The notes below the pieces were generated by a model. That model was not told the DNA's origin. It saw only the letters and a program-made list of their open reading frames with translations, and made no database searches. A stretch of DNA of 64,000 bases from Suillus spraguei (Eukaryota > Basidiomycota > Agaricomycetes > Boletales > Suillaceae): assembly GCA_016800925.1 (NCBI GenBank), contig JABCPU010000257.1, positions 1 to 64,000 on the forward strand, written 5' to 3'. A program made the translations under genes and the position numbers. Shown here in pieces: positions 1 through 64,000 of the stretch (its first letter is position 1; each line of letters begins with the position of its first letter).

Positions 1-44
1 GGCCAGCGGACCATGGGCCAATGGTAGAAATATCCTCGTTGATG

Positions 45-425
45 ACGGATGGGCCGGGAGGATATTATTCCCAATGACAGCGGGTGGGCCCATGCAAGGA
101 ATATGTAGAGTAGATGAGTGGGGATGTACATGAATATCCGGTAGACGGATGGGCCGAGGTAGTTGGATATCATGTAGATGGGTGTATCAAGGTAGATGTG
201 TATCAAATAGACAGGTATGTGAAGGGTACTTGTTATCACATACATGGGTGGGCCCAGACACATATTAAATTAGACAGGTATTAGACGGGTGGGCCGAGAG
301 TGTTATATAAATATTTATTAGACAGGTGGGCCAAGGGTGTTGGTACAGTATATTATATTAGACAGGTGGGCTGAGGGTGGTATAAAATATAGACGGGTGG
401 GCCCATGTGTATGATAATTGTAGAC
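45..425. repeat. GGGTGGGCC minisatellite, block 1
   Basis: At least eight irregularly spaced copies of an (A/G)GACGG(A/G)TGGGCC-like unit lie between AT-rich spacers with TATTA and ATATTA. The unit recurs near 8.4-8.55 kb, so the two blocks bracket the KDZ-bearing repeat region. No coding potential was seen. The block may be an old satellite or the subterminal repeats of a transposon. Confidence 0.7.
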
Positions 426-512
426 ATGACAGAGCTGAGGGAGTTGCATATCATCTGAATCAGAGGAGGTAATAAATCACAGTTACTGAGTTCCCGGAGC
501 AGCAGGTGCTGT

Positions 513-1003
513 CTTGACATGGCCTTTTATGGTGCTTAGGTTGTCTTGTAGAATGTGGAAACTGGGGTGCGAGCTTGTGTTGCCCTACAAGATGCCCAGT
601 TTCTGACCCCGAAAATCAGATGAAGCATACCAAGTTCCGAGTTCCGAGACCTGGGGTCTCAACACATAATTCAGTCAATATGAGACACCCAGTTCCGACC
701 CCCGAAATTTGAGTGAAGCATACCAAGTTCCGGGAGCAGCAATGATCTCTTGAAATGGCCTTTATGGCGCTTAGGTTATCTTGGTAGAATGTGGAAAGTG
801 GGGTGTGAGGCTTGTGTTGCCCTACAAGACACCCAGTTACGACCCCCAAAAATCAGATGAAGCTTACCAAGTTCCGAGTTCCGAGACCCGGGTCTCTGCT
901 TGACATGACCTTTTATGGCGCTTATGTTGTCTTGTAGAATGTGGACACCAGGGTGCAAAAAGTGGTTGCCCTATGAGATGCCAAGTTCCGAACCCAGGTC
1001 TCG
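513..1003. repeat. Three tandem copies of a ~100-150 bp unit
   Basis: Copies start near 513, 751 and 899. Each opens with a CTTGA(C/A)ATGRCC block, runs through a GTAGAATGTGG block and ends in a GTTCCGAG/GGTCTC block. The third copy is shorter and more diverged. Short ORFs across it are chance frames. The repeat is not recognised. Confidence 0.65.
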
Positions 1004-1009
1004 ACAAAT

Positions 1010-2550
1010 GAATATCAGATAGCCAGCACACTTCCAATCATCTGGTATTTCATTGAGCAATGGATGATAATACAGCTTTGAAAGCCAACATCATCCAAGG
1101 TTCCCTTATCTGATCCTCGCTATCTCACCCCCTTTAACACCAAAGTCTGGACATCCAGCATTCAGTGTCTGATTTCCCAATATCAACTTGCAACATGAAC
1201 ACTTCTTCCATGTCCACTTGTGACATAAAAATCTGGCGCACTTGGGCCCTGGCCGTCACTCATGAAGCAGGGGCATATACCGAACAAAAATTAAATGGAG
1301 AGAAGACTGGAGGAGAACCAGTTATACCTTCTCCAAACCTGGACACTGATCTGGTGATGGCGTGCGATCGCTTGGCTGATGTACTCATAAAGGCATATAA
1401 AAATCCCAGTGGGTCTTCCTGCAGATGTTGAAAATGTGTTTGATCATTCAAATTCCTTCATGACAGTTAAGATGCAGATTGATATCCCCAAAGAACACTG
1501 GGCATAATGAGGAGAAAGAGGAGAAGTTGCTTGAGAGGTGTCCTCCTGGCCATGAGGGTACAAAGTTGGTAGACAAACCTGCCACAATTATCGATGTTCC
1601 AGTACCATCATCGCATGGTATCTTCTGGACGCCCTGACCGAGACCACCCAGGTGCGTAATGTGTAGATTGTTACTCAATGGATATTGAATATCAAATGGT
1701 ACCTACAGAAGGAAATCAGGGCGGCCACCGATTTGCTGGGTCCAAGCCTCGAAAAAAGTGTAAAGGCTGATGGCAATTGGCGATATAATCAAGAATGGTT
1801 CAAACAGGGCTTGGAAAATATTGGGTCAACTCCCAGATGCATCAATTTATCTCCGGCATGGTTTCAACAGGGCCATGAGGTAGGATGTGATGAGATGGTG
1901 ATTTCTGGAGTCAAACTCACAATCCCATAGAAACTGTCAGATCTGGAGTATCCGCATCATTGAAGGGACCCTCCTCCAAGAATATCCTGAAAGCTATTGC
2001 AAGGCCGGCAGCCATCACATCAGCGGCACTCAGGGTCATGCATCCTCAGCAGTACTTTGCAGGGTTATGAGCCTTGTCACACCTCGGAGATAAGCACTGA
2101 GCAAGGAACTGCCACAGATGCCAGAGACCCTGCAGTACTGGGCATCTGTGTTTAACACCCTCTCCATCATTTCCAATCAGGAAACCCCCAATCATCAAGA
2201 CCATTTATCGATTCCTGAATGCTTTGATATTCTCACCACCATGGGGAACATTCTAATGCTCAGATAAGTTAGCCAAGCTTCAGCTGGAATTCAGGTATGA
2301 TTCCGGCTGTATGATTGCATTTTCGGGAAGAATTGTAGACATGGGGTTGATGAGTGGAAGGGGATCGGATTGCTTGGGCATGGTATATGAGGGATTCTGT
2401 GCACATTTATGCCAGGGTTCCCTCATGTGGATGGGCTATGATCGAAGGCTTCATACTAACCATGGTGTGAAAGATCAAAGAAGTGAAAGAGTTGTTACCC
2501 ATGTTAGTAGCAACACACGAATACCATGTACCAATTAGAGCATCAACAGT
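1010..2550. other. Decayed, unrecognised DNA with short ORFs
   Basis: Short plus-strand ORFs (1165-1431, 1685-1930, 2311-2538) look protein-like in patches but stop often and continue in other frames; for example the frame near 1400-1480 runs on past the end of the first ORF. This looks like an old decayed gene or repeat-borne coding fragment. No family was recognised. Confidence 0.3.
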
Positions 2551-2559
2551 TCTGGAACT

Positions 2560-3880
2560 CAAGTCGAAAATCAAGTTCCATGAATTGAGTCCCTAACTCT
2601 GTGTATCTTGGGACTCGGGACTCGATACTCGAAATTCGGGGACTCAATGATCGGTAGTCCGAATTCAGGCTTGACACTCAGGACTCAGCAAAGTGTGAGG
2701 CAGCCACAATGTGAGGCAACAGACTTTGATCCACACATTTGACTGCCAAACACCGAACCCTGGCAGCTGGCACTTGGGACTCGGGACTGATAACAATGTG
2801 AAAGATATGAATTCACATATAGTGAGTCCGACCCCGAACTCCGGCAGCCAGAACTTGGGACTGGGACTCAGAACAATGTGAAAGATGTGAATTCACATAT
2901 CATAAATGACGAACTCCGAACCCTGGCAGCTGGCACTTGGGACTCGGGACTCAGAATAATGTGCAAGTCATTGATCCACACATGTTGAGGGGAACTCCGA
3001 ACCCCGGCAGCCAGCAGTCAGACTTGGGACTCAGAACAATGTGAAAGATATTGATTCCCACATGTAAAGTGCCGAACGCCAAATGCCGAACCCTGGAACC
3101 CGGAACTCGGCACTCGGCACTCAGAATCATGTGAAATTTAGTGAGCCACATATGTTGAGGGCTGAACCTCGAACCTGGCAGCCGGCAGTCGGGACTCGGG
3201 ACTTAGAACAATGTGAAAGATACTGATTCCCACATGTAAAGTGCCGAACCCCGAACCCCGAACCCCGGCAGCCGGAACTCGGGACTCGGGACACACAACA
3301 TTGTGAATGATATAGATGCACACATGTTAAGTGCCGAACGCCAACTGCCGAGCCCCGGCACCCGGAACTCGGCACTCGGCACTCAGAATAATCCACACAT
3401 GTTGAGTGCCGAACCCTGAACTCCGGCAGCCGGAACTTGGGACTCACAACATTGTGAAAGATACTGATTCCCACATGTAAAAGTGCCGAACCCCAAACCC
3501 CGGCAGCCGGAACCTGGAAACGGCACTTGGCACTCAGAATAATGTGAAAGTTATTGATTCACACATATTGAATGCCGAACCCCACACCGTTGCACAGATA
3601 TCTATTTCGTCTCGAACCTTGAGTGCTGAACCCCAAACCATGAAATCCGGTAGTCCACAATTTTGGGGTTCGGGGTTCGGTACCTAAGATTTGTGACTCG
3701 CCACTCAGAAATATGTGAGGCAATCTTGCCATCGGAAGTCGAGTCCCATGAATTGAGTCCCAAACTCTGAGTACCTCAGCACTCAGGCATTCGCCACTCA
3801 GCATTCGGGATTTAGGACTCTACATCCGGATCTTGAAATCTAGTCCTCGAAATCCGGAACAAAATATTCGGGAGTCAAGA
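2560..3880. repeat. Degenerate CCGAACCCC/GGCAGCCGG repeat field
   Basis: Dense imperfect copies of GTGCCGAACCCCGAAC, GGCAGCCGGAACT and CGGGACTC(A)GAACAATGTGAAAGAT recur with a period of roughly 80-110 bp. The minus-strand ORFs over it repeat similar peptides in shifted frames, as expected for a non-coding tandem repeat. The same vocabulary, largely on the opposite strand, recurs at 8.7-9.94 kb. Confidence 0.75.
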
Positions 3881-3934
3881 CAATCATTTGACGGAAATAA
3901 AATATTTTACATCATGTATGAAATGAAGACCATT

Positions 3935-4415
3935 CTAATCTAAACACAGTGAAGAGGACTCCACTCCCCTGCCTCTCTTCAATCTCTGTAGCATGTCAGT
4001 GTACATCTTCACCTCTGCCATCTTCTCATGGATACCCTCATCTTGCTCCTCCATCAATGCTACCAGGCGTGCTCGAATCATCTTAAGTCCCATCACTGAT
4101 GGGCCTGATGAGTCATTTACCTCCTCAGGAAAGAACCAAGCCATCATCCTCAACTCCATTTTCCATCCAATGCTGTAGTGAATGACACAGGACCTCATGA
4201 TTGACCCCATTGCCATGGTTCATTCGTAATTTCAGTGTGTCCCATCCACCATGGAGTATCATAGCTGGGAATAATCCGGGATGGATGTCCTGGAGCTGCG
4301 ACATCATCAAACTGACATAGGTGGGATGAAAAAGATGTGGTCTGGAACAGTGTTCCAGGTGAGCATGGGATACAATGTCAGGACATGAGCGACTGGCTTG
4401 GAACAACAGAAACAT
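3935..4415 (-). pseudogene. Unrecognised repeat-associated coding fragment
   Basis: Two overlapping minus-strand frames (4125-4415 and 3935-4216) each look protein-like. The second has an amphipathic, charge-rich C-terminus with al ternating K/R and E/D (residues ~50-85 of 93), suggesting a short coiled coil. A frameshift or unspliced intron near 4150-4200 would join them. The fragment lies about 500 bp downstream of the KDZ remnant on the same strand, so it may be the tail of that element or a neighbouring one. No family was recognised. Confidence 0.3.
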
Positions 4416-4909
4416 GTTCCTTGCAGCTGAGTACTGCAGAAGTGGCGTAACAAATGTCTGTTGGAAATCTCAGCATTGCCCACAAAAGTCAGCCGGTCAT
4501 CCGGTAATCAGCCACTTACATTTATCTCCCATTGCAGCCTGGCTTTAAAGTACATGATCCAGGCAGAAGAGGGAGGGTTGTTAGCAGCCTCCATCTGATA
4601 TTGAGAGATACATGCGCGGATGCACGATGCAGCCATATTCAAAGTACAAGAAATATCTTGAAGGTTCAGCTTCATGGGTTGCCAGTGATGTCCAGTATTT
4701 GGAGTGCCAGATGTGGATGCAGGAGTTTAAGCATGGCTAATGCAAGAGTGTGACACTGGGAATGACACTGACAGATGGTGAACAGCTGATGATATGAGTC
4801 ACTGATGGATGGATTAGAAATTCTAACTCCGACATGGGCTGACCCGGACAATTCCCGGGACTCAATGTTTGGGTGTCAAATATGCATTTCATCAGCAAAA
4901 CAAATTCAT

Positions 4910-7900
4910 TCATGTGCACCATCGATCAACGCGGGCTGCAGGTCTTGAAATGCTGCCTGTGCATCCTGAGCTAGTAAAGGAATACATTTGAGACTGCCTT
5001 CCGGCATAGCATGCATGACCCAGAAGTTGTTTCAACAATGATTCCTGCATCGGGCACCCCATTGGGTTGCCTTCCACAAGAAAAAGTTGCATGTCCAATC
5101 CATCTCTGATTGCCCAATGATATTTCTTCTATCCATTGATCCATAGTGCCTTTTCCCAAAGCCAATGAACTCGGTAAACTTGGGATGGGTCCTGTCAGCT
5201 CACCACGGGATATATCAAGCATTCCCGAACTCACATTCCTCATTCCACGAATTTCTGGACCCTCCATATCGACTTCCACTGACCAGAACCAAGCGAGGAC
5301 TCATTTCGCTGACCTCGGGCTTTGGATCGCCAACAGCATGCTGATTTTGAGCTGCTTGCGAAGCAGGGTTTGTATTTCTGAAGCTGGTCTGGCCCCGGCT
5401 CAAGTTGTATCATTGCTTCCTGGTTTTTGTATATATACTGGCATGTAGGGATACTGCCTGCTGCACTGATGTCACCTGGGACCACGCTCGAGTTTTTAGG
5501 GCTTGAGATTTCGCTTGCCTAACTGTTGTTCGGAACAGGATAGCCTTGTTGCACAAGTGAATGCAGAGATTGTGCAGGGCATCATTGGCCTGCCCTTCAC
5601 GAAGCACATCTCCAACGGAATCAGATCCTCTGCCATACAGCGTCTGCAATGTTCAACCCCAAGGTTTGATGGCAATGGAATTATGGGTGAGCTCAGGTGA
5701 GTTTGTCCATGCATCAGATGTCTGGTGAAATCTGCCAGGTCATCATCGATATCGTCAAGAATATCTATGTTCAAGTCGTCAGGATCTCATCTGCATCAAA
5801 TCCCTCTCCCAGATGCGTAAGAGCAGACCGAGTGAATTTATCTATCTGGCCTTGGATACGATCGCGTTGCCGGGCGATATCTAATCTCTGTGTCTCCTTG
5901 ATTGTCTTCCAATTCTGCGGACCTCGATGAGCAATGCAATTTGAGCCTCTTCAATTGCCAACCCAATGGATATCCATGTTACCACAGATCTGCGAGAGGG
6001 TGCTGCATGACGGGCATTATCCGCTTCTAGTAGTCTAAGCTCGATCTCCTTTTTGCTTGGTGCTAAGTGAAAAATGAATGCGGAGCTCCACGGAGACAAA
6101 GAATGTTAACTTACCCTTCTTGATATTGATTTCATATAAATCCATTGCCGCAGGATCCCTGATTCTCTTGGACTGAGCGACCATCTCGCTGGCTAACCAT
6201 TGTGTCTTTAAATTGCCGGGTGCAGCTTCATCAAGTCTGTCGAAAGCCTTGCCACTTTCGGCAATGCCATTCTTCGCCAGCTTGTATTTCCGGCAAAGAG
6301 TCTTTTCATGCGGATCATCTTGCAGAAATTGGAATCATTCATCTGATAATCAAGACATTCCTTTCAGTGCGGGGATGACATTCCCGAGCGGCAGGGAAAT
6401 CAGGTTGAGACGCGCCCATAGGGTCTCCATGATCTCTCCATCAATCCAGCCAATGCCTTCAATAAAATTTGAAGCATATCGGACATAGCAACTGTCCTGA
6501 TGTCCATGCACATGCCACAACCCGATTCCAGGAATGATGGTCAGTTCCGGTACCATGTCAAGGTATCGGCTTCGATCCACCCGAACACGAAAGTGCTTGT
6601 TGTATTCACAATTGATGTCATAGAAGGTGACAGCCCTGGTAATGCCTTCCATGTTGTGCTGGGCAGCCTCACAATGGGCGTAGTCCATGTTCATTTGTCT
6701 GCAAATGATGCATGGTCAACTAGTGAATGTCGAATGGCATGTTTGGCTTGCCTTTCCCCTTTCTGAAAATCAACCATCAAGTGAGGGACAAAGCACCCGT
6801 GCCGGGCGCAGGCAACTCCCCTGATTCCTGTGGACTTGAGCTTGTGCCACGCCGCATTTGCTTGATTGACCACCCGGTGATTGTTGCAGCTCGATTTTTC
6901 CACCATTTCAGCAGCCTCTGCAAGATGCATGTTATACCTGTCCTTTCCGACCATGAATCCAAGCCCATCTGAAAGCCAAACTTCATCGAGGGGATTAATG
7001 GGATGCAGGTGTTCAGCTTTGAAATTTTCCGTCCATCACAAATGACCGGGTGTATTTCCAGCTTGGAGTTCTTATCATTGCTGAGTTCACTTTGGTATTG
7101 AACATGACTCACTCATCAAGTGATTCATCCCCTGACAAAGATACATTAATCCCAGGCTGAGGACATGCCGGGCAAAATAATGCAAGATCTCCTGTGTTCG
7201 GGATGTCAGAACAATGGCCATAGCCATGCCCTTTCATGGTCTTCAACTGCCTCCACTGTCGAGCGACTCTCATGAGCTCTCTGTATTGATCCTTGCCACG
7301 GCCTGTGTCAACATAATGTCCTTTAGATGAAGCACAAATAGCATTACCGGAACAAGGTGTGGAAACATGCTCGAGGTCATTTGCCGGAGCTTACTGTAAT
7401 AGTTCATTGCGGAGGTGCCGCATTCAAGGTTGTCCAATAGAAAATCATCCAGCATTCCGAAGGTAAACACGGTCTTCGGCCTGTTAAACGATGCAGGGAA
7501 AAATCCATGCCGAAACATTTGAATGTCTGGACTCATGGCATTTGGACAATCACAGCATCGAACCTCAAGGCGGTGAACTCTGGACTTGTCAATGATGACC
7601 ATGGTGTTTTCCTTCGGCTGGAAATCAGGTCCTGACACAGACAGAAGATCTTCGGGCTCAAGCTGGTCTTCAGGTTCATCTCCTTCGAACAAATCCCACC
7701 TATCTGTGAGCACCGGACATTGCTTGCCATCATGCCCGAGGTGTATGGTGAGTCCGACATAAGCAAGACAACTCCGCTCGAAGAATTGACCATTCCATTG
7801 AGTGATCCAGTGGAAAGGATTGCAATGATGTTGACTCCTGCAACAGCCCGTGCAATAGAGAGGCTTGCCAAGACAATCTTGACATTTGTAGACCCCATCC

Positions 7901-8310
7901 TGGTGGCAGATGATGCATCTCCTGTCTTCTGGTGGAGCTTCTCGATCCAGGAGGTGATGCAGATATGATTCCTGCCTTGGCAGCCATTGCCTGAGGTAGT
8001 CATTTTGACTCTGCATTTTTTATATTGAGCTATAGTTTGAATGACACTCCAACATTTAACATGAACTTGCCATGGTTTTTGGGAGTTGCAATGGCTCAAA
8101 TGAGCCTTGGTCTTGCTCGTATGTATTGTCAGGAAAGTCATCCCAAGGAGGTGGTGCCTGAACAGGCTGAAGTGTTGGTGATTCTGGGGGAGAGTGAGGC
8201 ATGGACCTGTAGGCTCGTCGTCTCGTGCTTGCAAGTGGGACCTTGACCCAAATCTTTCTACCTTTGCTGCCCCTTGCTTCTACCCTGTGGGATTTTTGCA
8301 ATGGGTGCAT
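4910..8310 (-). pseudogene. KDZ (Kyakuja-Dileera-Zisupton) transposase with CxC2 domain, disrupted
   Basis: A KDZ-superfamily DNA transposase. The N-terminus (8310 downward) is basic and rich in Arg and Pro. A CxC2-like cysteine cluster lies near 7900-7750 (CIIC...CQDC...CTGCC...H..H). The catalytic region includes a FxxGERQMNMDY segment, a YDINCEY block, GLWHVHGHQDSC and DGEIMETLWARLN (about 6.75-6.4 kb). A basic C-terminal part (EAQIALLIEVRR at ~5.95 kb, ANDALHNL at ~5.58 kb) follows. Two introns use GC-AG borders (8011-8070 and 6699-6751). Frames break repeatedly: a long A run at 7025-7028, a small deletion with stops near 6350, and shifts near 5.9, 5.8 and 5.65 kb. Family identity is secure; the exact 3' end and activity are not, and this copy looks dead. 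Confidence 0.85.
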
Positions 8311-8415
8311 CTACCTATCTTCATCTTATTTTCTAATGCTAATTTTGCAAGCAAAGCATCTGCTCAGGTGGAATGAATTTTTATTACATTGTGGTGTCAT
8401 ACTGTCCTGCCGACT

Positions 8416-8545
8416 CATTACAAATTTACATATATGGGTGGGCCGAGGTGAGAGAATATTACATATATGGGTGGGCCGACATGGGGGAATTTTATATAGA
8501 CGGGTGGGCCGAGGTAAAATATATTACATATACAGGTGGGCCTAG
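8416..8545. repeat. GGGTGGGCC minisatellite, block 2
   Basis: Four copies of an ATATGGGTGGGCCGA or AGACGGGTGGGCCGA unit, the same family as at 45-425. The copies here are closer together and less diverged. The block sits just beyond the 5' end of the KDZ pseudogene. Confidence 0.7.
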
Positions 8546-8699
8546 ATATGTATCATAAAGATGTACAGCTGATGTAGCCACCAGATAATCAAACACATAG
8601 GATACATGCACCCTATGAGTGCATATACCTACCATCGACCACCAAAATCTAAACCCTGAAGCACCAAAACCTGAATTCATCATGTCTGACATTCATCGA

Positions 8700-9938
8700 T
8701 AATTGAGGTGCCGGGTGCCAGGTGCCAAGTCCCGAATCCAGGAACTCGAAACTGGAGATTCAAACTAGAGATTTCCTGAATTCCGGATACCCGGACACCC
8801 GAAACATAACACACAAGGTGAAAGATTTAAAGTCCATGTGTGGAGTCATCTAGTGCTGAGTGCTGGGTGCAGGTGCAGAGTACCGAAACTAGAAACTAGA
8901 AACTCAAGATTCAAGACAAAACAGACATCTACCAAAAATGTGTGGATCAAAGTTTTGTTGTTGCCTGACGTGTGTCTGAGTCCTGAGGACTGAACCCCAA
9001 AATTGTAGACTACCGGATTTCAGGATTCAGGGTTTGGCACTCGAGATTTGAGATTTGAGATGAAAAAGATATCTACCAAAAATGTGTGGATCAAAGTCAT
9101 TTTATTGCCTAACAAGTGCAAAAGCCCGAGTACCAAACCGCGAACCCCTAAATAGTAGACTACCAGATTTCGGAGTTTGGAGTTTGGCACTTAGAATGTG
9201 TGGATCAATAGGTGTCTATTGCCTCACATTGTTCTGAGTCCCGAGTCGCGAGTGCTGGGTGCCGGGGTTCAGGGTTCAGCACTGACAATATGTTGCTCAA
9301 GATCTTTCACATTATGAGTACCAAGTCCCGAGTCCCAAGTGCCGGGTGCCGGAGTTTGGGGTTCGGCACATGAAAATGTGGATCGAGGTCTTTCACATTG
9401 TTTTGAGTGCCGAATACCGATCCCCGAGTGCCAGATGCCAGAGTTCGGGGTTCGGCACTCAACATGAGTAAATCAAGATCATTGTATTGCCTCACATTGT
9501 GCTAACTCCCGGGTGCCAGAGTTTGGGGTTCGGCACTCAACGTGAGTAAATCAAGATCATTGTATTGCCTCACATAGTTTTAACTCGCAGGTGGCGGGGT
9601 TCGGGGTTCAGTGTTAAAATATGTGGATTGATATCATTCACATTGTTATGAGTACCAAGTCCCAAGTCCCGATTGCCGGGTGCCAGAGTTCGGGGTTCGG
9701 CACATAAAATATGTGGATCGAGGTCTTTCACATTGTTTTGAGTCCCGAATAACGATCCCCGAGTGCCGGGTTACCATGTGAGGCAATACAAAGATATTGA
9801 TTTACACATGTTGAGTGCCAAACCCCGAGCTCCGGCACCTGGCAGTTAGCACAATGTGAGGCAATACCATGATATTGATTTACACAAGTTGAGTGCCGAA
9901 CCCCGAGCTCCGGCACCTGGCAGTTAGCACAATGTACA
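8700..9938. repeat. Degenerate GTGCCGGGTGCCGG/TTCGGGGTTCGG repeat field
   Basis: The same repeat vocabulary as 2560-3880, mostly in the opposite orientation: TGAGTCCCGAGT, GTGCCGGGTGCC and GGGGTTCGGCAC recur every ~100-120 bp with GTGGATC(A/G)A and TTTCACATTGTT spacers. Together the two fields look like long inverted flanks around the KDZ region. Confidence 0.7.
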
Positions 9939-9947
9939 TACAACTCA

Positions 9948-10907
9948 ATGGATGTGGATGACTCAACCAAGTCCTGGATTTCACTAGGTATGTTGTGCTT
10001 TCAGTACAGCTCTCAATTGACCGGAGATGGACCAGATGCACTGGATGATGTATGCCTTGGGCCGGATAATGAGACTGTGTCCCAGATTTCATCAGGTATG
10101 TGTTGCTTTGAGTATATCTTCCAATTGACTGGACATTTATTAGATGCATGTGAAGATGTATACTTTGGGCCAGATGATGAGATCGACTATGATTCTGGGT
10201 CATCAGGCGGTCCAGATGTCTTGGATGCAGTTCCTGGTAGGTTTCTCAATTCACATTTAGATAATCCAACTTTGGATGTTCATTCAATCCATCCAGATCA
10301 TTTATACCTGGCTCAGCCTGAGGAACTGCCTTTGTTCAATGATCCGGACTTGTACCTAGGGCCTGACGATGATCTTATTGATTGTGATGAAGCACCGGAA
10401 TGTGCTGATGTTGAGATTGATGCTCCGGCTATCCCAGGAATAGCAATTCCAGGTGAGTTCATCAATATCATCTCATTTTTATTGTTGATGTGATGTCCCA
10501 AGCACATGCAACACCTCCAAAACATCAGTCCCCCATACCGGAACTCAGCAATGAAGACCTGCGTGCCATGCTTAGGGAGTTCATGCCCCTAGGGTCATAT
10601 GATCAAACAGAATGTGAGTATTTAATTGTTCATCATGTATCTTTCTGCTAATTTTCTTTAAGTTGAATCAATTCTGGATTGCCTGGACCATTACCAACAG
10701 CGTCATGGCCATCTTCCGGAGCCTACCATACATCAACTCCTCGAGGCTGACCGACCATTCCGAGTGGCTTGGGCTGACACATCTGACAAACTCAGAAGAG
10801 CTGATATGGACCTCCGGAGGTTGCAAAGGGCCAAACAGATGAGCTCTGAATTGCTGCTTGTATTAGATACCCTCATTGAAAAGTGTGATGATCAACCCCA
10901 TATGTAA
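9948..10907 (+). CDS. Unrecognised acidic three-exon protein with internal duplication
   Basis: Exons 9948-10452, 10503-10613 and 10663-10907 sum to 861 nt (286 residues) with GT-AG introns of 50 and 49 nt. Exon 1 is very acidic and holds two near-identical segments of about 100 bp (around 9984 and 10085), each ending in a (Y/L)xGPD(D/N)E motif that recurs twice more. The last exon is Arg/Leu-rich and likely helical (LRRADMDLRRLQRAKQ). The ATG lies directly after a repeat field, so this is probably a repeat-associated gene, perhaps an accessory ORF of a KDZ-type element. No known domain was recognised and the start could lie elsewhere. Confidence 0.5.
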
Positions 10908-11183
10908 ATATTTGGATATTCATTCACATACTTACATCATGTGAACCACTGAACTTTTCATGTATAACAATGACATTTCCAATTAATTTTAGATGATGCA
11001 CAAACCCTAATGTCTAATACCAACTACCAATGATTGATACCCGGGTGCCGGAACTTGGTGATCAGGATTCGTCCGGAACTCAGTGCTTGGGATTCAACCT
11101 TTTGGATGTGGGACACTGTGTTTTGAGAAGTGTGACAAATGATGAAAATGTGGTACACATGGGGGCAGTTTGGTATATGTACA

Positions 11184-13045
11184 TTATTTCCTTCCCCTTG
11201 CCCTGGTTACTTGAAGTGTACTCTCTACCGGCTTTTGAGACTTACTCTGGGTGGTCCTTGCAGATGGTTCAATGACAGCTTTCTTGCCCTGTATACTCCT
11301 TGGTTCCGGCGATGTGTTCCTCTCTTCCACTTCCTCAGTCAACCCGGCCAGGAGGTCACCCATCTGTGATGTCAAAAGTGCACCTGCCTTGGCCGGCCTG
11401 GCCGGGCGAGGCTCCGGCATTGAACATGGAACTTCTGTCTCCTTGGGTGCTGAAGATGGATGTGCTATTCATCTGGGTTTCTTCAGCGGGGATCGACCGT
11501 CAGCTGAGTCATCATCAATGTCATCCTCCTTGTCATGAGTGTCACTGTCAGTATCACTCTCGGCTTCGGTTGATGGATCCCAGGGCCTTCAGAGAGTTCC
11601 ACTCTTCTGCATTCTCACTTTATGAGTCAGACAAGATGGCGACTTGCCGGATACCACAGATGGTACCATGTCCCCATCTTTGTTCTTCTATGCTTTGAAC
11701 AGGAATGTTGAATCTTTTCCTGTTTCCTGCTGAGCATACCAGAAATTGAGCAAGGCCGTTGTGTCCCAGTTTTGCAACTTCAAAGGCTCCTTCAGGTCAA
11801 TATCCACCGGAAGATACTTCCTTGCCACAAAGTCATCCTGACTTTGTACGAGGGCACTCCATGGCACGACAGCCTTGTCATTCCCAGAACATATTCCTGT
11901 GTCCACGCATTCAGCAACATCTCGGATGTTGCCACAAAAGACTCACTGTAGTGCAATGTAAGAAACGCCCTGACTATGGCTTTCTTCTCCTCAAGTTTTG
12001 TTTCTGTGATGTCTGGAAGCAACGGCATCCTATCCCCATCTGTGTTGAGTTCAAAAGCTGGTTTTCTGACTCTTTTGCGACCTCCCTTGACCTGTCGTCC
12101 TCCGTCCTGTGCCCCGGCACCTATCATTGTGATGATCAACAAATTCATTCTTGCATCCAAAGTTCAAACACTCACTGAACTATTCCTGGGCGTACTCCTG
12201 CCATACTGGCTCATTATCCTCCCAGTCCTTTGTCTTCATGAAGCTGTCCCCATCTCCTAATGCCTCATTATCATCATGCCTGCACACATATATTGAGATC
12301 CAAGATCAGCGATGATGGACACAATTGACTTACATCCCGAACAGAACCTCTCCCTGTTCATTCTTCCAAGCTGACAACACATAAACTCTCATCCTGCATT
12401 GCCTCCACATCTCTTTCGAAAAGTGCTCCATATATGCCGGTCCCTTCTTATGAGCAACTTCTGCTTGTATCTCCAGAGGAGGAAAGCTGTTTGACCATTC
12501 TTCCGCTGTTTCTTTTGCCTTCTCCAACTTGTCATCGTCCAATTCAGCCATGACTCTCTTCACAGCCCCCTGATAATGTTTGAACATTTTGGGATCTCCT
12601 GGCTTTGCCCTGGACTTGTCCTCAATCCTCTTTAGCACCTCTTTGCGCTTCTGCTGGTAGACCACCATCCTAGGCGTCCATTTCCTCCCATACTTTATCA
12701 TGTCCTTCCTTTCCTTCCTTTTCTTGTTGTTGAACAACCAAGTCTTATACATCTGAGAGTTGATGGAAGAATAAGATGTTAAAATTGTAGTTTTTCAACA
12801 CAATGAAGACGCATCACCTGCTTCCTCTTTTTCCATTGTCCTTGGTCGACTTTAGGAGCAAACAACCTGGCTGCCCTGGCAATTGCAGTGAAAACCCCTC
12901 GCTTCTCACCCCTTTTGGCTGCGGTCCACTCAGGAAGGTAGTTCTTCAACTCTGAAATTTCGTTTTCCGTGAGCTTCTGTGTCTGTGGTTGATGTGCCCT
13001 ATTTCTGCTGGAAGTCAAGTGAGTGGAATGACCCGTCCTTGCCAT
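11184..13045 (-). pseudogene. Basidiomycete repeat-associated protein of unknown function, decayed
   Basis: Exon 1 (13045 down to ~12828) ends in a WKKRKQ motif. After a ~75-nt intron, exon 2 begins YKTWLFNNKKRKERK and includes MFKHYQGAVKRVM and YMEHFSKEMWRQCRMRVYVLSAWKNEQGEVLFGM. A third part (12,280-11,690) carries DGDSFMKTKDWE, an in-frame TAG at ~12,178, and then PLLPDITETKLEEKKAIVRAFL. A frame shift near 11.89 kb leads into LLNFWYAQQETG. A Pro/Ala-rich tail at 11,420-11,184 may be its C-terminus. I recall proteins of this shape as repeated families in mushroom genomes, but no function is known to me. The stops and shifts say this copy is broken. Confidence 0.55.
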
Positions 13046-13223
13046 GGTGAATCAAATTGCAGAATGGGCTGAGGATAAGCAAGGTGGAAGTATGAACGAA
13101 TTGTCAGAAGTTGATCTTTGACAAAAGCCTAACAGTAGCTTAATTGAGCTATATTGGTCCCGAAGCCATAAATGGACATATGTAGCTGATAGGTAAAAAC
13201 AGAAGGGACTCATTAGGGGCTGG

Positions 13224-13608
13224 TGTTACAAGATGTATGTGCCCCTATCTGTTTTCTCTCTTGTTTACATTGTACATCATGTGATATACTTACTGATTCA
13301 TATGCTCAACTCGTCTGTACTATAACTGCCTTCCTCTTTAGGATATGTACTTACCTTCTCATGTCTGTCTCGGTCCATGCGCACATATTGGCTTATTTAA
13401 GCACATTGTATTATGCTTGTATTCCTTACTTTAATCTTACTGGGTTTTACCTGGAATATCCTTCACTTAGGTCTCCAACCTAAGTCATCTGAATTGTCTC
13501 TAAGTCTAAGCACTCCTTAGCCTTAGTCTCTTTTGAACGTAGTCGAACCTCCCAGCAGACTGGCTGTGTCTTATCACTGTCGCTGGTGATCCACCCCAGT
13601 TCATAACA
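13224..13608. mobile_element. 385-bp insertion with TGTTA...TAACA ends (solo-LTR-like)
   Basis: The insertion begins TGTTACAAGATG and ends GTTCATAACA, a TG...CA inverted terminus as in LTRs. A perfect 15-bp direct repeat, CTCATTAGGGGCTGG, flanks it at 13209-13223 and 13609-13623. The interior is AT-rich and non-coding. An LTR element normally makes a 4-6 bp duplication; 15 bp is more like a LINE/SINE target duplication, so the class is unsettled. Confidence 0.55.
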
Positions 13609-13926
13609 CTCATTAGGGGCTGGAAGGAGTGGTGGCACCATCAAAAGGCATGGTCAAGTTGTCAGGAACAGGTTGATACCTATGACAAGCTACTCCATCA
13701 AGCACCAATACCAGGTTGGAAGTTACCAGCAGGCTGGAAGTGTCCTCCCCCACCCTCAGGAAAAATATTCTGATAAATTTTTCTTAGATTGATTATATTT
13801 TGGCTATCAAAGAATCTGAACTTTGTCATTTGAAAAATCATATGTTATTTGTTTCAAAAGCTGCTATGATCATTAGGATGGAGAGATGGGGGGACAGAAG
13901 AGCATGGGGAGGGGAGAATGAAGGCA

Positions 13927-14290
<364 letters not shown>

Positions 14291-14532
14291 CTTGCATGAT
14301 TTTGTTGTGTGACAACTTAATACTGTTGCCCCCTATTAAAACTTGACACAAAAGATTTATTAAGTTAATAGTTTGCAGTAAATAATTTAAAAAAAATCAA
14401 AATCACATGCAATGACATGAGGATGAAATGGGCAATATAAACTCACAAAGATGGTGATGTGGTACTTTTACTTCTGTCAAAATATTGGTCAAAGTTATAA
14501 TTTATTTCAAAACCTATTATCATTATTGAAGA

Positions 14533-14780
14533 TAATTATCAGGATGAAGCCTTGGCCAGAAAGCCAAAAAGAGTGGGAAGCACTCTTTTTGGCTTTCTGT
14601 GCCTTGGGCAAAAGAAAATTATTGGGATGAAGCCAAGGCCAGGAAGGCAAAAAGAGTGGGAAGCACTCTTTTTGCCTTCCTGTGCCTTGGGCAAACAGAA
14701 TTATTAGGATAAAGCCTTGGCCAGAAAGCAAAAGGAGTGCTTCGCACTCCTTTTGCTTCCTGTGCCGAAGGCACAACGGG
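14533..14780. repeat. Three tandem palindromes with co-varying arms
   Basis: Three units of ~83 bp each open with an AATTATYRGGATRAAGCC-like lead followed by a perfect hairpin: arms 14558-14575/14581-14598 (18 bp, loop GGAAG), 14641-14658/14664-14681 (18 bp, loop GGAAG) and 14726-14740/14744-14758 (15 bp, loop TTC). Outer arms (GCCWWGGC...GCCKWRGGC) extend the stems with small bulges. Arm differences between units are matched on the other arm. Confidence 0.85.
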
Positions 14781-15029
14781 TGGTGGACTCGTATGCATGA
14801 AGGGATGGAACGAGGTTACCGTGTCGAACAGCACACACTAGCGATACTTGCAAAGGCCTTAGCAAAGCTTCACGTGGTTTTGATATTCCAAAAAAGGTTT
14901 ATACATCACGTTATCCTGAGAATCCACGCTTGATCCAAATTCAAACCCAGTTTTACCAGTCCCTCTATCGACGGTTTGCCTCATAGAGGGGCTGGTCACC
15001 AGTCTACGCGCGCACAACGACCTAAGTAA

Positions 15030-15316
15030 AAGATCTCGAAGCACGCAACCGTGTTTTTGGTACCTTTCCAACCATCGACGAACTTTTGGACCCTGCTGAA
15101 GAGAGAGATAAGGGAGAATTCTCTGCCTATGAAGGTGATGACTCATCCATTGCAGATGAGGTCCGTCATGAAATTGCTGTTGTAAATGGTGAAGTTATTG
15201 AAGTTGATTCTGATTCTGATGACGACGACGACAATGAAGTGGGCCCATCAGTCACACGCAACGATGTCCCTGATTTGTGCCAGCAGCTCGAAGTTGCGGC
15301 CTGGCTGGCATCATGG
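15030..15316 (+). pseudogene. Pogo-like DDE transposase C-terminus, 5' fragment
   Basis: The plus frame reads ARNRVFGTFPTIDELLDPAEE and later GEVIEVDSDSDDDDD...VPDLCQQLE, typical of the C-terminal tail of basidiomycete pogo-like (Tc1/mariner, CENP-B HTH/DDE) transposases. The frame then runs into the hAT element at 15317. Similarity appears to resume after it at 15739-15800 (MQYGDP...FSLDLSH with one in-frame stop). The upstream catalytic domain is missing, so this is a relic. Confidence 0.6.
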
Positions 15317-15738
15317 TAGTGTTGTGGGCAGAAGTCCGCCATTCTGCCAGCCGGTTTGGCAGAACCGGTTCTGCCTGGCAGATGGCAGAAGTCCGCTGGC
15401 AGAATCCGGCAGAATGTCAATTACACAATGCCTCCAGCCGGGAATGAATGCTGATTGATGGATTGAATGAAGTGTTGGAAGGTTAAGTTTAATGATTTTG
15501 CGGAGTTGGAGCATGTTGACCGAGGTCTTCTACCGAAATCTGTTGATGACAAGATTATGGTAGTTGATCACAGCTCACAAGACAACGAATAGTGGATTGT
15601 GGATGCGCTGATGCTGTTCTGACAGTATTTCTTAGCGATAATCACCATACATTGTCATATATATAGCCTTGTAGCGCTTTGAGAATTATGCTAATTCTGC
15701 CACTTCTGCCGGTTGTGCCGGCACTGCCCCCAGCACTA
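15317..15738. mobile_element. 422-bp non-autonomous hAT element (MITE-like)
   Basis: Left terminus TAGTGTTGTGGGCAG and right terminus CTGCCCCCAGCACTA form imperfect 15-bp TIRs. The first 104 bp differ at only one position from the left end of the large hAT element at 31,165, and the right ~300 bp match that element's transposase 3' end, so this is an internal-deletion derivative. The left subterminal 100 bp hold about nine GGCAGA/TCTGCC motifs, probably transposase-binding sites. CTGGCAT(C/G) occurs on both sides but 4 bp off on the left, so the 8-bp TSD is imperfect. Confidence 0.8.
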
Positions 15739-15800
15739 CTGGCATGTATGCAATATGGTGATCCTTAATTTTCACTTGATCTATCTCACAACTTCGAAAG

Positions 15801-16557
15801 TTTCGCGCTAGCAATTGTTGACAATTTGAATCCTTATACAAACGAGCTCGGGATCCTGCTGAACTACCCCGAAATACTAACTTCGGACAGATTCATCTGC
15901 CTTCTGAAAGCCTCAAAAATGCCAAGTCCGGACAGAGATTTCGGACAAACCTATGTATTCATTCCAAAGAACGAATCAAAGAACTGACGTTCTTTTATGT
16001 GCCCAGGTATCATTCAAACCGGGAAATCATCACTCCGAGAATGACAGTATAATGCCATAACTTGCCCAATCAGTTTTACTTCCTGCTCCGATCTGACGGC
16101 AATGCTTTGGGCCCACCAGTGTCAGCATGATGTGTTTTTCCTAGGCAAGAGATGAACCAAGATGAAGCTGAGTGGTTGTCCCGATATTCGACATAGTTAT
16201 GGGTGTGAGTAACAGGCTTGTGTCTAGATTTTGATAACTGAGTGATGGACTCTAGACGGCATGAATGATATGATCCACCAGTGAACCGGTGAGTTATTCC
16301 TTACAATTGTGCTGATTGCGGCGCTTTCACATTGACGTGGTCGTATATTATTCCACGATCATCTCACCAGTTCTCTGGTGACCATTGCTTTCCCGTCCCC
16401 TCAAAGCCCGGCTGTAGCGAATTGTTGATCACATCTGTGGCTGCCCCGTATGTCCGCGCGCATACTTGTACTAAAGGTACGCAGTGAGAAGTTAGTATAT
16501 AACAGACGAGAGTCAGAGAAATCAAAGTTATGTACTTTGTTCCCCACTTACTGCATC
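15801..16557. other. Intergenic DNA, promoter side of the acyl-CoA oxidase gene
   Basis: About 750 bp after the pogo remnant without a convincing ORF. No repeat was recognised. It should contain the promoter of the gene starting at 16558; no clear TATA box was assigned. Confidence 0.4.
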
Positions 16558-18612
16558 ATGACATCCACGTCGCAGCTCTGTCGGTCAGATATATTCAAGA
16601 AACGCTCTGAGCTTCTTAGCCGCGATGCTCGAGTAGTTCTCTCGTATGAGAGAGCTAGGGCTATTGGCTTAGCACACGGTGCATACAAAGCTTTTTTGTT
16701 GATGGGACGCATCTTGATCTCATTGCAGGCATCACTCTTCATGACACCTTGGATTTGACGCAAAAATTTTGGGACATGCACATAGATCCAATCATGGTCC
16801 GAGATGGGGCTGCGTCCACCCTGCTGACCATTCAGTACAATTTGGTCGCTGGAACGCTTGCACAATATGCTGCAACTACTAGACCTGATTTGGTTTCCCT
16901 CGTTGAGGACATTCTTCGATGGAATGTTATGTAAGCAAACCGTAGCATCTATTTTGCAGGAGCACTAAATGGTCTCGTTGCAGTGGTCAGTTTTGCCTTA
17001 CTGAGCTGGGGAGAGGCCTAGATATCTTCCGAATGAAGACATCAGCGACACTTCTCCCAACTGGTGAATTCGATCTTCATACGCCGTTACTCTCAGATGC
17101 CAAGTATGAGATCAGTATATCCTTGAGAGCTGCTAATCATGGTGGCTCAGGTTCATGCCGCCAACTGTTCCAGTGAAAGGTCTCCCCTGTGTTGCCATTG
17201 TTTTTGCACAACTGTATGTGAATGGTGAATGCCATGGACCTCGGCCGTTTCTTGTCAATGTGAATGACGGATATCATATGTGCAACGGGGTGACTTCGAA
17301 GTGAGTGCCTCTTTGAATTCATTTTACCTGTTAGAAACTTATTGTTCTATGACTAGGTTATTACCACCCAGAGGAGGCTCAGTTCCCGTCAACCATGCCC
17401 TCACAAGTTTCTGTCATGTCCGCTTACCGCCTTCAGCCCTTCTCGGGGACCTCAACAAGTCCAACAGAATACATCGTGACTTTATGCACTCTATCTGGCG
17501 TGTTGCGGTCGGGTCGCTAGCGCTAAGCTCAATTGCAATACCTGTTCTCCAGGTGTCATCGTATATCGCCACGCGTTATTTTCAGCGTCGTCATGTCACC
17601 GACGTGTATGGAAATCCGGTACCCATACTGTTATACCGGACTCAACAGCTCCCTTTACTACATGCCATCGCTCAGGTGTTCGTTCTAAGAGCGCTTTACA
17701 AATGGGCTATCGAACAATTCATGGACAAGAGACTCGATGTTCGTGTGCGGCATGGTGTCGCGGCTTGCTGTAAAGCAGTCATGGTTCAGCACGCACAATT
17801 TTCAAATTGTGCTCTGTCTGAAAGACTGGGAGCTCAAGGCCTCTTCGAATATAATCAGGTGTCCAACTTTTATGTATGAATGCCTTCCCTTGGTCATGTT
17901 AGAGCAGGAATTGACCTGTTTTGCAGAGTGAGATGAGGGGAGTTAGCATCGCTGAAGGTGACGTTTTAGGTAGGTGACTTTTAGCCTTCTCCAGCGATGT
18001 GATACTTACCAAAGATGTCAGCACTTTCTATGCGTCAGTACAGTACATCGATGTCCACGCAAACCAAAGACTTACAGATAAACTATAGGACTCGTAGCAG
18101 ATACCTTAGCGCAAGCGTACACGTTACCTCTCTCGACACACCCAGACGGCCCCCTTGCGTTGCACGAAATTTCACTATTCGCTGAGGCAACAGAGATGGT
18201 TTCCTCTCAATCCGACTTCACACAAGCGTTCATGCAATATGTGCAACCGCGTTGCCAGCTGATGGTCGAATCCATGGGATACCGCATGGCCCATGACGCT
18301 GCTGTCGACCAAGGGGTTTCCCAATGTCTCATTGATCTATATCTCATCAACGCAATCAAGACAGATTCCGCGTGGTATGTAGAGCGTAATATATTTACGC
18401 GGCAGACCATTATGCGTATGGAGGATGCTGCATTGTCGGCAGCTTTACCTCGCCTAGATGAGTTGCTCGCTGCGATGGAGGTTGAGCCATACGTCTCGTC
18501 ACCTATCATATCGGATGAGCACTGGGAGGAATTTAGCAAGACGTTACCTGTGTATAGTTCCCCTCAGGCTGAGGTGGCAGCGCAGTTGACTTCGGAGAGA
18601 GCTCGAATTTGA
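16558..18612 (+). CDS. Acyl-CoA oxidase/dehydrogenase-like protein
   Basis: Seven exons (16558-16678, 16729-16930, 16984-17103, 17151-17300, 17357-17858, 17927-17969, 18089-18612) join to 1,662 nt, 553 residues, with all introns GT-AG. Recognisable blocks are QFCLTELGRGLD (FAD-binding middle domain), FMPPTVPVKGLPC, LLPPRGGSVPVNHALTSFCHVRLP, then C-terminal helices with AAC..AVMVQHAQFSNCALSERLGAQGLFEYNQ. This order fits fungal acyl-CoA oxidases, which oxidise acyl-CoA to trans-2-enoyl-CoA with release of H2O2 in peroxisomes. The length is shorter than the usual 650-700 residues, mainly at the N-terminus. The C-terminus (RARI) is not an obvious PTS1. It converges on a hydrolase that does carry SKL. 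Substrate is unknown. Confidence 0.85.
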
Positions 18613-19009
18613 AGCTTTGGATCGCTATAGGCGTGCATGGAAATATAATGGATCTTTGGTGACGGTTGTTCATAACTTCAATAGTTCGTCGAATTATTCA
18701 TGATTAGCTAGTGATATGTCCTCCTCATTTCATTATTTTCAATGACTGTAAAAATACCGATGCTAGGCTCCGTGTAATACTATCCAGGTGCTTTAACTGG
18801 AGTTCCCATAGCCCATATACATACCGTCCGCGATATTGAAAACAAGCTTTCAGGATCACTCCGTTGTGAGCAATAGTTGAGTGAACGACAGTCATGACTT
18901 AGTTACACCGGGGTGTAAACAAATAGACTCGTCCCGTTAATATATTCATCGAAGTAGTCGTTAAAGTTTCCACGTATACAGCACCCGTCCATGCCTACAA
19001 ATCTAGAGA
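18613..19009. other. Convergent 3' intergenic region
   Basis: About 400 bp between two converging stop codons, holding presumed 3' UTRs. No gene or repeat was seen. Confidence 0.5.
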
Positions 19010-20708
19010 CTACAGCTTTGATTTTCCTGAGGAAATACCGTATTTCCTATGCAGAAAGTCGGCCATAACTCGTGCTGGACAAACAATTAGATTACAATCA
19101 ATTGGTCCCTTGTGTGAACATACCAAGCTCTTCCGGAGACTCTTGAGGAATCTAAGGCACGATCATGTTAGTTATAGAAATTATTGAAGGTAAGATACAG
19201 ACGAGATGGCCAGATGACTTGAGAATAATGTTAGATGAATTTGCAGGTCTGCGCCAAGCACGCTGCTTCTTCACTTCTATGTGCAGCAACCTGTCGGATG
19301 GCGCCTATCATTTAGCGAACCTCATTCCACCACCATAGCCATAGCTTACACTTTCTGGGTTGGGTTTCCAGGAAGAATCCACAGTAGCTCGATCTTCTCA
19401 TCAAGCTTTTCTATCAATTCCCAAGTTTCACGGCTAGCTTGTGGGTTCGCAAGGACGAGAGCCTCGTGAACGGGAGGCGTTTTCAATCTGACACATCCAG
19501 TTTCATCCTCGTACAGCCCGAAATCGACATAGAGACAAAGGACGTCAGGGTGCCAAGCGGAGAATACGGGTGAAGATTGAAAGGAACGCAGGGTATCCTC
19601 CCTTTACTCATAGTCAGCAGTACTCCGACACAAGAGTATTGTCAAAGTTTAAGATTAATCACCGCGATAGCCATTGATCACGCCTTATCAAGGTAGCCCC
19701 AACAATGCGCTGCGTGTCCTCCCACACAATTCCTTGATAAGTATCAATCATTGCATCGACAAGGATCATTGAGGAAAACAAGGCCGGAAAATGCAACGCG
19801 GCCAACGTCCTATGCAATATTGTAAGATTCGACAGGATTCTGGACTGCAAATGACATACACTGAGCAACCTCCATACGAGTGTCCTGCTACGACAAAGGT
19901 CCGGGAGGAAAAGCCACTCTTTTGGCGTAATTCACCGATGGATGCAGGAACTCGATGAAGTTGGACTGGGAGAGAGGATGCGTCTATCTCTTCTGGTATA
20001 TAGTTGACGAGGAAGTTTATAATGTCTCTCGCATTGTCAGTCCAATCAACTGCTGTTGATTAATTCCAATCGGGAGGTCTGAGAAACGTCATCTTACAGC
20101 TACCACTGAGATTATCTCTGTTTAACAGCGCAGAGTCCCCATGTTGCACGGACTCCCATGACCATATCTCATCTATGACACCACAGGCAGCTAGTAGATA
20201 GCGTAAATTGGCCTCCCATATCTGATACACGATTAGATTCCTAGCACGCACGAACAGGCACGAGACTCACCTCCTTTGGATAACCCACTGCGTGCACAAG
20301 GAACAAGGTGATCCCCTTTGTTCCGACTTTGGTCTGGTCCTTTTTCACATATCGGTTGACACAATTCCACAGCAACCTTTCATCAGCGACTCGGGAATAT
20401 CCGTCCTCCCCTTCCCGGGCCTGCCATTCCATGAATTCAAGTCCCAGCTTCTTGATATCGCTCTCGGTTCTTTTCGAAGAGTGAGGAGGTGGCTCAGGAA
20501 CCGGAATATTTGGGGTAACTCTGGGGTTAGCTGCAGGTATGACATGCGTGCTGATGTTGTATGTGCCGAGTAAGTCATCGGACCTGGGTTTGAAGGGCAG
20601 AGGCGACGGGGCTTTGACATGCCCTTCATGAGGTTTGAATGGCACCCATGGGCGCGGCTTCACGGTCGTCCGGAGTGTTGTAGGTGTGTAGGGATATGAG
20701 GAGGGCAT
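19010..20708 (-). CDS. Alpha/beta-hydrolase, Lpx1-like, with C-terminal SKL
   Basis: Eight exons on the minus strand (20708-20271, 20221-20104, 20049-19860, 19809-19663, 19601-19352, 19262-19203, 19151-19124, 19074-19010) join to 1,296 nt, 431 residues. Features in order: Pro-rich N-terminus, HAVGYPKEIWE (oxyanion region), VDWTDNARDI, the nucleophile elbow GHSYGG (split by an intron just after it), LVDAMI, and SSGHLIPQESPEEL with the likely catalytic His. The last residues are SKL, a canonical PTS1. The family resembles yeast peroxisomal lipase Lpx1 and proteins labelled 'toxin biosynthesis' in ascomycetes; a peroxisomal (phospho)lipid or ester hydrolase is inferred. One donor is GTCTGT, unusual but matched by similar donors elsewhere in this window. 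Confidence 0.85.
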
Positions 20709-20744
20709 CAGCAGAGTGTCGACGACTGCTGCCTTTTTGGTTCA

Positions 20745-20898
20745 GAGAATACCGAATCGAATCAGATGCCGTCGCGGTATCTGGTGCCTGTAGCTATGCC
20801 TACAAAGAAGAAAGATAGCGCTGTCGAATAGTTAGGGTACCGAATAGAATCAGATACCGTCATGGTATCCGGTGTTTGCAGCTATGCCTACAAAGAAG
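20745..20898. repeat. Two copies of a ~61-bp direct repeat
   Basis: TACCGAATMGAATCAGATRCCGTC...GTATCYGGTG...CAGCTATGCCTACAAAGAAG-like units start near 20745 and 20838 with a ~93-bp period. They lie just upstream of the hydrolase start, so they may sit in its promoter. The units are about 85-90% alike by eye. Confidence 0.7.
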
Positions 20899-21411
20899 AT
20901 ATCGATGATGTTCCATACTTGCAATGCCGCTCCAAGTCATGCTAGTGGGCGCAATAGTTGAGAAAGGTAATGGGTGTATAAGACATAATTAATTCTCCAG
21001 TCAACCTAGTGACTGCGGAAACGTTCGAGCTAGATCCTCAGAAGGAACAACTGACAATCTAGTCCGAATCCCATCTATCAGTATTAGTACAAGGTCACAG
21101 CCTCGGCTATATACTATCACACTCTTATTATTAGCCGCTTGTACGTGACGGTTTCGGAGGCCTGAGGTATACTTTACTAGATTATTTGTGAGTAGATTCC
21201 AGCATAGAAGCGGCGGCGAAGTCTCATCCAATCTTCAACTCCGTCTCGGGCTCTCTGATATCTACACCGGCTGCAAGAAGTCAAAGGTCATTAAGCGGAA
21301 CACAGCAGTCAAAAAAGCATTCCACAATAGAAAATAATTTAAATGACGCAGTTACAATCTAACCCCAAGGTCTATAGCGCGCGCTATAATCACAACTCAA
21401 TATAATCACTA
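20899..21411. other. Intergenic DNA
   Basis: About 500 bp between the start side of the hydrolase and the 3' end of the Asterix-like gene. It holds one 76-residue minus-strand ORF (21001-21231) with no recognisable features. Nothing supported was seen. Confidence 0.4.
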
Positions 21412-21914
21412 TCACGAAAACTTGATCGCGCCGGTCATGGGGTCCGTGAACGTGAACATCGCAGCGTGCGACACGAGCAACGCAAAGGTCGCAGTCCTAC
21501 ATAAGTAAGGTGTTTCCAAGTCAGAAATATGCACTGCACACCGCGTGGACTTACATTAAAGCCGTCCAAGGCGTACTTCCACCCTCTTTTGTCCGAATAG
21601 GGTGCTGGTTCATGCAACTGCTGATCGCGAGGAGGACTACTGGCCATGCTAGATACCTGTGGATAGAATGAGTCTGATATACCAAGAAAGAGCAGAATGA
21701 AAGGATGGCTTTCCTACGCTTACCGATTTCTGGAAACTAGCACCAAGCCAGCGAGGAACATGCCCATGGAGCCCACGGTGTCTGTACAATCATGACCCGA
21801 GTGAATTCTATAGAACCAAGAGAATGTGCTGTACTCACCAGCAGACTCTGCATGCCACGTTTTCGGTAGAGTCAATTTGGTCTCTCGGGTCGCATCTCTT
21901 GCGTCCGTGGACAT
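21412..21914 (-). CDS. Asterix-like small membrane protein (PAT complex subunit)
   Basis: Four exons (21914-21839, 21781-21724, 21656-21555, 21496-21412) give 321 nt, 106 residues, the same length as human Asterix/WDR83OS. The protein has a polar N-terminus starting MSTD, a first hydrophobic segment GSMGMFLAGLVLVSRNRY, a second LAWPVVLLAISSCMN, then a polar loop QHPIRTKEGGSTPW, a third segment LMTATFALLVSHAAMF and a short TDPMTG tail. In animals Asterix and CCDC47 form the ER PAT complex that shields transmembrane segments during insertion. Assignment rests on size, topology and pattern, not on an alignment. It shares a 115-bp upstream region with the divergent bL28m gene. Confidence 0.65.
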
Positions 21915-22029
21915 GTTGGAATCAAATCAAATGTTGAAAGCAAAACTCATGCGTCGAATTCAGCTGAAAATCAATCACGTGACTTCTCCGGCTAAGTTAA
22001 CTCGAAGTGCTTCTTCCTCACCATCAACC
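21915..22029. promoter_or_regulatory. Bidirectional promoter between Asterix-like gene and bL28m
   Basis: Only 115 bp separate two divergent ATGs. The interval includes GAAATCAATCACGTGACTT-type sequence with a CACGTG E-box near 21976, a plausible binding site for a bHLH factor. Control of either gene by it is inferred. Confidence 0.5.
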
Positions 22030-22622
22030 ATGTTCCCCACCCCCCCAACCCTAGCTTCAGCACTATCCAAAATCTCCACTCCCTTCCGCCGTTCCCAACT
22101 CGGTCTCTTCCACGGTAAAACCAAACAATACGGAAACAACGTCCCTCATTCAAAACACAAAACCCGACGCACGTGGCTTCCCAATGTCCACACCAAACGC
22201 TTGACATCAGACGCGTTAGGGCATGATGTAAAAGTAAAGCTTACGACGCGTGCGCTCAAGACTATCAATAAGGTGCGTATGTCGTTCTTTGGGTTTTACG
22301 CTGGTTTCTCATCATATGGGGAGTATAGCATGGGGGCGTTGATAATTACCTCTTGCGCACCAAACCTGATTTATTAGGTATCGAAGGGATGCGCCTTAGG
22401 ATATTGGTGCGGGAACGGCTGGACGTGAAACGTGCAGAAGAGGAGGCTTTGGCACAGGCGGAGGCGAAGGTACAGCTCGAGAAAGAGATGAAGGAGGCAA
22501 AACAGCAACGGAGAGCAAAAGTTGCGCATGCGCGGAAATTGAGGGAGGTGAGGCAGAATATCACTGGGGGAATATTTGGGTCAGCGGGGTCGAGCACGCC
22601 CCCTCGAGTCAATGCGTCATAG
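22030..22622 (+). CDS. MRPL24: Mitochondrial large-subunit ribosomal protein bL28m
   Basis: Two exons (22030-22272, 22329-22622) give 178 residues. The core reads GLFHGKTKQYGNNVPHSKHKTRRTWLPNVHTKRL, then KLTTRALKTINK and GGVDNYLL, the hallmark of L28 proteins (yeast Mrpl24). The N-terminus is Ser/Thr/Pro-rich and basic, consistent with mitochondrial import. A long charged C-terminal helix (roughly residues 115-165) goes beyond bacterial L28, as usual in fungi. An upstream in-frame ATG at 21,913 exists but lies in the divergent gene's first exon, so the 22030 start is preferred. Confidence 0.88.
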
Positions 22623-23033
22623 CTGGTGAGTGAGGGTTAATCAGTACTTCTTTGAGCTCAATCCTAATAGATTGCAGATGCGGCATGCGTAGTTATCCTG
22701 TAGCATACACTCTTAGATAATGCCTCGACTTTCAACGACCCAGTTATTTGAAGTTAAACTCGTGCATGTCTCATTTCATCTCAAGCGTCCAGCGCTCTAT
22801 CGCAAGGATAATTTACCAAGGCATGATTATATACCATACTGTGCGATTTATGTAGTGAAAGATTCTAATGTAATAAGAGTGTGATGCAGCTATAGATATT
22901 AATGAAACCCCGATTATTTGAATCCTCCCAGAGCAGTGCAATGCAATAGCGAAATCGAAAACTTGAATGACAAATAACAAGAAAAGCAAACAAAAAGTTG
23001 ACGCAGACGTAGGAAAAAGAAAGACTCCTACAA
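22623..23033. other. Convergent intergenic region
   Basis: About 410 bp of AT-rich presumed 3' UTRs between bL28m and the NT-C2 gene. Short ORFs here are not supported. Confidence 0.5.
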
Positions 23034-24948
23034 TCATGATGCAGCTCCGGCATGAAGCACCTTCCGCCACCATGGCGCACGCTTCTCCGCAATAGTCGCA
23101 TTGGACACAGCGGTGCTCACTCCTGCCTCGTTAACCCCTGATCGACTCGCACCCATAGACCGCGTACTCTTCACAGATGGCGCCCGTAACGAGCCAGTCC
23201 GCTTTGAGTGTATACTCTGATAATCGCTCTCGGATTCCACACGTGCTCGAAGAGAGTGATTCAGGTCTACGGAACCCGAATTCGAATATAGAGATTCGTC
23301 TGCGAGCCTTGCTTCATCGTCGCCCTCGCCCTCCGCGTGAACCTGGATGTACCCATCTTCTGTGACGAGTTCCCGAGAGTGGAGGTGCGACTGCGACTTT
23401 GCTGAGGGCTCGTGGAGATATGTGAAGGGAGTGAGTTGCGCTGGGCGCGTGACAGGTGCAGGGTTAAACAGCGCTTCGATGAGCCTCTCTGTCCCGCGGA
23501 TACCACGAGTATTCGGGAGTTGGCTCGCATTCAGCGGGTACTTTTTCCGCTTGGGACCAAGTTTCCCGGAAGAGTGGGTCGAGATGGTGGATACAGAGGA
23601 GGAGGAAGAGTTTTCATTTGCGTAGAGGTCGAGGGTGCGTGGTCGTGTTCGGAAGATGTCGTTGTCGAGTAGACCGGCTACCCCGCTTAAGATCTCTCCT
23701 TTAGGGAGAGGTGGGGCGACGTAGGATGATTCACCGCTGACGTATTCTAATTGGACAGTAAGCTATGAGGAGATACCACGTAAGTCCCCAAAAAAACAGA
23801 GACTGGTGTTAGAAATACCTTGAGCGTAGCGTTAGTCTTACTCTGCCTAAGCAAGTAGAGGCGAGTGACGACTCCAGCGTCGACGTATTGAGCGAGATTT
23901 AAGCTCACAGAGCCGAGCTTAGGGTTTCGCGGAGCATCTGGATCGCCTGGAATAACTCGCTGCGAAACATACTCAGAAAAGATGTCCAGAAAAGCTATTA
24001 CGAAGAACAAACCTGCATGATGATAAATTTCGCCTCGCAACCTCCGAGTTCGTTGGTTTCTTTGCCGATACCCATCTGGACCATAAGATCAAGGGTGTGT
24101 TCCCATACTATGCTGTGTTCCTTAAGCTGTTCGAAGAGTGTATGACCTTTGGCGGGAGAATAGGCATTCGGAGGTGATTTAGCGAGAGAAGGGGACGATT
24201 CTTGCGGGGCAGGTTGAGGTAACCAGTCAGCAGAAAGGTATTGTGGCGGTACGTGCTGAGGACGAGAATGGGGGGATGATGAGGATGACGAAGATGTAGT
24301 AGGAGTCGAGGTGCGGGTGGTTGAGGTCGAAGGAAGGGATAGTGCATGTGTATTTGCGGATACGACAACTGAAGGGATGGATGGGTCATGTGAGTGGGAT
24401 GAGTTCGAGTTGGTGATGCTTTGGACATCTGAGGCGTCATTGGCGTTGGCTGCGTCTCCCTCGCTTTCGGAGGGCTTCTCCTTCTCCTTTCCTTTAGCTG
24501 AACTAGCACTTCCGTTCGGGGTGCTGCTCCCCATAGCCTTGTTCTTCACCTTTCCCAATAGACCTCCGCCAGACGTGGCCCCCTTGAACTTCCAGCGTAC
24601 TTCGAATTCTCCATTGACCAGGGGAACGCTGCTGAGTTGGTGTATGGTGAGGCGCAAGAGAAATATAGCATGACGAGGCAAGAGATGTGCAAGCTGAGCA
24701 CGAAACCCTGAGGGATGCGTACTAGGGCTAGCCGGTCTCGGGTGAGATTGAGTTGGGGATTTTGCTCGGGTATCGGCATGCGTAGGGGAAAGAGGTCGCT
24801 TGGCTGAAAATGGCGAGAGGTGTAATTTGGGACAAGGTTTCTTAGCGGGCCGTAAGGTAGAAGCGCGTTCCCTGCTATTAGAGGATAATAAGGAGGTTGA
24901 TGAAGATGCGCCTTGTGGGTGGCCGAGCCGAGAATCGTGGAGCAGCAT
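23034..24948 (-). CDS. NT-C2 (EEIG1/EHBP1-type) domain protein
   Basis: Exons 24948-24013, 23959-23819 and 23762-23034 (936 + 141 + 729 nt) give 601 residues with an unbroken frame. An N-terminal low-complexity stretch precedes FLLRLTIHQLSSVPLVNGEFEVRWKF, then a ~100-residue Ser/Thr-rich insert, then HSIVWEHTLDLMVQM...CEAKFIIMQ, LGSVSLNLAQYVD and TRLYLLRQSKTNATLKLTVQLEYV. This is the layout of the N-terminal C2 domain of EEIG1/EHBP1-like proteins, which bind membranes and link to the cytoskeleton or endocytosis. The C-terminal ~200 residues are Ser/Arg-rich and probably disordered, ending in a basic-aromatic RAPWWRKVL patch. Function in fungi is not established to my knowledge. Confidence 0.8.
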
Positions 24949-25784
24949 TTGATGCGTGCTTCAGGCGTGATGGTAGTACCGATTAAGTCAGTCTGTAGAC
25001 TGAAAACTAGATGCGCATGAAGAGACCCATAAAGTGATTACAGAGACAGGTGCACTTGCTTATTCTAGCTTACTCACCGGCAATCCACAGTGGTACTTAC
25101 TGCAAGGCCGCCGGCGAAATTGAAAAAAAAATATTTATTATTTCATCCACAATTGGGTTAGATTGAATTTAATGTTCTACCGGTCATCAAGTGCCGTCGG
25201 ATGGGTGGCAGACGCGTGCACTGTGTAGAGCTAACTCTACGTACAAATGAGGTCCACATCGACGTAAATTTGCCTTGACCACGCAGACAAGGTCTACTTG
25301 TTACAAGTAACCGGTACCAGAAAAGGTTAGCAGCGCAGGGTCACTCAGAATGAGAAGGTTTGATCCTAGAACAAGGCGTGCAGAGCATGATGTCGAAGGC
25401 GTTGATCATATCGACGTAAATTTACCTCGAGCATATCAACAAGATATACCACGTTTGAGCAGGTTCTTAATACCAGAAAAGGTTAGGCGGCGGTTTTGGA
25501 CGAATTCTCGCGGATCTGAGGTGCGAGAACAAGGTGGAGCCTTGTCCTTAGTAGTGATGACTACGTAAAGAGAGGCGGACGGAGGGCAAGCAAGGTTGAT
25601 GGGAATTACCAAAATAGTTTACAAACGAATGTCCAAAAAAGCTTCAAAGAGAGTGAAACAAAGTGAAGAAACATATTCTTGTTCTGAAATAGGTGCAATT
25701 CCAAGCTACTCTAGACTAATATAAAGCATTTCACAATCTCTTTATTTTTTTTATCATTAGCTCGTTATCTAACTTTTAACCACC
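24949..25784. other. Intergenic DNA with an imperfect ~75-140 bp direct repeat
   Basis: Segments at ~25258-25345 and ~25408-25488 both run from ATCGACGTAAATTT to TACCAGAAAAGGTTAG with diverged centres. A 72-residue ORF (25350-25568) overlaps them but has no supporting features. The last ~100 bp before 25785 are T-rich and end CACCATG, a good start context for the next gene. Confidence 0.45.
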
Positions 25785-26719
25785 ATGTACCAAGTACGTC
25801 CTGCACACCCAATTCAAACAAAAGCCATCTGGGACTACGAAGAATCCATCACTTCCACCCCAATGTCTGCACAACAATCTTATCCTTCAAACGTTCAGCT
25901 TCCTCGCAAACTACAACGTCCACAATACATCGAGGTCCCTGCTCAAAATATTGCTGCTGTCGACCCTGAACTATCTCAAGTCCCGGTGGACTATGTCCGA
26001 CGTGGTCTCAAAAATCAGGCAAACCAGTGAGCACAATTTCATCTCTTACAATCAACTCCATCTAACATATCACTCAGGATGTTTGCTGGTATCGCAGCCC
26101 TTCAGCTGCCTCAGAGCATGCATCGCTCTCAATTACACCACACACCCAGTCTAACAGTCCCGATTCGGCCATCCGGCCCCTCCTCTTCCTACCCAACACA
26201 CATCCTCGCTCTCTCCAAATCTTCTACCTCCGAATCATATGTCACCCTCGTGCCAACACACGCCCTAATCCTCGCATCCAACTGTGCTGCCCTCCCCCGT
26301 CTGCCTCCATCGGCCTCATCTCACGGCGCCACAGCTAGCGTCACCCTCCCAGTGCTCCCTCTCACGATACCTGCCCCAGCAGCATTCACACCCCTACACA
26401 CTTTCTTATACACCCATTCCGCCCCCAACTCCTCTCCGCTCTCCTTCCAGCCATCCCGAGCTCTTTCCTGTCCACCCTTACATCCCCACAAGCACTCCGT
26501 GGCACACTAGCATCCGGACCTGCCCTCCACACCCTGTCCGCGCACCTCGTATCCTCGGCTCCCGGCATGGGTGCACTCACGAACGTCGCCCAGAATATCG
26601 CTGCCGTATGGAGAAACGCGGTTGCTTTGGGCATCCACGATCCCGAACTCTGGAATTGCCTTGATTTGGCATGGGAGGTCATTCTGGGTGCTATGAACAT
26701 TGGTGCCGGGGCGCGTTAA
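25785..26719 (+). CDS. Clp1-like protein, one frame break
   Basis: Exon 1 is 25785-26026, intron 26027-26077, exon 2 26078-26719. The protein has PVDYVRRGLKNQANQMFAGIAALQL, PTHILALSKSST, VTLVPTHALILASNCAALPRLPP, FTPLHTFLYTHS, then after a frame change LLSALLPAIPSSFLSTLTSPQALRG and a conserved C-terminus ending LWNCLDLAWEVILGAMNIGAGAR. The pattern fits basidiomycete Clp1-like proteins; Clp1 itself acts in A-mating-type-controlled clamp cell development. The total exon length is one base short of a multiple of three; the break falls at a run of five C (26422-26426). It may be a sequencing error or a real mutation. Family call is from remembered motifs. Confidence 0.7.
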
Positions 26720-28577
26720 TACTAGAATCGATTAATTCTTTGGACCCGGCACTGGTAGCCGTCCACAAACGAACACTCTTTCTTTTCCTTGGCCTCTTCT
26801 CCATCGTGACCCACCACTGTATTCCTGGAACTCTCATCTCCTCGCACATTTATCATCATCAAACCACATATGCCCTTGTATCCCTGACCATTTCCTCTCC
26901 TCTTTTCACCCTTCTTTCTTTTTCCCTTTCTTTTTCATAAATCAAGACATCTCTATGACTGCGGAGATACCAAGTAATTTACGATCGGGAGTTAATGTGT
27001 TTAAGACTTTGTATCTACTATGCGTGTATCAGAACGATCAATATACCCTGCGTGTTTGTGCCCCTGAGTTTTCATGACGGCGATAGAATCGCCACTTCTT
27101 CTACATGTAAAAATCCAGGCTCATTGGAATTAATTATAATGGACTTGGTGCAGCTTCGTGCCCATTGCAGTGACACGATCATATTACTTTACCGTTTATC
27201 TGGCTAATGGTTATGGGCGCTTTGCTGCCAGCTTGACATTGACAAGTACACCGTGACGTCGCGATTGGTCCCCAGATTCGGATCGTTACGGAACCTTCCG
27301 GGCCACCTTCATCGTGAGCAACCAACTTGACGAGAACAACACCGTCTATGTTTCCATTTTCACTTGAATATCCTCTCGAATTTTTGTGCGGCTGCCCCAG
27401 TATAACTTGATTCCAACGGTCTGAATGATCACTGATCTGCTTTCCGCCTGCAATCTAGTCAGTGCCTGGTGGGTCAAAAGTCAATTGTGTGATAACGCCT
27501 TACAACTCTACTACTTGCTTGTTTCATCCAAAGCCCGCACATTCATAAAGAACGCTGTTCATATTTCCAGTGAAGCCTATCTTTTGGCGGTTTTGGGTTG
27601 ATTTCCTTAAGCTATGGCTATGAACCCTGGACGTCTAGATGATCACTAACCAAGGTGAAATCTGCTTGCCTCCAAGGCTAGCAGATTTCAACCTTGCTTA
27701 GAATAATTTACCAGTGTTCATCATGCGGCCAACGATCTTGTTTCTTTTTGCATTCCTATCTTACGATGCGATCCGTACTACAAGCTTGGGCATTACTACG
27801 GCTGGGCTCGCACAACCTGACATTATTCAGAAACACTCTTGACACCGGTACCATATATCCTGCGCTTCTCTCCAGGAACAATCCGAAACGCCATCCGCAT
27901 CCCTGCTCATTGTCAAACTTGGTACTAGAGAGCACGACGCTGATATCGGATCATGTCTTCGAAGATTTGTTGGGTCTAGACGGGTTTTAATTTGTAGCTA
28001 CTGGAGTACTCGGCCGCCGTCAAACGTCAGTGTTTTGCAAGTCCGCACTGTCAAAATCTAAAGTGATGTCTAGAACTTCCACATAGAAGAATTCAGATGG
28101 CCAAAATACGAACTTTTCAACTCCGTGACTGTTCAGGTCTGTGGTTTGGAAAGCATTTTAGGTTGCGCTGCGAGACGATTTGGACACTCCGACTTTTCAG
28201 GGTTTGAATCAAACTTGCTGTGGAAATTCAGCCACTATCAATCAACTATTTTGCTTGCTTTCTCATAATGGTTGGTTCCTCTTCATCTCAATTTTGGCGC
28301 GATGCTTCGGCTGTGCACGAAGTCACGTGGTATCGAATATAGAAGTGGACCACCTAATGTACTATTAATAATTATACTTTAGGCGCCATTGGAGGGATCC
28401 AGGAACTTAAACTTGCAGAAACCGTTCAACCGTATCATCACGGAATGACTCGGGAGCTGGAAATCGTCACGTCGTTGCTCAACTCTAAATTTTTAGAAAT
28501 TGAGCAGCCCCAAATTTTTTCACATGTGGCCGCGTATATATGAGGTTCCCCCATCTCAATAATTCTTCAGACGTATT
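26720..28577. other. Long intergenic region
   Basis: About 1.86 kb with only short ORFs (for example 27694-27990, 98 codons) that show no domain, no plausible intron structure and no conserved-looking patches. Presumed 3' UTR of the clp1-like gene, then the promoter of the 7TM gene. Confidence 0.45.
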
Positions 28578-29843
28578 ATGTCGTCCACAGGCCCCACCCT
28601 TAATCAGACGGAAGGTAAGTATGGGTGCCCGACTTACTGTGTCGCTGTGCTTATCCTTTTTTCTAGTCGCGGACATAAGCCTCACAATTGTGGCTGTCCT
28701 TGTCACATCCTTCCGCTTGTGTATTCGTGTGCGGCAGAAGCGTCTGGGGATCGATGATGCATGGGTGGCCCTCGCCATGGTATTCGACTTTCTACTATTG
28801 ATATCCGATTGCTTGTATCTGCAAGACTATGGTGAGCGTCTCCGCAGTGTGTATGTAGTATACATCTCACTGAAGAAATGCAGCAAAATATCCTCAAAAC
28901 ACAAGGGTAGCGTTATACTACATGTGCGCTCTCTTTTTTTCTTATACCTGACAGACGTTAAAAATACCACATCAGGATTGCTCAATTCTTTTATGGAGTT
29001 GTATGGTGAGGCACTAGCAGTACTGAGTGCTAGTGGCATGGAAACGAACTGACATGCGCACATAGGTCATCGAAGTTATCCATGTTATTTACCATTGTGC
29101 GGCTCACAATCCCGGGAACCTTTAGGAGAGTCCTTATGTGCGCTGTCGGTTTCTTCGGCTTCATATGGGCTCTACTCTTTTCACAAGTGTGGTGGATTTG
29201 TGAAACCCAGCCCGGCTGGAAATTAGAATCACATCCGCAGTGCGATCTCGGCAGACGTATTGCAATAACGCAAATGATCAGTGAGGATTCGTTCTTCATA
29301 AAATATATTGGTCTTCTGATGTATTTTAGCCGATGTCCTGGCGGACTTTTTTCTCATTATTGCTCCATTCTTCCTCATTTACAAAGTCAGGTTGTCAAAG
29401 ACGCAAAAAGTCCGGATATTATCTGTCTTCTCTACGTCTGCAATCACCACCATCGTCAGTCTCACCCATGCATATTACATCTTCGCTGGTGGAGGGCTCA
29501 AGGAGGTTATGGCTGCTATAGTCGAGGTTCGGTGCCAGTGTTTAGACCTCGAGCGCAGCTGATCGTGTTTTAGGCTTCTATGTCTCTTATCGTCGCAAAC
29601 CTGAGCGTCGTCGTCGCATTCATCTTCCGTCTAAGTTCAGAAGACGATTCACCATCCCATCCGACGCCCATCGTAACTTTTGGCGCACACCATAGGACAC
29701 GCGTGGCCGTAGCTGTTGAAAGCACCACGATCGTACTGCAGGATCTCGCTGAGAATCGACACCGTTCCATGAAGACAAGTGACGACGATGACGTTACTTT
29801 ACACAACAGGGAGCGAAAGCAGGAGAAAGAATGGTGTCGCTAA
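28578..29843 (+). CDS. Rhodopsin-like fungal 7TM integral membrane protein
   Basis: Multi-exon gene: 28578-28614, 28667-28831, 28884-28923, an exon ending TGGAGTTGTATG before a GTGAGG donor at ~29006, then ~29065-29281, a segment starting CCGATGTCCTG at ~29330, and a last exon from ~29574 to the TAA at 29843. Hydrophobic helices include ISLTIVAVLVTSFRLCIRV, AWVALAMVFDFLLLISDCLYL, ALYYMIAQFFYGVVW, SKLSMLFTIVRL, CAVGFFGFIWALLFSQVWWI, DVLADFFLIIAPFFLIYKVRL and SVFSTSAITTIVSLTHAYYIFAG. The W..SKLSMLFTIVRL and LADFFLI..P...IYKVRL blocks match the basidiomycete rhodopsin-domain/SAT4-related membrane proteins, of unknown ligand. The C-terminal ~80 residues are soluble and acidic/basic mixed. Confidence 0.78.
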
Positions 29844-31156
29844 AAAGTGATTCGTCCTCGACTCCTACGGGGTCTTTGTAGAATGGACATCTTTAATTTC
29901 TTCCACTCTTCCCTGCAACTTGCCTGGCATCTTGCATTTTATCGATCGTTCACGGTCGTTCTTGTTGTTCGTGTTTATACCGTGCAACTTTATACCCTTA
30001 ATTTCCAATCCAAGGACCACACCCGCATAATATCGATGATATCCGCACTATTTATATTAGTGGTTCTCAAAGTTAACTTCGTATAGAAATTTCAAACGTT
30101 GAGCATTTTGGAATTTGCCGGTTAATTGAGGCTCCGACGCTGACACATCAACCCTAACCTTATACTCAGACCGTCATCATCTACTGCGACACCATCTTTC
30201 AATATCATTATGCCTCGGGAATCCGATCGTTCAGGCTCCTTCGCAGCCTCAAACAAACTAGTCATGACCTTACTATCGCGCGATACATGGAGTTAGTTGA
30301 GTTTATGGTAGATGAACTACTAGTAGATGAGGAGGAGGACTCATCAGAGATCAGCGACACTGCCAGTGGTCATGGTCTGATATCAGCATACAGACAGCAT
30401 CACCAGCATGGCCTGAATCCCCTACCTCATCGGTCACATCTGCCTCGTCATCAATTCGCTTGTATCACTCTCAACAGCATACTCGAGCGTCCTATCACAC
30501 GATATCCCAGACATGTGTGAACGAGTTTTTCATGATACAGGGTGTTCTTAACACAGCGATTAATCGATGGAGTTGCCAATCGCCAATGACAACGACAGCA
30601 GGCATACGGATTCGAAAGCTGCTAGCATCGAATTCGCATTTTCTAGAATTTTTTCTATTTGACTTAATCATGTGCAATTAAACGATTCAATGCAAACTTG
30701 AAATTCTGCTCGTCCACCATCTTCGTTCAAGCGGACAGGAATCGGTGCCATTTTTGTGGCACTTGGTCTAAATTATTTCGCGAGATAGTTTGGCATCATA
30801 GTAATAATAACCCAAACGACGTGGCTGGAAATGTTTGGTCGTGAAATATGCGCACTACTGGAGGAAGGCACTGTATTTGTTCAAACTTGAAGTGGACACA
30901 TGTTGTCGTGTGTACTAGATTGCAGTTGTAAATTAAATTCCGCGATCTGGGTCATACGGGGAATTACTCGTGCAAAAAGGAGCCGGGGGCTTGGTATGTG
31001 TTCGGAGACGTGCATATGTATATTATGCCAGCCGATTCTGAGTACCTTAAATTTCGCTCGTCATTAGTATTTCAATATTGACTCTCTAGCGGGCTCTTGC
31101 TCTGGAGTCCCATTAGTCAGGTGTAGATTAGCATCCGGGGTCGGCAACACAGTCAC
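29844..31156. other. Intergenic DNA next to the hAT insertion
   Basis: About 1.3 kb with short ORFs (29847-30086, 30287-30520, 30460-30681). The frame around 30190-30400 reads plausibly (an acidic ELLVDEEEDSSE stretch) but has no recognised domain or clear gene structure. It could be a small unrecognised gene. Confidence 0.35.
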
Positions 31157-31164
31157 GGTGCAGC
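31157..31164. repeat. hAT target-site duplication, left copy
   Basis: GGTGCAGC, directly before the terminus TAGTGTTGTGGGCAG. An identical 8-mer follows the right terminus at 41048-41055. Eight base pairs is the hAT superfamily's duplication length. Confidence 0.85.
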
Positions 31165-31539
31165 TAGTGTTGTGGGCAGAAGTCTGCCATTCTGCCAGCC
31201 GGTTTGGCAGAACCGGTTCTGCCTGGCAGATGGCAGAAGTCCGCTGGCAGAATCCGGCAGAATGTCAAACTGCAGGTGATCACTGCGAACGATATCTTGA
31301 TAACTTCCTCACTTTATATAGCCATAGTAACAAGCTTTTTCCATCAATTCAGAGCAATTGCACTTCCTTACTTGTAGAGTAGAAAAAAATCAGTTGTACA
31401 GCCTGTACTACGTTATCACAGACAATCGTTTATGCGATTACACAATACCTCCTGCCACTGCAGTTACCGGACGCCCTATCTCATCCTTTATAACTGACAA
31501 TTTCAATCGTGGCGAGAAGGTCGATAACAAATCTAGACG

Positions 31540-31910
31540 CTATTTTGCGTGGGCACCACCACTCGTACCTCAGACTCAGTCGATGATGATCTTGCAGGTC
31601 CTGAATCGATATCACTTGATGAGATTGACACAGCATTTGCCCTGCTGGAACACGAAAAAGATGCGACGGAATGAGTACTGATTGACGGATTGGATGAAGT
31701 GTTGGAAGGTCAAGTTTACGATTTTGCGGAATTAGAGCATGTTGACCAAGGTCTTCTACCGAATTCCGTCAATGACGAGATCATGGTAGTTGATCACAGC
31801 TCACAAGACGACGGACAGTGGGATGTGTCTTCTGATGATGTTTCTTAGCGACGATTACCATACACTGTCATATACATAACCTTTAGCGCTTTGAGAATTT
31901 TGCCAGAAGT
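31540..31910 (+). pseudogene. hAT transposase 3'-end fragment, first copy
   Basis: The sequence from ~31,540 (FAWAPPL-type codons) to GCTTTGAGAATTTTGCC (~31,905) is closely similar to 35,225-35,605. It carries a TGA near 31674 and a small deletion/frame change near 31,580-31,590. No right TIR follows, unlike the 422-bp element at 15317. Confidence 0.7.
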
Positions 31911-32060
31911 CCGCAGGGCACTGCGTCTTAATAGTTTCAGTTGTTTGTTGCAGTACGTAAATAAAGAAATTTCTTTCTACTAAACTCACCCCCATCAGTC
32001 ATCTCATACAGTCCAAGACTCGCTCCACAAACGGTACCAAATAAGCCTCAAGATAATGCA

Positions 32061-33771
32061 TCATGATGTCGCAAAATTCATAGATGACATATCGGACATC
32101 GTGATATGCACTGGGTCGCCAGAGTCATATGCATATGCACGTTGGTTCGTCTGCCAGAGATGGAGGTGCATGCGGGTAGCGAGGATCGCAAGGATCACGA
32201 TCTCGAAACTGTATGTGGGTGTAAATTCGGGTATTTTTAGTAGCGATACGCAACAGGATGTGGAGGTACATACACATACAACATGTTACGGTAGGAGGAG
32301 TACTAGGGCATGGAACATCAATGGCTCGATTATACAAGGTATTTGAGAGATTCACGCACCTCAAGGAACACTGATGTGAATATGTTTACCACTGAGAGTA
32401 CTTCAGGAAAGAGAATGACTATGCATGAGTACGGAAAACGGCGCGTAGAGTGGTGACTTACGAAGACCGCATGCATAATAGAATATGTTATGTTTCACCA
32501 AGACAACATACAAATGGCTTGAGCTCAACCGCCAGCTCTGTATGGCGCGCATGAGCGTGAGTATCATGAGTCCTGTGAAAGGATCTATCTGCGTGTGCTT
32601 GTACGGGTGTATGCTCCTGGCCACCCACCCAGTTCGAACACAGCAAGGAGAATAAATGTTACGAAGAACCCCGAATGGGTCGGATTCTGGTAGCAGTCTG
32701 TGACGCCCGGGATAAGACTAGTCGCATCTGTGAAAGTGAACGGAATGTTTCAGTGGTTGTGGAACGTCAGAGGGAAGGTAAGAGCAAGTACATGCTGCGG
32801 GGCCGATATAGGTGATGGAAGTGATGAGGGATACCACGAGAAAAGCCTGGCTGATGCATCTACCACTCGCTTTAGTGTAGTGAGTGAATTGGGAACTCAC
32901 GAAAGAGGTGGACAACATGGCGCGAGCGAAATTATACTCTTGTTCCAGAGTACATATGTTCTGAGTACGAAAAAAACTGAATGAATGAGATCAGACACAC
33001 ACATTTTATGGGGGAACGGGATGTACATTCAGAGAAAGAGACTAATGCTATACCAAGACCTAAAGAAAAAAGTGGTAGGCTTCAACAATGACATGCATAC
33101 ACAAATGCACCTTGCACGTACCTGATTTAAGATCAGCCAACACCCAGCATCTCTGACAAGGTCATATAGTAAGTCGTTCGTTCTTATTAAGATTCCACGA
33201 CATCACACACCTCTGGGTTCTCATCTGGGGTAAAGTGGTCTTGAAGAGAAGTGTTAATTTATCATCATGGTAATGTGTGCTGGAGCGGAACGTACGCCAT
33301 AGAACCGTGACAAGGTAGATAAAGGGGAGGTATCGTGTAACGATGTACAGGCATTTAACCTTGCTCCGGTCCGATCGAAGCAGATATGTCCACTATGCAT
33401 AAGATATTGAAGATATCAGCACTGATGTGCATTACGGAACGGGAGTATTACCTCTTCATGAAGTGAACATATATAATCATAGCACTGGATAAATGGGTGG
33501 TTTAATAGCGGAGGTAAATAGATCAGGATAAGCCTACCCAGAATGTAGCTATCGACACTGAACTGTGTTGAGGTAAAGAATGAGGAGTTCAGACAGTACA
33601 CACCATACATGTACTAATGGAGTGTGAATTGTGAGTACCATTCCGAGCCCTCACATCGACAAGGAAACACACCGCACAGAACTGCAAGCTCCTCGCTGCT
33701 GCGATATTGTCAGACGAGTCCTCCACTGTATACTGTAACTGTGTCAGCGAATGCTGACGTGACTCGAACAT
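32061..33771 (-). CDS. DUF6533-type 7TM membrane protein inside the hAT element
   Basis: An intron-rich minus-strand gene. In order: N-terminus YTVEDSSDNIAAARSLQ (33771 downward); YDYICSLHEEW (split by an intron at the last E/W); LLRSDRSKVKCLYIVTRYLPFIYLV; HFTPDENPEVCDVV; GLGIALVSFSEC; FFVLRTYVLWNKS; ATSLIPGVTDCYQNP..GFFVTFILLAVFELG; GLMILTLMRAIQSWRLSSSHLYVVLVKHNIFYYACGL; LLSVVNIFTSVFLE; FEIVILAILATRMHLHLWQTN and a Ser/Met tail to TGA at 32061. The YDY..L..EW and LRTYALW-type motifs are those of the DUF6533 family common in Agaricomycetes, function unknown. I found no stop inside the exons traced, though not every junction was fixed. It reads opposite to the transposase. Confidence 0.72.
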
Positions 33772-34389
33772 ATGTGGATGACACCCAAGGGCACCAGAAG
33801 GAGGAGTGGGAGCACGGGCGAGCGAATGTGTCAGCTATATTTCTTCTTGACAGGTACAAGTGATCTTATCGTCAAATCCTATCGCCACCTGCTGATCCCA
33901 TCAAGGAGAACGAGGGAGGCGGGGCAATGGCAGAGTAAACGGAGGTGAACTACCGAATATCCATATGGAGCATTCAACCCCCCGCAGAATAGTGATTTAT
34001 AAGCACAGGAAGCGGCAACGTATGTAGGATATATCCTTGGATACATCCCGTTGGACAATGGATAACGACAGAATAGTATGTATCGGACTTTTAGGACTAT
34101 AGTCCACTTAAGATATATCTATACAACAGTATGGGCTGGATGATGAGCGCGAGGGACTGATGGCATATGCTAAGCGTCAAGCTTCTTTATGTCAAAGGCT
34201 TGCTGAGTCCGTTGGACCTCCGACCGACACATTGGCACTAGCGGACACATTCAACCACTCACTCATCACTCAGCAAGATATGGACATTGATTGATTAGCA
34301 CCCATAGTACATGTATATACAACAAGATCCAATATAAATTTGTGCACTGCCTCATTCAAAGAAGAGATACTACTAGTATCTGTATACGA

Positions 34390-34720
34390 AGGTAGGAGGG
34401 TGCGCAGGTGGGCAGGATGCATCACCCAGCGCCAATGAGATGCATCAACACAGGAGGGGGGCTGATGCATTGCCTTTGGTATTTGATGCATCAAGAGGGG
34501 GGCTGATGCATCAACCTTTGGGTATTGTAATGCATCGAGTACCTTTGGGTATTGTGATGCACAATACCCAGAGGTTGATGCATCACAGTACCAAAGGTAT
34601 TCAATGCATCACAGTGCATCAGTACAGGAGAGAGCTGATGCATTGGTGAGGAGGGAGCAGGTGCAGTACAGTTGCAGCAATGATGCATCACAGCTGTACT
34701 ACAGTTACCCTGTTCGATGC
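34390..34720. repeat. GATGCATC palindromic satellite
   Basis: About fifteen GATGCATC, ATGCATTG or TGATGCAT copies at ~20-45 bp spacing, with ACCTTTGGGTATT in both orientations. A perfect inverted repeat GGGTATTGTG/CACAATACCC with a 3-nt centre lies near 34544-34570. The array is on the 3'-transposase side of the DUF6533 gene. Confidence 0.75.
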
Positions 34721-34978
34721 CATCAGTATGCCACGAACCTGTGTTCCAAGGTAGCTTCATGTTTCAAGTGACAGTGATGTATCATGTCAAACTTCGAGCT
34801 TAAGAAGTTTTTATTACGGCACTACCTCACAGCTCATCTAATGGATAACTTTCCGTAGGCAAAATAATCCAGAATAGAATATACCGGAGTCTCAAAAATA
34901 TTACCAATACCGCTGATATGTTAGAAATAATCCCCCGTACGCTCATTCAATCAAATTTAGTCTGCAATCACCCTTTTA

Positions 34979-35536
34979 TCCATTGTTCCTCACACCGTTG
35001 ATGTCGAATACCTCTTCTCGGACATGGGTAGCACTCAGTCTCCGAAGCGTTGCAATCTCTCGGTAGACACATTCGAAGCACTGGCAAAGATTCGAGCGAA
35101 TCTTCGTTACCATACTCAGTGGAAGGCCGTGGCTAACAGAAAGCCAACTCGTTGACATCATGCGCACGTGCATACTGGTGCCCAGCCGGGCATTAATGTT
35201 GATGTAGCTGCTGATCTAGAAGCCAATTTTGCGTGGGCACCACCACTCGCACCTCAGACTCAGAATGTCGATGACGATCTTGCAGGTCCTGAATCGATAT
35301 CACTTGATGAGATTGACACAGCACTTGCCCTTCTGGAACACGAAAAAGATGCGACGGAACGAGTACTGATTGACAGGTTGGATGAAGTGTTGGAAGGTCA
35401 AGTTTACGGTTTTGCGAAGTTGGAGCATGTTGACCAAGGTCTTCTACCAAAATCCGTTGATGACGAGATCATGGTAGTTGATCAAAGCTCACAAGACAAT
35501 GGACAGTGGGATATGGACACGCTGATGTCCTTCTGA
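34979..35536 (+). pseudogene. hAT transposase C-terminus (dimerisation domain), second copy
   Basis: The plus frame reads IVPHTVDVEYLFSDMGSTQSPKRCNLS and FEALAKIRANLRYHTQWKA, the hAT C-terminal dimerisation domain as found in fungal hAT transposases. A TGA at 35153-35155 interrupts the frame; the reading then continues to an acidic C-terminal tail ending at 35536. The start is abrupt: no RNase-H-like catalytic part was found upstream. Confidence 0.8.
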
Positions 35537-35618
35537 TGGTGTTTCTTAGCGATGATTACCATACATTGTCATATACATAGCCTTGTAGCGCTTTGAGAAT
35601 TCTGCCGGCACAATTAGA

Positions 35619-35900
35619 TTTTCAAAGGAAACTAGAACCGAGGTCTCAGCATCGTGATAAGAACAACTGATATTAAAAGTACCTAGAACTGAGGTCTAGT
35701 GGTACAGTGACATGAGCTAAGGACGGCGTGCAAGAAACAAAGATACATACCTCAGCGTCGTGATAAGAACAACTGAGGTATGAACGGGGCGAAGCGCGAG
35801 GATTATAAGGCGTACATACGTATAGAGTCCGAGAACAAAAATAGAAAGTTAACTATGACGAACAAAGTGACGAGCGAGATGACGACGTTGAATGCCAACA
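35619..35900 (-). repeat. Copia 3' LTR
   Basis: A 282-bp LTR, on the minus strand starting TGTTGG at 35900. It differs from the other LTR at three positions by eye, about 98.9% identity. TTAGA (35614-35618) precedes it and TTAGA (41017-41021) follows the other LTR: a 5-bp target duplication. Confidence 0.93.
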
Positions 35901-35910
35901 CACCCCCTTC
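35901..35910 (-). other. Copia polypurine tract
   Basis: The minus strand reads GAAGGGGGTG immediately before the 3' LTR start. This is the expected position and composition for the plus-strand DNA primer. Confidence 0.8.
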
Positions 35911-38900
35911 AACGTGTAACGAGCGACAGTCCGGAACGATGATGAGTGAATGTGGGACGGGGAAGAGCCTTTGTGAAGATATCTGCTGTGTTCTTGTGCG
36001 TGGAGACCCATACGGGTATGAAAGTGCCTTCTTCGATGTGACGACGGATGAAGTGGTAACGAAGGTCGATATGTTTCGTGCGGATGTGATTCGCGGCCTC
36101 CTTAGAGAGAGCAATGGTGCCTGCATTGTCAGCGAAGAGTTGCAGAGGAACAGAGAAGGAGAACTGAAGACATTCGAAGAGGGACTTAAGCCAAATGCCA
36201 TCCTGAATTGCCGCTGTAAGCGCCATGTATTCTGCTTCGCACGAGGACAACGCCTGAGTCGTTTGCTTCTTCGCCGAGTGTGATATGGGACCTCCGTTCA
36301 AGAACCAGACGTAACCCGAGATCGAGATACGGTCCTCAGGACATGATGCCCAATCGGAGTCTGAGAATCCGTGCAATGCTGGATTGATGCCTGGGCCACC
36401 GTAGTGGGTGCGCATTGTGATTGTTCCTGCGAGGTAGCGAAAAACATGTTTAGTGGCGGAGTAGTGCTTCGGCTCGGGAGACGAGTTGTATTGGGAGAGT
36501 CACATGATGGTGAGCGCGATATCGGGGCGGGTGTACATGGCCAGGTACAGAAGTTCGCCGATGAGCTTACGATATTCGGTAGGGAGGTCATCAATGTGAG
36601 GAAAGACATCAGTAGGACGCCCGAACGGAAAGTTCGGATCCATTGGAAGAGCGACGGGGTTGCAATTAGTCATACCGTGCTCATCCAGCAGATGAAGAAT
36701 GTAATCCTCTTGATGCATCCACAGTTCGCGTGTTTGACGATCCCTGATGAACTGGATCCCTAAGTATTTCGTCACGGCCCTGAGATCGGTGATGCCAAAG
36801 TGCTCGGCAATCTGACCCTTAGTCTGGTCGAGGAACACACGATTGTTAGATCCTGCCAGGCCATCGTCGACGTGCCACGCAATGATGCAGATGACGCGTA
36901 CCCCCTGTGCATTGATGTGATCGAATATGAACACCGCGTAGTCCGCCTCGCAACGTAAGAAACCGAGACGTGTCAGAACATCACGTAGGAGCTCGTACCA
37001 GTCATAAGCGGCTTGCTTGAGACCATAGAGGGAGGATAGAAGGTGCGCGACAAGGCTTGATCCGTCAGGCCCGAGATGCTCGAATCCAGGAGGTTGACGC
37101 ATATAAACATCCTCCTGCAGTTTACCCCAGAGGAATGCATGTTTTGCGTCAAAACAATCGAGCTCCCAGTCATGTGCCGCGGCATAAGCAGACAGGACCC
37201 GAATGGATGCGGATTTTGCAACAGGTGCAAAAGTCCGGCTGAAGTCAACACCCAGAATCTGCGAAAACCCCTGTGCTACCAGCCTAGCCTTAAACACAGG
37301 TCCTCCCTTGAGATCCTCTTTGAACTCCAAGACCCAGCGGCACCCAATAGCACGTCGATCCGCTGGAAGACTTACGAGTTCATACACATTCATCTCCGAC
37401 ATGAGATTCATTTCCTTCCGCATCGCTGCTAGCCAGTGATCGCTGTCAGGCCGTTGTGTCGCTTCGTCGTAGGTCGCTGGTGGGATACGGAGATCATATC
37501 CGGAGGCGAGGGGATTGCGACGGGTATCGCTGCGGACAGAAAGTGCGGCTACTTCGACTATGATCAGGTTCGCGATGACATGGGGGAAACCTACTTCATC
37601 ATCATCCGGAACGATCTCGTCCGGATCGATGACAGTGGGAGCAGGGAGTTCTGGCATGGGCGTCGGAGTAGGAACTATGGGAGGCTCGGAGGTGGTAGTG
37701 TCAGTCGATGACGGAGGTACGCCATTGACATGGGCTGCACGTAGTTCACGCTGACGGGTGGGGCATGCCTTGTCAGCAGCAAGACGACCTTTGAACAGCT
37801 GACCCTTTTCAGTAGGGACAGGAATGCGTCCAGAACGGCGGATAATTGCGACGTGGGGAGGCTCAGATGGCGTGCTAGGTGTGGATGGAGTGGATGGTGG
37901 GGCTACGGTAGAGTCGTCATCGTCATCACTGTCTGGGAAGGGATGATCAGTGAAGTTTTCGTCGAAGATCACGTCCCTAGAGTTAAAGAATGCCCCTGTA
38001 ACAGCATCACGACACCTCCATGCTTTTACCCCTGGTGGATACCCCATGAATACAGCCTCGCGCGAACGTGGTCCAAGCTTCAACTGGAGTTCAGTGGGAA
38101 TCCGGGCGAAACAGCGTGCACCGAATATGCGAAGATGCGCGAGATTTGGCTGAGTGCCATGAAGCATCTCATATGGTGTTTTCCCGGCTGGCAGAGCACG
38201 AGATTCGGTCCTATTGAACAGGTAACACGCCGTTAGAGCGGCCTCACCCCAGAGTCCAGGAGGGAGGCGGGCGAAATCCAGCATCGCATACATACAACCT
38301 TCGATCGTACGCATCACCCTCTCTGCTTTCCCGTTCTGCTGATGAGCATAGGGTGCAGAGCGTTGATGCTGGATACCCGCCTCCTCCAACTGAAGCGTGA
38401 AAGCATCGCTAAGAAACTCCCCCCGTTATCACTGCGGAAGACCTTCACGCGTAATCCTGACATATTTTCCCACCTAGCACGTAGAGTCCGCCATGCATCC
38501 AAAGCCTGATCTTTGGATGCCAAGAGTTGCAGATCCAGGGCGTGAGAATGGTTGTCGAGGAAGACAATGAAATAACGTTTGCCGTGAGGCGTCACTGTTG
38601 GTATTGGCCCGCAGACGTCACTATGGATGAGGTCGAGGAAGGATGCTGTGCGTTCAGTTTCGGAGGAGTGAAATGGCTGATGTGGATGTTTTGCGAGAAT
38701 GCAAGACTCGCAGTGTGACAAGGGAGCAGATGACTGAATGGTGATGCCCTTCGCAATGCGATTGAGGCGACTTACGGCCTCCTTGCCAATGTGACCAACG
38801 CGCGCATGCCACAAGTCGAGTGTGAGAGGAACATCAGCAAATGCAGACAACTCTGGCAGGGCGATCTGGCAGGAAGCGTGGGTGCGTAAGGAACGAATTC

Positions 38901-40324
38901 AATGTTGGGTGCATAGAGTTTGCCTGTCGCAGGAATGGAACCAAGCAAATTCCCTTGATACGCAAGTTCGCAAGTCATGTTGGAACGAAAATTGACATCC
39001 CACCCCTTTGTGTTCATACAACTGACAGACAGAAGATTCAGCAAGGCACTGGGCGCGTGAAGACAATTAGAGAGACGGATACGAAGACGTTGATTTCCAA
39101 TCTCCAGCCATGCAACACATGTACCACGACCCGTGGTCTGTAGAACACCGTGGTTGGCCGTGAGCACGTCCACGGGATCCTCAGTTGAGTAGGAGTGGAA
39201 GTAGCGTCTGTCTTTGACGAGTGTGACGGTCGTGCCCGAATCGAGAATCGTCGTGAAGGGGAGATTGACTGCACATGCAATGTTGTCTGGAATTTCTGCA
39301 ATGGACGCGAACGATAAGTCATACATCAGGCTATTAAGATCCGTCGCTGCTGCCGCGATGATAGGCACAGGTGGTGCCGTCGTTGTGGTCGTCGTCGTTG
39401 CAGCAGCAGCAACCGCAGGTGCGTCTGCCTCCTTCTTGTTACGCATCCAAGGTGCTTGGCCCTCCATACCACCCCCTTTTTATAGCAATGGGCATGGTCG
39501 TGGTCGCCTTTATTACACCCTGCTGTCGTACAGAAGATACCCTCAGGATTGTGCTTGTGCTTGCGTAAGCCGGTGATGGAGTTCACATTCGACTTCGAAC
39601 TGTTGGATGACGTCGCAGCATTTGCATATTCTGACCCAGGACATGTGGCATGAATGGCTTGGGCGTGTACATGACGGGCTGCTTCAGCAGTGATGTGAGA
39701 GACGCAGCTCTCAACAGTGAATGTGGAAGGATGCGCTGCTGTCGCGGTCATAATCTCGTCATGCATGCGTTGTTCAAGCATGGATTTGAACTGTTGCCAA
39801 ATGGGCGTCTGAGGTAAGCCAATGAGCAAGCTATAGATGGCGTCACTATCTCTGAGAGGAGCGCCTGAATCATGAAGTCGTTCATGCAGAACCGCATGCT
39901 GTCCAACATAGTTGGTAGCATCGGCCGAGTCCTTCATACGAAGAGCATCGAGTCGTTGACGAAGTTGGTACTGAGCGCTTGTATCAGTCCGATTGAAGTG
40001 TTCGGCTAGCGTTTGCCATGCTTTACGCGCTGAAACAGTGTGAGAACGTGAGACGAGGGAACCAACTGATGGACTGAGGCAGCGGGTGATAAGGTCCTTG
40101 GCCTTCATATCAGTGAGTAGCCATTCACGCATGGTCGTACGCTCAGCAGCTGTGATATTGGCTAGATCGACAGGTACAGGTATGAAAGATGGTGTCCCGA
40201 GGAGGTCTGCTGGATCGACGATCATATTGACATGGCACCACAGATCCTTGCATGCCAATGCGTACTGCATCTTGGTAGCCCAGCCAACATAGTTCTCGGA
40301 GCCCACATCAGGAAATTCACACAT
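35909..40324 (-). pseudogene. Copia gag-pol, three disruptions
   Basis: Gag starts at ATG 40324 (GSENYVGWATKMQYAL) and ends in a C-X4-C-X4-H-X4-C knuckle near 39.5 kb. Protease has DSGTT near 39.23 kb. The pre-integrase zinc region has LWHARVGH and CESCILAKH (~38.8-38.7 kb), and integrase continues through HSDVCGP and RSDNGG into ENxx-type HQQNGKAERV (~38.35 kb). Reverse transcriptase shows FKARLVAQGF, DAKHAFLWG and the WHVDDGL form of the YVDD box (~36.88 kb). RNase H has GFSDSDWAS (~36.37 kb), SSCEAEYMAL and KHIDLRYHFIR. Breaks: one base short at five C (39472-39476), one base short at six C (38419-38424), and an in-frame TGA at 36500-36502. Both shifts are at homopolymers, so the copy may be less damaged than it looks. 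Confidence 0.9.
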
Positions 40325-40578
40325 TCCTTAACATGCTTAATCAGCTTAACTCACTTATCTCAAAACTTGTTTGCTCTCTCTCACATCATTCACCTGGCAT
40401 ATCTTATATTTTTTGAGTGCGAAATACAATAAAACATGTATATTAATATATCTCAACTTTTTTTTTCTGAATTCATTCACATTGAAATTTTGGACAAGTA
40501 GATTCAATTTCACCAAGGCAGTTAAGTGTAAATAAGTCCGCATAAGGGCACGTCAAGGAATGTGTGAATTTCCTGATG
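40306..40578 (-). repeat. 24-bp inverted repeat spanning the copia gag start
   Basis: 40306-40329 and 40555-40578 are perfect inverted copies (24 of 24). The first arm contains the gag ATG (40322-40324). In the retroelement RNA the two arms could pair across a ~225-nt loop and cover the start codon. Confidence 0.85.
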
Positions 40579-40720
40579 CAGAAGTTCGGGAATGTGGTCG
40601 TACTTCCCCATGACAATGCCGTCATGTAGAAGAGTCTGAAGACGAGTGAAAGTAAATGAGCTGCGCGCGAGCGTGAGGGAAGTTCGATCTATATGTTTCG
40701 TTTGATGGCTCAATTCGAGC

Positions 40721-40734
40721 CAGGGCTCATAACC
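40721..40734 (-). other. Copia primer-binding site for a half initiator tRNA-Met
   Basis: The plus strand reads CAGGGCTCATAACC, abutting the 5' LTR at 40735. It equals the anticodon stem-loop of yeast-type initiator tRNA-Met (CAU anticodon), so the minus-strand RNA is complementary to that internal part. Copia-type elements are known to prime from a cleaved tRNAiMet 5' half. Confidence 0.85.
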
Positions 40735-41016
40735 TTTTGAAAGGAAACTAGAACCGAGGTCTCAGCATCGTGATAAGAACAACTGATATTAAAAGTACCT
40801 AGAACCGAGGTCTAGTGGTACAGTGACATGAGCTAAGGACGGCGTGCAAGAAACAAAGATACATACCTCAGCGTCGTGATAAGAACAACTGAGGTATGAA
40901 CGGGGCGAAGCGCGAGGATTATAAGGCGTACATACATATAGAGTCCGAGAACAAAAATAGAAAGTTAACTATGACGAACAAAGTGACGAGCGAGATGACG
41001 ACGTTGAATGCCAACA
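40735..41016 (-). repeat. Copia 5' LTR
   Basis: 282 bp; on the minus strand it runs from TGTTGG (41016) to the base before the primer site. It should hold the element's promoter. Three differences from the 3' LTR: position 5, one T/C near 40804 and one G/A near 40936. Confidence 0.93.
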
Positions 41017-41047
41017 TTAGACGCAAATAGTTCTGCCCACAGCACTA

Positions 41048-41055
41048 GGTGCAGC
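41048..41055. repeat. hAT target-site duplication, right copy
   Basis: GGTGCAGC, identical to 31157-31164, directly after the right TIR CTGCCCACAGCACTA. Confidence 0.85.
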
Positions 41056-41290
41056 ATGCTTAAATCTTCACCTATCAAGTATTTATCTTGATTTATCTTC
41101 GCCCTCTTGCGGTCTACCGAAACGTATCACGTGACAACTGAAAATTCTCTTGATGACAAAAAAGAATTGCATACGCACTTGCAAAGAAAATAGCGACGAA
41201 CTAGTTTCCGACTGCTTCGAATTCATCTGGCCAGCTATTTTCGGTGTCTTCCTTCGCTACAATCACTCATAGAGGCTAGAACGGTCTTAA

Positions 41291-42431
41291 ATGACTTGGC
41301 CACTGATCGACTTGCGGACCACATCGTATGGGGGACGTTCTCTCTTTGCTATCCAGCCCATTGCCCGAGGGACCAACATCTTTGCATGTGAAGCTCCTTT
41401 TGCGCATGTGATTTACAAAGATTATCGCAGGGAGGTCTGTGCTCAGTGTTTTGCTTATGCGGCAAGTATTTCTCGAAGTGTTGACGATCCACGGACTTGG
41501 AGTATCAACAGTTGCAGGGCAACTGCAGAAACCGTTTGGTTCTGTACAAATGAATGCAAAGTCACATGGGAAAGCGGGGTGATAGGTCCCATGATAGCAG
41601 ATGTGAATGCTCTTCTTGGCAAAGCAAAGATAACCACCGGAGGAATCCAGCCAGGGACGGCTACGATCCGATATTGCCCAATGGTCCCACTGTACAAATC
41701 ACGCAGGACTACATCGACAAAGCATGGGCGGATGTCGAGGATTTGGTTTCCTCTCATGCTCGTCTTTCTGCGTACTGCTCCACGATGAACTTAGAAGATA
41801 TGGAATTCGAAATATCGCGCTCAGTTGCGTCAGCCATTGTCCAGCTATATGTATTTGATCACCATCTCGCCAATCTCGCAGTTTTTTCCATAATATCCGC
41901 CTCGGATACATGGGCAGAGGTTCTTGATCTCCAGAGCAGCGAGTTCTCGAACGTTAGTTTGCGGTCTTATATCCTCGCGGCGCATCTACGCGTATACGCT
42001 TTCCTGTGTTATTCGCTTCCAAAGCATCTCAAATCGTACGTTCATACGGCCCGACATATTTTGCACGCGACACAGGGAATACTTTCGGCATTTGGGATGG
42101 AGATAGCAGAGATGAAATGCTCGGATGGGGCCTTTGGGTGGGCGCGAGTTATTTTAATCACAGTAAGAACCTACTTTTCTCAAGTCTTCTTACTCAACGT
42201 GTCGGCCAATGAAGGTTGTTGCCCAAACGTCAAAAAGACACGTGTCGGACGTACCATGCACTTCACCACCTCTCGCTCAGTCGAAGTGGCGAGGAGCTCT
42301 GCATTAGCTATATCGATACCGATCAAACTATTACGCAGCGCAGACAGGATCTAGAAGACAGCTGGTTCTTCAAATGCCGGTGCCAACGTTGTCAATCAGA
42401 AGAACTTGGTGCTGAGGCATCTCCGCATTGA
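41291..42431 (+). pseudogene. SET-domain (SMYD/Set6-like) protein, frame disrupted
   Basis: A split SET protein. The N-terminal part reads GGRSLFAIQPIARGTNIFACEAPFAHVI, then a MYND-like cysteine region CAQCFAYA...CRATAETVWFCTNECK. After a helical insert come TGNTFGIWD, DEMLGWGLWVGASYFNHS, and past a GTAAGA intron (~42161-42213) CCPNVKKTRVGR, then GEELCISYIDTD and the post-SET-like CRCQRCQSEELG. Those are the SET NHSC and ELxISY motifs of protein lysine methyltransferases. Frames change near 41654 (GGG), ~42035 and ~42293, each as if one base were missing; no acceptable intron explains the first. It may be an intact gene with sequence errors or a recent pseudogene. It begins 235 bp from the hAT right end. 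Confidence 0.72.
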
Positions 42432-43235
42432 TGTGCCTTTTTATACAGACGCAGCCGAGTTTTAGATATTGGTGGTTGTGTGCGTATATGCTTCTGACTG
42501 AACTGATTTCATGCTGTTGAGCAGATCCATTAGTATACCGTATGACTGCGACTAGATGTTCATGCGACTAGCGGCATTCTCGTACCGGTTCGGTCCCAGG
42601 GTTCGGCACAAAAATCAAAGATGATACCTACATAAAACCCTCAGACGACATGCCCAAAGTCGTGTAACGTACCTTTGCGGCCCTTTGCCCAGATTGATAC
42701 TTTTGGAACCTTCCATTCTGGTAGCACAGCGCTCGAAGCTGCAATCTTGCCCTTTCCAGGCCAAGTTCTCTCCCTCGCCGCTACTAAGTCTCTAAGCTTG
42801 AGCGTGTCTGGTGTAAATCAGCAAATTCATGCAACATTACCCTGAAGTTATCTGACCGTCTCATTTGTATCTCTGTAATTCATTTTTAGATTGTTTTTAT
42901 AACTATTATATGTAATTGTATCATAGATTCCTCATAAGTTTCCAGGAGCACTTGGTATATTCTTTCATGTGGATAGAGCAGAATTTATTTTGTTGCACTT
43001 ACTGTTCCACTGTTGTGAATCAGTCCTTCGGAAAATAAAATTCGTTGGGAGTAATTACCATGGTTGTACAGTATACATATGCATAATCTAAACTTCTATA
43101 GACAATCTTAAAGAAGTATAAGCGCTCGTCATAAACATGTAAAAATAGTTTCCACTCGTGCCCTTTTGGACTTGCGTAGGCCCAGAGCACCAGTACTGGC
43201 AGACTGAGCCAAGCAAGCTTTATTCCACTGAACTC
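42432..43235. other. Intergenic DNA
   Basis: About 800 bp, AT-rich over its second half, without supported ORFs. It contains the promoter of the DUF3712-like gene. An in-frame upstream ATG exists at 43158 but 43236 gives a more typical N-terminus. Confidence 0.45.
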
Positions 43236-45207
43236 ATGGCACTTGCAGAAAACGACAGTTCTACTTCATGCATCAAGGGAAAGGGAAAGGCCAGGCATCC
43301 TGAACCTTCAGAACAAACACCCTTGCTACCACATCACAGTGATGTTGCTCCCAGTCAACCACATGCTACAGATGATGAAGAGGTCGACCTTGAAAGCAGC
43401 TCCGATGTTCGGCGAAGGCTTTGGTCCCAGCTTGCATTTGTTTTCCTGGCATCTCTGTCTTCCTGCATCTTAATATTTCTGCTTTTTGCTTTGCTGGCAT
43501 ACTCTTATGCCGCCAGGTTGTCGGATGTGTCTCCAGAAGACGTCTTAGAGAATGCGCTGGTGATACAAGGACCGTATCGGGTGAGCGTACTCAATGTTAC
43601 AGCAGACGGCGGGACATGGATACAAGTACAAGCAAAAGTTGGAATTGATGCGGGATCAATCATGGGAGTCGATACGGATGGTGACGAGGGAACATTCAAC
43701 GACATGTGGAAGTCGTTTGGTCGATGGGGCGTCAAGATTCTGGATAGAGTTACAGTGGATATCTCTACCACTCAAATCTTCTCTCAGCGACAGGCACTCT
43801 TAGCCACGCTCGATTCCCCACCATTTGAACTTCCTCTCACCGTTAATCCCCCATATGATGATTCGTGGTTATCCCCATTGTCTTTAACTCTGTTTGTCAT
43901 CCCCACCAAAAACGCGTCTGATATGAACCAGTTCGTGCACGACTCCTGGCAATCTGGTGCTGCGTTTGTACATGCCTCTATTCCTAGCGTGGTGGTCTCT
44001 GGGGGCTCGACGAACAAAGCCGGTTGGAGGAAAATGTTAAAGCTCCAAAGATCAAGTATAGAAACTCAATTGTCCATGAAGCGTGAGTCTTTTTATTATC
44101 TGCGAATTTGCTAAGAGTGCTATAGCAATACCGACAGTTCCACCGATCCCTGGCTTGCCCACCCCAGGCAAGGATGTACCACTACCATCTATTTCGCAGC
44201 TGATTACGCTGCAGTCTTTTGGCGTGGAGTCTAAAGCTAAAGACGTGATTGTGCATGCCCTTGCAACTGCCATCAATCCTGTACCACCTATAATGAACCT
44301 GACTGTACCCTCACTTCCGTTTATAATTTCGCTCCCTGGCGAAAATCATTCATCAATACCGTTAGCATCGGTGCACACCGACCCATTTACGCTGACCCAC
44401 CCCAACATCACGCTCACTATCTCTGGAAGCATTCTCCCCCTCCCTATTCACCCTTCCGCATCCATTTCTGCATTCATCAGTAGATACCTCTCCCTCAAAT
44501 CTAACCCCGTATCCGTCGCATGTCCACTATTCCCATCTTTTGCGGTGGACATGGAATTTCCCGGCTCCCAGTACCAAACCACAGGTACTCCGCAATGTAA
44601 CAATTCACGACATGAAGATCAAACCCAACCCTGCCAGCACCGGTTTTCTGGCTAGCGGTTCGGTGTTCGCCCGCATAGTGCTGCCTAAAGGAATGGACCT
44701 TACACTGAATGTTACCCGCGTATTTCCTGATGTTCTGGTCTTCGACGGGGAAGTTCATGAATTGCCTCCACTTCTCTTGTCCCAACAGAAAGACGAAGAA
44801 TCGCCAGATCCACTTCCAAAACGTGCATTTGGTCGTATACGACCTGACGATTGGTTGGACGCGACGAGCATTCAAGTCGGCAGCGAAGGGGAAGGTTCCA
44901 TATTTGCAGTCACTGCAGATTTTGTCAATGTCCCGTTGGAGGTGCTTCCTGGTAGGCAGCAACAATTCAGCAATTTCATCAGCAAGGTATATTTAGCACT
45001 GTCTTTTGCGTAACCTTTCTCATGTAGGATTGGTTGCAGGTTGTATTTGGCACCCACGGTGCATTGGCTGGCTTGCAGGGAACTACTGATGTTGGAGTGC
45101 ACATCCTCGGATTACCATCCGGTGATCACGAGAATACAGCCATGGACCTCTTAGATCTGCCCCTCCAAGGGAGCGTGCGCATTGGAATGAAAGATCTGTT
45201 TATATGA
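43236..45207 (+). CDS. DUF3712-like single-pass membrane protein
   Basis: Exons 43236-44082, 44126-44986 and 45040-45207. A polar N-terminus with EQTPLL precedes one transmembrane helix, QLAFVFLASLSSCILIFLLF (about residue 75-97), then a large outside/lumenal domain of beta-sandwich-like repeats: RVSVLNVTADGGTWIQVQAKVGID, RVTVDISTT, NITLTISGSILPLP, VDMEFPAPSTKPQVLRNVTIHDMKI, LDLTLNVTRVFPDVLVFDGEVHELPP and a final GTHGALAGLQGTTDVGVHILGLPSG. This fits the fungal DUF3712 family (Tag1-like vacuolar or membrane-bound lumenal proteins). Exons sum to one base over a multiple of three; the extra base seems to be in CCC at 44560-44562. Many N-x-S/T sites fit glycosylation. Confidence 0.72.
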
Positions 45208-45650
45208 CGGCTCACTTGATATTTTCTCTAAAGGACTACATGTAACTTATTTGCCTGTATGATCATGCATCCACGACCGCTAAGCCTATTCCAATGTATT
45301 GTTGACGTAGCTTCTTGTTAACTACGTCCCACTGGAATGTAATATCCAATGGGTTAGGGCACATTGAACTCTAGGATGATGTCACCCACTTGCGCGTGAA
45401 ATAATTCAGCGATTTCGTAGTGATGGATGTCGTTCATTCTGCTGTTCAAGATAGGAGTGCGTAGGACTTCCATTGCCTCCACCGTAATGTGTTGCCGGTA
45501 TATGTATACCATTGACATTGGTCTCCCGCACTGGACCAGGCCTGTATTCATGAATCTGTACGCGGTCAATTTTTGGGCAACATTCAACGTCATTCATCGC
45601 CCAAGGACAATGAAACAGAAAGTACAAGTACAACCGTACAAGTTGAAGCT
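45208..45650. other. Convergent intergenic region
   Basis: About 440 bp of presumed 3' UTRs. Overlapping ORFs on both strands (45354-45660) have no recognised features. Confidence 0.45.
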
Positions 45651-47219
45651 TCAGTTGTAATCCTTGATTGTCACCCCATGGATGATGATCTCTTCCTCTA
45701 CGCCTTTTTCCTCTCCACTCTTCGGTTTTGGAACGTCATAAGCCATTGTCCTCGCTTTCCTCCAATGATCCATCGTCGGTGCCTCGCTATCTTCCCACCG
45801 TCTCTGAATTCCCACTCTCTGTAAGACTGGGCTTTCAACCATTGGCACCAATTTAATGTCGTCGTTAGGGGTGGCAAAGTAGAATATTCCAAGACGAGTA
45901 TAGTTCCGCTGATCCACGGGGGGCTGAACAACACGGTGGATCGTGCCTTTGTAGTATCCGCCAGTAAGGAAGTCCATCGCATCGCCTGCGTTGATTACCT
46001 ATAACCCGGTCATGTCATGAATTGAGGCATGAACGTGATCACCCACAAGCGCATTTTCCATATGACGAATCCAACGCCATTCGCCTTCACGGGTCTGGAT
46101 TTGCAGTGCGGCGACAGGCTGACTCCATAGAATAGTAATGCTTCCGAAGTCTTGCGGCAACACTGTGAGTACAGCTTTCTTCATGAGTTAATTACCGACC
46201 GGTGTGGCCCTTCAGCCAAACATTTTTTGTTTTGGCCCCTTCTTCCTCTGTTCGTGGGTAGCTACGCCACATAAGCTTGTGAAGAGTAGACATACAAGGA
46301 AGTACTTACTACTTGATGAACCTAGCTGATCGACAAGTCAGTAACTACAAACTCTTTGAAATGTATGAATGTACCAGTTGTCTCCCCGACGGCGTCAAAG
46401 GCATGTTTGTTCAGCAGTGTATCTTCTGGTAGCTCGAGGCTGCGGGCAATAAGCCTGAGAGAGAATATTTATTAGAGGGTCATCCCGAGTAAACTAGGAT
46501 ATACGTTTACCTCAGGATAGGATACAACACATTGAAGTGGTTGTATTTGCTAAACTCCCGTATCTCTGGGAGCAGAGGGAGGAGAGCTTCTGGGTGCCTT
46601 CGCTTGGTCACATCACGATGGACTAGAATTATGTGAGGTGAGTTTATAAAATTGAACGCCCGCCACTCACTACAGTACTGTTCGAGTTGGTCGTGTACTC
46701 GACCATCGACGTCCTGTTGATTTCGATTGATTTGAGTAAATAAATGTTCCCGTGTTGCGTGTTGCACAATTGCTACGTACTGCGTATTGCACCGATGTAT
46801 AGCCTTGGACTATCCCATTTTGCTTTCTTGTCGAAGCATAAATTTGCTTCTCGTCGTCAGCGACAGCCGAGAATGGTATGTCCGCAATGTCAAACATGCG
46901 AGCTGTCTGGGTCAAAATATGATGATTAACGATCTACGTGATGTGAGAGAATTATCTCGCTTGGGCTTGCGAATATCCATGATTCACGACATAGAAGAAC
47001 CCGAAGTTCGAGAGTGCCTCCTTTAATTCAATTGCGAGTGCGGCGCAACCTTCTTCAGAGCTGGCTTTCGAAATGTCGATGATCGCCAGGTCGGCATACT
47101 TCACTGTCAATCCGTATGTCAGCATTCTGTATTACGCACGAGACCTCACACGGACAATTTTCCTTCGTAGGAGGTGCACTAACGTAGTGAGGCACATAGG
47201 GCAAGGTAGTGTTGGGCAT
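45651..47219 (-). CDS. 2-oxoglutarate/Fe(II)-dependent dioxygenase (isopenicillin N synthase-like)
   Basis: Starts at ATG 47219 (MPNTTLPYVP). Later exons give YADLAIIDIS, ELKEALSNFGFFYVVNHG (DIOX_N core), TARMFDIADIPF, GHTDFGSITILWSQPVAALQI with the HxD iron ligands (joined across an intron at ~46.15 kb), INAGDAMDFLTGGYYKGTIHRVV with the distal His, and TRLGIFYFATPNDD. The C-terminus at 45651 is acidic and basic mixed. These are non-heme iron oxygenases acting on diverse small molecules; the substrate cannot be told. One intron (46907-46960) seems to have a GC-AG border and another a GTCCGT donor. Neighbours give no pathway hint. Confidence 0.82.
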
Positions 47220-48178
47220 CATAATTAAGAACACGAATGGGTAATAGAATTAACCCTCCAGTTTGGTCTTATATATAATTTTTCCAAGTCTTGGGACGTC
47301 CGATCTTGTCGACTTGATTTATAAGAAGACATGAGTTGTGGTTACATGGTTGCGCACTAGGAACGCAATCGCCGCGCGGTGACAATAATTACACGGGGTG
47401 TTACAAAAAAACTAGGCTCCACTGCACAGCAGTGACGAACCAACTTGAAATATTCCAAGGAGCCATTGAGCCGGTCTTGACTGGTACGCATTCGGGAAAC
47501 CTGCCTCGAAACATGACGTGAAGGGGGTATTAGTGCCAAGGCCCAACGTCACGAAGAGATCTGTAAGTTGTGGAGTGTTGTGGGACACTCCAAGTCAGGC
47601 TGCCGCGACAACCTAACACTATTTGGAATAGCCTACCCATAATCATGAATGTAGGACTTGCTTCTTCCGAGTCGGTGAGTATCCAAATCAGTGATGACAC
47701 GATGCTACGTACAGTCCAGATAGAAAGCTTAGATCATGACATTTAGTCGCACGTAGTAGCCACTTTAATCAACTGCCAGTGGGATCGTACTACTTGATGG
47801 ATACCATGAGAATTTCCTAAGAGGAAATCAGAGTCGTGGAAAAATCCATTATCATTATTACGGTGCGGTGGGGCGCACCACCAGTGATAAAGCATTACAA
47901 ATGATTCCCCAAATCCATATAACCTCCTTTGATCGGTCTGCGAGGTAGCAATATGTTGACTCTACAACAGGGTGTTGCATAGTATTGTTGATGTGTGTGA
48001 GGGCAACATGCCGTTTGTGCTACTAAGTTCGATGCAAAGGATAAATAATATTATTGTCATGCCAATCTGCAGTTGCGGATTGGTGACGCTCGGGTGCTGT
48101 AGGTTGTAGAATATTCACTCCTCGAACTCAATCGCATCCCCTGTATTTACAAAAGACAGATACATGGACAACACACGC
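47220..48178. other. Intergenic DNA
   Basis: About 960 bp between the dioxygenase start and the 3' end of the isocitrate dehydrogenase gene, holding the former's promoter. Short ORFs only; nothing recognised. Confidence 0.45.
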
Positions 48179-50068
48179 TTAAGGCTTAATGACCCCTTCA
48201 GCGAGCTTCTTCTGCAGCTTAGCCTGCGCAAAAAATTAGTTTCGCTACATGTATTTATAGTCACCACTTACATTCACTGCATCCATGTACTTGTCAGTGA
48301 CGACCCAATGTTCTCTCTTCATGTTCTTGCCATGGATAGCAAGAGCAAGATCCTTGGTCATGATCCCATCCTTGTCGATCGTTTCCACACATGCGGCCTC
48401 AAGATCCAAACAGAACTTCTTGAGCTCTTCATTGTTATCCAGCTTGGCACGGTGTAGAAGTCCACGGGTCCATGCAAAGATCGATGCCACGGGGTTGGTC
48501 GATGTCTCATTGCCCTTCTGGAACTCACGGTAGTGTCGGGTGACTGTACCGTGGGCAGCCTCACTCTCAACGACCTGGCCGTCAGGAGTGATCAACTCTG
48601 AGGTCATCATGCCCAAGGAACCAAAGCCCTGAGCGAGGATGTCACTCTGCACGTCACCATCGTAGTTCTTGCATGCCCACACGAAACCACCGGAGGACTT
48701 GATCACTTGTGCAACCATATCGTCGATAAGGCGGTGCTCGTAATATATGCCGACCTTCTCAAAAGCGTCCTTGTACTGCGATTCATAGATCTCTTGGAAA
48801 ATGTCCTTGAAGCGGCCGTCATACTTCTTCATGATGGTGTTCTTTGTTGACATGAACTAGACACAGTCACGTTGACACGGTGTGTGCGAGTCGGGTAAAC
48901 TCGGACATACCAAGGGCATCTTCTTGAGGAGAGCCATCTTAAATGACGAGTGTGCAAACCCAGTTATTGACTGAGCAAGGGCGTAGTCAATGGTCACATC
49001 ATCATAAGGAACCGCTAGATTTACCTCATCAGTGTTATACATGCTCATGGCCACACCCTTTCCCTTGAAGTCATACACGTCCATGACAGTCTTCGCACCT
49101 CCATCAGCAGGGTTGTATATGAGCTGGAGCTTCCCTGGCCCCGGTGCGACAAAGTCCGTGGAACGGTACTAAACCCATGTAAACACGTAGACCATTCACA
49201 TTCGAAAATGTCATACCTGGTCACCAACTACATCATCGTTAGGCTTAGCAATCACGAAGTGATTAATAGAGTAGCGTACATGCATGACGGCCAATCACGA
49301 TTGGCTTCACCCATCCCGGAACTGGCTTGGGAATACGATCCAATATAATAGGTTCACGGAACACAGTTCCGCCAAGGATGTTACGGATCTATGCCATCTG
49401 TTGAGAAGTTGGCGATGATTGTTTGTCAGATACAACACTCACCGTGCCGTTCGGGCTCTTCCACATCTCCTTGAGTTTGAACTCCTCCACACGAGCCTCG
49501 TCAGGCGTGATTGTCGCACACTTGATGCCGACCTTGTGCTCGAGAATGGCATTGGCGGCTTCCACGGTTACTTCGTCGTTGGTCTTTCATCGCATGAATA
49601 TGTAAATTAAGGTGAATTGATGAAGTGAAAGCCTACCTGGTCACGGTACTCGAGGCCAAGGTCGTAGTACTTGATATCCAGTTGTAGATAGGGAAGGATA
49701 AGCTTGAAATAGTGATCACGTATGAGTTAGAGTGTAGCCGAAGATTTCAAACAACGTGCACCTCCTCACGGATCTTCTTCCAAATAATCCTCGTCATCTC
49801 ATCACCGTCAAGCTCCACGACGGGTTTCGCTACCACAATCTTCTTTTCATATTCTGTCAAAATCGGATTAGCGCATGATTCTAATGGTATGTATAGACCA
49901 AGACGATTGCAGAGACAGCACTACTGCAAAGGCGTAGCTCGAATACCGCATGAATGTGAATTACTCACGTAAGCTCATCGAATTCGCAAAGCCTCGTGCC
50001 AGCAGTCTGCTCTGCGGACCCAGCGAGCGTCTAACAGTAGTAAAGAGCGTAGCTCCTTGCACTGGCAT
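48179..50068 (-). CDS. IDP1: NADP-dependent isocitrate dehydrogenase, mitochondrial
   Basis: Oxidatively decarboxylates isocitrate to 2-oxoglutarate with NADP+. Exon 1 (50068-49969) encodes a basic, hydroxylated presequence ([21 protein letters not shown]) typical of mitochondrial targeting. Then come [66 protein letters not shown] (substrate-binding S-x-N-x-x-R), [53 protein letters not shown].. and [28 protein letters not shown]. The GDQ of the conserved block is encoded by an 11-nt microexon (49217-49227) between introns 49169-49216 and 49228-49279. Stop TAA at 48179 after [10 protein letters not shown]. Length and motifs are those of dimeric eukaryotic IDPs. Confidence 0.93.
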
Positions 50069-50272
50069 GGCTAGTTAGTAAAACGAAGAAAAGCACTGGT
50101 ATGTGGTAAAATCAAAGGGGATGCTAATGCCTTTTGTAAGCGTGGGCTTGGGAGATACAAATGAAGCACCCGGCGTGCGCGTGGGATGTTGGGAGCACAC
50201 TAACAACGAGCCAGCGGCTGCTGGGGAAAATCAATGATTCATAAAAACCTTACCTTGACTTAGAGTAGAAGT

Positions 50273-50584
50273 TCAAGCTTGCTTGAGCTCGCCCGGTTTG
50301 GTTATGGGCATGTGGAATGGCGGCGCCCCGTCGGCAGATTTAGGAGCATGTGCCAGCGGATGCTCCGAGCTGTGCTGCCAAACGAAAATCAGCTGCTCGT
50401 GGCCAGCGCAGTAGAGGAATCCACGGGTGCGGCATAGTAAAGGATGGCCGAAAACCGTGACAGGCAGGTGTTTATATACCGAACCTGTCGTAGGACTTAA
50501 TCGCTTGCCAACAGAAGTGGTACGATATCTTGGGAAATCTTCCCAATTGATTATTATTCTATGAATCTGCTCAGAATCAAACAT
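50273..50584 (-). CDS. 103-residue ORF directly behind PNP
   Basis: A single open frame, ATG at 50584, 9 bp after the PNP stop on the same strand, ending 204 bp before the isocitrate dehydrogenase start. The peptide (INWEDFPRYRTTS...YKHLPVTVFGHPLLC...LIFVWQHSSE) has mixed composition and no transmembrane segment, and reads like a real small protein. No family was recognised. If translated it may share the PNP transcript; it might also be a chance ORF in a 3' UTR. Confidence 0.4.
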   Translation of the reverse strand: MFDSEQIHRIIINWEDFPRYRTTSVGKRLSPTTGSVYKHLPVTVFGHPLLCRTRGFLYCAGHEQLIFVWQHSSEHPLAHAPKSADGAPPFHMPITKPGELKQA

Positions 50585-50593
50585 GGGTTTTAA

Positions 50594-51808
50594 TTACAGT
50601 ATATATGAGTTCTGCGGGACAAGCTCGACGATGCACTCGACGAGACTCCTCATCACCTCTGCCTTTTGTCTTCCAGTCTCCAGGACTTCTTCGTGCGACG
50701 CGGTCTGCATGGGAGGAAGTTCAATGTGCTGACCAGCAAGCTACAGATATCGACGGAGCGATCAGTATCAGAGTGTTTATTCTACACGGTCACGTACCTC
50801 AGCTTCAACCTCTGCCTTGATACTCCTGTAGGTATCAGGCACGATCACCATGTTAGTGACGAGGCTCAACACCATGACCTCGATCTTCTCTTCTCGCGCG
50901 GCCACTACTTCGGGTATGGTGCTCATACCCACTACGTGCGCACCTGCATTGCGCAGGAAACGGCCCTCGGCAGGGGTTTCATATGCAGGACCTGCCACCC
51001 AGGCATACGTTCCTTCAGCTAGTGCAGAAGAGTCAAAGTTGAGTTGGTGGGAGGCAAGGAAAGCAAGGCGTCGTAAACGAGTGGAGTACGCATCACCCAG
51101 AGGAAGGAATCGGGTATAATCTGGGGATATGAGGGGTCCGAACGAGGGGTTCATCCCAGTTAGGTTAGGGAGAGCAAGGTGGTCACGAATAACGACGACT
51201 GCGAAATTGTTCAGTCTTGGGCTTGATATAAATGAAAGATCATACTTGTTCCAACGGGTATCTCTGGTGTCAATGAACCGGCAGCGTTTGTTACTGTATT
51301 GGATCAGACATTTGTCCTGCCAGTGAGAAGCGCACTTACTGATGACATCTTTGACGCCTAACCTCTTCATGATTCTGATACCATACGTCACGACTATTGG
51401 CTTGTGGCCTTCGTACGGATGGAACTGTTGTCATTTCTCAATAAACTTGCTGACAAACTGGTGTTCTATCTCACTCACCCGCCCGAGCATGGCGACAACA
51501 GGCACATCATCCTTGCCCATCAGTCCAAACGCGAGCATGCTCTTTTGGCCAACAACTTAGTAGATGGTCTTGTTGAGGTCAGTTATACCTGGTCGTCCTT
51601 ATCAGCACATACCTGTGCTCTCTCCGAAACCCTCGAGTTGCGAGTACGGAATTTGCACCACATCCTTCAAGCTCGAGACAAGGGTACTGAGACCAGATCC
51701 ACACACGATTCCGATACGTGGCTTCAATAATCGAGGATCGGTAATCAAGTGCGAGATGGTTGCGAGAGTTTGCGCGAAGGGAAGTACTGGGGTGGTTGAT
51801 GAAGGCAT
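50594..51808 (-). CDS. PNP1: Purine nucleoside phosphorylase
   Basis: Cleaves (deoxy)inosine and guanosine with phosphate to base and (deoxy)ribose-1-phosphate. The N-terminus PRIGIVCGSGLSTLVSSL holds the phosphate-binding G-S-G-L. Further exons give a GRFHPYEGH-type block (51,470-51,510 on the minus strand), YGIRIMKRLGVKDVI, then RDHLALPNLTGMNPSFGP, AGPAYETPAEGRFLRNAGAHVVGMSTIPEVVAAREEKIEVMVLSLVTNM (purine site Glu and Asn-containing loop) and a C-terminal helix with TASHEEVLETGR. Several short GT-AG introns separate these. An in-frame upstream ATG (51841) is possible, but 51808 starts closer to the conserved domain. Trimeric PNP length fits. Confidence 0.9.
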
Positions 51809-52080
51809 GTCGGGACTGGAAGGAGCACAAGTTGGCAACAAGTGCTTTAAAACATATCATGAGTGTTTTCTGCTATAAGCAGCAAACTTCCAGTTATTAT
51901 TGCTATTGCAATGAGATAAAGACGAATGAACCCTCGTCGATTGGTAATGGTGACTGCCCGCGGTCGAGCAATGATAATAACAAAATGCCGGCATGTATGT
52001 ACATAAGTGAAAAGTCCTATTCAAGGCTTGGTTTCAACTTGGTCTGGGCCTGCTACGCACTTCATGCTCTACGCCCAACT
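51809..52080. promoter_or_regulatory. Short divergent intergenic region
   Basis: About 270 bp between the divergent PNP and two-TM protein starts; both promoters must lie here or overlap the first exons. It includes GGTAATGGTGACTGCCCGCGG near 51942-51962. No motif was assigned. Confidence 0.4.
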
Positions 52081-52880
52081 ATGAACAAGCTCAGAAAGCC
52101 CAAGCCACCCGCCATGATATACAGCGCACCATCAAGTACCCAACCAACTGGATCTAACGTTAACCGATGTCTGGGGTCTGTCCAAGTCCAAAGCAAGCCT
52201 CTAGTATCGAGAACGATGCAGATCGCGAATGCGTCACTTGCTGTGGAAGGAACCTCTACATCTAACAACACGCTGGAATATCCTAAGACACCATGGTACT
52301 CTGCACCTGCTGCTGCCAAGCCTCGCACATCGGTCGAGCAGTACTGGGCTGCGCGTGCACTGGTGGCTGAAACGGTGCTGACAACACGTGTTCAACAGGA
52401 AATAGGGAAAGAAGAGAAGCAGACGGTGAGTATCTGCATTGTCTGAAAAATGCACTCGGTGATTAACCGTGGTACTGAATGCAGAACCAATTTGCGGCTC
52501 TCCTGCGGGCGAGCGAACAAAGACAGAGCAGGCTCGAAAAGTTCGTTGTGCGTACATGGACTTGGTTGTGTTCCTGTGCGCAGCTCAGTTTATTTATTTA
52601 GGCAACCCTTGTAGCATGTTTTATGCTTCTCTTCCTCGCATTGATCTATATACTACTGCGTGATTCCCCGAAATCGAAGGGTGCTTCGCATTTTACAATA
52701 CCGATCCTCTCCCCGTTTACTTCAGTGGTAAGTAAGCTTCGTTAATCGCCGTTGGATCATTTCAAATTGAACCAGGTCGAACATGAAACGGGCATTATTG
52801 GTGTGAAATCCGTGTCAATATTTATTATCGTCCTGGGTATCTTATCATATGCTATTTTCCGACATTTGTCGAGATCTTAG
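52081..52880 (+). CDS. Two-transmembrane protein of unknown function
   Basis: Exons 52081-52425, 52485-52547, 52602-52727 and 52776-52880 sum to 639 nt, 212 residues, in an unbroken frame. The N-terminal half is polar and Ser/Pro-rich. A central helical stretch (EQYWAARALVAETVLTTRVQQEIGKEEKQ, then FAALLRASEQRQSRLEKF) could form a coiled coil. Two hydrophobic helices follow: ATLVACFMLLFLALIYILL and VKSVSIFIIVLGILSYAIF, separated by a short loop, with a short basic C-terminus. Probably a small endomembrane protein; no family was recognised. It is divergent from PNP and lies 450 bp before the glucan synthase gene. Confidence 0.65.
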
Positions 52881-53330
52881 CGTTGTAGCAGCTGAAGTAG
52901 CCATGAGGACCTTTCTCAGGCGACAGACGGCGGCAAACTAGTCCTAAGCTATCCTACATAGCCTGTCGTGGAGCTTATAAGAGCTATTTTTGCAAACGGC
53001 GTCTGCATCATGATACGATAACTTGAAGTACTGCCAGTTTGCATGCCTATTCCTCGTGTTATTTCAAGTATCCAAGGAGAGTACTACTACCGATAGCTAT
53101 CGTAGTAGCATTCTAGTACTAGCGCCGGAGCCTGGAGGATGACAAAAAAAATCTAAACTGGTTTGAATGATACACGTGGGAAACAGCAGTTCACAGGACC
53201 ACCCAGGCTCGCAAGTTTTGTACCAAAACGTTACACCTCGCTCATTCTTCTTCACGCACCATCATTCCTTGTCCTGACCACGGCACTCTCCTTCCTGTTG
53301 GCCTGTTAACTCAGGAAAACAGAGGTTAAA
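52881..53330. promoter_or_regulatory. Promoter region of the glucan synthase gene
   Basis: 450 bp with CT-rich stretches near 53235-53310 (CTCGCTCATTCTTCTTCACG, CACTCTCCTTCCTG), a common core-promoter feature in basidiomycetes, ending AAAATG. A pseudo-palindromic GATAGCTATCG lies near 53092-53103. Confidence 0.4.
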
Positions 53331-56300
53331 ATGTATCCTCAGTCCTCCTCGCCGACAGCAGATCACGCAGATCCTTTTACTTCCACCGCGGGTGGTCCTC
53401 GCAGATACGTTTACAGCGACAACGACTCTGACAATGTCGACCCTTACGGTCGTAGAGACACTTATGCTTCAGACAGCAGCAACAACGGCCTCAACGACAC
53501 AGACCGATACTACGATCATAACGGCAACTATGACCCGTACGGTTCGTGGAGCACCCTGTTGTTTCATTCTCTTATTCATACTTGTGTGATTTTCAAGCGC
53601 AACCCGACACGGACTCAGATATTGACATTTATGGTCAGCGGTATCCTCCAGCGTCTTCAGAATCTCTAGGACCTTCGAAAATGGGCGTGTCAGATTCGAA
53701 CGCCACAACATGGGCAGAGTACGCAGGACCACCAGGTGCTCGTGAGGCATATCCCGCCTGGTCAGCAGAGCGTCAAATCCCACTCTCTAAGGAGGAAATA
53801 GAAGACATTTTCCTCGACTTGACCCAGAAATTTGGTTTCCAGCGAGATTCTATGCGGAACATGGTGACTTTTATTTTATTAAAAATTCTTGTGGATGTTG
53901 ACAACCAGTCTAGTTCGATTTTTTGATGCAACTGCTAGACAGTAGAGCATCTCGTATGTCGCCGAATCAGGCACTCCTCACCCTACATGCAGATTACATT
54001 GGCGGTGAGCATGCGAATTACCGTAAATGGTACTTTGCCGCCCAACTCGACCTCGATGACGCCGTGGGACACGTTCAGAACCCCGGTCTTCAGCGCCTCA
54101 ACCGCAGGGCCGGCGCACGCTCGTCTAATGAGAAATCGCTCGCAACCGCTATGGAGCGCTGGCGCCAGGCCATGAACAACATGAGCCAGTATGATCGCCT
54201 TCGCCAGATCGCGCTTTACCTTCTTTGTTGGGGTGAGGCTGCCCAAGTGCGCTTTGTTCCCGAATGTCTGTGCTTCATCTTCAAGTGTGCGGACGACTAT
54301 TATCGTTCGCCTGAGTGCCAGAACAGAGTAGATCCGGTACCTGAAGGTTTATACCTGAAATCTGTCATCAAACCTTTGTACCGTTTTATTCGGGATCAAG
54401 GCTATGAGGTAGTCGATGGGCGATTCGTAAGGCGGGAGCGAGACCATGCAGATATTATTGGTTATGATGACGTCAACCAGCTCTTCTGGTATCCAGAAGG
54501 TATTGCTCGGATCATACTTACCGACAAAGTACGTTGCTATTCGTTACTTACAAGCATATGCTAAATCAATTTTGCAATTCAGACGAGACTTGTGGACCTT
54601 CCACCTCCCCACAGGTTTATGAAGTTTCACAGCATTGACTGGAATCGCGCGTTTTTCAAAACCTACTATGAAAAACGCTCCTTTGGACATCTCTTGGTCA
54701 ACTTCAACCGCATTTGGGTCATTCACATCTCACTCTACTGGTTCTATACCGCATTCAACTCCCCTAAAGTATACCAGATCACACTTCCTTTGAATAAGGT
54801 ATACAACTCCCCGGCATTATCATGGTCTGTCACCGCGCTCGGAGGTGCAGTTGCGACGATCATTATGATCGCAGCGACGCTCGCTGAGTTTTCATATATC
54901 CCCACTACCTGGAATAATACCTCTCATCTATCCCGGCGCTTATTGTTTTTGTTTATCACCCTTGGCCTGACATGCGGCCCAACTTTCTACATTGCCATCG
55001 CTGAAAGCAACTCCAATGGGACCACGAGTTCACTTGCTCTCATCCTTGGTATCGTGCAGTTCTTCATCTCGGTTGTTGCTACGCTCCTCTTTGCGACTAT
55101 GCCATCTGGACGCATGTTTGGTGACAGAGTCGCCGGAAAGTCACGGAAATACCTCGCCAGTCAAACGTTCACCGCTTCGTATCCTGAGTTACACACAAAA
55201 GCGCGCTTAGGCTCTATCGCGCTCTGGGCACTCGTTTTTGGTTGCAAAGCCACGGAATCCTATTTCTTCCTCACGCTTTCTTTCCGTGATCCCATTGCAG
55301 TGATGGTGGGGATGAAGATTCAGGGTTGTAGCGACAAGTACTTTGGCTCCAGTCTGTGCACCAACCAAGCTGCGTTCACGCTGGCTATCATGTACGTGAT
55401 GGACCTAGTGCTGTTTTTCCTCGATACGTTCCTTTGGTACATCATTTGGAATACGGTGTTCAGTATCGCGCGGTCGTTCATACTTGGCTTGTCGATATGG
55501 ACGCCATGGAAGGACATCTACACTAGGCTACCAAAGCGGATCTATGCAAAGCTGCTTGCGACGAGGGATATGGAGGTCAAGTACAAGCCGAAGGTCAGTT
55601 TTCTGCGATCGTTATCTGAATGCACCTGATGATATTTTCGTACAGGTGTTGGTCTCGCAGATTTGGAACGCCATTATCATTTCCATGTACCGCGAGCACC
55701 TGCTTTCCATTGAGCATGTACAGAAGCTGTTGTACCACCAGGTTGACTCGGGGCATGATGGCAAACGTAGTCTCCGTGCACCGCCGTTCTTCATTTCCCA
55801 GAGTGATAAAGGTTTCAAGGGCGAGTTCTTCCCTGCGGGCAGTGAGGCCGAGCGCCGTATCTCCTTCTTTGCGCAGTCACTCACGACTGCTGTTCCGGAG
55901 CCACTCCCTGTGGATGCTATGCCCGCGTTCACAGTCTTGACGCCACATTACAGTGAGAAGGTCCGTGGTTTATTTCTCTTATCCAAAAGTTGTACCGACC
56001 AGGCACTTTTCAGATCCTCTTGTCGCTGAGGGAAATTATCCGCGAGGAAGATCAAAATACCCGTGTGACTCTGCTTGAGTACCTGAAGCAACTCCACCCC
56101 GTTGAATGGGACAACTTCGTCAAGGATACCAAGATTTTAGCTGAGGAATCTGCTATGTTCAATGGCACGAGTCCTTTCGGCACGGATGAAAAGGGTCAGT
56201 CAAAGATGGACGATCTGCCGTTCTACTGCATCGGTTTCAAGAGCGCTGCCCCCGAATTCACCTTGCGGACCCGCATTTGGGCTTCCTTACGTGCGCAGAC

Positions 56301-59300
56301 GCTTTACCGCACAGTCTCCGGTATGATGAACTATGCCAAGGCGATCAAATTGCTCTACCGCGTGGAAAACCCCGAAGTCGTGCAGCAGTTCGGCGGTAAC
56401 ACGGACAAACTAGAACGTGAGCTTGAACGTATGGCCCGGCGCAAGTTCAAGTTTGTCGTTTCGATGCAGCGGTACTCCAAATTCAACAAGGAGGAGCACG
56501 AGAACGCTGAGTTCTTGCTACGTGCATACCCAGATCTTCAGATTGCGTATCTGGATGAGGAACCACCGCGCAAGGAAGGTGGCGAATCGCGGTTGTTTTC
56601 TGCACTTATCGATGGTCACTCTGAATTCATTCCTGAGAGTGGCCGTCGTCGCCCCAACTTCCGCATTGAGCTCCCCGGTAATCCCATTTTGGGTGACGGC
56701 AAGTCGGACAACCAGAATCACGCGATCGTCTTCTATCGTGGCGAATACCTGCAACTCATTGATGCTAACCAGGATAATTATCTGGAAGAGTGTCTTAAGA
56801 TTCGCAATATCTTGGGCGAGTTCGAGGAGTACTCGGTGTCAACTCAGAGCCCGTACGCACAATATGGTCACAAAGAGTTTAAGAAAAGCCCTGTGGCTAT
56901 CGTCGGCGCTCGCGAGTACATCTTCTCGGAGAACATCGGTATTCTTGGTGATCTTGCCGCCGGAAAGGAACAGACGTTCGGTACGCTGTCTGCTCGTGCT
57001 TGGGCTTGGATCGGTGGAAAGCTTCACTATGGTCATCCTGATTTCCTGAACGCGCTCTACATGAACACTCGTGGTGGCGTATCGAAGGCACAGAAGGGTT
57101 TACACCTTAACGAGGACATCTACGCTGGCATGAATGCATTTGGTCGTGGTGGTCGTATCAAGCACACCGAGTACTACCAATGCGGTAAAGGTCGTGACCT
57201 TGGATTCGGTACCATCCTCAATTTCCAGACGAAGATTGGCACTGGTATGGGAGAGCAGATGCTCAGTCGGGAGTACTATTACCTGGGCACGCAACTGCCT
57301 ATCGACCGTTTCCTCACGTTCTACTACGGCCACCCTGGTTTCCACATCAATAACATGTTGGTCATCTTGGCCGTCCAGTGCTTCATTGTGACAAGTATGT
57401 CTTCTCTTGCACTACGTGCGAGTTGTAATTGATTGTGTATGTAGTGGTGTTCTTGGGGACGTTGAACTCGTCGATCTCGGTTTGTCAGTATTCTTCCTCT
57501 GGCACTGTTCTGCCTGGCATGGATGGTTGCTACAACTTGACACCCGTATTCGACTGGATTCACCGTTGCATCATCAGTATCTTCTTGGTGTTCATGATTG
57601 CCTTCTTGCCGCTGTTCATTCAGGGTATGCATGATTTGCTTGTCTGTTATGGGATATGGTTTTGACACTTTTACAGAACTGGTGGAACGTGGAACGGGTC
57701 GTGCGATTATTCGTCTTGGAAAGCAGTTCATGTCCCTCTCCCCTGTCTTTGAGGTATTCTCTACTCAAATCTACACACACTCCATCATCAGCAATTTGAC
57801 CTTTGGTGGTGCCCGATATATTGCGACAGGACGTGGGTTCGCAACTACCCGTATCTCGTTCAGCATTCTCTTCTCTCGTTTCGCCGGACCGAGCATTTAC
57901 CTAGGCATGAGAACTTTGATCAGTCTTCTCTATGTCACCATGGCACTTTGGACGCCTTACATAATTTACTTCTGGTTCTCAATTCTTGCCCTTTGCGTTG
58001 CTCCTTTCTTGTTCAACCCACATCAGTTCGCATTCGCGGACTTTGTGATCGACTATCGGTCAGTCACTTCCTCTGTTTTGTTTGCCTACTTTGCTGATGA
58101 ATGCGTTGTAGGGAATTCTTGAGATGGATGTCTCGTGGAAATTCGCGCTCGCATAACAACTCTTGGATTGGTTACTGTCGTCTGTCGCGGACTATGATTA
58201 CGGGATACAAAAAGAAGAAACTCGGTCTCCCTTCAGACAAAATGTCGGGTGATGTTCCACGCGCCGGTTGGAGAGCGGTCATGTTTTCCGAGGTTGTATT
58301 CCCTATCGTGATGGCGGTCCTGTTCACCATTGCGTATATTTTCGTCAAGTCCTTCCCCGATTCGACTGGCAAAATTCCGCCAAACCCGCTAATCCGAATT
58401 GCGATCATTTCCCTCGGTCCGATCGTATGGAACGCTGCAGTCCTCCTTGTGCAGTTCATCATCTCCATCTTCCTTGGTCCAATGATGGACCCTACGTTCC
58501 CGAAATTCGGATCTGTCATGGCAACTACCGCTCATTTCTTTGGCGTCGTCGGTATGCTATCCTTCTTTGAATTCTTGGTGAGTGCATGCAGCATGTCTAC
58601 CACCTAGCAGTTCTGACACAGTCTGGTTTGCATTGAAGTGGTTCCTTGAGGCGTGGAATGCATCACACGCAGTCCTTGGCATTATCGCCGTCATTGCTAT
58701 CCAGCGTGCGGTTCACAAGGTTCTCATCGCTGTGTTCCTGTCGCGTGAGTTCAAGCACGACGAGACGAACCGTGCGTGGTGGACTGGACGTTGGTATGGA
58801 CGTGGCCTTGGCTCCCACGTCATGTCACAGCCCGCCCGTGAATTCATTGTCAAGATCATTGAGCTGTCGCTATGGAGCTCTGACCTTCTCATTGGTCATT
58901 TCCTATTGTTCATGTTGACCCCACCCATTCTTTTCCCGTACGCGGATCGCTTGCATGCGATGCTGCTGTGTAAGTTGTCTACTGCAACACTTTTTCGGGC
59001 ATTTACTGATATTACCCCAGTCTGGTTACGGCCCTCAAAGCAAATTCGCGCTCCCCTCTATTCTCTGAAGCAGAAAAAGAAACGTCGCTGGATAGTAAGT
59101 GATTTGAAATTTGGCAGGGGAGCAAAGAATGCTCATACATGACTCCAGATCATCAAATACGGCATTGTTTACGTGATCGTCATAGTCATATTTACAGCGC
59201 TCCTTGTGCTTCGTAAGTCGTTATTGCAACTTTTCTGTTTCTTGTTTATTGACAATCTCCCCAGCTGCCGTCTTCCGCAACAGAATTCAATTCAACTGCA

Positions 59301-59320
59301 CCCTATGCAATAATCTGTAA
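53331..59320 (+). CDS. FKS1: 1,3-beta-D-glucan synthase catalytic subunit (GT48)
   Basis: Makes cell-wall 1,3-beta-glucan from UDP-glucose at the plasma membrane. Thirteen exons sum to 5,352 nt (1,783 residues): 53331-53541, 53598-53863, 53914-54528, 54583-55593, 55646-55960, 56014-57394, 57445-57624, 57677-58058, 58112-58577, 58639-58969, 59021-59094, 59149-59212, 59265-59320. The N-terminus is Ser/Asp/Tyr-rich; FKS1 domain 1 begins at [20 protein letters not shown] and HADYIGG. A first membrane cluster follows (54.7-55.5 kb) and includes the hot-spot-1 region FLTLSFRDP. The GT48 core has [70 protein letters not shown] and [28 protein letters not shown]. The second cluster includes hot spot 2 DWIHRCIIS. 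Donors include GTCCGT and GTTCGT. The frame is intact. Confidence 0.97.
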
Positions 59321-60759
59321 TGAATTCATCTCACATCTATATCATTCGCATTCTATAGATTATCCACCATTACTTGTAGTATTTTCTGGTCCTGTCGCGC
59401 GCTGGACATTTACACGAACACTTGCCGATATGTCTAGTTTTGACGATGTCAACCCACCTCGTATTACATGGACACTATTGGTGTAATGTACTATGGATAC
59501 GAACTTCTACGAACTTTGATAAATAAACATATTTGGGTTACACATTACGAAGCACCTTTGGCAATATTGATTCGGAGATCTAGAGACTAGAGACCGTTGG
59601 AAACCCACCAGTTGGCGTCGCTAAGAGCGCGCTGCCCGGCAGCTCCTCCGCGAGAACATCGGCCATTTCAGAGATGCTCTCAGACATTTCGTCCCGACAG
59701 TTTATCTTTGCAGATTTGAAGGCCTGGTCTGTCATAAATACGACGCGACAGCTATATATAGCATCCGTGCGATTAGCTTCACTCGTTCAAACTTGAAGCT
59801 TGAGCTTGAAATTTGAAAGGATTTGACGTGCCAACACCACACACAGCACACACCACCAATAGCATTGATGGAGGTTACAGCAGTTAGCATGTGTAGGGTG
59901 CGACTGGTACATTATTAGCTTGAATATACAGCATGGCTGAGTGTCGTTGACACTAGTTTTCAAATTTACAAGCGCTTAGCCATCGGATGCATTTATGTTC
60001 ATGCTGTATGTACACATGCCAATGGCACCTGCCATCCTGTATACACACACCTTCCGAGACCTGTGTCCTAGAAGAGGATACAGGAAAACGTCTGATGCGG
60101 CAGCAGGCTGTGGTGGCAGTTTTAAGTTTCATATTAATGGAATGTCAACTATTCGTCTTGGCCCATGATGCTGTATGGGCACATACTGATGGCGGCCCAT
60201 CCTGTAAAACGTTACACAGCTTGCCGGTTTGCTCCGTTTTGACGCTTTGCAGTTCTACTGTATATAACGAAATACGGGATCCATTTTTCATTCCCCCCAA
60301 GCATGACGTGACTGCGCTTGTCAACACACTCAACTTACAATGGGTCATCGTTGTTTGCTTCCGTGCCAGTGGGAGTTTGTCGTCGTCGTCTGACGGAACG
60401 AGTGAGTTTTTCGAGTCTCCATAGCTGGTTCAGCCTTGAGTATTTGTCTACACTACCTGCTGGCTTACTCTCTGAGACTTACCAGACTGGCCATGGTGAC
60501 TTTTATGATGATGGGATTGGTTCCTTTCCTGTGCCATCGCACGAGGCGACCTTGCTGTACTATGTTCATATTTACCGCCTGGCTAGTTGTTAGCCAGTGA
60601 TATGCATATTTAATCAGCGTTCGTAAACGTGGGCCATGTACACTACTCAGTGCTCATACTTTCCTGTGCATTCAAGCTTTGTTCTTTGTCACATTTATCG
60701 ACATACTAATGCCAAACAGGAACGTTACCTCAGGTCTCATACCAACCGCCAATCCTGCT
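59321..60759. other. Intergenic DNA
   Basis: About 1.44 kb. ORFs at 59987-60424 and 60318-60593 show no conserved-looking pattern and contain Cys/His clusters by chance. Holds the FKS1 3' UTR and the promoter of the zinc-finger gene. Confidence 0.4.
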
Positions 60760-62040
60760 ATGCATGAAGATATTTCGTCGCAGTGTGTATACAGTTTGAT
60801 TAGATTCATCAGATCTGATGATTTTTAGAGAACTTCCTTGCATCACACGCGTGGCTGTATATCTTCCCTCTAACATTTATCAGCAGCTTGCGGTGGAAGG
60901 AGGGGGACCAGCTAATCTAATGTAAGTTTCCTTTCTCAAGCTCGATGTCGTCCTGACTCTTAGTATTTTGTACAGGAATGCGTTACTGCTGTCTTCGGTG
61001 GATGTACAGGTCAACAACGGCACTACGGGTATGCATTATCACGCGCGCATAAGGTGTGCATCCCGATATCATAGGTTGTTGGTCTATCTGACAGTAGCAC
61101 TAGTCAGATACTACCTGCACAGAATCCTTTCTCCTACGCTATCTTGAATGATCGCTCAAGGTAATTCAGTCTGCATATCGTTCACCTCATCACTCATTAA
61201 TATGGATTCTATAGTCTCCAGGACGCAGGAGTAATCTCACAACTCTACGAAGATACGTACCCATATTATCAAGTGCCCAATCCCATGCACTGGGAGCATG
61301 TAGCAACAACCCCTGATACAGGCTCTTCTGGCTTCGGATCTGCACTCGGTGACCTCAACAGCCAAGCTGCTCTTCAAGTTCACCACCCTGTGTCATCTCT
61401 GGAGCTGTCTTCTACTATGCAGCCCATTCTTCCTTCGACATCATCTAGTACTGCCACCCTTCCTTTCAATGCCCAGCCTTTTCTTGATGGACCTAATGTG
61501 CCCTTCGAAGACGGCGAAGTCTCTCACAATTCGGAGCACGAAGTCCAATCACCCCATGGGCATCAAATCCAGCAGCCTGGGCGCCCTCGGGCCTACGTGG
61601 TCGATGGTCTTCTCGTCGACGAAGAAGATCTCGTCCATGGGAACAGCAACAATGGCTTTATACACGTACATGCATGCAATCGCGAGGACTCTCTTTGCGG
61701 TCTCTGGGTTAAAGCGGACAGGCGCTCCATCATACGTCACGGACAGCGGCGGCACGGGGACGCTCGAGGTGGCGGTGACAGGTTAACTACTTGCACTTGG
61801 TTAGGTTGTGACAGGCAGATGCGAGCGAGCGATGTACCACGACATGCCCTGAGTGCTCATTTCGGCGTAACATGGATTTGCAGAGACGCAGGATGCTCAA
61901 AGGTTTTCAGTCGTCACGATTCCTTCAAGGCCCACGCTAAAAAACGCGGCTGTCTTGGGGCAGGTCTCGGGGCAATCATGAGGTACGACGACGATACTCG
62001 TCTCATTGATATACACGATGTTTCGAGATCTTCCGGCTGA
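60760..62040 (+). CDS. C2H2 zinc-finger protein
   Basis: Exons 60760-60782, 60829-60921, 60976-61009, 61075-61160 and 61215-62040 give 1,062 nt, 353 residues. A conserved-looking N-terminus (ITRVAVYLPSNIYQQLAVEGGG) precedes a long Ser/Pro/Gln-rich stretch and an acidic patch VDGLLVDEEDLVHG. The C-terminal third holds Cys/His elements: C..(ED)SLCGLWVKADRRSIIRHGQRRH, CTWLGCDRQMRASDVPRHALSAH and CRDAGCSKVFSRHDSFKAHAKKRGC. These look like two or three C2H2-type fingers, so DNA or RNA binding in the nucleus is likely. Target and role are unknown. One donor (GTCAAC at 61010) is weak. Confidence 0.72.
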
Positions 62041-62955
62041 GTGGGTTATTTGTTTGTTTACCCCCGGCGGTTGTTGACCTAACTTATGTTTTTATCAAAA
62101 GGACAGCGGGGTATCTCTTGGACCTTGAGTCATTATTCAATAAAGTGACATTAACACTTTTGCTCGTTCATCTTTACGTTAGCATTTACTTCTATCGCAA
62201 CCATATGGTGGACGATAGGTTACGGTTCGATTTACCGATTTGCCGCGACGTATTTTGAAGTCCGATCAATGTTTGTTCTGGTCTTGAACTATTTGTTGGT
62301 AGACCTCAAGTTGAATATAATCACAAGTGCGGTTACTTACTACTATCGGTAATGGTCGGACCGACCCTGGAGCTCCGTGTCTTGAGTTGCATAGTGATGA
62401 ATTCCGGCACGGCCTCAAAGGTTCGTGCATAAGACATAAGTATCTTAGACGCGGGTCACACGGTATACAATCTCGCTGTCAGTTCAGTTACGTTGGCAAA
62501 GGGAAGGAGCGTGAGCACGTTATTAACCAATGCACTTGTCCCACAGACAAAGAATTGTGAAGCTCAGAGCCTGCAGGCCTTGCGATTTGACCGAGAACCT
62601 ATCAATGTACGAACCCCTTGAAGCTGCTCAGGAATACACGAAGAAACAACAACCAACGGAGGCTGAGTTTGAAGTTTGCGAGTCAGTTCATATATATCCA
62701 AGGCAGTGTAACGCCAAGGAAGCTTCACTGGCTACGCGATCTACTGCAATCAAGGTAGTGAGAGGACTCAGAGGAGGGGGTTTACGCAGAGCACAATATA
62801 ATTAGTGTTTCGAACGTGTCCGAAGGCACGACTCACCATGGAGTAAATATCAATGTTGCATCAACAATTTGCACAGGGCTAAGACCAGTCAAGATGGACC
62901 TCTAAGGAAACCATCCATGAGTGGATTGTCAAGGTGTGTTCCGATTAAAAAATGC
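62041..62955. other. Intergenic DNA with short ORFs
   Basis: About 900 bp. Two plus ORFs (62327-62560, 62530-62805) have no recognised domain. The stretch 62180-62820 could be a small unrecognised or decayed gene; I cannot support one. Confidence 0.35.
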
Positions 62956-63033
62956 TGTCATCAGCAGGTTTTGAACCTACACAGGAAGGAGAAACAGATT
63001 TTGATTCTGTTGTCGTAACCATCAGGCTAAGAC
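62956..63033 (-). tRNA. Degenerate tRNA-Leu(CAA)-like sequence
   Basis: On the minus strand: an A-box-like TAGCCTGATGG, an anticodon stem ACAGA/TCTGT with loop ATCAAAA (CAA anticodon), a ~13-nt variable arm, a T-arm GTAGG-TTCAAAA-CCTGC with B-box GGTTCAAAACC, and discriminator A. The acceptor stem (GTCTTAG against TGATGAC) has two or more mismatches and the length (78 nt) is short for tRNA-Leu. It may be a pseudogene or the 5' head of a tRNA-derived SINE. Confidence 0.45.
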
Positions 63034-63220
63034 TAGTTACAATGAACTGCCAAAGAAACCATCACAGGTGAATATTAAGGCCCCGCTCGGCAACTGAGTC
63101 GGGTTTGTTTTCGCTGGTCAGGTTCAATTGATGCGAAGGAAAATTAGACTGCCGAACCAGGCCCCTGTTTCTTTTTATAGTAGAGTGCTGTACTTATGTT
63201 AATCAACGCTCGCCTTGCAG

Positions 63221-63660
63221 GCTCTAAAGCCAAGAAAAAAAGGGCAGCTGCTGTCATTGCTCTCGCACTTGCTGCTGCTTCACTTACCCAATACCAATTC
63301 TCCATCCACTACAACAAAATGCCAAAAAAACACCTTGAAGCTCACTGGCCAACAATGGTTGAATGAGCTTCTTGTTGGCCACCCCCAACGCTTTTATGAT
63401 GCAATGGGAATGAACAAACATGTATTTCAAGCCCTTCTCCATGAGCTGATCAAGCATGGCCTTCATGACACAAGATACGTTTCGGCAGATGAACAGCTTG
63501 CAATATTTCTATACCTTGCTGTAACTGGCTTACCCCAGGAACGGTTTCAGCACAGTCCCAGTACTCTCACAAGGTGCTCCATCATATCAATTATTCATTA
63601 GTTTACCTTGGAGGTGATATCTCATTGGCAGAGCGGAGTCAGGTTTCTGAGCCAGGGATT
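63221..63660 (+). pseudogene. Harbinger/PIF-type transposase, N-terminal fragment
   Basis: The plus strand reads KRAAAVIALALAAASLTQ, then after a frame change at A7 (63324-63330) KLTGQQWLNELLVGHPQRFYDAMGMNKHVFQALLHELIKHGLHDTRYVSADEQLAIFLYLAVTGLPQERFQHS. This is the pre-catalytic region of HARBI1-like transposases (GHP..., RYVSADEQLAIFLY). The DDE catalytic domain is missing and the frame decays after ~63590. Confidence 0.72.
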
Positions 63661-63721
63661 CCATTGCCAAAGCCATGTGGGATAGTTATCAATATATTTT
63701 GAATGCACGTAATGTATTCTA

Positions 63722-64000
63722 GACTACAATGTCTGGAGCTCGGCCAGTGACCTCACAAAGATCTGACGAGAATGTACTTGCCTCGAGATATTTCTCCCAG
63801 ACATCTGGAGGGGCAATTACGATCTTCAAAGTATTTTCCCAGCCAAACCCAGACTGTTCCCTGAGTTTTTTGACGACGGCGAAGTCCTTTTTAAGCTGAG
63901 AGCATTGTCAGAATGTGTTTTGAATAAAATACAAGACATACCTTTCTCCAATGGTCATGGCACGAGCCAGATGTCTTTGCAACCCCTCCACTCGTCTTCT
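63722..64000 (-). CDS. Myb/SANT-like protein, partial (likely Harbinger ORF1)
   Basis: The minus strand gives RVEGLQRHLARAMTIGE, a short intron (~63893-63941), then LKKDFAVVKKLREQSGFGWENTLKIVIAPPDVWEKYLEA. This matches the C-terminal half of the Myb/SANT-like domain proteins that accompany Harbinger transposases (LRxQSGFGWD ... VWxxYL). It continues beyond the window end. Lying convergent with the transposase remnant, it is probably the second protein of the same element. Confidence 0.65.

Follow-up and report, generated by a model that had tools for sequence, protein, structure and literature searches.

A probable hAT macrotransposition of a DUF6533 gene in Suillus spraguei, with its right end housed in a Harbinger-type element

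A DUF6533 (7TM-type) gene of Suillus spraguei was probably moved by hAT macrotransposition, in which the outer ends of two different hAT copies acted jointly. The gene lies in the window, the 64-kb stretch of DNA analysed here (C433:1-64000, from an assembly of 86.2 Mb in 1256 contigs), between a left element, hAT-A, and a right element, hAT-B (Table 1). The outer ends come from two different sources: hAT-A shares an internal deletion with the copies on contigs C670 and C291, and hAT-B shares a junction with chimeras of hAT and a second transposon, X. Joint action of two outer ends had been proposed in an earlier note on this DNA and is the best-supported reading, with the right end cut out of X. 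The right partner was there taken to be a neighbouring hAT copy; it is instead a hAT end that lies inside an element of the Harbinger type.

Table 1. Features of the hAT-bounded unit, with positions in the window
Feature	Position	Strand	Basis
Left target site duplication GGTGCAGC	31157..31164	no strand	sequence read
hAT-A, non-autonomous hAT deletion derivative, left terminus TAGTGTTGTGGGCAGAA	31165..31906	+	comparison with relatives
DUF6533 (7TM-type) gene segment of full extent, with introns	31907..33757	-	DNA homology, paralogue alignment, profile match
Flanking DNA carried along with the gene	33758..34841	no strand	few matches elsewhere
X left end (TIR side), PIF/Harbinger-type; AAT precedes	34842..34964	+	sequence comparison
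hAT-B, 3' part of hAT element, 5'-truncated	34963..35618	+	sequence comparison
Ty1/copia element, inserted in hAT-B	35619..41016	-	LTRs 35619-35900 and 40735-41016
274-bp inverted-repeat element inside the Ty1/copia insertion	40305..40578	no strand	sequence comparison
hAT-B right terminus (CGCAAATAGTTCTGCCCACAGCACTA)	41022..41047	+	sequence comparison
Right target site duplication GGTGCAGC	41048..41055	no strand	sequence read

As the earlier note had described, a perfect 8-bp duplication, GGTGCAGC, bounds positions 31165-41047. The left hAT terminus, TAGTGTTGTGGGCAGAA, begins at 31165 and the right terminus, TTCTGCCCACAGCACTA, finishes at 41047; these short terminal inverted repeats are common to a multi-copy hAT-like family, and 47 stretches matching the left hAT region are listed in the assembly, the window's own among them. 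GGTGCAGC occurs four times on the + strand of the window, two of these being the duplication at the outer hAT ends, and two fixed places would agree exactly over 8 bp with a chance of about 1.5e-5 by our own arithmetic. Family copies elsewhere also carry exact 8-bp duplications (CACATATT at C1024, TGTGCCGG at C960); the flanks of the C670 and C291 copies have only CACGTG in common and no exact 8-bp duplication. Together, the 8-bp duplication and the shared terminal inverted repeats place the element at 31165-41047 in the hAT superfamily. One duplication encloses the whole unit and none surrounds either hAT separately, the inner termini being absent. The ends do lie about 9.9 kb apart, as previously stated, but this is not the length that moved: a 5.4-kb Ty1/copia element sits inside, and without it the hAT unit measures about 4.48 kb.

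Two hAT 3' pieces are present in the interior, as had been noticed, at 31531-31906 (hAT-A) and 34963-35606 (hAT-B), and they differ by about 7% over the ungapped part. The internal deletion junction that hAT-A has in common with C670 and C291 lies near 31542. In those two copies the sequence extends about 60 bp further and finishes in a right terminus, whereas hAT-A is without these last ~60 bp, terminus included, and meets the gene segment at 31906-31914. Because hAT-A is without its right end and hAT-B is without its left end, only the outer pair is usable. A C-terminal transposase remnant in hAT-B (34961-35155) matches PF05699, the C-terminal dimerisation region, only below the cut-off (E 0.11); the 273-aa frame of a related hAT copy matched no Pfam model, and some relatives are named HAT C-terminal dimerisation. 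A second short hAT derivative of the same family as hAT-A, about 420 bp long and with no exact 8-bp duplication, lies at 15316-15739 in the window and matches the hAT-A left end at 99% over its initial 104 bases.

On its inner side, hAT-B adjoins the left end of X, the two being fused through a TG microhomology. PF13359 (DDE_Tnp_4) is present in many relatives of the X reading frame, while the frame itself matches only a weak HTH_23. Three-base duplications (ATT, AAT or ACT) were seen by eye at 9/9 loci with both X ends in view, C346 included, where counting one locus (L054) means accepting a one-base deletion in its terminus and several loci are same-flank pairs. The DDE_Tnp_4 relatives, and the 3-bp duplication with terminal inverted repeats, identify X as a PIF/Harbinger-type element. 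Uninterrupted copies read TTTAGTCTG-GTCCTTGATGGACGATAAC-TTTGCAGTCC, and a search of the assembly for the X pattern returned 73 places: 67 X-like by eye, 5 X-hAT chimeras and 1 unrelated.

Outside the window, the X-hAT chimera exists at three loci on five contigs, including two allelic pairs: C346/C904 (97-99% over most of 9 kb), C374/C1051 (97.8% over 407 bp), and C614. In these chimeras, the middle of X is swapped for a hAT 3' part that ends CAGCACTA and is followed directly by TTTGCAG. The layout at C346 is X 1-132, hAT, X 152-261 and X 634-1094, and since both X termini are present with AAT on each side (by eye), this chimera moved as an X element. The window, C374, C904, C346 and C614 have the X|hAT junction at 34963 in common, with 92-95% identity over 34850-35606; other hAT copies match hAT-B over shorter stretches (C369, 94% over 491 bp; C291, C670, C476 and C430, 92%).

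The right end of the unit records where X was interrupted. Its exact 24-mer occurs at six places, and all five outside the window run on into X at X position 152. In the window, X stops at the same hAT terminus, and what comes next is GGTGCAGC and then unrelated sequence; a search of the 64-kb window with X did not find the right part of X, the only match being of 14 bases (E 0.72). Because X resumes after the hAT terminus in 5/5 other cases and not here, the right end appears to have been released from X at that point. X cut at the hAT terminus, combined with a duplication whose other copy borders the left end of a different hAT, is the trace expected of macrotransposition. The sequence thus favours a cut at the hAT terminus by which the cargo, made up of the X left end, the gene and 1.1 kb of its flank, travelled along with the hAT-A left end. 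The split in X reveals which terminus was cut, information that is seldom available for old events.

The cargo had been described as a complete multi-exon DUF6533 gene. Its presence between the hAT pieces, its introns and its full extent stand, whereas its intactness does not. Two DUF6533 exons joined score 41.3 bits against PF20151, above the cut-off of 24.1; a single exon alone scored below it. Aligned by eye with 11 paralogues, the window copy differs from all of them in having GTG in place of ATG at the start and a 1-nt deletion at 32921/32922. On this alignment, the 7TM copy is full-length but disabled, by loss of the start codon and a frameshift. Among 120 listed of 549 protein matches, obtained with an approximate exon chain as the query, no annotated protein corresponded to the window copy, which is consistent with a disabled gene; the best full-length match in that set reached 59%, in Suillus decipiens. 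The copy retains its introns, and therefore it was genomic DNA that moved.

Relatives of the gene are plentiful. Among the best 40 of 178 candidates, more than 40 stretches elsewhere match 31907-33757; identity is 70-83% for the long ones, and many of the matches in these 40 cluster on C380, C381 and C1213. The carried flank (33758-34841) matches C429 (82% over ~290 bp) and short stretches beside other 7TM paralogues. Within it, 34390-34650 contains imperfect direct and inverted repeats built on GATGCATCA. One 7TM paralogue, at C747, has a 68-bp piece of the hAT-A interior (31475-31542) some 190 bp away (L019 3433-3500).

A plausible course of events can be proposed from these parts. At the donor locus, hAT-A would have lain 3' of the DUF6533 gene with its right terminus already missing, and an X-hAT chimera, a non-autonomous Harbinger-type element with an internal hAT right end, would have inserted upstream of this gene. 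The only competent ends, that of hAT-A on the left and the one inside X on the right, could then have been paired by a hAT transposase acting in trans. Cuts at both ends would have released a segment of about 4.48 kb, which inserted at a new site and duplicated GGTGCAGC; X would have been split by the cut, its left end travelling as cargo. Afterwards, the copia element presumably entered the right end and the gene copy decayed.

An empty site and a donor locus were sought, as the earlier note had suggested, and neither is present in this assembly as far as the searches reach. Among the best 40 of 82 candidates for left flank 29600-31165, there was no empty site, the matches being to a dispersed repeat. 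The 13/13 candidates for 28000-30040 gave none either, relatives reaching at most 77% over the length and up to 89% in short stretches, and the single candidate for right flank 41055-44054 was the flank itself, so that no allelic copy of either flank was found. Since other regions do have allelic contigs (C346/C904), the lack of an empty-site allele can be read neither way. No donor was found through the gene segment (best 40 of 178 candidates), for which the best long match elsewhere is 83%, nor through the gene's upstream flank (best 40 of 118), and an orphan right half of X, which would mark a donor, was seen at 0/73 X-pattern places in the assembly. A further weak point is that GGTGCAGC resembles TTTGCAGC, the X sequence bordering the C614 hAT end, in 6/8 bases (chance ~0.4%, by our own arithmetic), with no alignment beyond.

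The weaker rival to macrotransposition is repair capture (transduplication), which we consider unlikely. Here a complete hAT-A would already have occupied the site, and a break about 60 bp from its right end would have been repaired from an X-hAT adjoining a DUF6533 gene elsewhere, with a strand invading that chimera at its hAT right end. Repair would have copied hAT-B, the X end, the flank and the gene, and the product would have been end-joined to the left break at ~31908. This requires no donor loss, and it accounts for there being one duplication only, for the end that hAT-A has lost and for the short stretch of shared sequence where the junction lies; the two broken inner ends, which count against macrotransposition, are also expected from a repair event. 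However, no donor has been located for it, and the window's right terminus equals that of X-hAT over 24 bases, to the last base. The hAT-A relatives with a placed right end read CCCCC there in 5/5 cases (C1024, C670, C291 and the window copy ending at 15739, with C392 placed by nearness only), as against CCCAC in X-hAT and the window. Conversion would consequently have to reach within 9 bases of the terminus. This argument carries moderate weight only, because CCCAC-type right ends with one or two other mismatches occur at 46 further places beyond X-hAT, most known by pattern only; one, at C469, lies 1.4 kb downstream of a hAT-A-like left piece.

Formation within a single large hAT, with the sequence captured before arrival, is very improbable. 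Captured genes are known in fungal hAT elements, as the cited part of PMC6710886 describes, yet here the 3' pieces differ by ~7% in their ungapped part and have different relatives, so that two source elements are needed. A multi-copy interior would also be expected, and no other match running from the gene into 33.9-34.8 kb was found among the best 40 of 178 candidates. Still less credible is a series of independent events in which the gene was resident first, hAT-A and X-hAT inserted on each side, and deletions followed: the region is rich in repeats and both inner ends are degraded, but the right part of X, kept at that point in 5/5 other copies, would have to be deleted exactly at the hAT terminus, and the 8-bp match would have to be due to chance (~1.5e-5 for the match alone). 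An assembly chimera has the least to recommend it, for although both edges are repetitive, the assembled sequence has an exact 8-bp duplication where the hAT element terminates and another around the copia element, and these are unexpected from misassembly.

The maize Ac/Ds elements belong to the hAT superfamily. Macrotransposons formed by them are established in maize and, as in the macrotransposition proposed here, DNA lying between two elements is moved by the ends of both, leaving an 8-bp duplication or footprint (PMC9910405). Compared with the Ac/Ds cases covered in that source, the window differs in that the family is fungal, both source elements have broken inner ends, one of the ends used lies within a Harbinger-type element, and the structure is a relic rather than an event caught in action (PMC9910405). 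Gene transport by macrotransposition had been expected to be notable in fungi; gene carriage by hAT elements as such is already known there, from ToxhAT and from captured histone H3 (PMC6737239, PMC6710886). ToxhAT, in wheat-pathogenic Dothideomycetes (PMC6737239; PMC9594970), is likewise a fungal hAT-like carrier of genes and a nested DNA transposon, but it is 14.3 kb long with 74-bp inverted repeats, its authors found no target site duplications, and the section cited does not show that it arose from the ends of two elements (PMC6737239). In histone H3 transduplication, fungal hAT elements similarly carry host sequence, but as described in the cited part of the source, an intronless transcript was captured and amplified to many copies, in contrast to the window's genomic DNA with introns, for which no second copy was found (PMC6710886).

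No fungal macrotransposon was found in the openly licensed literature, and no fungus appears in the titles of the macrotransposon papers found there. What seems new is an origin from two elements in which one of the ends sits inside a member of another superfamily; no description of this was found in the same literature. The window may hold a sequence-level record of a fungal DNA transposon gaining a whole intron-bearing host gene by pairing the ends of two defective elements, and not by transcript capture. It is also conceivable, though we put this forward tentatively and at somewhat less than even odds, that X-hAT chimeras serve as portable hAT ends, a Harbinger-type element spreading usable hAT right ends. 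If so, any upstream hAT left end could form a macrotransposon with an X-hAT right end, and gene transport would be seeded by cross-family nesting, not by two neighbouring copies of the same family, with the window as one realised case. Such gene moves should then recur, and could be searched for across Suillus genomes.

Later insertions have altered the unit. The Ty1/copia element, 5.4 kb long, is flanked by the duplication TTAGA (35614-35618 and 41017-41021), its LTRs differ at 3/282 positions, and the insertion is absent from the four related right ends aligned. The 274-bp inverted-repeat element nested in it has 100% identical copies at C346 and C380, and for this reason was probably recently mobile.

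Repeats also occur elsewhere in the window. The dispersed repeat at 30054-30665 has 47 matching stretches listed at 88-97%, the window's own (100%) included, and at C422, C672 and C758 two copies lie close together in opposite orientation. Relatives of 28570-29840, 73-77% identical, cluster on C418. Positions 2700-9900 hold repeat arrays of GAACCCCGAACTCCGGCAGC-like units, those on one side being inverted relative to those on the other, and a tandem array with a 14-bp period occupies 13845-14327.
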